A DNA stretch of 64,000 nucleotides from Tomocerus qinae (lineage: Eukaryota > Arthropoda > Collembola > Entomobryomorpha > Tomoceridae), in NCBI GenBank assembly GCA_020055645.1, contig CM034547.1, positions 6,510,001 to 6,574,000 on the forward strand, given 5' to 3'. The notes under the pieces were generated by a model. It did not search any database, was not told where the DNA came from, and was given only the letters and a program-made list of their open reading frames with translations. The number at the start of each line of letters is the position of its first letter. Positions within the stretch are counted from its first letter, which is position 1. A program made the position numbers and the translations under genes. Below, one piece after another: positions 1 through 64,000 of the stretch.

Positions 1-655
1 ATAAGATGATATTGGTAAAGTATTACATATAATTATTAGTTTTGAGGGCTTGGACCTGATCTTAGTGCTTAATTCTAGGTTATCTTAGGTCTGGTCTCCT
101 TCCACTTCGTGCTGCATCTCTGCCTCTTATTTCATTTATGACCATCTCAATGAATAAACATAAACACTAAAGATTTTCTGCACACGTTTGATGAAAATGC
201 AAACTTTTCTCCCAATTCTCCAAACTGTCATGCAAACTGCAATGTAATAAAATTGTTCTACCTGTTACTATACAGAGTTGGACTTAGAAGTACCTTTTCG
301 CAAACACATATGATAACTGTTTTGATAGTAATGTTAACCTTTGGCATATGAAATGTAAATGGGCTGGCGCCACAAACTAGGTACCTGATGCGACTACTTG
401 GCTATAATATTATACACTACACACGTTATGGCAATATCTTGAATGTACAAAACTTAGATTGATCCCAGGTTAAATCCTCAAGACAATTATCACAGTTTAA
501 GGTACTCTACACATCTTTAGCTAACTTGCCAATCAAATCAAAGTCAGATTCATTTTAATTGATTGCAAGTATTGTGCTCTGACTAGTGTACCAGGAACAC
601 ACGAAACGAAGCACGTCAATCAGAAAATGAATGAATCATGAAACATTCGTAGGTT
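1..655. other. intergenic, upstream of SP1
   Basis: AT-rich sequence without a convincing coding exon, RNA gene or repeat. It lies just upstream of the SP1 core promoter and may hold its distal control region, but nothing specific can be named. Confidence 0.5.
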
Positions 656-704
656 ATTTAAGCTCGGACAAGATTTTAAACTGGGATCATTAGTTAGTCG
701 TTCT
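656..704 (+). promoter_or_regulatory. SP1 core promoter (TATA-like box plus initiator)
   Basis: A TATTTAAGC box starts near 656, and TCATTAGTTAGTCGTT lies about 30 bases downstream (687-702). The same pairing, TTATTTAAGC then ATTAGTTAGT, occurs at the same spacing upstream of SP2, which supports function. The SP1 start codon is about 65 bases further on. The transcription start is inferred from spacing only. Confidence 0.55.
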
Positions 705-765
705 CATCCCTTCCTAATATATTCCCTTTCAAAGTCAGAAGATTTTTCTATACCATTTCATCATT

Positions 766-2959
766 ATGAAGAGGCTAAAACAGTTTTGTTTATTTTTCAT
801 ACTTTGCCTACAACTCTGCTCCGCATCGCCCCGTAAATCAAGTGTTAGTCTTTTATCATTGTAACTTATCCTTAAATCTAAATTAGTCCAGTGAATTTAT
901 ATACACTTTGTGAATTAACTAGGTCTATCAGCGTAGCGAAGAAATCGAAACAACTGCAGCTTCTTTTCAGATTGTCAATGATGGTGAAGAAATTCAAGGG
1001 GACGAAGCGACAACTGTAACTGCTGCCAGAAAAGATGAGCGAGACGGAGGAGGTAAATTCACTAATAATTTTCCTCGATATTCTTGTAATCAGTTTCCAA
1101 AATTGGGCGGGCTATCAAAATTCAAAATTAAAGCTCAAGTTATTGGATTTAGATATAACGGCAGCTGCAGCAGATGACAACTTATTAGTATTAGAATCTG
1201 TTGATGTGAATCTTGTGAGTAAAGATGAATCTGTGGATACCACGACTCTTGCAAGCAACATTTCAGCTTCTTCAGATTTGGTGTTTCTCCTAGAACCGGA
1301 AATTGGGGCCGAAGAATACAATTTGAAATATGGGATTGTCCGGGAAGAGAAAGAGTCTCCACTATTTGATTTGTCTCAATATGAAGGATTGACTGTTAAA
1401 ACTCCAAATAGCTCAGATAGTCTCGGTGGATATTACGCCGGAAGAGTCAACAGCTGTCGTAAGAACAATATTATAATAGCCTAAATGAATATTTTCCCAA
1501 AAGTCAACCTTGTCTTTCCTTGTATTAGAATGTGGACGACCAGGAAAACGAATTGTCGGCGGAGAACCAGCTTTTATTGAAGAATATCCATGGACTGTGG
1601 TCTTGTATAGACGCAGATTCTTTTGGGGAGGCTTACAACAGGTATGTTTATTTCTTTATTGTGTTCTTGTTTTATTTCTTCGAACGTAATGCTAAATGAC
1701 CCATTTTTTAACAGTACTGCGGGGGAACACTTATAAACGACAGGTTTTTGTTTTATTTTCTAAACAACAAAATTTTATCTAATAACAAACATTATTTCTA
1801 AATGTTCATTCTTATTGAAATGTTTGTGTATTTTCCCAGATTCATTATGACAGCAAGTCACTGCGTTGATGGGTGAGAGACAATATACTTTCATATAAAC
1901 TTCTGTTGAAAATTTATAACTCTAATTCAAATTTTTGGGCCATTCAGAATGTTACCTTCTGGAATTGAAGTGGGAGTTCATGATGAGACATTGGGTGTTA
2001 ACGATGAACTGGAAAGTCCTACTCAAATGATTAAAGTTGAGAGAATTATTATGCATCCAGAGTACAACCGACGGTAATTTTCATTTTTAAGACTTTTCCC
2101 ATTGAAAATCTATTGAACAATTGGCTAAGACTAATATTTATCATGCAGAACAATAGACAATGATATTGCCTTGTTGAAATTGGAGGAACCCGTGACAATT
2201 GGTGAAGCTACAGTACCCGCATGTCTTCCTGCAGGAAATGATTTTCAATTTGAAGGGCAAAATGCAACTGCGGCTGGTTGGGGTGCCACAAGTTCAGGAG
2301 GAAGTACTTCAAATAGACTCATGAAAGTAAATGTTCCCGTTATAACGAATGATGAATGCAATGAAACAAGGTACAAAGGGAAAATCACTCCCAATATGTT
2401 ATGTGCAGGCGATGTAAAAGAAGGGATGAAGGACTCTTGTCAGGTAAATAATTGGAAACCATAAATAAAATCATGAAATAAATCACGAAGTTATTCAGTC
2501 TCTTGATCACGTTTATAATTAATTTTGCAGGGAGATTCTGGGGGTAAACAGACATTTATTTTGACTATCATATTTTTAATCGTTATCATTCAAAACAAAA
2601 AAATGTAATTTTCACATTATGAATTTAGGTCCGCTTATTATCGAAAACGGAGGACGTAGAACACTCGTTGGAGTCGTTTCATGGGGATATGGCTGTGCAG
2701 AGCCAAACAGTAATTACCTCACTCAATCATATGTTATTTTTTCAAAAATACTTACGTACATATAATAATTCGTATTTTTTGATATTTTAGGTCCGGGGGT
2801 ATAAAAAACTGTTTTATTTTGTTTCTTTAATTAACATAATCAATGAAATTAATCAAATTCTAACATTTAACTATCGTTAAATAGGTGTACACCAGAGTGG
2901 GCAGATATCCTCAATGGATATTGGAAAACACAGTAGGAGCAGAATGGTGCAGTGGATAA
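766..2959 (+). CDS. SP1: secreted trypsin-like serine protease zymogen, 12 exons
   Basis: A trypsin-fold endopeptidase made as a secreted zymogen. My exons are 766-832, 960-1052, 1153-1458, 1529-1641, 1715-1743, 1840-1872, 1948-2073, 2149-2443, 2531-2543, 2629-2709, 2791-2798 and 2885-2959, closing in frame at 412 aa. Residues 1-20 are a signal peptide. An acidic Ser/Thr-rich propeptide follows, ending in NSC, then QCG and a tryptic activation site GKR|IVGG (cut after Arg163). The triad is His210 (TASHC), Asp261 (NDIALLK) and Ser357 (GDSGG). Asp in KDSCQ, six residues before the Ser, predicts trypsin specificity. Ser357 sits on a 13-nt exon and Ser-Pro-Gly is completed by an 8-nt exon. The start of exon 2 is the weakest junction: the phase fits, but other acceptors exist nearby. 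AATAAA lies at 2974-2979. There is no CLIP domain, since the propeptide has no other cysteines. SP2 next door is its closest relative here. Confidence 0.88.
2531..2543 (+). other. 13-nt microexon carrying the catalytic Ser of SP1
   Basis: GGAGATTCTGGGG is flanked by AG on the left and GTAAAC on the right. It joins KDSCQ upstream to GPLII downstream and preserves phase 0 to 1. It encodes exactly the GDSG(G) active-site loop. SP2 and SP3 have equivalent 13-nt exons at 6540-6552 and 11085-11097. Confidence 0.85.
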
Positions 2960-2979
2960 ACCTAAATCTCCCAAATAAA

Positions 2980-4660
2980 ACCAATTGCTAATTTATTATG
3001 TCTTGTTCAATTTGACAATGATTGAACGTATAATATTTATTTAAAATTTTGCACCATGCTTTGTGATAGAAATATTGTATAATGACTACACTAATGTAAT
3101 ACTTTCTTGCGCTCTCTTCTGTCTCTCGTTTATTACGTCCAAATATCAAATTTAAGTCTATACCTAAATAAACAAAAATAAATAAATAAATAATTACAAA
3201 AAATAAATAAGTAAAACAATCATTACATCATACATGCATCAATGTAATTTAAAGAGTATAAGTATTATTTTTAATGTAAATATATTGGTTTCAATCCTAA
3301 TTGGTAGTTTTTGAAAAGAATGAAAAGTGGGTCATATCCTCTAAAAATATCGTAAATACATGAGCAGTAAATCTGGAATGGAAATCTGTGTCATTTGGGT
3401 GGAGAGAACATGTGACTAATGCATGTAGATTTCTAACAATAAACTAGTTGTTGAAGTCGTGTGTGCAGTGCAGATCGGGAATAAATCAGTTTCTTGTGGT
3501 ACTTAATAAAGAACATTGACTCGGCTTTTGACACGAATCTACGTTCTACGTATACATTAATTAATTTAATAGTTTTATGCTAATTCTGATTTCACTAGAC
3601 TGTAGACCAGGTACATAAATCTGTGGAGGATTGATAAAAGATTTCTTGTAGGGTAACTCGAACTGCTTAGCATTAGACGAAGTAAGTGGTTGGATTATTG
3701 TGGTAAGTTTAGTGTGGATGCACGCAAAATGGAAAAGTAGAAGTAGACTAAGGCAATGCATATTTAATCATATCGCATAAACAATGCGAATTTGAGTCTT
3801 GGCATGTCACAGACAGGTTTTCTTAGGTTCTTGGAAGGAAAGGAGCCAAGTTGAACTTGTCAACAGAACAGACTCTCCTCTTGTCACTATGTCACTGTAT
3901 AGTTAGTTAGAGTAATGCATAATTGAATTCTAGGGCAGATCAACACTTTGTTATTGAGAGTAGTATCTCCAATATATTGTTGACGAAGATCGTGGCCTGA
4001 CCTTGGCATTGCACTTGAGACTGGGACAAGGCAACTTTTCTTGATTTGATTTTCATTTGGAAGAAAACAAGACAGACGAGAAGATTGTGATGGTGTAGCA
4101 TTTCACGTTCATTTTGGAAATTATGGGAAAGAAAGAGTATGACTGTCAGTCAGAAAAGTTATTGTTCGCAAATTTATCTGTCGAAGCTCAAATGAATATG
4201 CAAATATAATTCCTCAACTTGAACTTTAACTGTCTATCTAATTTACAACCTCAACTTTTAACTTTTGCTGTGTACTATAAGTATCGTTGTTATATTATTA
4301 TATATATAGTTGTAACCGATAACGCCAACGGATGGAAATTCATATTCTACCTGACCTACCTGACTGAATGCAAGATAGAAATTGCACGGCGCTGTGCTCA
4401 AGAAGTTTGATATGGATGTACAGGAAGATTGTGTAGCACAAATTAATACATGCAAAATATGCAGGCAATAAGTCAATTGTAATGATCATGTACTTTGATA
4501 TTGTCTGTAGGTATAATATTGGTTTCCTTTCGACTGTACTAAAAGAGAGATCTTCCTGTACATGTCTAGCAGGTAAAGTACCTTTCAGATTTATTAAACT
4601 CACGTTTCCTTTCGCCTTGCAACGCACTCAGATGTTCATGGATGAAAATCATCAAGAGAA
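2980..4660. other. intergenic SP1-SP2
   Basis: No gene seen. The small open frames have no splice context or recognisable motif. The one structure noted is a 14-bp perfect inverted repeat: ATGTACAGGAAGAT at 4416-4429 and its reverse complement at 4550-4563. A short TAAATAAATA simple run lies near 3165-3210. Confidence 0.5.
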
Positions 4661-4671
4661 AACCAAACCAA

Positions 4672-4716
4672 AGTTATTTAAGCTTCAACGAAAACTTTGA
4701 GCATTATTAGTTAGTG
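4672..4716 (+). promoter_or_regulatory. SP2 core promoter
   Basis: TTATTTAAGC near 4674 is followed about 30 bases later by ATTATTAGTTAGTGAACC. This closely matches the SP1 promoter in motif and spacing, and the start codon follows about 100 bases downstream. Confidence 0.55.
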
Positions 4717-4807
4717 AACCGAGATTGAAAGTGCCACGGCTCACTAACAAATCAAATTATCTTGCATACTCAATTAAGTTTTCGTGACATCAGATTTATC
4801 ACGAAAC

Positions 4808-7030
4808 ATGAAATCTATCCAGTGGGTTGCTGTATTTATTACGCTTCTTGCTCACGGAAAGTCCTCTCCAGTTTCTCAGGTACAAAACAACCCTGCTGAT
4901 TGTACTTTTTGAATCCTAAAATCCTAATTAAAATTCCTTCTTTTCTGTAAAAGGACCAAGTTGGGACAACTGTAGATGGAAATCCTGGACTAACAACAAT
5001 CTCCGATGGAATTACGTCGGGTAAGATTCAATCTCTGAATTCTTAGCTAGGTTTTATATGGTTTCCAATTCACTTTTTATGCAGACGATGTTGTAACGAC
5101 AGACACTCCGAAAATATCAAGGGATGACATTCCTCCACCTTATGCAGATGCCTCGTCAATTAATTTTCAATATCCCATAGAACCGGAAGTGAGTGCTCGT
5201 GAAGAAGAAGATAATATTGAACGCATTCCAGAACCTGATGATGGCATTTACCATGATATGTCTTTATTGAAATCTAATGATTCTGAATATTATGCTGGCA
5301 GAGCCCCTTGCCGTAAGAGATATTTAAACATTTCTCTCAATTCCTCCAAACATTCTTTAAAATAAATATAAATGAATTCTTTAGAATGTGGGCGACCGGG
5401 AGAAAGAAGCATGCCTTTAAGAATTGTTAACGGGACTGTTGTGCCAATTAACGATTTACCTTGGACAGTGGCTTTAGTCAGGAAAAGAATCTTTGGTCAA
5501 CCAAAGGGTGGTAAGACTGATACACAAAATCCAATTTAAAAAATCTAACAATTTATTGTACTTATAATTAACTATCCTGAATGTATTTGTTTATTTTAGC
5601 ATATTGCGGAGGTACTTTGATAAACAACAGGTAAAAATTTAATTAATTATTAAAACTATATAATTATTGTATTTCCTAATTGTTCATTATTGAAATGTTG
5701 GTGTATTTCCGCAGATTCATTGTGACAGCCAGTCATTGCGTAGATGGGTAAGAAACCTTTACATTAGAAATTGTATAAATTGAAAGAATCTTTTTAGTCG
5801 TTATCATTTTTTGATCTTTTCCCTGTGAAATGCAGTTTTGCCGCTGATCGAATTGAAGTGCGGATACACGAAGAAGATTTTTCTCAGGATAGTGAAACAG
5901 AAGGTGGAACTCAGAGAGTGAATGTCGATAGAATAATAATGCATCCTTTGTACAATCGTCGGACAATTGATAATGATATTGCTCTTTTGAGACTGGCCGA
6001 GCCTGTTATTCTTGATAATGTTGTTGTACCGGCTTGCTTGCCAGCTAATAATGACTACACTTTTGAAGGAATCGAAGGAACTGTCGCCGGTAAATCAAAA
6101 GCATTCATACAAACTATACTTATCTTTGCATCTGTAATAATGCCAACCATAAACAAAGATTATAGACATGTATACATAGCCATAGCTAACCTTTGTATTT
6201 CTATGAAGATAATTTGTAGCAATTTCACCAATTCCTACAAAAGTACCAAAAGAGATAACACAACAAAAATCTAATTTTTTCGTAGGATGGGGAGCAACGG
6301 CAGAAGGAGCTAGTGTTTCTCAGGTTCTTCAAAAAGTCGATGTCCCTATAATCTCGAATCTCGAGTGCAATACCAAAACTAAGTACGCTGGAAAAATTAC
6401 TGACAACATGTTGTGTGCTGGAGATGTTGAAAATGGAGGAAAAGATTCTTGCCAAGTAAACCTGCTAAAATTTTTGCAATGATTTTCTACCTGTTAATTG
6501 TTTAAAGATAGAAAATAATGGTTTTGTTTTTATTTGCAGGGCGACTCCGGCGGTATGCATAAATTTTTTCAAGTTAATTCTATTGTATGTAAAAAATCTT
6601 ACGAAATCCCTTTTTCTTAGGTCCTTTGATAATTGAAAATGGCGGCAGACGAACTCTTGTTGGAGTAGTTTCTTGGGGTTATGGTTGTGCTAGGTGAGGC
6701 AATTTAACTTGTAATGTAAATATTGTTAGAGGGTGGGATAATAAATTAATGATACTTGCTAAAACGTAAAGCAAAGAGACGCTTAATACTGATAGGATTA
6801 AACTAAGCACATTATCTGAATCTAAATGATCTTTTTTGTTTAATTTAGACCTCAGTCGCCCGGAGTTTACACGTAAGAGATCCAACTGAATAATTTTGCA
6901 TAAAAACAATTTGCAACATTTAGTTGCGTGTGGAGACTCTAAATGTATTTTTGTGAATTACAGCCGTGTGGGACGTTATTCCGACTGGATTGTTAAAAAT
7001 ACCGGAGGAGCGGATTGGTGCAGCATTTGA
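4808..7030 (+). CDS. SP2: secreted trypsin-like serine protease zymogen, 12 exons
   Basis: A secreted trypsin-fold zymogen of 385 aa. Exons are 4808-4879, 4954-5020, 5085-5312, 5385-5510, 5600-5630, 5715-5747, 5836-6089, 6286-6455, 6540-6552, 6621-6693, 6849-6872 and 6964-7030, and every phase closes. A signal peptide (about residues 1-21) precedes an acidic propeptide rich in Asp, Glu, Pro and Thr that ends APC, then QCG. Activation is after Arg135 (LR|IVNG). The triad is His182 (TASHC), Asp233 (NDIALLR) and Ser330, the last on a 13-nt exon. KDSCQ gives the trypsin-type S1 Asp. It lacks the SP1 intron before the catalytic Asp and has instead one after TVAG, so introns were gained or lost since duplication. 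AATAAA lies at 7161-7166. Function in a cascade or in digestion cannot be told apart from sequence. Confidence 0.92.
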
Positions 7031-7166
7031 TACTTCGTTTTAATTGTTTTATTTATTTAATTTATTCATTATGCAACTGAGTTGCCTTGTTATGCGGTTA
7101 TTTTCTTGTTTTGAATTGCTATTTAACTCTTTTACTGTACTATGATCACTGTTATTAATTAATAAA

Positions 7167-9075
7167 GTTTATTTTGCATGGATAACAGAATTCTAAGTAG
7201 CTGGTTACATTTATTCGAGGTGTGTAGTTCGGAAACATCAGCGTTCTATATATTAGTCGAAACTCTAGACAGATAACAAAGGGTGATGGGAAATGCATCT
7301 TTTTAAGTACCTGTTTAACCTCAGCAGTCTGAATATAAAAATGTTCTGTTGAAATGCCACCTTGCATGCAATATTAAATTATCTAGAAACTGAGGTACTT
7401 TGAAAAGTATCTTTTTCATTAAAATGCAATTTGCAAATGCAAAGTGCAATCCAGCTGTCAATTCTAACAGCAGTTCCCTGGTGTGCTCAGAATCTGAGAA
7501 TCCTGATTTCAATAGAATTAAACTGACCTGGCCTGATCTTTTTTGTTTACTTAGCCCCCAGCCTGGTTTAGTCAGGTTTGATGGGCTACCATCTTGTCGC
7601 CATTAAATAACAACAGATTAATATCCTCCGAGTATAGCAGTAGCGAATCTTCGTACCTTTATAAAGATGTATTTAATGTGTGAATTCATTGGAATTCCGA
7701 CGCTTGGCTACGGAAAAAATTCCATCTGTAAATCTGCATTAAAAACAACGTAGTAAGTGTCAAAGGGAACAAGACCCCTCGTAGCTGTCCTGCCATTGTA
7801 ATGCAATCAAGATAATATTACCGATCGAGTCATGCAATATATCGAAGCAAGTCAAGACAGCGTAAGTCTGAATCAAATCAGCATCGAAAAAACGAGGAAA
7901 AATAATCCATACAAATGAATTACACTGATGAGATTGTTTTTATTTAATCTCGGAGGTCTTCCCATCTTTCTTTCCAATCATATATCTGTAGTCGTATAAA
8001 TGATAAATGTGAAATGTAGATAGTTACTTAGAATAGTGAATAACTACAGGTTTAAAAATTTTCTTGGCGGATTACTCTAAATAAATGAGATTTTGATAAA
8101 AAAGAGGTATTTTTCCAGGGAAATCGTCTAATCAACGTCCGTAAACGAACCGTTCAAAAAAGACTGAGAATTTTATCTGGTTTTAATTGCACTTGAAGAG
8201 GATATTCGTAGAAGAGACTGTTATGTCTATGTAGAAATGCAATAAAGAGACAAGGTCAAGCCAAGCCCAAAGAAAACAAAGACATATCCAAAGCTAACCG
8301 AGTTGTGTTTTATTATAGCCAAATAAAAGGCAGTCAAAGTCAGCATGGCATAAGAATTGAAAACAACTTTGTTGTAGTTGAGATTGGATCTGATTTGCTT
8401 GACTTGGGTCATCGAATTATGCAAATAGTATTTGGCTGGCAGCATCGTCTCAATATTTATTTGCAAAAGAGTGCATTGAAAAAGTAAACACATTCCTGCA
8501 TGATGTCTCTGTCTCTTGAATATCTTTGTCTGCTACTGATTTGTATTCACACTACTATGATGTTTGTATTTAAAATTGATGAGCAGTGCCAATTGTAATT
8601 GCCTGGGCTGGTTTCCTTTGGTTGATGGCTTCATTCTTATTATGTAACCCATATGCGTCCAATCCCACTCAGAATAAAGTCAATTGAACTCGGAGACCAA
8701 TCCTGTGTCATTGAGTAAGAAGGAAGCATTTTGTAAAAGGGGTGAATGTGCATGTAAACATTTTAATGTCGAAGATAATGGATGAACTGTAAAAATGCAT
8801 CTAATTCTAGCAATCAAATATTGTTAGCTAAATGTTGGAGATCTCTACGGATAAGATAACTGCAAACGAGGATGAGATTCATTAGCCATTCCTATAAAAA
8901 TTGCAAAGAGGAGAGTGAAATCCGCCACATGTAGTTACACAATATTATTACTACCTGCCCTGGCCTACCATAATCAAAAGACATGCCAGGCCAGCCGATT
9001 CAGAACATGCACAACCTAATGTAAGGTACACAGGCAGCAGAATAAAACTTGCATGCTTCAACACTCTCTTGTCCA
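7167..9075. other. intergenic SP2-SP3
   Basis: Nothing gene-like is supported. The overlapping short open frames near 8230-8490 read on both strands without motifs or splice signals and look like chance. Confidence 0.5.
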
Positions 9076-9080
9076 AAGAA

Positions 9081-9122
9081 TATAAAAGTCGAGATCATCA
9101 TCAAATACTATCTCAGTCGTTG
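9081..9122 (+). promoter_or_regulatory. SP3 core promoter (TATAAAAG plus TCAGTCGTT)
   Basis: A canonical TATAAAAG at 9081-9088 is followed by an arthropod-type initiator TCAGTCGTT starting at 9113, at the standard 30-odd base spacing. The AGTCGTT core recurs at SP1 and SP7. Confidence 0.65.
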
Positions 9123-9285
9123 GAAATTGTCATTTTTCAACTGGTCAGTCTCAATCTCAGTCAGCCACAACTATCCTTCAACAACCAAAATCCATAATTT
9201 ATTATCTATCCATGCAGTTAACTCCATAAATATTCCAACTCCTCGGTTTATTAAATCCATCTCTTCTAAGTCATATGCATTTAAA

Positions 9286-11574
9286 ATGCACGTTTTACAG
9301 TTTCTAAATATTTCACCCAAGCTTATTTTAGTTTTAGCGTGTGCATTTTCTCTTGTTTCCGGATCTCCTTTACAGGTACATTCAAATGTCATAATTAAAT
9401 ATTTAAAGGAAGAAACTTAAATAGCAATTTTTGTTCTTAGGAAGTGAAGAATGTAAATGAGAGTGCATCTATACGAACAACAAATAGTCCTCCAGTCGTA
9501 GTAGAACAAGCGACGGAAGTTGTCATTGCTGACGAAAGAGCAGACGATCTTACAACTAGAAGTCCTGGAGAAGAACGGTCGGGCTCAGAAGACGACCTGA
9601 CAACAAGCATCCCTACTTCTGAGGATCTTCCCGAAGTTGAATTACGAAGTGAAATTACAACTATTCTTCCTGGAGGAAGGGACAATGTCGATCCGACAGA
9701 CATTCCAGTTGTAACTGCTCGTAATGACGGTAAAAGTAAACAAATATTATTCCTTATTAATTATCTCTCCAAATTCTGCATGCAGGATTCCATGTTTTGT
9801 TATTCATGTAGAAGACGTCCAGTGGGTTGTTTCGGATTCTGCCACAGAGCCAGTTGCAAATAATGAAATCTCAGGTGACGATTCAATCGGAAAGATTCCT
9901 GGAGCAAGACGATTTAAACGTTCATTTGATGATGAAAACTGGACCTATCCAACAACTCCCCATCCAGATAATGACACCGAGACCTCAACCATTTTTCCAC
10001 AATTGACTGACTTTGAAATTCCTAGCGAGAGGATTTCTAACAAAATTCTTATTGGCCGTAAAGACTGCCGTGAGTAATGCAACTGAATAAACATTTTCTT
10101 GACGGTTTTTGATAACTATGACGGTATATATTTGTAATATAGAGTGTGGAACATTTAAGAGAAAGATTGTTGGTGGTAATGATACCAATATAAATGAATA
10201 TCCGGTACGTCCCACTTTTACATTATGGAATAAATAACTAAACGTTGTCTATCTCACTCGTTGTCACAATTATAGTAAATTATTTGGATATTTTACAGTG
10301 GACAGTTGCTCTAGTACGAAAGGGAAAAGACGACAGAGGCGCCTACTGTGGAGGAACTCTAATCAACGATAAATACATTGCAACAGGCAATTTTTAACAG
10401 TTGTTATTGTCAATCTTACATATTAATCGATGCGGAAGATAAATTTTAATAATTAATTTTGTGCCACAGCATCTCATTGTGTTGATGGAGCTGATGCATC
10501 CAGAATCGAAGTTTGGCTTAATCATCAATCTTTTCAAAATGCTGAATTAACTACAACGATTAAACGTGATGTAGAATCTATCATCATGCACCCGAATTAC
10601 GGTAGATATACTTGTTTTTGATCACGGAGTAGATATACTTTGATTGATAACACATGAAAAACTGGCATTTTTTCAACAGATTCTAAAACCATCGACAATG
10701 ATATTGCTCTTCTGCGTTTGAAAAATAATGTCACAATCGGAGACGAAGGCGAAAATGAATCTATTATTCCAGCGTGCATTCCAGTGGACAATTCCAATAC
10801 GTATGAAGATTATCAAGCCACAGTCTGCGGATGGGGGGCAACTAGTCAAGGGGGACCCGTGTCTACTGAATTGAAATGCGTCGAAGTTCCAGTGCTAAGC
10901 AATACAGACTGTAACTGGAGATCTCTCTATCTTGGAAAAATTACTGACAATATGCTTTGTGCAGGAGAACTCGCGTCGGGTGGCAAAGACTCTTGCCAAG
11001 TAAGTACTCCAAAATATAAACACTACTTTGAGATTTTTAAAATTTAGAAAATTGCAATTTAAACATTTTTTATTTAATTTACAGGGAGATTCGGGAGGTT
11101 TGTTCTAATTGTCCACTTGTAAATGAGCATTATCGTACTATACAATATTAATTCATATTTTTGTTATTTTTTACTTTTTTCGCAGGTCCATTAGTGATTC
11201 AAACAGAAACTCAAAAGACTTTGGTTGGAATAGTTTCATTTGGATATGGCTGTGCCAGACCTTTAGCTCCAGGAGGTTAGTGATTATAAATATTTAATAA
11301 TAACAAGCTTTTAATAATTTCTTTTATTTTCTTGCTGTTACTAAATTTTTTTAAAACTTTGTTATAGTGTACACGAGAGTTGGACGTAAGTGATCCCATT
11401 ACTTATTTTAATTAACTTTTATTAAGTATCATATGAGCAGATGGGTGAAATTGTATGCTATACAGTTACATATGAAGCATAAAATTAAGATATATAAATT
11501 ATTCTATAGGTTTCTCATCATGGATCTATCAAAACACTAAAGATGCAGAATATTGTGGATCCCCGCCCACTTAA
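9286..11574 (+). CDS. SP3: secreted trypsin-like serine protease with long propeptide, 11 exons
   Basis: A 474-aa secreted zymogen. Exons are 9286-9375, 9441-9729, 9812-10069, 10143-10204, 10299-10386, 10470-10601, 10680-10999, 11085-11097, 11186-11275, 11368-11385 and 11510-11574. A signal peptide precedes a propeptide of about 180 residues rich in Thr, Ser, Glu and Asp, including a basic ARRFKR stretch that could be a second processing site. It ends KDC, then QCG. Activation is after Lys220 (KRK|IVGG). The triad is His265 (ASHC), Asp314 (NDIALL) and Ser416, on a 13-nt exon. KDSCQ supports trypsin specificity. VSFGYGC replaces the usual VSWG, which would alter the wall of the S1 pocket. The exon ending at 10386 uses a GC donor. 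The SPGVYTRVG region is split by an 18-nt exon. AATAAA lies at 11769-11774. Confidence 0.9.
10387..10469 (+). other. GC-AG intron in SP3
   Basis: The exon ends ACAG and the intron starts GCAATT. The downstream acceptor CCACAG leads into ASHCVDG. A GT donor here would retain an in-frame stop, and homologues fix the protein across the junction (T-A-S-H-C), so the non-canonical GC donor is well supported. Confidence 0.75.
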
Positions 11575-11774
11575 TGACTTCTGTATGTATAAATCCGTCT
11601 TAAGGACAATTACTTCATACATCATTCAATTTGTTACTAGCTGATAAGATTGAATTTTCTACTCAAGATAAGCATTTATTCGGCCTCGGCCTGTGTAGTT
11701 ATTTATTTATTTATTAAATACACCTGCCCTATATCTATTTGTTAAATATGTAAATTTCTTGCGACGATAATAAA

Positions 11775-13207
11775 GAAATGATATACGATGAACTAATTAC
11801 TGTTAATCTTTTCTTCGTTAGGTAGTTTGTTTTTTTTTATTCGATAGCATTTTCATTGTCTCCTTAATGGCAATATTTAAGGGAATGTGTGACCCTATAA
11901 ATTATTTGCTCAAGCTTTTTGTGGGAAAATGAACCATTAAATTTTATGTGTGTGCCCCTGCCCCAGGATTTCTTATTTTTAGTGGGGTGAAGTAATTTTC
12001 ATGGAAATTGAATTAACTAATAAATACTAAATCTAATTGCCTAAAAGTTGAGGAGAGATTGAATTTTAATTTTTTACTGTCTCCAATAAATCCACAAGGA
12101 AAACATCCGATGATCTAGTACCACAATAGAAATCATTCCTACAAATTCCCATGCATTCAACTTGTTTGTTTTAATCTAACTGTGCCATCGCAATTAACTA
12201 TAGATATTAGTTATTTAATTGTTTTCCACCACCTACAATGTATGTATGTATATGTATAATCATTAATGGCACAAAATATTCAATTCAATATTCAAGTTGA
12301 CAGGAAAATAAAATAAATTAAAGAACGAACTCAATATTTACATGTAGCCAGGATCAATTTATTAGATCTAACACGAATTAAAGTTCTTGTCCGTGTCAAT
12401 TTAATGTATTCTGCAGTGACAATTTAGTGTCACCTCGTCCATTATGGATTTGAATAAAAATAACTTATAAACAGGTTTCACTCATTGATTTAGGGCTATT
12501 CTGAAGTTAACGATGTCTCAACATTGACAATTACAGCTTAAGGTTAAGTATTTAGGTAAGTTTTTCAGAGGATGTCCTTTATTTTTTAATCTGAAAATCC
12601 TGAAATGTGACCTACTGGTTGAGAAGAGTTGATTTGTATCTAAGTGGATTATCATTGTAGTTAACACAGAAATAATAATACACGGATACAATGCAACTAA
12701 TCCACTTACACTGGCATTGCAGTCGTTCTTTTGTAGTACAATGCACATGCATAGTAAATCACATTTGGATTACATATTATTACCTGTAGAGAATCACTTA
12801 TGCTAATCATATTAAACAGGAATAGAAAAGTCGGGCACGAGAAATGCAGAAGCTTTAAGACATTTGACCCAGATTAATTATGTAGCTTCGTTTCTTACGT
12901 GTACATTCTCATACATAACAAATCAGCTGCACTAATGATCTAGTGGATTGGATTACATGAAAAACTACTCATCTCATTACTCCGATATAAAATTGAGTGT
13001 GTATTACCATAAGTGCATAAACAAATGATCACAATCAAGACTTGGGTGATGGGGATTTGCATGAAATGAAGATGATTTGTTTCAAACATTTTCAGACGCA
13101 TAATACCAGAGACATCCTTAAGAAGCTGATGTTACGAAAGCAATTTCCAAATACGAAAACTATCGAAAACTCAGTGTCTTTAGAAAATTAGACTCTTTAG
13201 TTGACAA
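11775..13207. other. intergenic SP3-SP4
   Basis: AT-rich sequence with no supported gene. A short open frame near 12,518-12,748 on the minus strand has no motif or splice context. Confidence 0.5.
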
Positions 13208-13240
13208 TATTTAAGTGGAGTAGACATTGAAATCCAGTCA
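13208..13240 (+). promoter_or_regulatory. possible SP4 core promoter
   Basis: TATTTAAG at 13208-13215, the same box as at SP1 and SP2, is followed about 25-30 bases later by an initiator-like TCCAGTCA. The first plausible SP4 start codons are at 13405 and 13450. Confidence 0.4.
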
Positions 13241-13449
13241 CAGTGTAATAAACAACTCCTCTTTGTTTTATCAAGGACTTAATCGAACGTCTTAGGATAA
13301 GTGGAGTGATTGTGAAAGTTTATTTTTATTACCTATTCAATTAACTATTGAATCTCTAGATACTTAATTACAGTCATTTGTTTTGATTTCGTTCCAATTC
13401 CAATATGCACCATCCAATACTTAAGTACAGTCAGAAGATTAATACACTC

Positions 13450-16288
13450 ATGACTCGTTTTCTTTTATTTTCCGTGTCAACATCCATGCTTTTATCAGCT
13501 GTTTCTTCCAAAAGTCTGGTATGCATAATTTTATCTATTTTACCATACGAGAGAGATGTCTTTAAAGTAGTCGTAGGTATCAATACAATAAATGCACGTG
13601 AGAATAAGTGCTAAACAAATATGTAAATCGTGGATCCACCTTATTTACAGCTACTACTACTACTACTGCAGATAGTTTTAAAGTGTATCTGTATTACTGT
13701 GAAGACATCTCGCTTATTTTATTACGATGCCATTAAATATTCATGATTTGCATAGAATTCAATTGAGATAATTTTGTGATGCGAAAGGATCCTCATGTCA
13801 TCGCCCTGAAAACAAGCCTGCTATTCGCAGAAGAAGACACGTCGCAGAATGCCAGCAGTGCACCTGTAAATCCAAGCGTGGACGTAACCGCACCAATGCA
13901 AATGCAACCGACGACACCATCCGACTTCCCTCAACTTTCATCAACAATACCTTCGAAAAGCACTGAAACCGTGACCGTAGCTGATGAAATGACAAAGGAA
14001 CAAGTCAATAGGACGAACGATAAAAATCCTCCTTCAATTGAGACACGAGATGACAATGTCTTATCGGAAATAGAACCTAATGACCAAGCCTCATCTAATG
14101 TCTTATCGGAAATAGAACCTAATGACCAAGCCTCATCTAATGATAGCTCCAAAGGAGTCCTTTCGTCTTCCGACTCGGTTACCAATGTGTACAATGATGA
14201 AGCATTAATTTTGAGTCAGGCGAGTCAGGAAATTGGAACGTGCAGTAAGCAAACGATAACTATACTATTGAATTAACAGATAATGATGATAACTGAAATA
14301 TAATTATAATAATCAGAATGCGGAGTACTTCCTCAAAGTAATAAGTTGGATTCTCAGAGAAATGAATTTCCTTGGTCTGGTGCCCTGTTTCACCGAACTC
14401 AAAATAATAACAACGACAGCGGACCTCCGGATTTGCTCATGTTCTGTGGAGTCGTTTTAATCTCAGACAGACATGCACTCACGACCAGCCGTTGTGTCAG
14501 TGGGTAATGATGAAAATATTCGCATAATTAACATCATTTTTTATCTAATCATCCCGTCACATTTCAAGGGATGTGAAAAAACTGTAAAGCAAAAGGAATT
14601 CACACACACACAATGTGCCACATTATGAATGAGTTACATTATACACATGACATTGTTATTATATGCCCATCCAAGATGCACTCACATCCTTTCCTTTTTG
14701 AAATTCTCTTAAAAACAGTTTCTGTTCATCATAAATAATAAGAATTCTAGTAAAAGCGAACACCTATCAGTTTAAACATCTGCATTTGACAATGTACGCA
14801 GTGAACATTTTACAAACGCTACTATTTCCTTTGTTAATCACGTCAGGTGAAGTAGCTGTAGATAATGTAGGAAATTTTTTCGCCCATTGACTTAGTTTTC
14901 CTCTCTTTCTAACTACATCGCGAAATTGTTTCAACCGGATGGAACTTACCGAGGTACCGTAATATTTAATTCCGGTGAATTATGTCAGTCAGTCTCACTT
15001 ACTATTACTATTCATTTGATTTATTGTACTGTTGTTAAATATTTTATATGTAGCACATGTATTTTTTTAATGAATGTGAATCATCTTCCTTGCATGATTT
15101 ACATACCTCTCAGAAATAATAATAATATCAAAGTATTTTAAATTGTATACTCAAATGTAGATTATAGTGTTGTTGATAAATCATTTATTTTCAGTATACC
15201 ATCGTCTGAATTCGAAGTATGGTTTTCAGAAGATAAAATCTGGAGTGACCAAAAGCCATCTAAAGGAGTGCACAAGTCTAAGGTGGAATCTGTGCTGATC
15301 CACCCGAAATTCGACCGAAAGATCCTGAATCATGAGATAGCTTTGTTGAAACTCTCTTCGCCAGTGGACTTTTCAAGCAGTAATAAAATCAGCAGTGGAG
15401 CAACGACAATCGTCCCAATTTGTTTACCTTTGCCAACATGGAATTCAGATATGAGTAGCTACACTTCTGAAAATGCAACGCTGACCAGTTGGGATAAAAA
15501 AGGACGAACTTCCTACACTCTGTCCAAGTCCATTGTTCCGATCATTAGCAACGAAGAATGCATGTCTGTGGCGAATAAAAGTCCTGTGCTGAGGCGTCGA
15601 AACGATCTTCACAATTCCTCCGACTTTTCAGCTCCCAACAATGTTCCTAACAGTTCTCCCATTAAAGTTAACGAGAATATGCTTTGTGCCGGGGATGTCG
15701 AGAATGGAACTCCTGAATCTTGTGATGTATGCAATTATTTTGTTATCTAATATCTAGTACATTCTATTATAAGGGAAGAGATAATATTATTTGCATTTAT
15801 TATTTGCACAGCTTTGTTAGGGATAATACAATTACGACATCGTGTCTTGTTCAAGCATGTGTACTTAGGCTAAATTGGATTTGCATTGTACACATTGTTA
15901 TATTCGCCGTTTCTCACGTTTGTTAATTGGATTTATTTGATACACAGACTGATACGGGAAGTCCTTTAGTAGTGGATGACATTAACGGAGGTGACGGACG
16001 AAAGACTCTTGTTGGGTTGGTTTCCTGGTTGTATGGATGTACTAGTCAAGAAGAACTCTCCATTTTGTACAATATCATTTTTAGTGATGACACTCAGCAT
16101 CCACAAGTACCTGGAGTCTACACTCGCATAACAAGTAACCAAATATCATTTTACCACTAACAGTTATTCAAATACCTTTAATCAAAGGTGCAATTTATGT
16201 TATCATCTCTGCATGACATTTTGTCTTTACAGATTACTACTCGTGGATAATGGAGAATACAATAGATGCTCAGTGGTGTTTGGGATAA
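13450..16288 (+). CDS. SP4: secreted serine protease homologue with all three triad residues lost
   Basis: A trypsin-fold protein predicted to be catalytically dead. A signal peptide is encoded from 13450 (an in-frame ATG also lies at 13405). Secure exons are the end of a propeptide exon (to 14244), 14317-14503, 15195-15726, 15948-16134 and 16233-16288, all in phase. The join between the signal-peptide exon and the propeptide (acceptor perhaps before 13831) is unresolved. The propeptide is Thr/Ser/Glu-rich, carries a perfect 42-bp tandem duplication and ends GTC, then KCG. In the fold, the His motif reads TTSRC (His to Arg), the Asp motif NHEIALLKL (Asp to Glu) and the Ser motif TDTGSP (Ser to Thr, Gly193 to Thr). 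The S1 Asp is Glu (PESCD). No IVGG activation site exists. About 20 extra residues follow the GCTS segment. Open frames and intact splice sites argue for a retained pseudoenzyme, not decay. AATAAA lies at 16496-16501. Confidence 0.8.
14055..14138 (+). repeat. 42-bp perfect tandem duplication in the SP4 propeptide
   Basis: Two identical 42-bp copies, 14055-14096 and 14097-14138, add a second 14-residue unit beginning NVLSEIEPNDQ. Identity without synonymous change implies a very recent event or a copy-number polymorphism. Confidence 0.9.
14504..15194 (+). other. long intron of SP4
   Basis: A 691-base intron between the exon that should carry the active-site His and the exon that should carry the Asp. 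It is AT-rich, with no repeat or gene seen. Confidence 0.6.
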
Positions 16289-16501
16289 ATGACATTTTAT
16301 TGTGATTATTTTTTAATTATTAAGTCTGTGCGGTAACGGTAATTTGTACAGTAAATGTAAACTATTTCTGAGTAATGTAGGCTTATCTATCCAATTAGTG
16401 TAATATTATCAATTACGTTTTGTATTAGTACTTTTTTTGTATAAGTATTAGGATTGATCCCTGTTTATGTTTTGTGTATGTAATGCTTCTGAAAAAATAA
16501 A

Positions 16502-16834
16502 ATATTCGTCATTTATTTTTCAATGTTTTGTCTTTGGGTTGAATTCCGTCATGAATATTTAATGCACATTCAAGTAAGGTGGTGAACTTTATATTTATGC
16601 AGATTTAAAATGATCACTGGCATTATTGTACTTTAAATTACCACATGCTATTCATAATTTCCTTTGCAAAGAAAGAAGTGATGCATATTATTGTGATTCT
16701 TGGGAGTATCAACCACAGTCCAAAGAGTGCAAAATGACTAAATTAATCTGTCCACTATTGAGTACCTAAGTAAATGGAATATTATTTTATTCTTGCATTC
16801 CAACTCATACTAAAACGACAAAAAGAGCTGAAAG
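16502..16834. other. intergenic, left of the MITE
   Basis: No gene or repeat recognised between the SP4 polyadenylation signal and the MITE. Confidence 0.5.
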
Positions 16835-16842
16835 GTTATAAA

Positions 16843-17034
16843 CAGTGTTCGGTGACCGGCCGGCTGGTAGAAAATTCTTTGTTAGCCAGTGGCTAAAATG
16901 GCTGAAATGGCCAAAAATAGTCAAAGGGGGCTATGTGAACTGAGAAAATCAATTTGGCGGGAAACTTTCATGATTTTTGACCATTTTGGCCACTAACCAT
17001 TTCAGCCACGTTAGCCGGCTTAAATGGAACACTG
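16843..17034. mobile_element. hAT-type MITE, 192 bp, with perfect 8-bp target duplication
   Basis: The element starts CAGTGTTC and ends GAACACTG, the CAGTG-type terminus of hAT transposons, and is flanked by identical GTTATAAA octamers at 16835-16842 and 17035-17042. The interior is an imperfect fold-back: AGCCGGCT-like and GGCCAAAA/TTTTGGCC segments mirror each other. It is GC-richer than its surroundings, has no coding capacity, and must have been moved by a transposase supplied elsewhere. Confidence 0.9.
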
Positions 17035-17042
17035 GTTATAAA

Positions 17043-19130
17043 AATGAATTTCAAAATTAGCTGTGGCATTCATATTTTATCCGCATCCATCCAACTTAGG
17101 TTTTGACATTTAGACGTAGAAAATGTAGATGATAAGAAGTACTGATTTTGTGATCAAAGAGATATTAAATTCGATGAGTTTTTATCCAAATACAGATTAT
17201 ATGCCAAATAAACAGACAAAAATATGCGAGCAGCTATGTAAAACACTTTAGTGTTTGTTCTGCATAAAGTAAATGTATTTAGTGGTGCAGAGAATATTAA
17301 TACTATGAAAGTGTGGTGGATTAGATGGAGGGAGAGTATGTAGGTAGTTTTGTGTTTCGCGTAATACTTTTGATTCTCGTTGAGTTAGTTTGACTTCTTT
17401 CCCTACTTGACATTGACATTAATTCAGTAAAATTCGAGTCAACCAAAGGAAGACTGAGGAGGAGAATGAATTTATTTATCTGGCTGGTTGTACGTATGGA
17501 TGGAGATAGATAGAAGTAAAATAGATGAGAGCGTCTAGGCGGATGGCGCCAAGGTAAATATTTTAATTGCAGTTAAAGTTGCAGCTACAAAGTAGCGAGA
17601 ATGTTCTCTGATGTTATCAAAAGTATCACTAGAACATTGAACCAATTGAATGCATCTAAATGCGTTGTTGCTGATCGTGCTACACTAATAAGCAAGTCTT
17701 CTTCGTGAATGAATTAGATAGGTACAGGTAGATGCATACCGTGCAATCAAATGCAAATCATCTGACTCGTATGCTTGATTTTGCATACGTTCTACCTTTG
17801 AAGAAAATATTATTACCAAAAGTCTTTCGCAGTATGAGATGTCATGATTTCCACTTGATTTCATATTGGCATCCGCATTAACTGTTGACAGCAGGAGACG
17901 AAAAAAATATATGTAACAGGACCAGCGGAGACCGTAGCCTTCTGTGTACAAATAATAATATTTATTGTGATCTGCTTAAACATACAAATTATACCAACCA
18001 GAAAATTATTTGCATACGCGTAATTGCATTGTAGTATTGTATTGGGTTTAGTGTAGTACCTACATCAAGTTGTAAACGTAAATCTAAAGAAAACAAGCTG
18101 AGCGAGATTATGATGTGATCAAAGGGACGGCAAATCCAAGGTATTTAGTACTAATCAAGATCTAGCGTAGCAGACTGTCCTGTCGCCATCCCAAATCGGA
18201 TCAAACACGTGGAGCAACTGTTCTTCCAGTTTTATAATATTTATAATTCTTGTAGCTTAATTGTTGCTTGACTCGATTTGCTTCTTCATTCTGTCTACCT
18301 GGACCTTTCGACGAATTTCATCGTTTACAATTCATGATTCATCTCCTCCCAATTTTATGGTGCAAATGTATTGTTACGTGAAAATTGATTTTTGTATATG
18401 CACATTACATCTCTAGATAATTATGCGTATTATATCAGTGATATTAACCATTATGAATAATGTAGGTATTACGAAATAGGGTAATGAACTGGTTTTCTTC
18501 AAAATCATGGCCTGTCTGTGTAACTCATCCTTTTGTAGGTATCGGCTGATTATACTGTATTTTGTAAGCTAAGTAGGTATATCTATGTACTTGGTCAGAT
18601 TTTTTAAAATTTTGTATGTATACTTGTACTATGGGCTTATATTGTAGTTTTGCAATAAATAATAACACTTAAATACACGTTATTTTGTTGTTCAATTCCT
18701 ACTTATTGTTAGAATATCTCAAATACTGATCTTTGCATTCTGTTCAGGCAGAATTTAATGAATTCTATTGTAAAGCTGACGATCCGGTGTGACTCAAGTA
18801 TTTACATACTATAAAGTGAGATTAGATGATGGCGAGTTTTTATTTTACAACCTTTAGTGTTGTTCTATGTAGAAAGGTGCAGATAAAGACAGTCCATGAT
18901 TGTTGTTGTTAATGGGAGATGAGACTCGTCTATCTTGGCATTGCTTATTATCATGCGGTAATAATATTGGTTCGTCTTATTCTCTTGAATGCATGCATGC
19001 ACTTTTGTTTAGTTATTGAGAAGGAACAGCCGGTTGGATTCGTGTTAATGCTAACTAAATACCAACAATGATCTTGCTAATGGATATTGTCAGTACACAA
19101 CTATACAGACATGTATTTAGTAGTCGTTTG
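17043..19130. other. intergenic SP4-SP5
   Basis: No supported gene. AT-rich sequence with scattered short open frames only. Confidence 0.5.
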
Positions 19131-19135
19131 TGAAG

Positions 19136-19145
19136 TATATATAAG
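19136..19145 (+). promoter_or_regulatory. SP5 TATA box
   Basis: TATATATAAG about 205 bases upstream of the SP5 start codon is the best TATA match in the region. No clear initiator was identified at +30. Confidence 0.45.
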
Positions 19146-19349
19146 AGTGGATCTACCAATTTCTGGGTTAGGTGACCAAGTTCAAAGAACATTGAAGAGA
19201 ATTGATATTTAACTACCTGATTAAGAGTATCCATCAGTTAGTCTCTGTCTCAACGTCTCAATGAGATAACCCCAGCCGTTTTCTCTACATCAAATCAATT
19301 TTATCACAGTTTCAGTGCCACTTGCACAGAATTTATTTTTCAGTACAAA

Positions 19350-22300
19350 ATGCGGGTATCGAGCGTTCTTAGTTTCTTGCTGGCTGGGGGAATTGTTGCA
19401 TTCCTTGTTGGCCACACTTTAGGATCTCCAGTTGGTGCAAAATCCGTAAGTTTTCCACTATTGATTATTTTATATTGAAAATTATTCGGTGGGAAATTTT
19501 AAAAAGACAAAGGAATGTAATTGTTTTGAATTTTTAGGAGTCAGGTGATGCACCAACAACAAATGTTCCGGAAATTGTCAACGATGAGGCTGTAGCAGCA
19601 TCGACAGTAAGAGTACGAGGAGAAGTTATTGAAGGTCGCCAAGAGGAAACTGAAGACGAAGATGACGATGATGATGCTACATCTGCACCTGTAGTTCCAT
19701 CAACTGTTGCCCCAGTTCCAAAACCACAGTACAATGAAAGCACTGTTCAATCAGAATTGAATTTCATCTCCCAATTTCCACTTGGATCCAATGGCAGTGA
19801 AACACTTCCACAAGTTCCAGAAGTTCCTGCTCCATCAGGTAGTGTCCCTGTTCCAGCTAACCCTGTAGAAACGACAATTGCTCCATCATCTTCAGATTCA
19901 GTACCAGTTGAATCTCGTTCGAATTCGTCTGCCCCAGCTTCTGTAGCCCCAGTTCCATCACAAGCTCCAGTAGCATCATCATCAGCTGCTCCAGCTGACG
20001 AAGATGACGATGAGGGAGAGGAAGATGAGGCTACCGAAGCTGCTCCAGTTGTTAGACAACCAGATGAAGAGCAAGAAGCAGCATCAGCAGCTGTTCCATC
20101 TGCTCCAGTTCAAGCTTCTTTTTCATCATCTCCACCTGTTATCCAGAGTAACGCCCAAACCGCTGCAATTGGAAACGCTGCAGTTCCCCAACCGGCAATT
20201 GCCCCAGCTCCAGAAAAATCCAAACCCCAAGCTACAGCAGCTCAAACAGCTGCCCAACCCCAAGAATCTGAAAATGAAGCAGATGCCGACACTGATGCGG
20301 AATCTGAAAATGAAATCACTCAGGATCAGAGAAATTCCGACGCAGTTGTTACCACCGGAGCACCAACCACTTTTGAGGCTGAATATAATTACACGGTCCA
20401 GTTCATTAACGATAATAACCAAGCTCGCCAGCAAGTAATTGAGAATGATGAGTCTGAAGAGGGTAACTCCACTGTGAAACCGTTGAACAACAAATCTACT
20501 TTTGAATCTGAGTACCAACACACAAGCCAATTTTTGTCAGATGCTGATAGTCGGGCTGATTGTGGTGAGGATAAAAAACAACCATGCAAAAAAATCGTTA
20601 AAAATTGATCATTTTAGATAGCCATATTACTAATATGCCGTAAAAATCGAAAATTGAACGTAGAAATGTACCATGTATATCTCATGTATCGTTTTGTTTG
20701 TATTTATTTTCTCTACTGTATGTTTTGCATACCTATTTATTTAGCGTGTAGTGTACACTGTAGAATTACGTCTAGATTTACGTTATTTATTTACCCATAC
20801 AATTTATACGGACTTTGAATTTTGCCACAAGGACAATCCTATTTACTATGTAAATTTCTACAGTAAGAGACTATTATTAAGAAGCATTTGTAAGCTAACA
20901 TCATTGTATTATTTTTGTATCAATTTTTGTCAAATGATTAGCAATGCGATTATTTACAATGCAAAAAAGACGAAAAACCAAACACGAAAGCAATTTTACC
21001 TGACTGACAATAAACACTTTTGACATGCAAAAGTCAAATAAAGACTTTCACTTAAAATCCTTCCTTAAACGTCTTATTATACACTTCTCGGTTTTTACGG
21101 CATATCATGCAGATGCAGCTCTATCTTAGAGACAGATGCATGTACAATGTTACCGTTAGATAGGTTAACGACAGTTTTTGCAATGCACCAAATCAACATA
21201 ATAAACATAACAGCCAGTCATGTTGATTTATTGCTTGTATACCTAAAGAAAACATGTTAATGGCTTTTTCATGTCTTCCCCGTTCTCTTTCATGTCTATT
21301 GTGAATCGGCATTTACGATTTGATTCAATGATTTCAGCATGCGGCAAAATCCCGTACAGTGTACCCCTAGGCGATTCTTCTGGAATTAATGAGGTAATAA
21401 ACCTGGATTATATATTTCTAATGCATCACACACTACCTAAACATACTATTATATACAGTCGAGTCCACCTACAAGACATTTTTTGAGAGATGTGATTAAA
21501 GTGTTACGTCCCACAGGCTTTCATATCTATAGCTGAATACTTGTACATGTACGTGATTATCCTAAACAAAATTTCTTATCGACTATACCAAGAATTCCTC
21601 ACAAAGCTATTTTTTCTGTTTATAATATTATTTGAGTTATATTCATTGTTATATCATAATGAGTGTTTCTTGGAAATAATGGCCATTTTTTATATTTATA
21701 TGGGCACATTTCAATTAAGCTGCTGATGCAAATGATAGTTTCAAAAAGACAGATTTCCAAGTTTATATGATTCAAGATTTTATTATCTTTTACCTCGAAA
21801 AAAGTCATTAAAATCAATATAAGTCTGTCTCCAAATTCTTATATCATACTAGGACAGAATAAAAGATTCTGACTTTTCTCTTAAAGGTATTTCAGCAGGC
21901 TAAATATCTTCATCTTTGAGTGCGTGAGTAGAACCAATTTTTTTATGCAACTACCTGATACTTCCTTACTGGGCTGTGCTATAACCGAAATAATTAATGG
22001 TGTCACTTTTAATAGCTTATTAATAGGTACTCTTAGACTTGGTCAGAATTTAATTGTAATCATGAAATTTGGTGATACTTAGTAAAGGATTGACCCTCAT
22101 TTGTCTGTGTACAATGCAATAATAGTAATTCTGTATTACAGTATCCTTGGAGTGTCGCTATCGTTAGGGGAGGATTGTTTGGTGGTGGACGACCACACTG
22201 CGGAGGTTAATATCCAAAACCTTTGTATTCTTGTAATTAAACCATTCATTAAATTAATTAACATTATGTTGATTCTTTACTATAGGCACTCTAGTGAACA

Positions 22301-24332
22301 ATCTTTACGTTATTTCCGCGGCACACTGCATGGATGGGTAAGTATTTCATATTCTACTGTCAGTTTTGAAACAATACAAATCAGTTGTTGGCGATTTCAC
22401 ATTTGAAATATGACAAAAATATGGAAAAACCACAAATGCGATTCTTATTATGGTTCTGGAAATAATATTCCACAATAATAGTTTTGGGGAACAGATCGAT
22501 TTTTGGGAAATTTGGAGGAATTTAATCGAATTATTTCGAATTTATTCGAATTATTTCGAATTTATTTTAATTATTTCGGATTTATTTTAATTATTTCGAA
22601 TTTATTTTAATTATTTCGAATTTATTTTAATTATTTCGAATTTATTTTAATTATTTCGCATTTATTCGAATTATTTCGAATTTATTTTAATTATTTCGCA
22701 TTTATTCGAATTATTTCGCATTTATTCGAATTATTTCGAATTTATTCGAATTATTTCGAATTTATTCGAATTATTTCGAATTTATTCGAAGTTCGAATTA
22801 TTTCGAATTATTTCGCATTTATTTGAATTATTTCGAATTTATCCAAACTATTTCGAATTTATTTGAATTATTTCGAATTTATTCTAATTATTTCGGATGA
22901 AGAGGGAAGAGGACTGAATTTCTGACGAGTTTAAACTTTTTATTTTCAAAAATTATTTTGACCTACTTAACGTTTACCAATTTTAACGTGATTAGGCTCA
23001 TTAGATCCACAAAAATATTGTCTGCAAACAGATAGGAAGTGGTTTCAGATACCTAGTCGGAAGGCGGCGGTATTAGGGTGAATATTATAAGTGATTACCC
23101 TGTTTACATAGGTAATTAAGCAATTACCAATAAAAATGGTAAAGGTAAGCATGAAATCAGCTCGTACAACAGGAATTAGAAATCATACTAGGATGGAATG
23201 AGCGGATGTTTCTGCAATTTTGTTGGCAATTCAACAACTGAATGTATAAGGAGACCAGGAGGTGTTACACACGAAGGAAAAAATGTATAATCTTGATTAC
23301 TGAATTATGGTCAGTGCATTACTGAAATATAATCAAATTACTTCTAGTATAAAAAAGATAATTTCTGTATATGCACAAATTCCTAGTAGAATTTATAAGA
23401 CTTTTTAGTCTACGGAAGAATAGAACGAGAGTAAGAGTCATAATATACATTTGTGGGATTTTGTCTCATTATTATGAGTTATAATTACTTAAGGTATCCT
23501 TATGCTTGTTTAATTGCTGCGAACTGAATTAAAAGTTTTTGTTTCACTCCATAGGCTTTATCCAAGTGATATCCAAGTGTGGATGACAGTTCACAGCTCG
23601 TTCGACTCAGCCTCATCTTTCGGTACTACAAAGGTCAATGTCCAGGACATCCTCATGCATCCTAACTACAACAGAAACACAAATGACAATGATGTGGCTC
23701 TGTTAAAATTGAGTACACCCATTGACACTTCTCAAAAGAACTATTTCGTGCCTGCCTGTATTCCTGCCGGTACATCAGATTACTCTGGAATACTAGCCAG
23801 AGGAACAGCTTGGTCTGATGGACGACGAAATCAAATCTGCAAAGCCAACATGCCTGTTCTGAGCAATTCTGTCTGCAAAAGAGACACAAAGCATCAAGAT
23901 AAGGTCACGGAAAATATGTTGTGCGCTGGATACCTGACTCCAAATAGAGAAGAGACATGCATTGTGCGTCCTACTTTTCAGTTTTATTTTACATCTCATC
24001 CTCCTAAGATGCGCTTTGTCACTCTACTAACTATTATCTATTAAAATTATCACAGGGAGATGCTGGTGGACCGTTAATGGCACCAAATGGAGGAAGATAC
24101 ACTCTCATTGGACTTGTGTCTTGGGGATATCGAAATGCTGGACAGTACAGTCCAACTGTATACTCAAGAGTTTCCGGTATACTAATAATAATCTGTTATG
24201 CACCTGATTCTAAAAAATATTCTCTAGAAAATACAGGCATTGAAATTCCTAATACGTTGTGGTTATTGTTTTTCAGCTTATACCGATTGGATCCTTCATA
24301 ATACTCGAGATGCTGACTGGTGTGGCAATTAA
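19350..24332 (+). CDS. SP5: secreted serine protease homologue (Ser195 to Ala) with a mucin-like propeptide, 8 exons
   Basis: A 626-aa predicted pseudoenzyme. Exons are 19350-19445, 19538-20564, 21338-21393, 22142-22205, 22286-22337, 23555-23963, 24056-24176 and 24277-24332, all phases closing. A signal peptide precedes a propeptide of about 340 residues dominated by Ala, Pro, Ser, Glu and Asp, with three degenerate repeats of the type STFESEYxxTSQFLSD. It ends ADC, then ACG, like all family members. The fold keeps His428 (SAAHC) and Asp478 (NDVALLK) but has GDAGG (Ala571). The S1 residue is Glu (EETCI), the Cys normally pairing across the S1 site is absent (WGYRNAG), and no basic IVGG activation site exists (SVPLGDS). 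If the GTGAGG donor at 20565 is ignored, the second exon reads on to a stop at 20608 and AATAAA at 21037, giving a propeptide-only protein. The full gene ends with AATAAA at 24767-24772. Confidence 0.85.
20565..21337 (+). other. SP5 intron with internal stop and polyadenylation signals
   Basis: Reading past the donor GTGAGG gives 14 further codons, then TGA at 20606-20608. AATAAA at 21009-21014 and at 21037-21042 could end a short transcript. The downstream exon at 21338 restores the family's Cys-X-Cys-Gly in phase, so both outcomes are structurally possible. Confidence 0.55.
21394..22141 (+). other. SP5 intron between the activation region and the PW exon
   Basis: A 748-base AT-rich intron. 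The small open frames in it have no motif, and no repeat was recognised. Confidence 0.6.
22519..22897 (+). repeat. AT-rich minisatellite in an SP5 intron
   Basis: About nineteen copies of a 20-bp unit, consensus GAATTTATTCGAATTATTTC with TTTTAA and CGCATT variants, inside the 1.2-kb intron 22338-23554. Each unit splits into two 10-mers, GAATTATTTC and GAATTTATTC, so the array probably grew from a 10-bp repeat. Many copies contain TTCGAA palindromes. Confidence 0.92.
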
Positions 24333-24772
24333 ATGTTGTCTGAGGAAAGGAATAATAATTATGATTAATTACCACCTTTACATTTAATTCTATGTATCTA
24401 AATACTTATTTGTATTAACTATCTTATTATGGATTTCATGGTTGGCTTTGTTGTATGGAGTTTGGGATGGACTGTAATTGTATGCAGAGATTCGTTACAG
24501 TTACAAATTACGAAGTTTTCTATTGTTGACAGTATTGTATGTACCTTTGTACCTGTTAGTACAAGAAGGAATGATATTATTATCCTCCCTCTTGCGATGC
24601 GGTGTATTAAGTCTTTAAGTTATTTATCATTGTAAATCCTATAGTTTGCATATTTATTCGCTTGTGCCATTAACCACTGTAATTTATTATGACTATTAGG
24701 AGTCTAGTATAAGTATTTATTATGAAATCACTTATAAAATTGTAGGACAGTGTAAATATACAGCATAATAAA

Positions 24773-26230
24773 AAAGAAATCTCATTTATTAGAGGTAATG
24801 CTAAGATTGTTTTGCATGTCATCCTTACACTGTATTATAAGGCGTATTATTTAATGGTGTATTATTTACATGCAACTATAACAGGAATGACATTAGAACA
24901 GAAATAGCATGAACGTATTATACATTCACAATAAGAAAACAGGTAGAAATATTATAGATTAGCTCAAGTTGATATTTGAATATATTGTGGCTTAGAATAA
25001 TGATTAGTATTTTTCCATACTGTGTGAGTATGTAAAAAATAAAGCCACAACAACCCAGGTTGGAATAACGTGCATAAGTAATGAAAATGTTTCTCTAGCG
25101 AAGCAGATCGTTTATCAGTGTATAAGAAATGGTCTGCAATGATCTATCTAGTATCTGAAACCGACAACAAATATTGTGACCTGAACTAAACTCTACTGAA
25201 TTACTTGTACATAGCATTCACATGCAGAGAAAATTCACTTTTAGCAGGTAGGCACCAACTACTTATACTAGTCTCTGCTTAGTATAAGTACATTCTGTTA
25301 TAGAGACGAATCAGTTTATCTGTGCATTAACCTTAACCAAAGAAGATTTGATTTTATATGCACATGCAATGGAATAGTTAAGCATTTATTGCCAGGTACT
25401 CACGTACACAATTCTTTCCTTCAAATCAAGATCAATGTCGTTGTGAAGTAAAAAGTACACATAAAAATACAATGTACTATTGTACTTGTTCGTTGTACAG
25501 GTAGATTGCATTATCTATTCAAAGCACATTTCGCCCATTGTTATTTATAGACTCAAGTCATTTACATAGCTGTCAAAAATGAAGATGATATTGCAGTAGT
25601 GTGCTTTGAAGGTAGTAATCGAGATATGCCTAAAGGATAAAGTCATAATCATAATTTTAATAAGAATTACATTATCTAATAAGTATCTATAAGGCGAATG
25701 TACTTACCGATGCCCCGATTTTTTGTATGCAATGAAATTGCATTTGAATTTAAATAAAATTTACTATCATAAATTGAAGAGTTGATGGGATGCAAGAAAA
25801 GATGGGAAAGGCAAGGTTCAAATCAAACCACAAGAGAAGACAAAAAAGAAAATCGATCATTCGCTTAGCTAATCCTACTTAAGGACTACGACTAACAATA
25901 ATATTATTTGCTAAGCATTGTATACTCTGATATTTAGATTCGATTTCAATCCACTTTTTTGCCTGAGAGTGGAGTGTCTTTTGATTTCCTCCATCTCTCT
26001 CTAATTGACTATACCATATTCAATATTTCAAATTCCATCCCTGTCAGAACACTCGCTGTGGTGGACTGCGTTTATGCAGAAATTGCGCAAAACCAAATCA
26101 TTAAAGATCATTTGAGTACAAAAAACACATCAAAAGTTCATTCAAGCACAGAATCACATTAAATAAAAGAAAATCTAGCAATTTGGATTGAAAGTACATT
26201 AACTCATTGTTAATATTAGTTACTTCAGTA
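24773..26230. other. intergenic SP5-SP6
   Basis: No supported coding exon. An open frame near 25,959-26,162 lacks motifs. The SP6 promoter should lie at the right end, but I found no convincing TATA/initiator pair. Confidence 0.5.
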
Positions 26231-29200
26231 ATGGCAGTGAAATCTGCGATAATTCTTCTCACTCTGATTGCATCTGGAACACTTGCAGAAGTGGTAAGTC
26301 TTACTTTTATGTATTTATATTCATCCATTTGCAAATGTCTCAATGTTGAAATAGCGGTAAAAGATTGCAGACTAGATACATAGTTGTACTTATGGTAAAC
26401 TCGAGTAAACTTGAGTATTCATTGTTCTTGAAAAAAGGAGAGCACATTGGAATTTAAATAAAATCAACCGCAAAATCTTTTCCTGTATAGTCCATAAAAA
26501 CATATTTGCCTCTCTTTCACATCTAACCTGAATGTAAATTGCGTTATGGTATTCAGTATATTATGCTCAGTGCACATTATTTTCATGCCGAAACAAGAAG
26601 TAGCTTTCATTAAATCTCTGATTCTATGTGACGATGTATAATCTCCAATCTCGCTCGATTTATTTTTTTATTCTTGAAAAGCCTTACAGCAGGTACTTTA
26701 CAGTTTTTAATATCTCTACAACATTTACATTGTTACATTCTCGCACTCGAACAAATGGAATGAACGAAAATGAATGTGACTCTACAAAATGAAAGTCTCT
26801 TCTTTATTATTAAATATTTGACATTTTCTCTCGTAAATTCGTAATGAGTGCTTTTGTATTTAACATCAACAGCTGATACAATAAATTACTACTACTTGCA
26901 ATTAGATACGAACTGCGCAATAATTATGGATTTACTTCAATACAGCTACATACAGCTACTTTTATTTGTAAGTAGTATGTAGTATATACTTAGTTTTATT
27001 TTTAGATTCCGGAATTGGAGGAAGTTAATTTTTCTCAACGAATTTTGCACCCGAAAGTTTCAGCGGAAAGTGAAAAGGATTCAAGTCCTTTTGTACCTGA
27101 CTCGGTGAAAATTCCCTTACCTCCCCGAACCGTTAATCTCAAATGTAGTAAGTGAACAATCAAAAATAAATTTCTTAATTTCGTCTATGAATTATGGAAA
27201 AATTTATCTAATTAATTTTACATTAATGGCGTCCAAAATTGGCTAATATATCAATTAATTAGTGCTTCGGTTTGTGGATCATTTTTCAATTTTAGTGAAT
27301 TATGATACAAGGCAATAGTTTTATGAAATGGCAGTTCTAAAATGAAGAAAAGACAAGTCGGTTTTCTGCGATCAGTATAGGGAACAATAACAGTATAAGG
27401 GAGAATATTACTAGGATAATTACCGATGTGCATAAGTTTTTATGTTGGGTAATTAGACTTGATGATTTAGACTCTAAAGCAAGCAATTCCTAAGTAATTA
27501 ATGCGTTCAGCCAACAAATGTCAGCAATATTAATGCTTCTATGTCATTAGTCATTATTAGTACTATAATAACTCTATTTACAAAGCAAACATTTGTTAGC
27601 TATAATTTATTTTCTTGTGTGAGAATGACGAATACCTAACTGAATTAGCTAACTCTTGGTCATGTACGGGCATACTTGTATTAGATACTTGTTTGCAATA
27701 AAAATTGTTTGCAAAAAGCATGAAATAACCGAAACCGGTTTGGCTTTTATATCGGAAGAAGAAAAGTGAATTAGCGAAACGTAAAAACTAACCTACCAAG
27801 TTAGCAGTTAAGTTAATACCTCTGAGAATCTCTCAAATAATTTAAACCGAATGTTGAACTATTGCCGATAATTCCCTTCTTGTTCGTTTTTATGATGATC
27901 CCTTTATGACTGCTTGGTGAGATTAAATTGTCAGATTACACGAATCTTTTGATGAGTTATCTAGATCTGTCTGTAATATTCTTTCATAACTATGTTTTAT
28001 AAATGTTGTTTTATATAAGTAGCTTGATGCAATTAGTCTCCTACTGTTGCGTATCTTAAATACGGTAATGTATATTGCACCACAGAAAAAGAGATTAAGA
28101 GGACGATTGCTCCTGCCAAATCTTGTGGCAGTTGAAAATATCATTTCGGAGGAATCCTAATGGCATCATTAGTTTTACTCTTTGTTGTAAAGTGAAGCTG
28201 TAGTAATACACGCGTCTGGCACAACTCAGAGTTGAAGAAGGTTGAATAACCTCCCGTGGATATAGATACAGCGAATTTAACATTGCAATTGTAAATCACC
28301 AACTAGAGTCTACTTAATCCGTCACTCACTATCACTATCGTAGATATTGTATGAATGCCTAGAAGGAAATGGTCATTGTTGGAGTAATAGCGAGATTACA
28401 TGCTTTAAGGAGTGTCTATTATATTACATATAGGATGTGGTGTTCACGAATGTCCTAAAACTAGTACAAATGTTGTACGTGGCCCAGAAGAATTTCCTTC
28501 CGCTCAAAACCAGTCGATGCCAATAATGACAGTGGATAATATGCATAGAAAATCAAAAGCCAGTCAAAATGTAGAGATGCGTGATGAAGTTAACGCAGAT
28601 CACGAACTGGATAATAATGTCGGAGGAGATACTGTTCCTACAGATATCAATGAATTCCCCTGGATCGTGGCATTGATCTACAGACATGAAAATGGCAGTG
28701 GAGAACACTTTTGTGGAGGAACGGTATAAAATAAATGATAATAATAATAATTACCATTTAACATTATTGCACCTAATTTATCTTACTGTTTTTGATTTTC
28801 TAGCTAATCTCATCAAAATTTGTATTGACGGTACACCAATTTAATAATTTTAAAATATTGAATAAATGATAATCTAAGAATAATAAAGATAATAATTCAT
28901 ATTTTATTTTTACAGGCCACCCATTGCTTTATAGGGTAATATGATTTCATAGTTAATTCTGTAATTATGCGTATCATGTTGTGAGTGCTTTATTGACAAA
29001 CTGCATCGTAGGTTAGGAAAACTGTAAAACTATTTTTTATGACTACCGTAGGAAAACAGCTGCAAAGACGGAAGTGTGGCTTAACGAACGAAACTTCTTG
29101 CTCTCAACTGAGACACCGCATCCCACATTGAAAGTCAAAGTGGCCAGACTGATTCCTCATCCAAATTACAATCTACTTATGTACTACAATGATATCGCAT

Positions 29201-30163
29201 TGCTGGAATTGGCCGAGTCGATCGACGTGACTCAAAAGCATCTCAGACCCATTTGCCTTCCACCGCATGAGAATTACGATGCACTTCAAAACAGCAATAC
29301 GTATAATTTCCTTGTTTGCTAATGATCCTACCTAAAATGAAGTAGCTTCGCATTATGGTAATTTTCTGTTAAATTACAGAGGAGATAAACTGGGAATTAC
29401 TGCTGGATGGGGACGCACTTCCTTTGAAGGACCGAAATCTGATAAACTCCTCCATGTGAAAGTTCCTCTGATTACCAATAAAGATTGCACTGAAAAATCC
29501 GAGTCTTGGTACAGGGATCGAGTCACGGATTACATGATGTGTGCAGGAGATTTGGCCAATGGAGGACCTGACTCGTGCCCGGTAACTATCAAATATCAAT
29601 TTCACTTCAATCTCTGAAAATTAGGTTGTAATCTGAACTCTTTTTCTTACAGGGGGATAGTGGTGGACCACTCTTTGTTGAATTGCCCGAAAAACAATTT
29701 CAATTAGTTGGAATTGTATCATGGGGCGATCGTTGTGCAGAAGCTAGAAAACCAGGTAATAGAAAATTGCTTCGAATTTTAATATTTTACAAAATTGAAA
29801 CAGACTTAGAACAAGTTTACAAATAATTCGTTTTATGTTTTAATTGCGACCTCAATTGCGAAATCTTGACCGATTTTCAAATAGGAGTCTACACAAATGT
29901 GGCTAGTAAGTAATAAACACACATCCGAAATCTATCTGTTAATATTATCAAACAATTACGAAGGAGCACAATGTTTCAATGTGTAATGCTTTCGAATCGC
30001 GCATCCTTCTTTGTTTTCTCTGCTAAATTTGTACTTGACTTTCTAAAACTCGAACGTAATATTTACACATCATAAACCTGTGATTTCAGAGTACATTAAA
30101 TGGATTGATAGCGTTGAAGGAGGGAAGGACGTGAAAGAAACCAACTATCGCTGTGCCATGTAA
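26231..30163 (+). CDS. SP6: secreted serine protease with atypical activation site, 10 exons
   Basis: A 396-aa secreted trypsin-fold protein. Exons are 26231-26293, 27006-27147, 28434-28723, 28804-28830, 28916-28935, 29052-29300, 29380-29581, 29653-29755, 29885-29905 and 30090-30163, closing in frame. The signal peptide is followed by a short propeptide ending LKC, then RCG and about 55 residues before the fold. The triad is intact: His177 (ATHC, on a 20-nt exon), Asp228 (NDIALLE) and Ser334 (GDSGG). PDSCP supplies the trypsin S1 Asp. At the activation site the sequence is DNNVGGD: the residue before Val131 is Asn, so neither a basic cut nor the usual Ile16 is present. It may need an unusual activator or stay a zymogen. 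The stop codon overlaps an AATAAA (TAATAAA at 30161-30167). The GDSGG and following GP are not split here, unlike SP1-SP3. Confidence 0.88.
26294..27005 (+). other. SP6 intron 1
   Basis: A 712-base AT-rich intron between signal peptide and propeptide exons. No other feature was recognised. Confidence 0.6.
27148..28433 (+). other. SP6 intron 2
   Basis: A 1,286-base intron in phase 1, placed at the family's conserved C|XCG position. Minus-strand open frames inside it show no recognisable motif. Confidence 0.65.
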
Positions 30164-30167
30164 TAAA

Positions 30168-33100
30168 AGTGGAGGAAACATGAGAAGTTTTTACATATTA
30201 ATGTCATCTTTACTGCTTAACATGGCATACTTATGTATTCATTGTTACAGCACTTTTTAGTGCCTTTATTATTGACGTTTTTGTTCATTGTTTCATTTTT
30301 ATTCACACATATCTGTCCACAAAAACATAAATTCATTATTTATATCCAACACTTATCACTTCATTTTGCGATAGAAATGTCAATTGTAATAAAAACATTT
30401 ACTCCAAAATTAAACTTGCCTATCTCTCATTAATTTCATGTAATTATCATATTATTTGTATTTACCTTGTAGTAAGCAGATAACATTATTTATACATTAA
30501 TTTCTAATTTAATATTGAATACCAATAATCTCCAACTGCAAATCAAGTCTGTTCTGATGAGCGTGAGAAAACGTATTGGAAAATCGTCAATCTACTGACT
30601 AGTAAAAATGCGAAGAAAAGGAAGACAACTTTCTTGACACGCCTTTAATCGGTTCCTTAGATTTTAAATCAATAATGTACGTGTATACAGTACTCAGTAT
30701 AAGTAGTGATTAACGCTGTTGGTTTTGTGAAACATATTTGCACGGCTCATTTGCATATTTATTACGCATTAAATCTAGCAGAATGTATTTGTTCTACTGT
30801 ACGCACCTGTTCTATATATTGTATATGACTTCAGTATAGAAATTAAGATCAAGTACTGATAGAGAGTTTGTTACTAAGAAATATTGTCTCTTGGTTTTCT
30901 CATTGACAGTTTAGTGATGCAGTGTTGATTGATATAGAAAGCAGGATTCTCCACATCCACAAATGGTATTTAATTACAATTTAGCATATAGATAATTAGA
31001 GCTGAATGAAGAAATCGTTAGGAGTTTGCATTATAATTTGTGTTACAAAGTACCTGTATCCAAAGGAGGAGGCACATTAAAACTGAAACTAGAATTTCAT
31101 TTATTATTTATTTCCTGACTTCCTATGTCCATGCACTGCCACCCTCAACTATAATTAGTTTACTAATAAAAAATATACTTTTCCATGTAAAACCAGTTTT
31201 GATTCAGTAACACAGTAAACTAACATGAAATTACATATTGGGTAAAAACTACTTGTACACAAAGACCTTTGCATGTACTACTAGAACTTAGTTGCTATAT
31301 TACACTCCTTGTAAATAAACTGTAATACTTTGTACTTGTTATACTTTACACTGCATTTCTGTAGGCTATGGTTTATTGGCAGTATAGCTGCATCCGTCCG
31401 TAATATTGTGCAAATTATTTCCTTTTGTCTTAATGTTTTCGTGCTCTTCTCACACAAGTCAAACCATAAACAAAATAAAACAAGTCAAAGTCATGTCTGT
31501 GTATCAGAATTGCCGTGACATGCCATAATAGTACCTTTCCTTAAGAAGAAAACGGTATTTTTTAATGTTTAAGATTGAGGCAATTAATACTATTGAGTTG
31601 TCTTTTGGCTCTATCTGTCTTCACGTTCAAGTGTCATACTTTGTGGTAGATTTTCCATATTATTGTGGAACTTTAATGGTTTTTTTGTAAATGATCGCTT
31701 GAAATGATGGAATAATATATGATAGAAATGAATACAAGCAATACAGTTAGACTATGTGTAGATATTAACTTTTCTAAGAATTATTCCGTGCACTCTAATC
31801 GCCATCTTACTTATTTATAATGCGAAGCCAATTTTATGCTGAAATAGCTCATTGTTAATAGTACATAATAACTGCTCAAGTTCCCAACGTGTGTTATTAT
31901 CCTTCATCCATCAAAACCCAATGGAAAATGCTCAGCTTTGATTTAGTCGCATGCTAAAGAAAATTATCATGTTCAGTTGTGTTAAATGGCTCCTCTCTCG
32001 CTTCAATATCCATCAACTTTAATCTTCACACTCTGTGTACCTAGTCATTCATTGTCAGCGAACAGCACAAAAGATGAAAGAAAACACGCGCTGCACGACA
32101 GGATACTAGATACTCAAAGGATTTTCCCGAATTTTTATGTATTTCCGTATATATTTGCAATTTAAATTATCATAATGGGAGAAAAGCTTGAAAGAAATGG
32201 ATTTTTCTTCCCTCAGACAATTTTTCAAAAGAAACAGATGATTCAAATGAAAATTAAAAGTGACAACTTACTAATCTTGCTTTTTATTTACTTAAAAGGA
32301 AATAAACTACTGAGAGTAACTGTTGTAAGTATATCCAATATGATTTGCTTAAGAGTCAACTTAATTATGATAAACTACAGTCATGTTGGCATCTTTAAAC
32401 GACGTATTCTTTGAGAGCGTTGAATTACCTTGCGTGGCTGGGCCACTGACCTGAATGACTTGAAAACTTAAAAATACTCTGTTGCAGCTGCATGGTAAAC
32501 ATTCTCAGTTTTTATTAAATACATTTATTGCCCTAACTAGAAGACCTGATAAGATGTACCTAAAACCGACACATTTTATAAATTCTTCTAGTAAGTAAAA
32601 CGGCCTACCTGTTTTCTACTCGCCTGCAGATGCAAATCTACCTGAATGCTCATTAGATGATTTGACTAGCAAGAGGATGTTCCTCTATAGGTACTCGACA
32701 TTGAGTTCATAAGAACTCCACAATTCTAAACAAATAATCTTTTTACTTTGTACTAGAAAACAATGTAATAAATTAGTTTGAATGAGAACTCTTCTACACA
32801 GCAATTATTGGTTGGAAAACAAAAGGTATCGTTGCGCTGAGTAAATAGAAAAAAAGAAAAGCAAGGGAGAAAATGGTCAGAGACAATGTCTGTAATTAGC
32901 AAAAGTGTCGAATTGCACTTTGCAAAGAAACGAAGAAAGTTTCTTCCATTAAAAAGATATTGTTGACATGACTTTGACATTGATAAGACACTGATGCACT
33001 TAATTTTTTAATTTAGAACATTGCTAATGGAAGAAACGAATCAAATTACTATTTAAATGGAATAACTTGTCAGAAACTGAAACTTGATATTGCTACTTCT

Positions 33101-35405
33101 TCTTCTTCGAGTTGACTAAACGACCAAGAATGAGAATCAGACTGGATTGATAGGTTGGATTTATAACAAAGGAGTTCAAACTCGATCAAGCACACTTAAA
33201 CTTGACTTAGTAAGATGAGACGTCAATTAGTTCTTTTCTTATCGTTAAGTATATTCCGAGTATCAACACTCGTTCTACTACAAAAGTACTACAAAGTAGC
33301 TAATGAAAAACGTATTAGGTCATTCTTCCACTTTACTCTTTTATAATCTAAATAATAAGTTTTGCTCCACTAAAATACAAGTCCAATGTCAAAGTCATCT
33401 TAAAACTACAGAGATACATCTAATTGAGTAAATTATTGTAAATCCAACTTCCTTTCAAGAGTAAGCATGCACTTTATAATTATAATAATACACAATCTAC
33501 TTTACAATAATATTCTTGTTTACCTTTCCTTTTAGTGTTATCATTGGATTGGATTGAGTTCCCATTCTCACTAGTCGAGCGATCAACTCGTCAGTCAGTC
33601 CTTTGGCATCTATTTCTTGTTGCAAAGAATCCTTTCAGAAAGAATCTATAACAAAACAATTATTTTGTTGTTGTTACTATTGTTGTCTGTTTACTTTAGT
33701 AGTGCAACGAAGCAAGCCAGTTAATGTTCTTACACATGCATAATCATATTTATTAGGAGCACAATCTTTCCCTGCCTTGGTTTCCTTTGATTTGCTCCTT
33801 TCCTTGCCTTCGTTTTACTATCGTCGTGTGACACTTATTGACGCAGAAGTCGGTTTTGGTGTTACCTAATGAAACTGACTAACATGTGAGCGGACGGAGC
33901 TGATTCAATCCAAGTCACAATCACACCAACTTGAGAACAAGTTGAACAATAATGCAAGTAATCCAAGATACCTTAATAGCAAAGAGACGTTGTTTATGAC
34001 ATTATGACCTGCTACAAAGTTACACTATCAACTAATCTATTAAATTTAAAACGTGGAAAATCAACACAGGAAAATCTTATCGTCCTTCTACTATGCTTTA
34101 TAAGCAACAGAATTTAATTTTCCTGAGTGCATCACAGATTTGTACAAATAAAAATGTAATTGCATATCACTTACAATAAACTACTTTTTGTTTTACATGC
34201 TTTTGCTCGGCAGGAAAGTCATGCGCAAAAAATAAAGACATGGTATTATCAAATAAATAAAATCTACTTTTTGTTTTACTAAACATTCTCAGCATCAGCT
34301 GATGAGAAAATTCCGATTTAAATCCCCCATGGGTCTATAATTTTCTGATATCATTTTTTATCGTAAACAAATCACAGTTGGCAATTTATATGCTGAAACA
34401 TCACCAAATCTTTTTAGACTTGGAAAAAATGACTACATGGCGAAATAGGTGGATGATCTTTGAGATATAAAATTGTAACATCGTGGATACGGTAGAAGGA
34501 TCAGTAAGGGCAGATGAAAAAGGTGTTTCTGCTTTCAATAATAAAAACTTGTGAATATAATTTGAGCGTCACCCATTCGTGTTTGAACAAATGGCATTTG
34601 GGATGACTGCAGTTAGTATATTTAAAAGAAGTAATCAAGTCATCTACTTTCGGTTGTATTATTATTGGCACATATTTGTTAAGTGCATTATTATTGTAAG
34701 CCCTTGATTCCATATGTCGTTTCTATTTGAGAGGAAATGCCACGCTATGCTATTCCATGCCTATCTTCACAATTGCATTTTTCATTTGAATTTGATTCTA
34801 TTGAGTGGATTGAAGGCATTGTACGAGATACAAACAGAATACTATCTGCCGTCTTCATCTGTATAGCATTTAGTTAACGCAACGACAGTTTCATTTGCTT
34901 TACTTTTTACAAAGTCAGAATTTTCTTGGGATGGAGTGAGTGAATCTTCTCTATGTATGCCACGACATTTTCCATTGTGAAACGTGTGTGCATAGACAAT
35001 TCTTCTTCGTTTCACACTATTATGAATATAAACGATGAGCAGGGAATTATAGTCACAATGCAAAACGTAGCTACTAGGTACATTTTGTGTGGAAAAAGAG
35101 ACAAATCGAAACTAAACCACAGTATGTACTTTAACATAATAGAGATTCTTGTATAAAATGTTATTCTGAGGTAAATAAAGCAAAGCTTCCCTTTTTTTAG
35201 TTGACTTGGTGGCTGAAATGAAGTTTTGCTTGTCTCTCAGTCGAGTAGATAGTATACAAAGTTCTATTCAGCTGAAATACAATGGAAAATATACAATAAA
35301 GAGCAACGTCTTGAGTTTCCTGTGAAAAAAGCAACGGTCTCAACAGTTTCAACTTGTGTGTAAAGTCCTGACTGAGGTTGAGACGGCTATGGCTGGGGAA
35401 ATGGA
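30168..35405. other. 5.2-kb intergenic gap SP6-SP7
   Basis: The longest gap in the protease array. I see no exon with protease motifs, no RNA gene and no clear transposon end. It is AT-rich throughout, with only short open frames lacking splice context. Confidence 0.45.
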
Positions 35406-35411
35406 AAAGTA

Positions 35412-35452
35412 TATAAAAGAGTTGGAAGGGAGTTAAGCCGTAGCTAGTCGTT
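35412..35452 (+). promoter_or_regulatory. SP7 core promoter
   Basis: TATAAAAG at 35412-35419 is followed about 33 bases on by CTAGTCGTTTAC. The AGTCGTT core is shared with the SP1 and SP3 initiators. Confidence 0.6.
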
Positions 35453-35481
35453 TACTTGTAGTCGTAGTGTCTGTTAGTAGA

Positions 35482-35529
35482 AATGAAGTTTCACTACTTA
35501 TTTCAAGTAGTCTCTCTTTTAACTTCTTA
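35482..35529 (+). other. upstream open reading frame in the SP7 leader
   Basis: The first ATG after the predicted start site opens a 15-codon frame ending TAA four bases before the SP7 ATG at 35533. If translated it would lower or condition initiation at SP7. An N-terminal start at another codon cannot be excluded. Confidence 0.4.
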
Positions 35530-35532
35530 ATT

Positions 35533-37394
35533 ATGTGGCCGCCGTTTGTTCCTAATAAATTCAGTTTCAAAGTGCACTCTACCAAACTCTTTACAGTGTT
35601 TCTACTACTGATTGTGCACAATTTCTCACACTCTTCTTCTCTCTCTGTACCTAAGGGTAGTTTAGAATTAACAGATGAGGTAAACACCTTTTAATTTTAT
35701 ATTCTGAAAATATTCTTATACGAAATTCTTTGAAAATTGCAAATTTTCTCTTTTCTCAGGTTCCAAATGAGAGTCAGTTAGTTAGTTTTACAACAGAAAT
35801 TAACGAAGCGGAGCCTGAATCAACTACATCTTCTGTTGAAGAAGATATTGGCTTCTTTGAATTGGATAATTCGACTGAGTCTACAAGTGCCAAACCTTTA
35901 TTAGATTGTCGTAAGTTGATAATTTATTCCACAAATTAATTACAGCCACAGTTGGAGAAAAATATCATTTTCTTGTGTAAATCTAGAGTGTGGGAGACTG
36001 TTATCGCCTTTGGGAATAGATACTCTTGCTGGATTCGAAACCCAGAAAACGTCAAGACAAATATCCGAACTAATCGTCGGAGGAAATTCCACATTTCGAG
36101 GCGAATTTCCTTGGCTAGCTGCATTACTTAAAATTAACCCTTATGCAAATTCCGTCCCTAGAGTTATTTGTGGTGCTACTTTAATCAATAGGTTAATACT
36201 TCATTTTATTTGTTAATTTTATTTAGACTATTTTATCCAGCATTATTAATTTTGTTTTTACCATTTTTCTTTATTTTTTTTCTGTTTAGCCGATATTTAC
36301 TTACAGCTGCTCATTGCATCAATAGGTATTTTTTCAACTTTTAAACTGTATAATTTATGTAATATTCTTTTTGTAAGCTTTTTTACATTTTTAACCTTTA
36401 TTATTAGACAAATCAAAGAACGATTAACGATCGCGTTCAACGCTTACACAATCACATCAGCATCGGATGTGAGACAAGATCCCGAAGTGATTGTAGTTGG
36501 AATCAAAAGACTTATTCCGCATGCAAAATTCAACATAAAGTCTGTTGACAATGATGTCGGATTAATCGAATTAGCAGAGCCACTGGATTTGATTAAATTA
36601 AAAAATAAAGTTCGCCCAGTGTGTCTACCCACGATATCCGAAGATCAGTATGAAGGGAAAATTGGCACCGTTGCTGGATGGGGATATACGAAGCCTGCGG
36701 GTATGTATTTTTTAGTCAAAGATCCCTTTCTCTTAGCTTGAACTAGAATTAATAAAAATGAAATAGGATTTTTATTCATAGCAGGAGTATCTTCTCCCGA
36801 ACTGAGAAAGGCCGATGTCCCCATTATGGCTCAGGAAAAATGCAGGAAAACTGCCTATGGAGCTAAGATCTTAAATAGCATGCTATGTGCTGGATACGAC
36901 GAAGGGGGAATTGATGCTTGCACTGTGAGTATTTTTATATCTTACGAAACCGATCTTTAATTTTAAACAATTATATTTAATCCTACTTCAAGTTAAATTC
37001 AGGTACACAGACTTTCGGACTTCGTTTTTAATTACTTATTTCTCAACAGAATGACTCAGGAGGTCCACTTACAATTTCTGATGACGAAAATAGGAATACC
37101 ATTGTTGGAGTTGTTTCATGGGGACATTCATGTGCAAAGCCCAAACTGCCTGGAGTGTAAGTGACTAATTTTTCTTACAATATCTTAAATGTGCCTAGAC
37201 CTAGATTTTAATCTTTATTTTAATATTTTCACAGGTATGCTCGAGTTGGAAGTAAGTACTTTAATTTCCATATTTCTTACGACAATCTCATTTCCTTAAC
37301 CTTATGCTAACATTGTCCTAATTTAAAATACGTAGATTATCTAAATTGGATTCAACAACATGCGAGGAAGGGAGATTACTGTATGCAGGCTTAA
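35533..37394 (+). CDS. SP7: secreted trypsin-fold protease with NDSGG active site, 9 exons
   Basis: A 384-aa predicted zymogen. Exons are 35533-35679, 35760-35910, 35987-36191, 36290-36325, 36408-36700, 36785-36924, 37050-37156, 37235-37251 and 37336-37394. The N-terminus is a long signal or signal-anchor: about 22 polar residues before the hydrophobic [11 protein letters not shown] core. The acidic propeptide ends LDC, then QCG and 26 residues to a non-basic activation site SEL|IVGG (Leu128). The triad is His176 (TAAHC), Asp229 (NDVGLIE) and Ser327. The motif is NDSGGP, with Asn for the near-invariant Gly193 of the oxyanion hole. IDACT keeps the S1 Asp. A 17-nt exon encodes VYARVG. SP8 shares the NDSG motif, so SP7 and SP8 form a subgroup now separated by the LTR element. 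Confidence 0.9.
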
Positions 37395-40334
37395 ATCAAA
37401 TTACCACATTCCTGTATTAACTTACTAACTGAATCTCAAAAGTAAGAACAATAACAAAACTAGACACAAATCCTTATAGCAGTACATAATAACACAACAA
37501 ACACATAATCATACACACTCACATACATACTTATTAATACAGCACGCAAACACTATAAATCTATGTAAATGTACACTGCACGCTTTACATTACATTACCA
37601 ATTATTTCACACCTTTAGTTAATGTCAGGTACACGATTGCACTGCACAAAACACATTTGACACATAATACAAGGATAACACTTTGAATCAAAAATTACGA
37701 TAAATCTTACGACAATAGTGATGGAAAAGGAAAAAAAGATGCTTAATGAGTCTATAATACATGTATACATGTCCTAACTTGCTTTAATCGCTCGTTCGCA
37801 TGAGAACTTTCATTTGAACGAGTGAACTAACTGCAAAAAATGTATCAAATGTGTATGCTTTATACTAATTATGTGGATCTCAATTTTTTAAAAGAATTGT
37901 CATATTTCTAAAAATGAGTCTAGAGAAATCAAATGATTATAAATATTTTTTTAAAAGCCACATCAAGCTTCTTTCAAAGTACACAAAAAGACCACAATGC
38001 ATTTACACACTCACTCACTTGCACACTTTTCGTTTACACAACATAAGCACACAACAAACACCATTTCACCTTAGCTCATCTTCAGTTTTTTATTCGCACC
38101 ACAATAGAATCCACAACAGCCACACGCTCAAAGCCACAAACACAAAAGTCTCACACAAAAATACACATCAAAAGGAAATTTATTTAGCTAATTAAGAAAA
38201 CAAAGACACTAATTACAAATTAAAAACATTCACATCTAACGTAAAACAATAGAAAATCAATCTCTCCCTACGTTTCAGTATTACACAAAACAAAGCAACA
38301 CCTACTAGATAATTAACATAACAAATATCACATTAAGTACCTGTTTAGTTACTACATTTTCTATTTGTTATCTACATACATATTCCACTTCACACAGAAA
38401 CATCATAAAACTCAGATACACTCACACACACATTATCAACACATAACGACACAATAATATCAGTTTAAATAAGAAATAGAATTACAATAGAGTAAGTTTT
38501 GTATTAGGTTATAATAGATTGAAAATACTCCGATGGCTAATGGAGTTTAGTGCTACATGGTATAGATAGAAAGCGATTTAGAATTAATTACACAGTATTT
38601 TAGTAATACTATAACAGATAAGCATTTACACTTAAAATGAACAGAATGAGATTTACAGAAGAGAAATATTTGTACGAAGCAAAGCAATCCCACCGTATAA
38701 AATAGGAATGTCAATTGAAGGATTACAGGTAGATGGCTAACTTTTTATTGGTTATTTAATAGTAGTAGATTTAGCAAAGTATACGTGATAGTCATTTTAC
38801 ACTTTTTATACACAGACATACACATACACATATTTAGGTACACTTACACAATTTCACAGTACACATTAAAATACATTCACTAAAACATCGATCACATACA
38901 CACACAATAGAAACCACATTGTCGAAACATTTTTACATTGTCACTACATTCCTTGACACATTCTTGTAACTCACATTCACATTTTTCACCACATAACTAA
39001 TCATACGCAGACACAAACACATTAATTCACACGAAACTAGATACATTGGTTTTACATTATTTATATGATAATATTACTATTTTAAGGACATTTTTTTACA
39101 CAATACATTTGTCCACAACACTCACTTTCAAAACAGCACTCACCCACCGCACAGACAAGACAAGGAAAAATTTAGCGCAATTAGTATCAGAACCATGGTT
39201 GTCTTTTGTTGCTAAAATGAATTGCTTAATTGCACATTAACATATTTGCACAATTTCCTCAAGGATCTACATGGTCACATCCAAAGTACACTCTAATTGC
39301 AAATATCACACTTTATCACTTTCGCTAACACTAAGTATAGAACTACAACATTACACATTATGCAGCCCATATCTAGACACACATATCTACGCAATAATAA
39401 CTTTATAGAACTCTTAAGGAGATCAGCTAATTAAGTACAATCAGTTGTAACAAAATTTTAAATGTTCTAATTGTGTAATTCTTCTGATAATTTTAAAAGT
39501 TACCAACCAGTATTATATTACACAACACATACACACATACACATACACTTCACACATAACAGCACATCGATGACATTGTATTTTTGTTAAACCAGTCAGA
39601 AATTGCTTCACTCTTTTACACACACATTCCTTACTATCCTTACATGGATTAAGATGATACACTTACAAGAAAACTAATCACTAAAACAGAAAAACACATT
39701 TTAATTTTTGTTATTGTTACACATAGTATGTAAAACCCAGATTAACACTTTTGTGGACACTTACACAAAGTTGGCAAATAAATACACAAAACAATATAAC
39801 TTATATATTGCAGAACTGGAATCTGTATCTTTTATATCAATAACATTTATCTCTGTTACATACCTCATTCACAATTACATTCAAATAGTAAATACATGAT
39901 CACATTTAAACATCTTCACACACATGCACTAGCCACACAATGATACATGCTCACTCACAAGCTCACATTTCCTACATTTCACTTGCAATAAACAATTTCC
40001 TAATTGTTCATACAATGTACAAAAGGTTTTTTTACATACCTATTCACTCCTGAGGACGCTAAACACATTACATCTTTACATTGTTTACACACTACAGATA
40101 TTTACATGCATAAGAACTTTCGAATTTAAAAATACACTTCAGTTCCAATTACCAATTTAATAGATTATTAATTGAACTGTTGTAATTTCTTAATACATCT
40201 ACAAAAATATCGAATTTCTCTATTAAATACATAACACACAGAGATTACATGCATATATACATGCACAAACAGATACAGAAAAGATCCATACATCTATATC
40301 TCAACAGACCATTTTACTGCACCACTTTACATAC
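37395..40334 (+). other. G-poor, A/C-rich low-complexity tract
   Basis: About 2.9 kb rich in CACA, ACATT and TTCACAC words, with strikingly few G on the plus strand, immediately downstream of SP7. Open frames here translate to His/Thr/Asn/Lys-rich strings that follow base composition, not a protein family. The same composition resumes after the LTR element, so the element landed inside it. It could be a long 3' UTR or non-coding transcript. Confidence 0.6.
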
Positions 40335-40339
40335 ATAAC

Positions 40340-40780
40340 TGTTAGAATACTAACCTAAATAAATGCATGAGAAAGTAAAGTAGCAAATGTTCACACAATT
40401 GGTTTGTACATTTAAGCTGAACATTAGATTTTAAGGGTCCAAGTACTTAACGTTTGGCCCTTCTTAATGTAGTAACTATTAGTTTTTATGATTTTGTAGC
40501 TCAATTAAGTCTAAATGAAGCATGAAAGCATATGGGTACAACTGTTACATCGTCCCATGTCCCTTGCTTTATAGAGATACCTATTGTAACCATTAAGGGT
40601 CTCTCACATCTGTCTATGTAAGCATAGTATTTAAATACCATGGACAATAATGTAAAAGTACTGAGTATTATTCAACTGTTTGAGCTGGAAACTTCATTCT
40701 CTCTCTGTTCAATAAAAGTTACTTTACAGTAACAACTAAATACAAAACTTGTCTCACTAACTGAATCCGTTTTCATAACA
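40340..40780 (+). repeat. 5' LTR
   Basis: 441 bp, TGTTAGAATACT to TTTCATAACA. It contains a palindromic TATA-like GTATTTAAATAC (40627-40638) and AATAAA at 40711-40716, giving a U3-R-U5 layout. Confidence 0.95.
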
Positions 40781-40800
40781 TGGTGTCAGAAGTGGGATTC
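40781..40800 (+). promoter_or_regulatory. primer-binding site, tRNA-Leu type
   Basis: TGGTGTCAGAAGTGGGATTC abuts the LTR with no spacer. It begins TGG, the complement of CCA. The rest matches what is expected for the 3' acceptor and T-arm of a eukaryotic tRNA-Leu, judged from memory of tRNA sequence patterns. Confidence 0.65.
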
Positions 40801-40941
40801 AGGATTCGATCTGTGAGTTAAAAGAATTCAAGTTTTTGAACTTAGTGAATTTGTCCAATCAGTAAATACTTAGTCAGTTTTTTGTGTGGAAAAGAGTGAA
40901 GTATTTGTGAGTGAGCAAGTTGTTGAACTCTGACAAGTAAA

Positions 40942-41835
40942 ATGGCCACCGTCAGTATTTCGCAACGTATTGATACAAATCACGTTGTAAAACTTGCAAA
41001 TGATAATTGGGATCTCTGGAACTTACAAATCACTCCTAGTTCTTAAAGCTGCAAAAGTGTGGGACGTTGTCAGTGGCACATCCACTCGTGCAGCCGCAGC
41101 TGATAAAGATAAATGGGACGATTCTGATATAAAGGCCCAAGCCATCATTGTACCCACTCTTACATTAGTGAACGCTACTCATATCCACAGTTGTATTACA
41201 TCAAAACAAGTGTATGACCGTCTAAAGTCAATTCATAGGTGACACAAGTCAGTTGAACAAACAGTTTGTGTTAGCTTCATTCTTCAACTATAAGTTCAAA
41301 GAGGGAACAACTCTTGTCACTACATACACTGAGATAGAGAGGTTGTCAATCTCTCTAAACCAAATGGGTGTGGTTATTGACGATGATACCACAATTATGA
41401 AGATAGTGTCTTCACTTCCTGATGAAAAGCATAATGCTTTCAAAAAGGCATGGGACAGTGTTCCTGCAGCATCCCAAACAATGCCCGCACTGTTAGCCAG
41501 GTTGAGAAAAAGAGGATCTTGAGCTGAAACAAGTAAGCAACACTGAGGAGGAGCAGAGCCAAGTAAAGGCGTTTCAGGCAAAAGGAGGAAAAGGGAAACT
41601 CGACAAAAAGGAATTCAAGAAAAGAAAGATTGAAGAATTAAAGAAAAAGACCAAATGCAGTCGGTGCAAACAGACTGGTCATTGGTATAAGGATAAGGAA
41701 TGCCCAGCCCGCAATACACACCCCAACGAAAGTGAGGAGGATAAAGAAAGACAATTGCAGCCTTCATGTGCAATCCAAATCATGGTAATGATGTATGGAT
41801 TTCAGATTCCGTGCAAGCCAACATATATGCGGTAA
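40942..41835 (+). pseudogene. gag: broken gag of the copia element
   Basis: Capsid and nucleocapsid precursor. ATG at 40942 opens a frame with the copia Gag signature DNWDLWNLQI that stops at 41044-41046. Matching Gag sequence continues in a second frame (40994-41242: KAAKVWDVVSG, QVYDRL), a third (41253-41522: LNKQFVLASFFNYKF, IVSSLP) and a fourth (about 41506-41835) that holds a Lys-rich linker and one zinc knuckle CSRCKQTGHWYKDKEC. Each transition looks like a small indel, so this copy cannot make full Gag unless the indels are sequence errors. Confidence 0.85.
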
Positions 41836-42903
41836 AAAATCCTTCTTTATTTCATACAAAGAGTTTGAGACCCGAGTGTCAGTATACCTTACTGACGGAA
41901 ACGCAGTGGAAGCCCAAGGAATAGGAACTGTTTCAGTATTGGCATTCATGAACAATAAATGGATAGAATGCACAATGAATGAGGTACTGCATATTGAGGG
42001 AGCAGCCAATCTCTTTTCAGAAGTTATTATGGATAAAAAGGGATATACCATAATAAGAGCAGCGGGAGTGGCAAAATACATTGATAGAAATGGATTAGAA
42101 GGGCCAGTAGCTGTAATGAGAGATAATATGTATATTATGAAGTTTAAACCCATTGTACCGAACAAAGCAAATGCAATATGCTTGAGCTCTAATGCAAGAC
42201 TCTGGCATGAGCGAATGGGTCACATCAATATAAGGTTCATTAATGACACGGCCAAGAAAAATGCAGTGAAAGGATTTTATGAGAATTTTGGAGAACAGTC
42301 CATTGAATGTAGCACTTGTCAATTGGGAAAACAAGCTAGAAAGCCTTACCACACAGTGGAAACTAAGAGAAATACTAAGCCAGGGGAAATGGTTCACGCA
42401 GACCTATCTGGGAAAATGCCTGTTACTTCTATTGGAGGAGCTGATTATTTCTTCCTAATGAAAGATGATTCGACAGGATTTCGTATGGTATTCTTTATCA
42501 CGAAAAGACACAAGTCCCTGCCTGTATTGAAGAGTATGTTTACTTTATGGAAAACCAGACAGGATCAAGACTTAAAGTTTTTAGAAGTGACAATGGAACT
42601 GAAATGGTTAATAAGACAGTTCAGACATTCTTTCAGAAAATGGGTATTGTACATGAGACCACGGCCCCATACAGCCCTGAATCGAATGGGAAGATAGAAC
42701 GGGAAATGAGAACTTTGAAAGAATCGGCTCGCTGTATGCTACTGCAGTCAAAACTGCCAGAATATTTGTGGGCTGAAGCAATGGCCACAGCAGTTTACAT
42801 AAAGAACCGAATTCTGGATACACAGAGTCCAGAAATAACAGCATTTGAGGCTATTTTAAAAGAAAACCAGAAATGGGACATTTGCGTATTTTTGGATGCC
42901 TAG
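41795..42903 (+). pseudogene. pol: broken protease and integrase region of pol
   Basis: The aspartic protease starts in the frame break near 41800, where the catalytic Asp-Ser is read in one frame and the following ASQH in the next. The integrase zinc domain (LWHERMGH, CSTCQLGK) and the first catalytic Asp (HADLSGK) are in the 41795-42697 frame. The second Asp (SDNGTE) and the catalytic Glu (SPESNGKIERE) lie in another frame, 42547-42903. Order and motifs are standard for copia elements. Two frame changes separate the catalytic residues. Confidence 0.88.
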
Positions 42904-45900
42904 CCTTTGCACACATACCACAAAACAAACGAAAAGTGTGGAATGATACTGCTGAACAGAGTTATATGGTTGGATATGATGGAGAAAGCTACAGAATATA
43001 CAATGCTCTTAATAAAACAGTAACAATTGCTCGTAATGTAACTTTCAAAGAAGTAGTACAAGGTGAAATTTCTCTTGAGGAAGCGAACAGCTTTGAGCAG
43101 AGTAGAAAAGAGTTAAGTGAACCTGTGGGAGACGAAGAGGAGATAGAATCCTACATAAAGCCAGGGCCTACTTTAAGGGATAGGTCCAAACTAAAGCCAA
43201 TAGACAGACTTCAAGTTGGATTTCATACAAAAATAATAGAGCCAGCAACGTTTGATGAAGCAATTATGTCACCCAATGCCAAGGAATGGATGGAATCCAT
43301 GGTGGATGAATTACATAGCCATAAATTAAATAAAACTTGGACTTTGGTCCCTTACCCAACAGACAAGCAAGTACTTGACAACCGTTGGGTATACAGAGTA
43401 AAAACAAACCCAGATGGCTCAATTTCAAGATTTAAGTCCCGTTTGGTTATAAAAGGTTACAAGCAAGTACATGGAATTGATTATTATGCCACATTCTCCT
43501 CTGTTGGCCGATACGAAAGCATAAGGATTCTGATATGCATAGCAGCTACATACGGCTACTTTATTGTACAACTGGACATCAAAACAGCCTTTCTGCATGG
43601 GAAAGTTAAAGAAGTTATTTATATGAAGCAGCCTGACGGATTTATAGAAAATCCTAACTTAGTTTGCTTGTTGGACAAGAGTCTTTATGGGCTTAAGCAA
43701 GCACCGAGATGCTGGAACGAGAGATTAACTGAATTTTTAAAAGAAAATAATTTTAATGTATTAACAAGCGACCCTTGTGTCTTTATTGGATTTGTTAACA
43801 CATACATTGTATACCTACTGGTATATGTGGACGATATTTTAATGGTGTCCCCAAATAACGAAGCACTAAAAATGGTTACACAGAGAATTGAGTCTACATT
43901 TGAAATATCAAAAGGAGAACTAAGCTCTTTCGTGGGATTCGAAATTAAACGAAGCGAAGACGGAATTTATATGGGACAGGCATCGTATGTACAAACCTTG
44001 CTTGACAGATTTGAGATGACTGATTGCAGTGTACAGTCTGTACCAATGCAACCGAACCAGGATTGGCTTCCTGCTGAGCAGTGTGAGAAAGGACTGCCCT
44101 ATCCACAGCTCATTGGAGCTTTATTGTTTCTCACAAGATTATCCCGTCCTGACATTGCCTATGCAGTGTCAAAGCTGTCCCAATTTATGAGTGCATACGA
44201 TGAGAATCATCTCGAAGCAGCGAAAAAGGTACTTATGTACCTAAAAGGAACAATAAACTTGGGTTTGTATTACAAGAAGGGAGGAGAGTTGAGTTTGAAT
44301 GGCTACTCGGATTCAGACTTTGCAGGCAACAAACTTGACAGGAAATCAACCACTGGTTATGCCTTTTTCCTTGGAGATAGTTTGATCACTTGGAACAGTA
44401 ATAAGCAACCTATAGTGACTTGTTCCAGTACAGAGGCAGAGTATGTTGCTCTTTCCTCAGCAGCCAGGGAATGTGTTTGGCTGCAAACCTATCTTTTGGA
44501 GCTGCAGATACCACAAGACGGCCCAGCCAAGCTGTTCGTTGACAATACAAGCGCTATACGGCTAGCTAAAAACCCAGAGTTTCATAAACGTACTAAGCAT
44601 ATAGATGTACGTTACCACTATGTCAGAGAACTAATAACTAATAATGTAATAGAGGTACACCATGTACCCAAAGAAGAACAAAAGGCAGATGTACTCACAA
44701 AACCACTGCTAAAAGGCAAACATCAGCATGATACACAGAAACTTGGACTCAGTGCAGGAAACGGGAATATCAATCCCCATTCAAAGATCGGTGTTGGAAC
44801 TGGAACCATAAGTGGACTAATGAGCAAGTTATTCATTACTATGCTACTATTGCTGGGACTTCTATCTCCAATTACTGCAAACCCAACCGTAAACCAACCA
44901 GTACTCTGGAGGCCAAGTAACATACCTATAACTGTAGGTTACAATGAGTACTATTTAATGATTCATTTGAAAAGCCCTTGCGACATTTTGACGAATGAGA
45001 CAATTCATGAGGATCTTCTCATCGATACGAAAAACAAATGCAACGAACTGTATGATGAATATTTTATGAAGGAACTGGAAATTATGTGCCCTAAAGGCAG
45101 CTTCACAGAAGTCCATTCACGCTCTAAGAGATTTGTTTTTGGAATATTAATGGGAATACTAATCATGTCCATAGTTGTTCCAGTTGGACTTGGAATCTCA
45201 GCACAGGTGACAGCCAGTGTCGCAGCAGGAAAAATAGCAACTGTTGAAACGAAGATGAGTGAGATGGAAAGTGAACTAGAGAGTCTTTCGAAAAATATGG
45301 AATTGGCGAAAGAAGCAATTAAAGTTCTACAACATAATGTAAAACTTTTGCGGATAGAAACTAAGGCACATGAAGATGACTATACACAAATGAAAGCAAA
45401 GCTGAGCGCATCTATTTACGCAATTTCATACATAACATCAAGAATGCTGACTGCCAAACAAATACTTAAAGAAGCGAAGCGAAATTGGGAAGAACGAAAG
45501 TTATATGCTCCATTGTTTGACTATCTTGGCTTCTCCTTGCCATGTAAAGAGTCTTGTCCAATTCGGCTTGGCAGAGCAAAGAAATGTCGAATATCTTATG
45601 ACAAATCTAAACTGTACTTTGATTTTGTTACTCCACTTATAAATGATACTCTGCACCTTCTGGAGGCTGACCCTTTTGACCTGATACACCAAACTGAGAA
45701 CCAGACTTGCGTTATCTCGTTTTCTGGACCCCGAAACGTGATCATGAGTGAATTACACAGTTGTGTGTATGCAGTTAATGTTAAATACTCTGATTTGATT
45801 TTGTCTCCTTCACAGGATTGTGACCATAGCATGACCTACCCAAACGTCTCGAGGTATTATTCGTTGGGAAAATGTCATCCGAGACATACAAAGGACGCGA

Positions 45901-46226
45901 TGGATTTCGTTCAAGTAAAAAACTTCAACTTTCAGAATTATATTTATTGCCACGGCAATAATATTACAATTGGAAAAAGAGAACAGGCCTGCCCACTTGA
46001 TGTCTTTACACTGCCAATTACAGCAGCTTTCACAATCAATGACCATTTCTACAAGGCCGGCGAATTTCAAATTAGCCATATCCAGGAGGTCAACCCTTTA
46101 TTCACGATGAAAGCTAATTGGCTATTACAGCCAAAGATACACATGGACGAAATTAAGGAAGATATAAAAATGTTGGATTCAACTAAGAAAATCATGATTC
46201 ATATAATACTACATTTATGTTTTTAA
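42873..46226 (+). CDS. pol: long pol-env reading frame: integrase C-terminus, reverse transcriptase, RNase H, envelope-like protein
   Basis: 1,117 codons with no stop. Residues 1-60 are the integrase C-terminal region. The reverse transcriptase spans about 165-420 (WVYRVKTNPDG, TAFLHG, SLYGLKQAPR, YVDD near 318). RNase H spans about 475-612 (DSDFAG, STEAEY, ADVLTKPL). About 37 residues later, with no stop codon, Met650 opens an envelope-like protein that runs to the end. Direct fusion could be real or reflect loss of a stop codon. A spliced env mRNA is another option, since CTCAGTGCAG just upstream of 44757 resembles an acceptor. Confidence 0.92.
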   Translation: MGHLRIFGCLAFAHIPQNKRKVWNDTAEQSYMVGYDGESYRIYNALNKTVTIARNVTFKEVVQGEISLEEANSFEQSRKELSEPVGDEEEIESYIKPGPTLRDRSKLKPIDRLQVGFHTKIIEPATFDEAIMSPNAKEWMESMVDELHSHKLNKTWTLVPYPTDKQVLDNRWVYRVKTNPDGSISRFKSRLVIKGYKQVHGIDYYATFSSVGRYESIRILICIAATYGYFIVQLDIKTAFLHGKVKEVIYMKQPDGFIENPNLVCLLDKSLYGLKQAPRCWNERLTEFLKENNFNVLTSDPCVFIGFVNTYIVYLLVYVDDILMVSPNNEALKMVTQRIESTFEISKGELSSFVGFEIKRSEDGIYMGQASYVQTLLDRFEMTDCSVQSVPMQPNQDWLPAEQCEKGLPYPQLIGALLFLTRLSRPDIAYAVSKLSQFMSAYDENHLEAAKKVLMYLKGTINLGLYYKKGGELSLNGYSDSDFAGNKLDRKSTTGYAFFLGDSLITWNSNKQPIVTCSSTEAEYVALSSAARECVWLQTYLLELQIPQDGPAKLFVDNTSAIRLAKNPEFHKRTKHIDVRYHYVRELITNNVIEVHHVPKEEQKADVLTKPLLKGKHQHDTQKLGLSAGNGNINPHSKIGVGTGTISGLMSKLFITMLLLLGLLSPITANPTVNQPVLWRPSNIPITVGYNEYYLMIHLKSPCDILTNETIHEDLLIDTKNKCNELYDEYFMKELEIMCPKGSFTEVHSRSKRFVFGILMGILIMSIVVPVGLGISAQVTASVAAGKIATVETKMSEMESELESLSKNMELAKEAIKVLQHNVKLLRIETKAHEDDYTQMKAKLSASIYAISYITSRMLTAKQILKEAKRNWEERKLYAPLFDYLGFSLPCKESCPIRLGRAKKCRISYDKSKLYFDFVTPLINDTLHLLEADPFDLIHQTENQTCVISFSGPRNVIMSELHSCVYAVNVKYSDLILSPSQDCDHSMTYPNVSRYYSLGKCHPRHTKDAMDFVQVKNFNFQNYIYCHGNNITIGKREQACPLDVFTLPITAAFTINDHFYKAGEFQISHIQEVNPLFTMKANWLLQPKIHMDEIKEDIKMLDSTKKIMIHIILHLCF

Positions 46227-46372
46227 ATTTGTTGATTGGTGGAATCATTTTTTTGTCTCTTATTATAATAATTCTGGTTGTTGTTATGATTATCATTTGG
46301 AAACGGAAGAAAACTGTCGAGCCTGCTGTAAAATTTACAGCCCCTAAAACCATCGAAATAGATGATGCCTAA
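44820..46372 (+). pseudogene. envelope-like glycoprotein with class-I-fusion architecture, anchor out of frame
   Basis: From ATG 44820 the frame encodes a signal peptide (about 20 residues with a Leu-rich core, MLLLLGLL), an N-terminal segment of about 85 residues, and a furin-type site RSKR (codons 45120-45131). A Gly/Ala/Val-rich hydrophobic fusion-peptide-like stretch follows at once, then a heptad-rich coiled coil, a Cys-containing ectodomain with several Asn-X-Ser/Thr sites, and a stop at 46226. A strong transmembrane helix (ILVVVMIIIW) and basic cytoplasmic tail are encoded at 46217-46372 in another frame, so this copy as written yields an unanchored protein. Short N-terminal and long C-terminal subunits, with the fusion segment right at the cut, recall paramyxovirus-type and baculovirus-F-type fusion proteins. 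The exact source family is not established. Confidence 0.8.
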
Positions 46373-46399
46373 AGAAAATGTATTTAGATTAAGGGATAG

Positions 46400-46840
46400 T
46401 GTTAGAATACTAACCTAAATAAATGCATGAGAAAGTAAAGTAGCAAATGTTCACACAATTGGTTTGTACATTTAAGCTGAACATTAGATTTTAAGGGTCC
46501 AAGTACTTAACGTTTGGCCCTTCTTAATGTAGTAACTATTAGTTTTTATGATTTTGTAGCTCAATTAAGTCTAAATGAAGCATGAAAGCATATGGGTACA
46601 ACTGTTACATCGTCCCATGTCCCTTGCTTTATAGAGATACCTATTGTAACCATTAAGGGTCTCTCACATCTGTCTATGTAAGCATAGTATTTAAATACCA
46701 TGGACAATAATGTAAAAGTACTGAGTATTATTCAACTGTTTGAGCTGGAAACTTCATTCTCTCTCTGTTCAATAAAAGTTACTTTACAGTAACAACTAAA
46801 TACAAAACTTGTCTCACTAACTGAATCCGTTTTCATAACA
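46400..46840 (+). repeat. 3' LTR
   Basis: 441 bp, same ends as the left LTR and no mismatch seen in comparison. Its AATAAA lies at 46771-46776. The preceding AAGGGATAG is a short polypurine tract candidate. Confidence 0.95.
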
Positions 46841-46845
46841 ATAAC

Positions 46846-48280
46846 CAATCCAAAATCTACATTATATATAATACAAATATTGAAGACAAAAAAGGTCAGC
46901 TAGAATACAGTCCTACGCCTACGAGTGCATTACTAATGCATTAAAAGCATTTGTTTAATTTTTTTAAAGATTGGCTTTATTTCTATGAATTTTTAAGTAA
47001 ATGTAAAATATTTTCTTCAATTCAAAATGATAAATCAAACAAACCAACAATTTTAATCATATTAACAGTAAGTAATGTTAAAATCTTATTACATAGCACC
47101 AGGCAGGTACATATTATGCACATACACTTACGTTACATGCATCAACACTAATATACACACATCACGAATTCCATTCATTTATCCACACACTTTAATGTTA
47201 AGATCAGCAAACTAACGCTTTCTTAACGAAATAAATGGTTAAAATATGTTATGATATCTCAATTTACTACATTTGCACCAAATCATTTGTGTACCTTACC
47301 TTGCGAAATATCGGTCCATTAACACTCATAACTATAACCATACGTGCACTGCACTACATTTCCATTACATTTTTATATGTACAAAATGATACAAATAATG
47401 AGACAAAGTATAAATACTAAATCTGGAAATAAAAGTTTGTTAAAAATGATTAGTCAAAAAGTGTTTCAGTCTATGTGCAAAGTAGTTTCAATTTCATTCT
47501 ACTCAAACAACGGCTAGCTACAAATGTTATTATTCTTTGTTGCTATCTATATCAATAAAACAGAATTTTGACAAATACAATTGAAAGTAATAATCGTTCG
47601 TGATGTTTTCTTTATTTTTCCCATTCTTTTTTACATGAATCAAAAGTAAACATGCCAGAAACAAATGAATGCTAAAGTTGTGCGGAAGTTATCCTGAATG
47701 GATAAGGATAGAATGAGAATAATCATTTTGCATCATACAAGCTTACAATATTTATTTACTAGACGTGGGTGAATGTGTAAAGCCAAGCAGAAGTTGAAAG
47801 TAAGCTCAGTAGGCAGTACCAGACTTCCTGAATGATTGATTAAAATAAATGTTTATCTCGAATTAGAATCTGAGTATCTATTTATCACATAGTCAAGTCA
47901 ACTTCTGAAGACTAAAGAGTATGTGGGACATCCATAAGAAACAATTTTAAGTACTCAGATAAATGTTTTCATTGTCCATGTATAATATGCATATCATTAT
48001 TTTCCAACTAATAACAAAATATCATTCCACTCTACACAATAGTTAAATAGAAATTGAATCTGAAATTGTGTTTTTAATGACTAAACACATTAAAGGTTCA
48101 TACATTGATTTTACAGACCTCTTTCAACACGCTTCTCTAATTTTTGGTAGCCTAATGAGTTCCCTCTCCAATTGTGGGCAACCATTCTATATGTAATTTA
48201 AAAGGTTGAACTTGAAGATTATTAGTTTTGTACTACAGGGTTAGTCTTTTAAGACAGTGTAGGATTTTAACATGTACTTC
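46846..48280. other. continuation of the low-complexity tract, then non-coding
   Basis: The first 600 bases resume the A/C-rich, G-poor composition seen left of the element. The remainder is ordinary AT-rich DNA without a supported gene. Confidence 0.5.
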
Positions 48281-48905
48281 AAATGAGAACGAATGGGAAC
48301 GAATGAGGACGAATGGGAACGAATGAGGACGACTGAAGACGAATGACTGATATGAATTGGATCAAATGAGGAGAAAGACGAGGAATGGGAACGAATGAGG
48401 ACGACTGAGGACGAATGACTGATATGAATTGGATCAAATGAGGAGAAAGACGAGGAAAGGGGACGGATGAGGACGAAAGGGGGCGAATGAGGACGAATGA
48501 GGGCGAATGGGGACGAATGAGGACGAATGAAGACGAATGACTGAATTAGATCAAATGAGGAGAAAGACGAGGAATGGCAACGAATGAGGACGACTGAAGA
48601 CGAATGATTGATATGAATTGGATCAAATGAGGAGAAAGTCGAGGAAAGGGGACGGATGAGGACGAATGAGGACGAAAGGGGGCGAATGAAGACGAATGAC
48701 TGAATTAGATCAAATGAGGAGAAAGACGAGGAATGGGGACGAATGAGGGCGAATGGGGACGAATGAAGACGAATGGGGACGAATGAAGTCGAATGGGGAC
48801 GATTGAAGACGAATGGGGATGAATGAAGACGAATGACTGAATTGGATCAAATTAGGAGAAAGACGACGAATGGGGACGAATGAATGAATTGGACCGAATG
48901 AAGAT
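48281..48905 (+). repeat. GAATGAGGAC-type minisatellite with higher-order units
   Basis: About 620 bp built from variants of a 12-base unit (GAATGAGGACGA, GAATGGGGACGA). A longer motif containing GATCAAATGAGGAGAAAGAC recurs five times, giving a higher-order period of roughly 60-120 bases. The plus strand is almost pyrimidine-free apart from C in ACGA and T in AATG. Minus-strand reading gives a repetitive Ser/Pro/Phe/His string with no sign of being a gene. Confidence 0.93.
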
Positions 48906-50941
48906 ATTATCGAAGTTTTCTTACCTTCTGTCATTGGGCAGGCCTGAGGATGGAAAAAGATGCCAAATTTTGATAATAAGCTTTTTTTCTATTTTAAGGC
49001 ACGAACTTATGAAACCAGAGCTCAAGACATTGCTGAACTGAAGGCAAAGATTGTTCTCTTTAATGTTCGACTTACTGGGAAAACAGAATGGATCAGTAGG
49101 AAGTGGTCATACATTTGGCATTTGTAATGAAATTAAAGTATATGTAAAAATGTATACCTTAAATGACTAACCCTGTACTAGTCATGGAATTAATGGACGT
49201 GGAAACCTGAAGTACACTTTCTACAGATGTACATAAATGTGTTTGCAGTTTTGGTATCTCTGCGATATTAAATACATAGTGGATTTCATTTAACCTTAAT
49301 ACAAATGTTTTGTTTTGGAAATTGCATTTTGCCAATTTAGTTGTGGCTGTGAATGTCAAGTCCTTTTATGCATCTTTACAATTAGGATTTATATCGTTTC
49401 CTTGTATGTCTTTAACTGTAGATGGATGGACGTGGTGCAGATAGCTTTAGTATAAAGCATATAATGAGTATCGTGTGACACTTTTGCTCTGAATTTAGAT
49501 CATTGAGTAGCAGCAGACTCTGAGTCTCCTGATAGAGCTGACAATAAGAAGAGTGCAGTGGGTTAAGAAAATGAAATAAGATAAAGAGAGAGCATCTGTG
49601 TATTCAGGTGTCTTCGTGGTATAGTGGATTCACAAGCTGATGCAAACAACCCACCCTACACCTCTGTACTTCACCTTTCAATCAAAATCAATCAACAATA
49701 GGTAAATACGCCACTCTAAGCAGACATACCTAAAATGTACGCAGAAACAAAATCTGTATTCAGTTCAGGAAGAAAATTTACTACTTAAGTAGTGAGATGA
49801 GAAATTGGCAAAGTCTGTCTCCATAATGAATGATATAAAGAGCAATGTATCATTGATTAAATTATGTTGGTATACAATAGAATGATCATTAGAAAAATGA
49901 TAATATTAAGAGCAGAGTGCCAGGTAGGTTAACAAAGTAAATGAGTTAGGTGTTTAAAAAGCATTTACGATGTGGTTATGGTAGGTAAAAGGAATATTAA
50001 ATTATGTGAATTAGCATTCTCTGTAGACTAGAGAGCAAAGCTTAATACTCTGCATAATCCTACTTTATTGTTATGAAGAGATAGCAAACAAGTTTGATTT
50101 GATTGTCTGTTAATGCGATTGTTGCGATTCTCGATGTCAAAAGAATGTATGTCTCATGCAATGTTCTCCTTAGGAAACGATGTACTATTCAATTGTCATA
50201 GCTAAGTACGAATTCTAATGGCACTACCTATACGTGCAAAATGGATGGACATTAGAGATCTATTTAATTTGCCTATTTCAATTCTACAAGAGATTCAGAG
50301 CAGCTGCTGTGCACTAGTAGGTAGATCCTATGTTGCTTGTCAAATAAATCTTTTATTTTGATCTGGAGTTAAAGAGAATGGAGAAGAGGAAAGGGCAGTA
50401 GGCGACATTAATTTTGCATTTCCTATATGAATGTGCACAAGTGACTATATTTATATACTGGTGGACATTTTTGGCATGCGTTACATGAATACTGAAAGTT
50501 TGTGGATGTGGTAGTGCCTTGTATTGGCATCTGGTTGTGTCAGGTCGGTGGTCGGTCACACAACAATCAAACTCTTTGTCAAACAAAAAAAAGAGGTGGA
50601 TAGGATCAAGTCAAGGCAATAATGAAACTGAAGCTAAAGAAATGACTTCATCTTTCCTTTCCTTTATTCTTACTAACTAGCTGACATTTAAGAGTGGGTC
50701 ACTTACATAGGAAGTAAAGTAAACTATTACCTTTCATCTCTATGAAATACTACATTTCCTATACACAAATATTATAGAAAGGAAATTGCATTATTATTAT
50801 TCTACTATTTATACCCAATTTGTCTAGGCTAGTCCATAAATTGTTACGTAGTCGCTGTGAAAGACTCAAGAGTAAAAGTATCCTTTCTGTGGGAGTCAAT
50901 CTTCTAAACTTGTCATAAAAACTCAAACTTAAAGGCAGAAT
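48906..50941. other. intergenic, upstream of SP8
   Basis: No supported gene. One exon-like open stretch at about 48,999-49,127 follows a polypyrimidine-AG but has no partner exons. The SP8 promoter is expected near the right end without a clear TATA match. Confidence 0.45.
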
Positions 50942-52852
50942 ATGAAAGTGAAAACGTTTACAGTTTCAGCTATTCTTATTTTACTAAATGCAACATTCGC
51001 CTGGACACAAGTACACAATTCCCAACTGACCACAGATAAAGAGGTAAGTCTGAAAATCTATTTTATGAAAGTCTATGTACTTACTAAAACTTTTACAATT
51101 TACTGTAAATCATTAACTAAATGTCAACTTAAATCATCTCATTATACTCGAGCGTAAAGATATTCCTAACGTCGAGACAGTTATCGTATTTCTTCCTACC
51201 AATGTTTAGTTAAATACTTTAGTAATTGCAAACTTGTAATTCTTAGAATAATGAGTTTCCCGACTTTGAGGAATATGATTTCGAAGGGACTACACCTGCG
51301 GACGATATTTTATATCGATCTGACTATGAAGCTGTAAAAATTGACTGCGGTAAGAAATTCATACTATTATAAAAAAAACTTCGTAATAGTAAACTTATAA
51401 ACGTATACAAATAATAGTTACACCTATTTAATGAGTTCAAATGGGAGTACATAAAACACAAATAGAAATATAGACTGTAATGTATTTAGTATTTATCTAC
51501 AGATTCTTGTGATTTCAGGTAATATAAACTAACCAGATTTCCATTTCGGCGTTTAATTAATTGATGTTTGTTTTCCATTATAAAGAATGTGGAGTAAAGA
51601 ATCCAGGAATTCATCCTGATATTAGACAAGTGTATTCCAAAGTCGGTTCCAGAAGTTTGCTACTGTCTGCAAAGCCTAAGCCATTTATTGTCGATGGCAG
51701 AGAAGTGCGGGTAAGTAGTAGTACAAATGAACAAAATCATAGAAATAAAATAGTTCAAGTTTCATTTTTACAATGGTAACAATTTAGCGTTCAGAATTCC
51801 CCTGGCTAGCAGCAGTAACTCAGTATTTACCAAGAAAACCATTTTGGAAGGTCGTCTGCAGTGCAAACTTAATTACTTCGAAAATGCTTGTAAGCGCTGC
51901 TCATTGTTTCGGAAAGTTAGTGCTACAACTTATAAAATGAGTATCAGTATTTATTGATTAAATCTAAAACTTCTTGGCGGTAATCATTAAAATTAATTGT
52001 GGCTAGTTTTTATCTGTAGAAATCGATACAAAGACGCTATGGAAATTGTGCTGAATGCTAAAGAAACTGATAACTTGAGATACGACACGGAAGTCGTCCG
52101 CAAGAAAATCAAAAACATTGTGATCCATCCTATGTATAATCCTCGAACTCATGAAAACGATATTGCTCTAGTGGAATTGAAGGAACCTGTGGATTTAATT
52201 TCACAGAGCAATATCATTCGACCAATTTGTCTTCCTGGTGGTCGAGATGACTTTGCGAATAAAGTGGGTTCGGTCGCAGGTTGGGGTTGGCAATCTTTTC
52301 CAAAAGGTAGATACAAATATGATTGTGCAACCAGACCATGTAAATTGTACTTGATAAGAAAAGCTTTTTCTCGTCTAGGTACAAATTCTCCGAATCTTCT
52401 TAAGGTAAACTTACCTATTTGGAAAAATTCAGAGTGTTTACAATCAAGACTAAATGGCACCGGATTATTCACCCAGAACATGATGTGTGCAGGATTTCTT
52501 GAAGGAGGAAAGGATGCTTGCACTGTAAGCAAATTATTTAATAAACATTAATCCATGTTTAATTAACCATTTATATGGCTGTATTAAAATATGTACAGAA
52601 TGATTCGGGCAGTGGACTTTTCGTAAAAAGTGGAAGAAAACATGTAATTGCTGGACTCGTTTCATGGGGAATAGCGGGATGTGGAGTGCCAAATGCTCCA
52701 GGTTAAAAATTCTGCATAAAGACAATTAAAGATACACATTTAAATATACACCTGCTAACTTTTAATTTAATGCAGGAGTGTATACTAGAGTGTCCAGCTA
52801 TACAAGTTGGATCAAAGATGAAGCATTTCAAGGAGAATGGTGCAAACACTAA
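50942..52852 (+). CDS. SP8: secreted trypsin-fold protease with NDSGSG active site, 8 exons
   Basis: A 356-aa predicted zymogen. Exons are 50942-51043, 51247-51349, 51586-51710, 51788-51915, 52020-52306, 52379-52524, 52599-52701 and 52776-52852, closing in frame. A signal peptide (cleavage near residue 20) and a short acidic propeptide end IDC, then ECG. About 30 residues on, the mature start reads KPF|IVDG, so activation would follow Phe102, not Arg or Lys. The triad is His149 (SAAHC), Asp200 (NDIALVE) and Ser300. Asn replaces Gly193, and the usual GGP is GSG. KDACT keeps the S1 Asp. Exon boundaries match SP7, to which it is closest. The stop overlaps AATAAA (52851-52856). Confidence 0.9.
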
Positions 52853-52856
52853 TAAA

Positions 52857-55734
52857 TCATCTTTCTACGTCTTTTTGCTTTAATTTCAACAATTTGATGG
52901 ATTATTAAATGATCTCGAGAAAGTTTACAGAAAATACATACATAGATATGGTATTCTTTTCTACTCTGTAGAATATGCTAATTTATATTTTATGTTTATG
53001 AATATTTCTATCTAACCACGTTTAATTTTTACAAGAATAATTTGCTAAATCCTTTAAGTAAAATAAATGCCAAAATGATGAGACTAATATGAAACTTAAT
53101 GTTCTTGCGTAAGTCGTCAGGGTTTATTCCTTAAGTATTTCTTAAAAATTACAGTTGCAATCTCCAATATCTTAATTTTAACAGAAGTATCTATTTAATT
53201 AATAACTAATTGTTGTTTTATTTTCTATTCAATTAAGGTTCATGAGAAGTGTAAATCAAGGTATAGGAAACAATAACGTATTACATTACAACTTGTGGTT
53301 CATCTTTCAAATCAGGAATTCGGAGTTAGCCTTATTATTAATACCCCGTTAATTCAATATACTTAAACAGATTTGTATTATTATTTAGCTACACTTTACA
53401 TAAACTACCTATTAGTAGGCAGTTACCAGTACAAAATAATGCGACATTTAAATATATTATTTTGTCTCAGAAAACAAAATTCCCTTTCCTTTACATTAAA
53501 TTGTACTAAACAGAATAAATTGTTGTCACTTTTTTAACTGTTTTCTGGTATTACGCTAATATTTAAAACTACTAAACGTAATTAGCCAAAGAAAAAGATT
53601 ATTTGCTAGGAAAACATTGCGAGACTGGCAGAGAAAGGAATTATCTGGAGAATGGTAACTAATGAGAATAGAAACTTCAACTTTACAACAAAAGCATCTA
53701 CATGACATTTGTCGGTCACGAAATTGATTAAAGTGGACATTACATAGAAAAAATAATTTGAAAATGAATCAACGACTATTTGAATAAAGAATGGAATTAT
53801 TACAGCTTGCTGGTAGAAAAACTTAGTAAGGAGTAAGGAGCATTCCCATTATCGTCAGAATTACAATCTACATGTAAATGTTGTACTAAATATAAATTAA
53901 ATATGTACGGTTTGCATTATCAATGTTTGCTAATTCCTACTTACAAGGTACAATTACTTTGTACACAAAATTAATTATTTCTACAACATAGCATCCTTTT
54001 TGGTACTCAAGTATGTTTGGTAGTAGTAAGTATATTTTTTTTGAAAAGTTACGTACCTATCGTGCCGATGATTTACCCATCTCTATTAATTAAATGTGAA
54101 AGTTGTCCGTACGTCTAGGGAATATGTATGTCTATTTAAATATCAATCAACTGTCCGACCGAAGTTCTTACTTCTATTGCTGTACCTTCTAATACATTAC
54201 GTACTTGTTTGGCTTATCAATATTTTTATGGGCATACTAGGTAATAATACTAGCACGTTATTAGCAAAAATGTAAAATACTTTTCAATTTACACGATAAC
54301 ATTTTACATCTCATCCTCACCAAGCCACATATACTCACTCACTTATAACATGATATAACTGACTTGACTAATCGTCCTAAAGTACAATGATAGCTATCTA
54401 TCATTTATATTAACAGTACAATTCAAAATCAACACAATTTTTTCAACTTGTAGGGACAACATACAGTATAGGTTCAATCACACAACAAACTGTCGGATTG
54501 TGTCGAGTTCGATGACACACTTTATCGATTTACCATCTACCTTCAATAAATTACACTTCACAAGTTTATATATTATTACTTTTTCTTATTTAAGCAATTT
54601 TTGACATTGCCTTTTTGCTTACAGTCTCGCTCTCAAAGTCGAAAAGACGTTAATATCAAGTACCAATCGAAAAGGAAACATTAAATAGTTGCATTTTACA
54701 GATTAATTTGGATCCTAAGTTTTAATTTTATGTGATAATGTATTTGTAGTTGTAGTCAGTAATGTAGAGCTAATTCTTAATAATAGTAATAGCATTGAAT
54801 AGATGTAGCAATTAGTAATACATAGTTATTTTAACCTTACTGCGCTCGTAATCGGTTTCGAGTCTTATAGCTAGTAACAATAATCTATGTTTTAACCTTA
54901 GCTTTTACCTTTAACAATAATTATACCATTACAAAGAACCGTTTACTCATTAGTTTTACTTATACATCATTAATTATTTAAGCAAGTTACCGATACCACA
55001 ATTCATCTACTCATAATTTAGCTCAATTAGGTGCAAAGGACAATTTTATTTTACATATTACAGCACTTCTTACCGCAAGTTTAGTATATAGCTCATATTA
55101 TACGTAAATTTCTTACGCCGATACTTAATGAAATGGTTGGTATTCATCGTTATTAGTTTTTTCAAAGCATAGGATAGATATAACAGAATTACATACATCA
55201 CTCACACTTACATGTATGGATCACTGACATTTTAACACAGAGTCAGTTAACGAATTGGTTACATAAGTTGATCAGATTTAAGAATGTGCTAAAGTACTAT
55301 GCTTTCGTATGGTTATACATTGAAATTATGCTATAACTGTTGATGAATTTTGGATAAATAATATTTTTCAACCTATGGAGGTAATCACTACTACTGTTAA
55401 CACGTATATGTAGAACTTGTTCGTTGGATATCAAAAATCAAAGTAGTATATGTGGCTTTCCTAACCTTTAACTGGAATAACAGTACAATTAATCCGACAT
55501 TATTTTGAATTTTGTGCTGGGATGATTAACCTTTGCAGCTGATAAATTGTCTTTTTACAGCAGACAATTAATTACTCACGATCAGTTACATAACTTGACT
55601 ATTACTAATTAATGTTCGATAGATTGGCTACTTTTAAAACGATCTTTGAATAGTTTGTAAGCATTTTTCACAATCGATTAGTATTATTAGATAAGACTTA
55701 CTGTTATTACTAACTATATTGTAATTATTTGGAA
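52857..55734. other. intergenic SP8 to UBE2C
   Basis: About 2.9 kb of AT-rich DNA between two convergent genes, including the undefined 3' UTR of the minus-strand gene. No coding exon, RNA gene or transposon end was recognised. Confidence 0.5.
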
Positions 55735-56730
55735 TTATTTGTGTACTACGTCCGTCAAGTGCTTTTTATACGCATCTTGATTCTTCCACATTTGAGCAGC
55801 TTTGACATTTAAAGGACTTTCTGTGTTGGGTTCTGAAAAAGAAAAGGATTAACATAAATAAAATTTAAATATTAGTATTTCACTACAATAACCAAATTAA
55901 TAATTTGCTTGTTTATTGAGGCGTCCGAATTTAGACGTTCTTTACTGATTATAGTAATAGAATGAAGCACTTAGACACTAACTTACCAGACAACAAGGAT
56001 TGGATTGAAATCAAAATAGTTCGAACATCCAACAAAGCTGACCACTTATCCTTTAGAATGTCTAAGCAGATATTTCCTGATGTATCGACATTAGGATGAA
56101 AGCATGGTGAGGTAAACTTGACTGTTGGAGCAGTGTATGGGTAGCCACTTGGGAATTCTAGTGATAACTTAAATGTTAAACCACTAAAAACCTGAAATAA
56201 AAACAAATCAATGAAGCTCATAATATTATAGCAAGTTTAAGTAGTAAATTGTTTAAAATATACTAATGTGAAAAATCTGTTGTTTCATACTGTTTCTTCT
56301 GGTCCTTGGATTGTGCCGACCCATTTAAAGATATTGTCCCCATCCGGAAATGCGGATATTCCCTTATCTCCTTTCATCTAAATATTTTGTTACATGAAAC
56401 CAACCTTAAAATATTCACTGCATAATTGTGTGGAGAAATTAATAACAAGTATCTAAACTTACCATTAGTGTCATCAATTCTGAGTGCAGTCTGTAAAATA
56501 TAAAAAAGTATGTTAAAGTTCAAAACAAATAGTTTGTAAGACAAATTTATCACTGGTCACTGACGCAGTGAAAAGAAAACATTTATAACGTTCGAATAAG
56601 TACACAGTTTAAAGTGGAACACAGCTTACCTTTTGCTTACGGAATGGGTGTCTTTAGAACTACCAGAAACACCCTCATTCGTTTTTCGGCTACTACTAAA
56701 CCCTCCTCTAGGACTGACATTTTGGGCCAT
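55735..56730 (-). CDS. UBE2C: ubiquitin-conjugating enzyme E2 C
   Basis: The E2 that starts ubiquitin chains on anaphase-promoting-complex substrates such as cyclins, acting in the nucleus and cytoplasm during mitosis. Five minus-strand exons, 56730-56630, 56490-56463, 56377-56291, 56191-55987 and 55832-55735, give 172 aa in frame. There is a Ser-rich N-terminal extension of about 35 residues, then the UBC fold: LHSELMTLM helix, [16 protein letters not shown], the HPN motif at 104-106 and the catalytic cysteine at residue 114 in [13 protein letters not shown]. The Cys position equals that of human UBE2C and the length is usual. The start is set by the ATG that leads in frame into the conserved helix. 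It is a single-copy housekeeping type gene, unrelated to the protease cluster. Confidence 0.95.
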
Positions 56731-59153
56731 GGTTAAAAATGAAGACTTTATAAGTCGAGGAAAACGTACCACGCTAGAAAATAGTAATAAAGGCGGCAAT
56801 TAGACGCTTTTGTTTTTCATTACCCTATTTTAATAATAATTATAAATTATCCCTACACTATAGCTGAATCTGATTCACCACTTTACTTGAATACTAAGTG
56901 TAAACTGTATAAAACATTTAATATTTATTACCGTTAATACTGCAATGAATTATCACAAAAATTGTCCACGAGAGCTTTCCAAACCCCTCGGAAATCAGTT
57001 AAGTTCTTTGAAATCTTTCCACTATTGACGAAGTTCTGTCTGGCAAAGTGATACTGCGCTTAAATAATGCCTTTACACTTACACGCCAATCTCAATGATA
57101 ACTCAGATGCGAAAAACTTCAGATGGGATAGTTGGTTTTCCCTGGAAAAAGAAACAATTAATAATTGAATTAGTGCAATTTATCCCATGCAGAATCAGTA
57201 AACTATTTCTGATTGCCTTGATCGTCAACAACTCAAACTTCGATTCAAAGTTCCAACTCAATTAGAAAGCTGGTAGAATTTTTGTGAAAATGAATATTAT
57301 CTCAATTCTAAGTTTGAAGTGGTTGGGCACGGCATATTTCACATAATATTGAACCGAAGAAAATATATTTTCCATATTATAACCATTCCCTTTAATACTT
57401 TCGTCGTTCGTCCTACATAGATTATCTCAATTCGTACAACTTCGCATAAGGTGATAAGATTGAGTTGAAGGTGCATTTCATTTTGATTTGGTGTTTAAGT
57501 ACTATATTTAGTTCAATAAATACCCATCTGTTATTTTTTCCCTTTAGCTCCCATATTTTGCAATTTTATCTATAAATGCCTTTAAATTTTAATTTTAAAA
57601 TATCAATAAATAGCGAAATTACAACGTCTGACTTGTATCAATATTATCTGAACTTCATATGAATCAAAAATGAAACCATTTACTTTATACTTTTGTACTC
57701 ACCTTCGTTTTGTCCTGATTTAGAATTTATTGACCTATTATTAATTGTTTCCGTTGTCCGTAACCCGCAATTTTTGCCACGGTCGTCGAGCCGTCGTCGT
57801 CAGCCGTTGATCTGATTATTTCCTAGATGTTCTGAGAATTTTAAGTGAGTCAGTTTTGACGATTTTAGTGAAATTCGTCAGATCAGACGATCAGAGAAGA
57901 AGTAGAAGGATGGAGAATAATAACTTTGGAGTTGTTCGTTGAAAAGGTTCGTTGGTTTTTTCTCTCCTGCAAGTCCAATTCCTACAGCTCTTTCGTGGCT
58001 CTCCTCTATTTCATTGTCGAATTTCCTAAACATTGCGTTTGCTCCGCCTTTTCTCTACTATTCATGAGGTACCCGACTAAACCAACCAACACAGCCCTAG
58101 TTACGCATATATTAAGTAGAAGGTGGAGATCGTCGTTGCAATGTGTTTCTTTGTATTTACTACCACATAACCCAAATAGGACAGAAGACTTTTAATTAGA
58201 ATGAAGTAAGCATGGCTATTCATATAATTCTTAAAGGTTTGTTAGTTAGCATTTACGATGCAAATCTACACGAAAGTTCAATCTATCCGAAAAATCTCAT
58301 CGTTCACTCCAACCTTAGTATATTGTGTCTACACAGCGTAAATAAACTCTTCCAAAAATATGGCAAATCGATTCTAGAGTAGATAATAAACCAAAAATCT
58401 ACCTTTAGCTACCTTCCCACCGGCAGATGGAAATGGCGTCCCTCAAATTCTATCTGCAAAGACTCATTAAAAAATTTCTTTTGCATGCAGAATTTTATGA
58501 AAATAACGTCGTTCTTTTATTAGTAATACTAGAGTATAGGCTATAATTCATTATAAATTGGCAGAGTATGCACTTTACATTACTGCAATTGAATTTCAAA
58601 AGGTTTACACATAGATTGTTTTAATTTCTGAAGATGCTAACCCGGAGTCATTAAAAATAAAAATGGAATTTTAAGTAAAATTGATACAAAATACTATTCT
58701 TTATTGAATCACATAAAAACTGCAGATATTATAAGTAGACAGGTATCGTTTTACAAATAAATCAATAACCCAATAAACCACATACATCACATGTACACTT
58801 AGAAAATGAAAAATGTGTACACTACCATAAACGTTACATCTTACATGACACAAAACATACTTCTCCCTACACTGTTAATGTTAACTAGAAGCAAATTACA
58901 CATTCGTGCTAAAGGAAAAATAAATAAGTAAAAAAGTTCTCCAACATTTGAGATAATCACGGCTTTCTTTCTGACAAATTATGTGCTAACAATATCAATT
59001 TACGTATATCCTGTTTTAAGTCATACAGTGAAACTCTAATATGCACCTTTTATCGCATATTTGTGGCAGAGATGAATTTTTCTTTATTTGTGCAAGTTCC
59101 AAATGATATGATTTATTGTATATTATATATTTACTATTTAATTTCGAAAAGTT
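56731..59153. other. region between UBE2C and the lectin gene
   Basis: Contains the UBE2C promoter and leader and the lectin 3' UTR, both on the minus strand and not precisely delimited. A GC-rich patch with GTCGTCGAGCCGTCGTCGTCAG at about 57,784-57,805 stands out and may be a promoter. No other coding exon is supported. Confidence 0.45.
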
Positions 59154-62100
59154 CTAGTTGCGATTTCTTCTGAATTTCAGCCTGGGACCAAGTCCGATTT
59201 TGGCCGGTCCATTTGCATTATTAGATGTTGAGTTAAGACGGATTTCCCTACTAATGTTAGTGCTACTACTACTGCCTCGACTATTGACACTGATACTCTT
59301 GGAATTTCTTGCAGCTGTAGGATTTCTGTTGCTGGTATCTTCAGCACTTGCATTTCTGGTGGTTCCCTTAGGAGACCAAAAGACAGGTGATTTACTTCTT
59401 TGGAATTGGTACATTTTCATGATATCCGATTGCATTTGCGATGTTGTTTCTCCAGAAGTCAAGGCTCCAATTCCATATCTTCCAAATGTTGCATCTGGAA
59501 GAGGCGATGTTGGAATAGTGGTGTCGGTAGCATCAGTGACAACAACTGAGTCTGTAGTAATAGTCTCCGTATCCACTTCTCCACCAACATTATTAGCCTC
59601 ATCGTCGAACACGATGGCCGAAGAATCAGTTACTACTTCTTTACCGTCTTTAATGACAACAATGGGCACTGTTGTTCCGATTCCGATACCTTCTCCCTTC
59701 TCTTGAGATCGGCCTCCCTTCTCTTGAGATCGACCTCCCTTTTCTTGAGATCGGCTTCTCGTCGTAATAATTTCAAGTGAACCCCTCGGTAATTTTTCAT
59801 GGCTGTTAGGAAGTCGGTTTACGGAAGTGGTGACAGTAGCAACACTGGAACTGGTACTTAACGGGACATTCTGCTCACGACTCACGGTGGACGTTGTGGA
59901 AATGCCAATTCTTTTCGTGGACGAATTTCCAGGGAGTACAGTTGTGCTTGTCACGTAGACGATATTTTTTGACTCGCTGCTTCCGCTTGCCAATTGATCC
60001 TCTCCTATCTCTTGACTCTTTACATCAGAGTGTCGCTCTACAATATTAGTAGTATTTGGTGTATTAATATCCGGTTTTACTGTAGGTGTGTTTGGACTCC
60101 ATAAACTTTGTCTCGTGGTTTTCTTAAATGTTGGTCGAACTGTGCTCGTCGCAGAGTAATCAATAGATTGATAGCGATAGAAAGAGTTTATGTAGTCAGG
60201 ACTGGGAGGAAAACTGGTCATTACAGGTCGTAGAGTGATTCGTCGATGAATAGTATTTGGATCTATGCTAAATTTACTACCTTCTTCTGCTACTTTGTCT
60301 TGAAGACTATTAACATTCCTCCCCGAAATAAAGTGTTGCGCTCGCAGAACTTCGTCAGGAGAGAGATTTATCCTCGCCCTGTAAATTCCATCATGTAAAT
60401 TAGTTCGGAATATTGGAACAACGTCATTTAAAGATTTTTTCAAAGTCACAACCAATTTTATGATTGTGAGTTTGAAAATTAATAGAGTACAATGAGTACG
60501 TAGTACAGAAATAATACATCAATGTAAAAACATAGAGATCAATGCATAGGGAAAATAAGTGCTGTAGTCTATAGATTAATTAAGCGTATAAAAGTTGGCA
60601 GTTTGGAAGTATGAGTTGCATTTCATTTCGATATTAGTTTATGAAAAAAGAATAAGTTAGTATTAAAGTGCCCGAATCTCAAGAACAAAGATTTTCCATA
60701 AAAAGGAACATGCAACTTCATATCTGAAAATCCTTCCTTACCGATGTGACCTTACCGGGAGTCAGATGCCGAACCAGATCCAGAGCCAGATTCTTCCAAG
60801 TCAGCTCTGAGGGCACTTTGTTCAGCAGATGCATTCGGATCTGGGAACTGTGTCACAGGGTAATTGTAATACAAACAGCGAACCTGTTCGCAGATGAATG
60901 GTAGTGACCCATCACAGTCCTCTGGCGTGAATATAGTTCTTCGGGTGGCTGTTGCCTTCATTGACATGCATTGCTTTATCCTACCCAAAATAAATAAATA
61001 AATACACACAAAGTATCAAGTAAACAAACATGTAAATTACAGTTTACTCCAATTGCCTATTCGTTTAGTAATATAATAATAATAATTTTAAAAGAAAGGA
61101 TCTAGATTCTAGATTGCTTTCTAATCTCATTTCTAACTATCACATTATGATAGCCATTCCTTTTTCTACACTTTATACCTATCACATGATTTCCTAAATA
61201 TGCAGATATAAACAAACCATTATAGAAAATGAAAAATAATTTACCTACTTTTACTAGAAGTGTTTCTGTTAGATTTAGTTCACATTATGTAGCAGTTCGC
61301 ATAAATATTCCCGTAAATAGTGTACTTAAGTACAAAATTTCTATAATAATACCAATCTGTGCATAAACCGACTGCTCGCGTCTGAAGATATAGATAGATA
61401 ACAAGTGAAACACTCCATTTCACACGGTATTGACTTTTGCCATGTAATTAAAGCGATTCTATGAACTGTCAGCCTTCAACCCACAGGTGCATGCGACATT
61501 TTCCATTTGCAAGTACAAGAACGCAATGCAAAAGTCGGAGGCGTACTTAATAAATGATAGCAGGCCAGTCTATTGTTCAGATTCACTTCGTTTAGAGTTT
61601 TACATGTGTACTACTTTGTACATATTAGATAGTTGAATCACAACATGAAATATTATAATAATGTCTTTAACTGGAATGGTTATGGCTTATAGAATAATTG
61701 AGAACCGATGGGAGTTTAAGTCAAACTGAACAGAATGGCAATTGCCTGTACAAGAATCTAAAGTATTTCTCACGCCACTACTGCTATTTAATTATACACC
61801 CAGAGCTACAAGTTTATGGTCTGATTAAATTGTGATTATACAGATTCGTTATGCAATCATTGTATAATGAAAAGGATTTTAACGAGTTAATTGACACAGT
61901 CGGTAGACATAATTATCCGTTAGACTTAGATTATACTACTTTTCTACTGTTTTCAATAAAGTTCATACCATTACGTTAATATATTTCAAAGAGAGCTTAG
62001 TCAACAGTCAAGAACATGTGCTTAGAACTTGTAAGACAAATATTATTGCTACCATTTTTCAATGGCAATAATAAATATTGCAATTTATATTGTATCAGTC

Positions 62101-62394
62101 TGATTAATTCCAGGTCATAAAGTTTTCTATTTCATCCAAAAAAGAGTTACGACAATCTGTACCCTGGATCTCAGGAAAAGGGAAATGAAAACTGTGTCTG
62201 GAACCTACCCAATGATTAAAGGCTATTTATCATGTCTAAAAATCTTAAAACTCACCCGTCTGAATTTTGTTTTTGCTGGAGCCAATACTCTGAGAAGGTG
62301 TTGTTTAATTGTTCACCTGAGCTCATCCATATCCAGCTATCCGCTCCCAGACGGTTCCCACTTGTCCAGTAATCTCTTTTTCCCACAGCGGACC
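59154..62394 (-). CDS. secreted C-type lectin with a long Ser/Thr-rich tail, 5' part missing from the window
   Basis: Three in-phase minus-strand exons are visible: 62394-62256, 60980-60756 and 60378-59154. The first two give the second half of a C-type lectin domain (YWTSGNRLG, DSWIWMSSG, then CMSMK and CDGSLPFICE). The family's calcium and sugar contact motifs EPN/QPD and WND are not present, so classical sugar binding is doubtful. The last exon encodes about 408 residues rich in Ser, Thr, Asn and Arg. It includes three copies of RSQEKGG/EG and ends in a basic tail (KFRRNRN) with no transmembrane segment seen. Earlier exons, with the signal peptide and the first lectin cysteines, were not found up to 64,000 and probably lie beyond. 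The acceptor of the first visible exon is my best guess. The role is unknown. Confidence 0.78.
59695..59757 (-). repeat. 21-bp coding repeat in the lectin tail
   Basis: Three tandem 21-bp units, near-identical, encode RSQEKGG, RSQEKGG and RSQEKGE. Length variation here would change the protein in frame. Confidence 0.85.
60981..62255 (-). other. long intron of the lectin gene
   Basis: 1,275 bases in phase 2, splitting the lectin domain between Asp-Gly codons. No gene or repeat was recognised inside. Confidence 0.6.
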
Positions 62395-62600
62395 CTTCAT
62401 AAAACAATGTAAGATTACTATTAAGTGTAACTGCATTCCAGACAAACAAAACTCCCATAGTACTACTTGAAATGTTTAGTATTCACTACAAGTCTAGAAG
62501 AGTAAATAGAATAGTAAAGGAGCAAAGAAGGTAGGGATATTAAGAACAATGATCTCATTTTCATAAATCAAAATCATACTTTGGCCTTGGAAATCATACT
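62395..62600. other. upstream of the first visible lectin exon
   Basis: AT-rich, presumably intronic for the lectin gene. No exon identified. Confidence 0.35.
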
Positions 62601-62619
62601 TTCCCACTGGGTACACTGC

Positions 62620-63375
62620 CAAGGGGGGTCTAATGGGCGAATCTTGTACTTTTTCTGGGGGGTGTAGGTGGGGGCGCGCCCCGTAAGGGGCGCGAAATTT
62701 TTTTGAAAAGGGGGCGCAGCGGTATAGGAAAACGACCATGAAATTTTTTATCAGTGATAAACAAACGCTGCCTTAAATGTCAATATTTTGTTTGAAGTAT
62801 TTGCACCTTTACTAAAAATTAGGTATAAATGAGCATCACAGAGATTTTTGGACACATTTCATCATATATGCACAAAATCCAGCCAAGCACGTATACAGAA
62901 TTGAGTTTTGGAGGTGGCTAAGATTTCCAATAGATATTTTCATGATATATATTCGCGCGTAGCGCGAAAAATTTTTGGCATTTTTTGACTGAAATGAGTC
63001 TACAATGGCCTAAAAATGGTAAATAATCGCGCGGAGCGCGAAATTTTTTGCCATTTTAAGAAAAAATTCTCTTTTTCATGGATTTCGAAAGCCCATCTCT
63101 CTATACGTCCTTGAATCCAGCACGTCCCGCTGATATTAAAACAGTAATAATAAAATGTTTCAAAACATTAAAAATTAATAATGCATTTTCAGCGTATCAT
63201 TTAAATTTTGTTATTCATATTTAATTTGAAGTCGGCCAGGAGGGGTAGGCTTCTCTTTTTTGTGAGTTTAAGGTCTCCTGGCCGACGAAGTCGGCCAGGG
63301 GGGGGGGTCTCGATACTTCTTAGGCCAAAGGGGGTACCTGGCCGACTTCGTCGGCCAGGGGGGGTCTCCGTACAT
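62620..63375. repeat. GC-rich palindrome cluster, possible unclassified mobile element
   Basis: Short perfect inverted repeats sit in an AT-rich background: GCGCGCCCC/GGGGCGCG near 62,673, TTCGCGC-GTA-GCGCGAA at 62952-62968, TCGCGC-GGA-GCGCGA at 63027-63041, and CCTGGCCGAC/GTCGGCCAGG pairs at 63277-63299 and 63337-63359. Each GCGCG block is followed by AAATTTTTTG-like sequence. No open frame explains them. I infer a repeat family but see no terminal repeats or target duplication. Confidence 0.5.
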
Positions 63376-64000
63376 TACAGCATACCTAGGTGGGAAAGTA
63401 TGTTGGAAATAGAATAGACCCTAATGAAAGTCAAAAGGCAGCGGTTGAAACTAATCAACAGAAAATGTTCTTTTGATAGCGCAAAAAATGAGTTGCAATT
63501 TTCGGTTGTGGCTTTATGGCATCAAATATCTTTCTGGAGAGACACACTCTGCATCTTCTGGATCTGCAGAATCTTTCGTGTAATGATTTCATATCCTTGT
63601 AACTCTTTGTTTATAATGTTTGGTATGTACTACTTACCACAAGTAAAGTTTTGCGCTATGAGATCATCCTATTCTTTCAGACGGAAAGTTACTAGAAGAA
63701 GCAATGCACTCTCAGTCATTTAGCACATTACTTTCTGCTAAAACGCAATACACCCGATGAAGCACTTTTTCAGGGTGTATTTGTGCATATTTATTGGTTT
63801 ACAGGTAAATTGTATATCAAAACGATCTTTTTCATAGTACATTTGCATAGTGTAGTAACAACCATGTGCACAGGTAGTTCATTTGCTATCTATTTAATTA
63901 ATGTCGTCAACCTGCATCCTCGGTTCAATTTACATATAATATTACCATGTAAATATAGTTAAAGTGCGATTGCAAATTGTATTGTTAAGGAGCTTATCAT
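63376..64000. other. right edge of window
   Basis: No supported gene. A hairpin with a 9-bp stem (AATACACCC / GGGTGTATT) lies near 63,749-63,781. Confidence 0.4.

What the first reader, a model, noticed from the sequence alone, without database searches (positions are those of the whole stretch)
40340..46840. A copia-type retrotransposon that carries an envelope gene
Seen: domain order protease, integrase, reverse transcriptase (YVDD), RNase H is copia-like, and directly after RNase H lies a gene with signal peptide, RSKR, hydrophobic segment, coiled coil, glycosylation sites and a transmembrane helix. Known: envelope capture is common in Metaviridae (gypsy/errantiviruses) and some BEL elements. 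In Ty1/copia it is, to my knowledge, mainly a plant (Sirevirus) feature. An animal copia element with a fusion glycoprotein would be an independent route towards an infectious retrovirus-like agent.
Basis: partly seen in the sequence, partly recalled or inferred. Interest (0 to 1): 0.92.

Follow-up and report, generated by a model that had tools for sequence, protein, structure and literature searches.

The report
Copia retrotransposon carrying a viral envelope
In what is likely an animal genome lies a copia-type jumping gene whose polymerase reading frame runs straight into an envelope gene predicted to make a virus-like membrane-fusion protein; similar pairings occur in three other, diverged database sequences, so this branch of copia elements probably has its own route to becoming retrovirus-like.

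Summary
A 6,501-bp LTR element (40340-46840) has identical 441-bp LTRs, a 5-bp target-site duplication, copia-type gag, protease and RVT_2 reverse transcriptase, with integrase before RT. The pol frame continues without a stop into an envelope gene (Met at 44820) with signal-peptide-like start, RSKR site, hydrophobic segment, long predicted coiled coil and five NXS/T sites. Its AlphaFold model matches paramyxovirus/pneumovirus F proteins in all 50 PDB rows shown (best E 3.8e-9); sequence-only matches to F stay below threshold. It is not a one-off: 16 other proteins carry this env, and 3 (P0010, P0003, more weakly P0130) also carry the copia pol C-terminus in the same frame, on both sides of the main split of the env tree, so the link is probably ancient. 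This copy is broken (or mis-assembled): gag-pol pieces lie in different frames, and the membrane anchor lies in another frame than the ectodomain. In papers seen, animal env capture is described for gypsy and BEL/Pao; copia env only for plant Sireviruses. Best reading: an env-bearing, likely animal lineage of Ty1/copia, a separate route to an enveloped retrovirus-like agent. Infectivity is inferred, not shown.

The parts
40335..40339 (.). target-site duplication ATAAC, left copy
40340..40780 (+). 5' LTR, 441 bp, TG...CA
   Evidence: identical to the 3' LTR
40781..40800 (+). candidate primer-binding site directly after the LTR; reads as the complement of a tRNA-Leu 3' end (tRNA identity recalled, not tested)
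40942..41522 (+). gag, copia-type (PF14223), in pieces lying in different frames
41506..41832 (+). gag C-terminal piece with a zinc-knuckle-like motif (below Pfam cut-off)
41745..42694 (+). protease region (PF22936) and GAG-pre-integrase domain (PF13976); protease active-site region appears split over two frames (motif recalled)
42469..42900 (+). integrase core C-terminal part (PF00665, 32.5 bits against cut-off 32.6)
42849..44756 (+). integrase SH3-like domain (PF25597), reverse transcriptase RVT_2 (PF07727, about 43329-44051, YVDD) and RNase H region (by alignment to other copia pols; no Pfam RNase H match), one frame that continues into env
44820..46226 (+). env: predicted class I F-like fusion glycoprotein ectodomain, in frame with pol, stop at 46224-46226
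44820..44879 (+). signal-peptide-like hydrophobic start of env (hydropathy only)
45120..45131 (+). RSKR furin-type cleavage site
45135..45191 (+). hydrophobic segment after the cleavage site, fusion-peptide-like
45255..45491 (+). long predicted helix (heptad-repeat-A-like coiled coil)
   Evidence: model residues 127-205
46241..46372 (+). membrane anchor and basic cytoplasmic tail, in another frame than the ectodomain
46389..46399 (+). candidate polypurine tract (weak, interrupted by pyrimidines)
46400..46840 (+). 3' LTR, 441 bp
46841..46845 (.). target-site duplication ATAAC, right copy

Best explanation
This is a likely recently inserted Ty1/copia-type LTR retrotransposon whose pol frame runs directly into an envelope gene predicted to encode an F-like class I membrane-fusion glycoprotein, which would have let members of this lineage leave one cell and enter another like an enveloped retrovirus. 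Shown: element anatomy, copia-type gag and pol, env in the same frame as the pol C-terminus, and the same linkage in P0010 and P0003 (P0130 more weakly). Inferred: an ancestor captured the F-like glycoprotein gene, probably from a negative-strand RNA virus. The glycoprotein would be cleaved at RSKR to free a fusion peptide, trimerise through its coiled coil and fuse membranes when capsids bud with it. Env is probably made either as a C-terminal part of a Pol-Env polyprotein or from a spliced RNA starting at the Met at 44820. This copy itself is broken in gag-pol and before the membrane anchor (or is mis-assembled), so it most likely does not make an anchored Env now.
Confidence: 0.86

Rival explanations
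1. The env is a host or viral gene that landed next to one copia copy by chance, so the pol-env order is a one-copy accident.
For: Only one copy could be examined in this genome; 13 of 16 env proteins found elsewhere show no pol sequence.
Against: Env lies between the RT frame and the 3' LTR inside a perfect LTR pair, in frame with pol, and P0010 and P0003 (P0130 more weakly), with env 34-47% identical to the window, keep pol end and env in one frame.
Confidence: 0.04
2. The env is kept for a non-infectious job: a remnant or regulatory membrane protein of the element, or one tamed for cell-cell transfer of capsids without true enveloped particles.
For: ICTV's abstract describes Pseudoviridae as lacking an extracellular phase. 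This copy is broken before the anchor. No infection data exist.
Against: The furin-type site, hydrophobic segment and anchor are kept across env proteins that are only 34-52% identical to the window, as expected if the fusion function was used. The ICTV table also says virions might be enveloped.
Confidence: 0.08
3. The element is a defective copy moved in trans by helper copies, so its broken frames are real and older than the insertion.
For: Identical LTRs together with many frame changes fit a recent copy of an already broken RNA.
Against: The RT-env frame has no in-frame stop over 1,125 codons, and breaks appear as frame changes between overlapping pieces, which also fits assembly error. 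The two cannot be told apart here. This rival does not conflict with the main reading.
Confidence: 0.4

Closest known systems
Sirevirus (Pseudoviridae, plants; e.g. SIRE-1)
   Same: Ty1/copia element with an extra env-like gene after pol (ICTV profile, whole text)
   Different: Plant-restricted; whether such plant ORFs work as envelope is called unclear (passages of PMC5408684). Here the env has an F-like predicted fold and the surrounding genes suggest an animal. Sirevirus env sequences were not compared.
Errantivirus (gypsy, ZAM, TED; Metaviridae)
   Same: LTR element with a captured env, proposed baculovirus source (passages); its class I F type is recalled
   Different: Gypsy-type pol with RT before integrase (recalled); here the RT is RVT_2 and integrase precedes RT.
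TelKA elements of bdelloid rotifers
   Same: Retroelement env most similar to paramyxovirus class I F (passages of PMC5408684)
   Different: Described there among retrovirus-like LTR families; that it is not copia is recalled. Env sequences were not compared here.
BEL/Pao elements with chuvirus glycoprotein in mosquitoes
   Same: Animal LTR element that captured a glycoprotein of a chuvirus (passages; Anakin is named with a chuvirus env)
   Different: Type III glycoprotein and BEL pol. The study (one passage seen) found no clear Jingchuvirales glycoprotein capture by Gypsy or Copia.
Drosophila copia and Hemivirus
   Same: Copia gag and pol order (recalled)
   Different: No env (recalled). ICTV gives the pseudovirid PBS as usually initiator tRNA-Met; here it reads as tRNA-Leu (recalled).

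Membership tests
Pseudoviridae (Ty1/copia) | copia-type RT (RVT_2) | tested here: met
   PF07727 229 bits, cut-off 31.6; RVT_1 14 bits
Pseudoviridae (Ty1/copia) | copia-type gag and order gag-PR-IN-RT | tested here: met
   PF14223 in two pieces; PF22936, PF13976, PF00665, PF25597, PF07727 in that order; rve lies 0.1 bit under its cut-off
Pseudoviridae (Ty1/copia) | RNase H after RT | tested here: inconclusive
   no Pfam RNase H match; the stretch aligns with the C-termini of other copia pols
Pseudoviridae (Ty1/copia) | RT groups with copia elements in a tree | tested here: inconclusive
   59 of 121 copia-type rows, window in a clade of 6 (SH-aLRT 100); no gypsy or BEL outgroup, so the tree alone does not test the family border
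Pseudoviridae (Ty1/copia) | no extracellular phase (ICTV abstract) | not testable with these tools
   presence of env suggests otherwise; no particle data; the ICTV table says virions might be enveloped
Sirevirus | env-like ORF after pol | tested here: met
   by position
Sirevirus | plant host and Sirevirus RT clade | tested here: inconclusive
   named plant rows fall outside the window's 27-row clade, but no row named Sirevirus was included
Errantivirus (Metaviridae) | gypsy-type RT, integrase after RT | tested here: not met
Class I F-type fusion glycoproteins | F-like fold | tested here: met
Class I F-type fusion glycoproteins | furin-type site followed by hydrophobic segment and coiled coil | tested here: met
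Class I F-type fusion glycoproteins | sequence match to a curated F model | tested here: inconclusive
   Fusion_gly below cut-off in the window and 3 of 9 homologues scanned, not listed in the other 6
Class I F-type fusion glycoproteins | C-terminal anchor | tested here: inconclusive
   hydrophobic segment in 12 of 12 homologues that reach the C-terminus; in the window it lies in another frame than the ectodomain
Class I F-type fusion glycoproteins | membrane fusion activity | not testable with these tools
   needs an experiment
Baculovirus F / errantivirus env | sequence match to a Pfam env model of that group | tested here: inconclusive
   none listed at E 0.1; remote relatives can be missed

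The most novel reading that the evidence does not exclude
A whole animal lineage of Ty1/copia became enveloped retrovirus-like agents by one ancient capture of an F-type fusion glycoprotein from an arthropod negative-strand RNA virus. It makes Env as an in-frame C-terminal extension of Pol, a layout unlike the separately spliced env of retroviruses and errantiviruses.
Probability: 0.45. Interest if true: 0.92.

Novelty: new variant of a known kind. Interest (0 to 1): 0.82.

Why it matters
Envelope capture is the step that turns a retrotransposon into a retrovirus-like agent. In the papers seen here it is described for animal gypsy and BEL/Pao elements, and for copia only as a debated plant ORF; the ICTV abstract gives Pseudoviridae no extracellular phase. 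A likely animal copia lineage with a conserved F-like Env makes it testable whether a third LTR-retroelement family became infectious, where it acts (for example soma-to-germline transfer) and whether Pol-Env fusion is an alternative way to express Env.

Tried and rejected
Scans that found nothing: viral contigs with env alignment A1 (45 pattern stretches, 0 confirmed), with RT alignment A5 (18 stretches, 0 confirmed) and with P0130 (no stretch); genome contigs, prokaryotes, with A6 (384 stretches, 0 confirmed). PHROGs and NCBIfam on env gave only weak, mostly coiled-coil-type matches; NCBIfam on the RT stretch gave none. The RT stretch has no meaningful PDB sequence match (best E 0.78). No tRNA (bacterial settings) or Rfam family at gathering score in the window. 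No further copy of the LTR in the window; internal parts were not compared with the window.

The host could not be named. Trypsin-domain ORFs only suggest an animal, perhaps an arthropod. The only named row in the window's 27-row RT clade is the isopod Armadillidium; four other named animal rows (three Petrolisthes crab, one Paramuricea coral) fall in a different clade. dN/dS on env was not possible because only protein sequences of the relatives were at hand.

Gypsy membership was rejected on RT type and domain order; BEL on the same grounds, with the BEL order recalled. Literature: nine full-text listings (titles and openings of abstracts, four of them capped below the number of papers found) showed no paper reporting env in an animal copia element. 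Passages, not whole texts, were seen of PMC12440569, PMC13172572, PMC5408684, PMC8672886, PMC6563192, PMC8220671, PMC13269885, PMC10084718 and PMC11599104; the whole text of PMC8515867. PMC11599104 says in general that few members of Pseudoviridae, Metaviridae and Belpaoviridae also express an env-like gene. Chary and Hayashi 2025 and Repbase were not at hand and most subscription journals are missing, so the claim is limited to these searches.
Full report
What is there. The window holds one LTR element at 40340-46840. Its LTRs are 441 bp and identical (441/441), start TG and end CA, and are flanked by the duplication ATAAC. Directly after the 5' LTR is a candidate primer-binding site that reads as the complement of a tRNA-Leu 3' end; that tRNA identity is recalled, not tested. 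The identical LTRs suggest a recent insertion (inference).

It is copia. Gag matches the copia-type gag model PF14223 in two pieces. Pol pieces match Pol_BBD, GAG-pre-integrase, rve (32.5 bits, cut-off 32.6), SH3_retrovirus and RVT_2 in that order. RVT_2 scores 229 bits and RVT_1 only 14. No Pfam model of RNase H matched, even at E 10 on the stretch alone; I call it RNase H by position and because it aligns with the C-termini of other copia pols. For the RT tree I took 59 of 121 rows (the window, the best-scoring rows, the named ones and partial P0020). The window falls in a clade of six with SH-aLRT 100, inside a 27-row clade (99) whose only named row is the isopod Armadillidium. The named plant rows lie outside it, and so do four named animal rows, three Petrolisthes and one Paramuricea. 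The tree was a quick search and had no gypsy or BEL outgroup, so family membership rests on the Pfam models and the domain order.

The env. The pol frame continues with no stop through a linker into an ORF starting at Met 44820 and ending at a stop at 46224-46226. It has a hydrophobic start, RSKR at residues 101-104, a strongly hydrophobic segment from about residue 106, five NXS/T sites and 13 cysteines. Sequence alone does not place it firmly: Pfam Fusion_gly appears below its cut-off in 4 of 10 env proteins scanned (window E 0.0041, P0004 0.0016, P0007 0.02, P0010 0.0064), and PDB sequence searches top out at F0 proteins with E 0.15 and, with a profile, 0.055, coiled-coil proteins being listed close behind.

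It is a family. The env search found 8 relatives and the alignment search 12, of which 7 were new; the RT search added P0010. That makes 16 env proteins outside the window. P0010 is a single 1,100-aa protein of RT, pol C-terminus and env with anchor and tail; its RT to pol end is 54% and its env 34% identical to the window. P0003 begins with a copia pol C-terminus that matches 77 of 121 pols, the window's best, and runs into env. P0130 begins with a shorter such end matching 2 of 121 pols, so it is the weakest of the three. The other 13 show no pol: 5 are N-terminally cut or garbled (P0008, P0131, P0132, P0133, P0135), 7 start at their own Met near the signal peptide (P0001, P0002, P0004, P0006, P0007, P0129, P0134), and P0005 has a short extension with no match. 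So four of 17 including the window show the link, and continuous-frame cases are favoured by how proteins are called. Of the 120 pols listed (5,227 found), the window env matched only P0010.

Age of the link. In the env tree (17 rows, midpoint root, 5 of 14 inner branches starred) P0010, P0130 and P0132 form one side of a supported split (99/99) and the window, P0003 and the rest the other. The copia link is seen on both sides, so it most likely predates the split; repeated capture is less simple.

This copy. Gag and the front of pol lie in several frames, the protease active-site region appears split over two frames (motif recalled), and the anchor (about 46241-46297) with a basic tail ending at 46372 is in another frame than the ectodomain. 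With identical LTRs this is either a recent copy of an already broken element or assembly error; I did not try to decide which change is responsible and mended nothing.

How it would work. Captured F-like Env would be made in the secretory pathway, cut at RSKR, trimerise and drive fusion, giving copia capsids a way out of one cell and into another. Shown: genes, order and recurrence. Predicted: the fold. Inferred: capture, processing, fusion and budding. Expression either as Pol-Env polyprotein or from a spliced RNA is open; the continuous frame in four elements favours a role for the fusion, with the ascertainment caveat above and seven relatives called as separate ORFs against it.

What is known. 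The ICTV profile (whole text) gives Pseudoviridae no extracellular phase in its abstract and text, says in its table that virions might be enveloped, and puts env in plant Sireviruses. Passages read describe env in gypsy and BEL elements or in TelKA. One study saw no clear Jingchuvirales glycoprotein capture by Copia or Gypsy elements in arthropods (one passage). A review says in general that few members of the three LTR families express an env-like gene (passage). Passages of papers on zebrafish, silkmoth and annelid LTR elements did not report a copia env. Nine listings (titles and openings of abstracts, some capped) showed none in an animal copia. The library misses most subscription journals and Repbase.

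Verdict. It is a new variant of a known kind: the kind is the env-bearing LTR retroelement; the variant is a likely animal copia lineage with an F-like Env.

Noticed in passing
window 5798-6271, 15142-15747, 23514-24041, 36250-36738, 51997-52548 (+): Five ORFs with partial trypsin domains: the element sits in an array of serine-protease genes, suggesting an animal (perhaps arthropod) host.
   Followed up: partly
window 48241-48893: Array of repeats, many copies spaced by 10 bp, open on the minus strand with a Ser/Phe-rich reading.
   Followed up: no
window 38001-40000 and 48001-50000: Strong opposite GC skews (-0.36 and +0.31) on either side of the element.
   Followed up: no
database protein P0011: A relative in the same RT clade ends in a hydrophobic segment shortly after the pol C-terminus, possibly a decayed or different env start.
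   Followed up: no
database protein P0006: A copy of this env is named 'type II secretory pathway pseudopilin PulG' in its source, probably a mislabel.
   Followed up: no
window 59157-60518 (-): 454-aa Ser/Thr-rich open frame without Pfam match at E 0.01.
   Followed up: no
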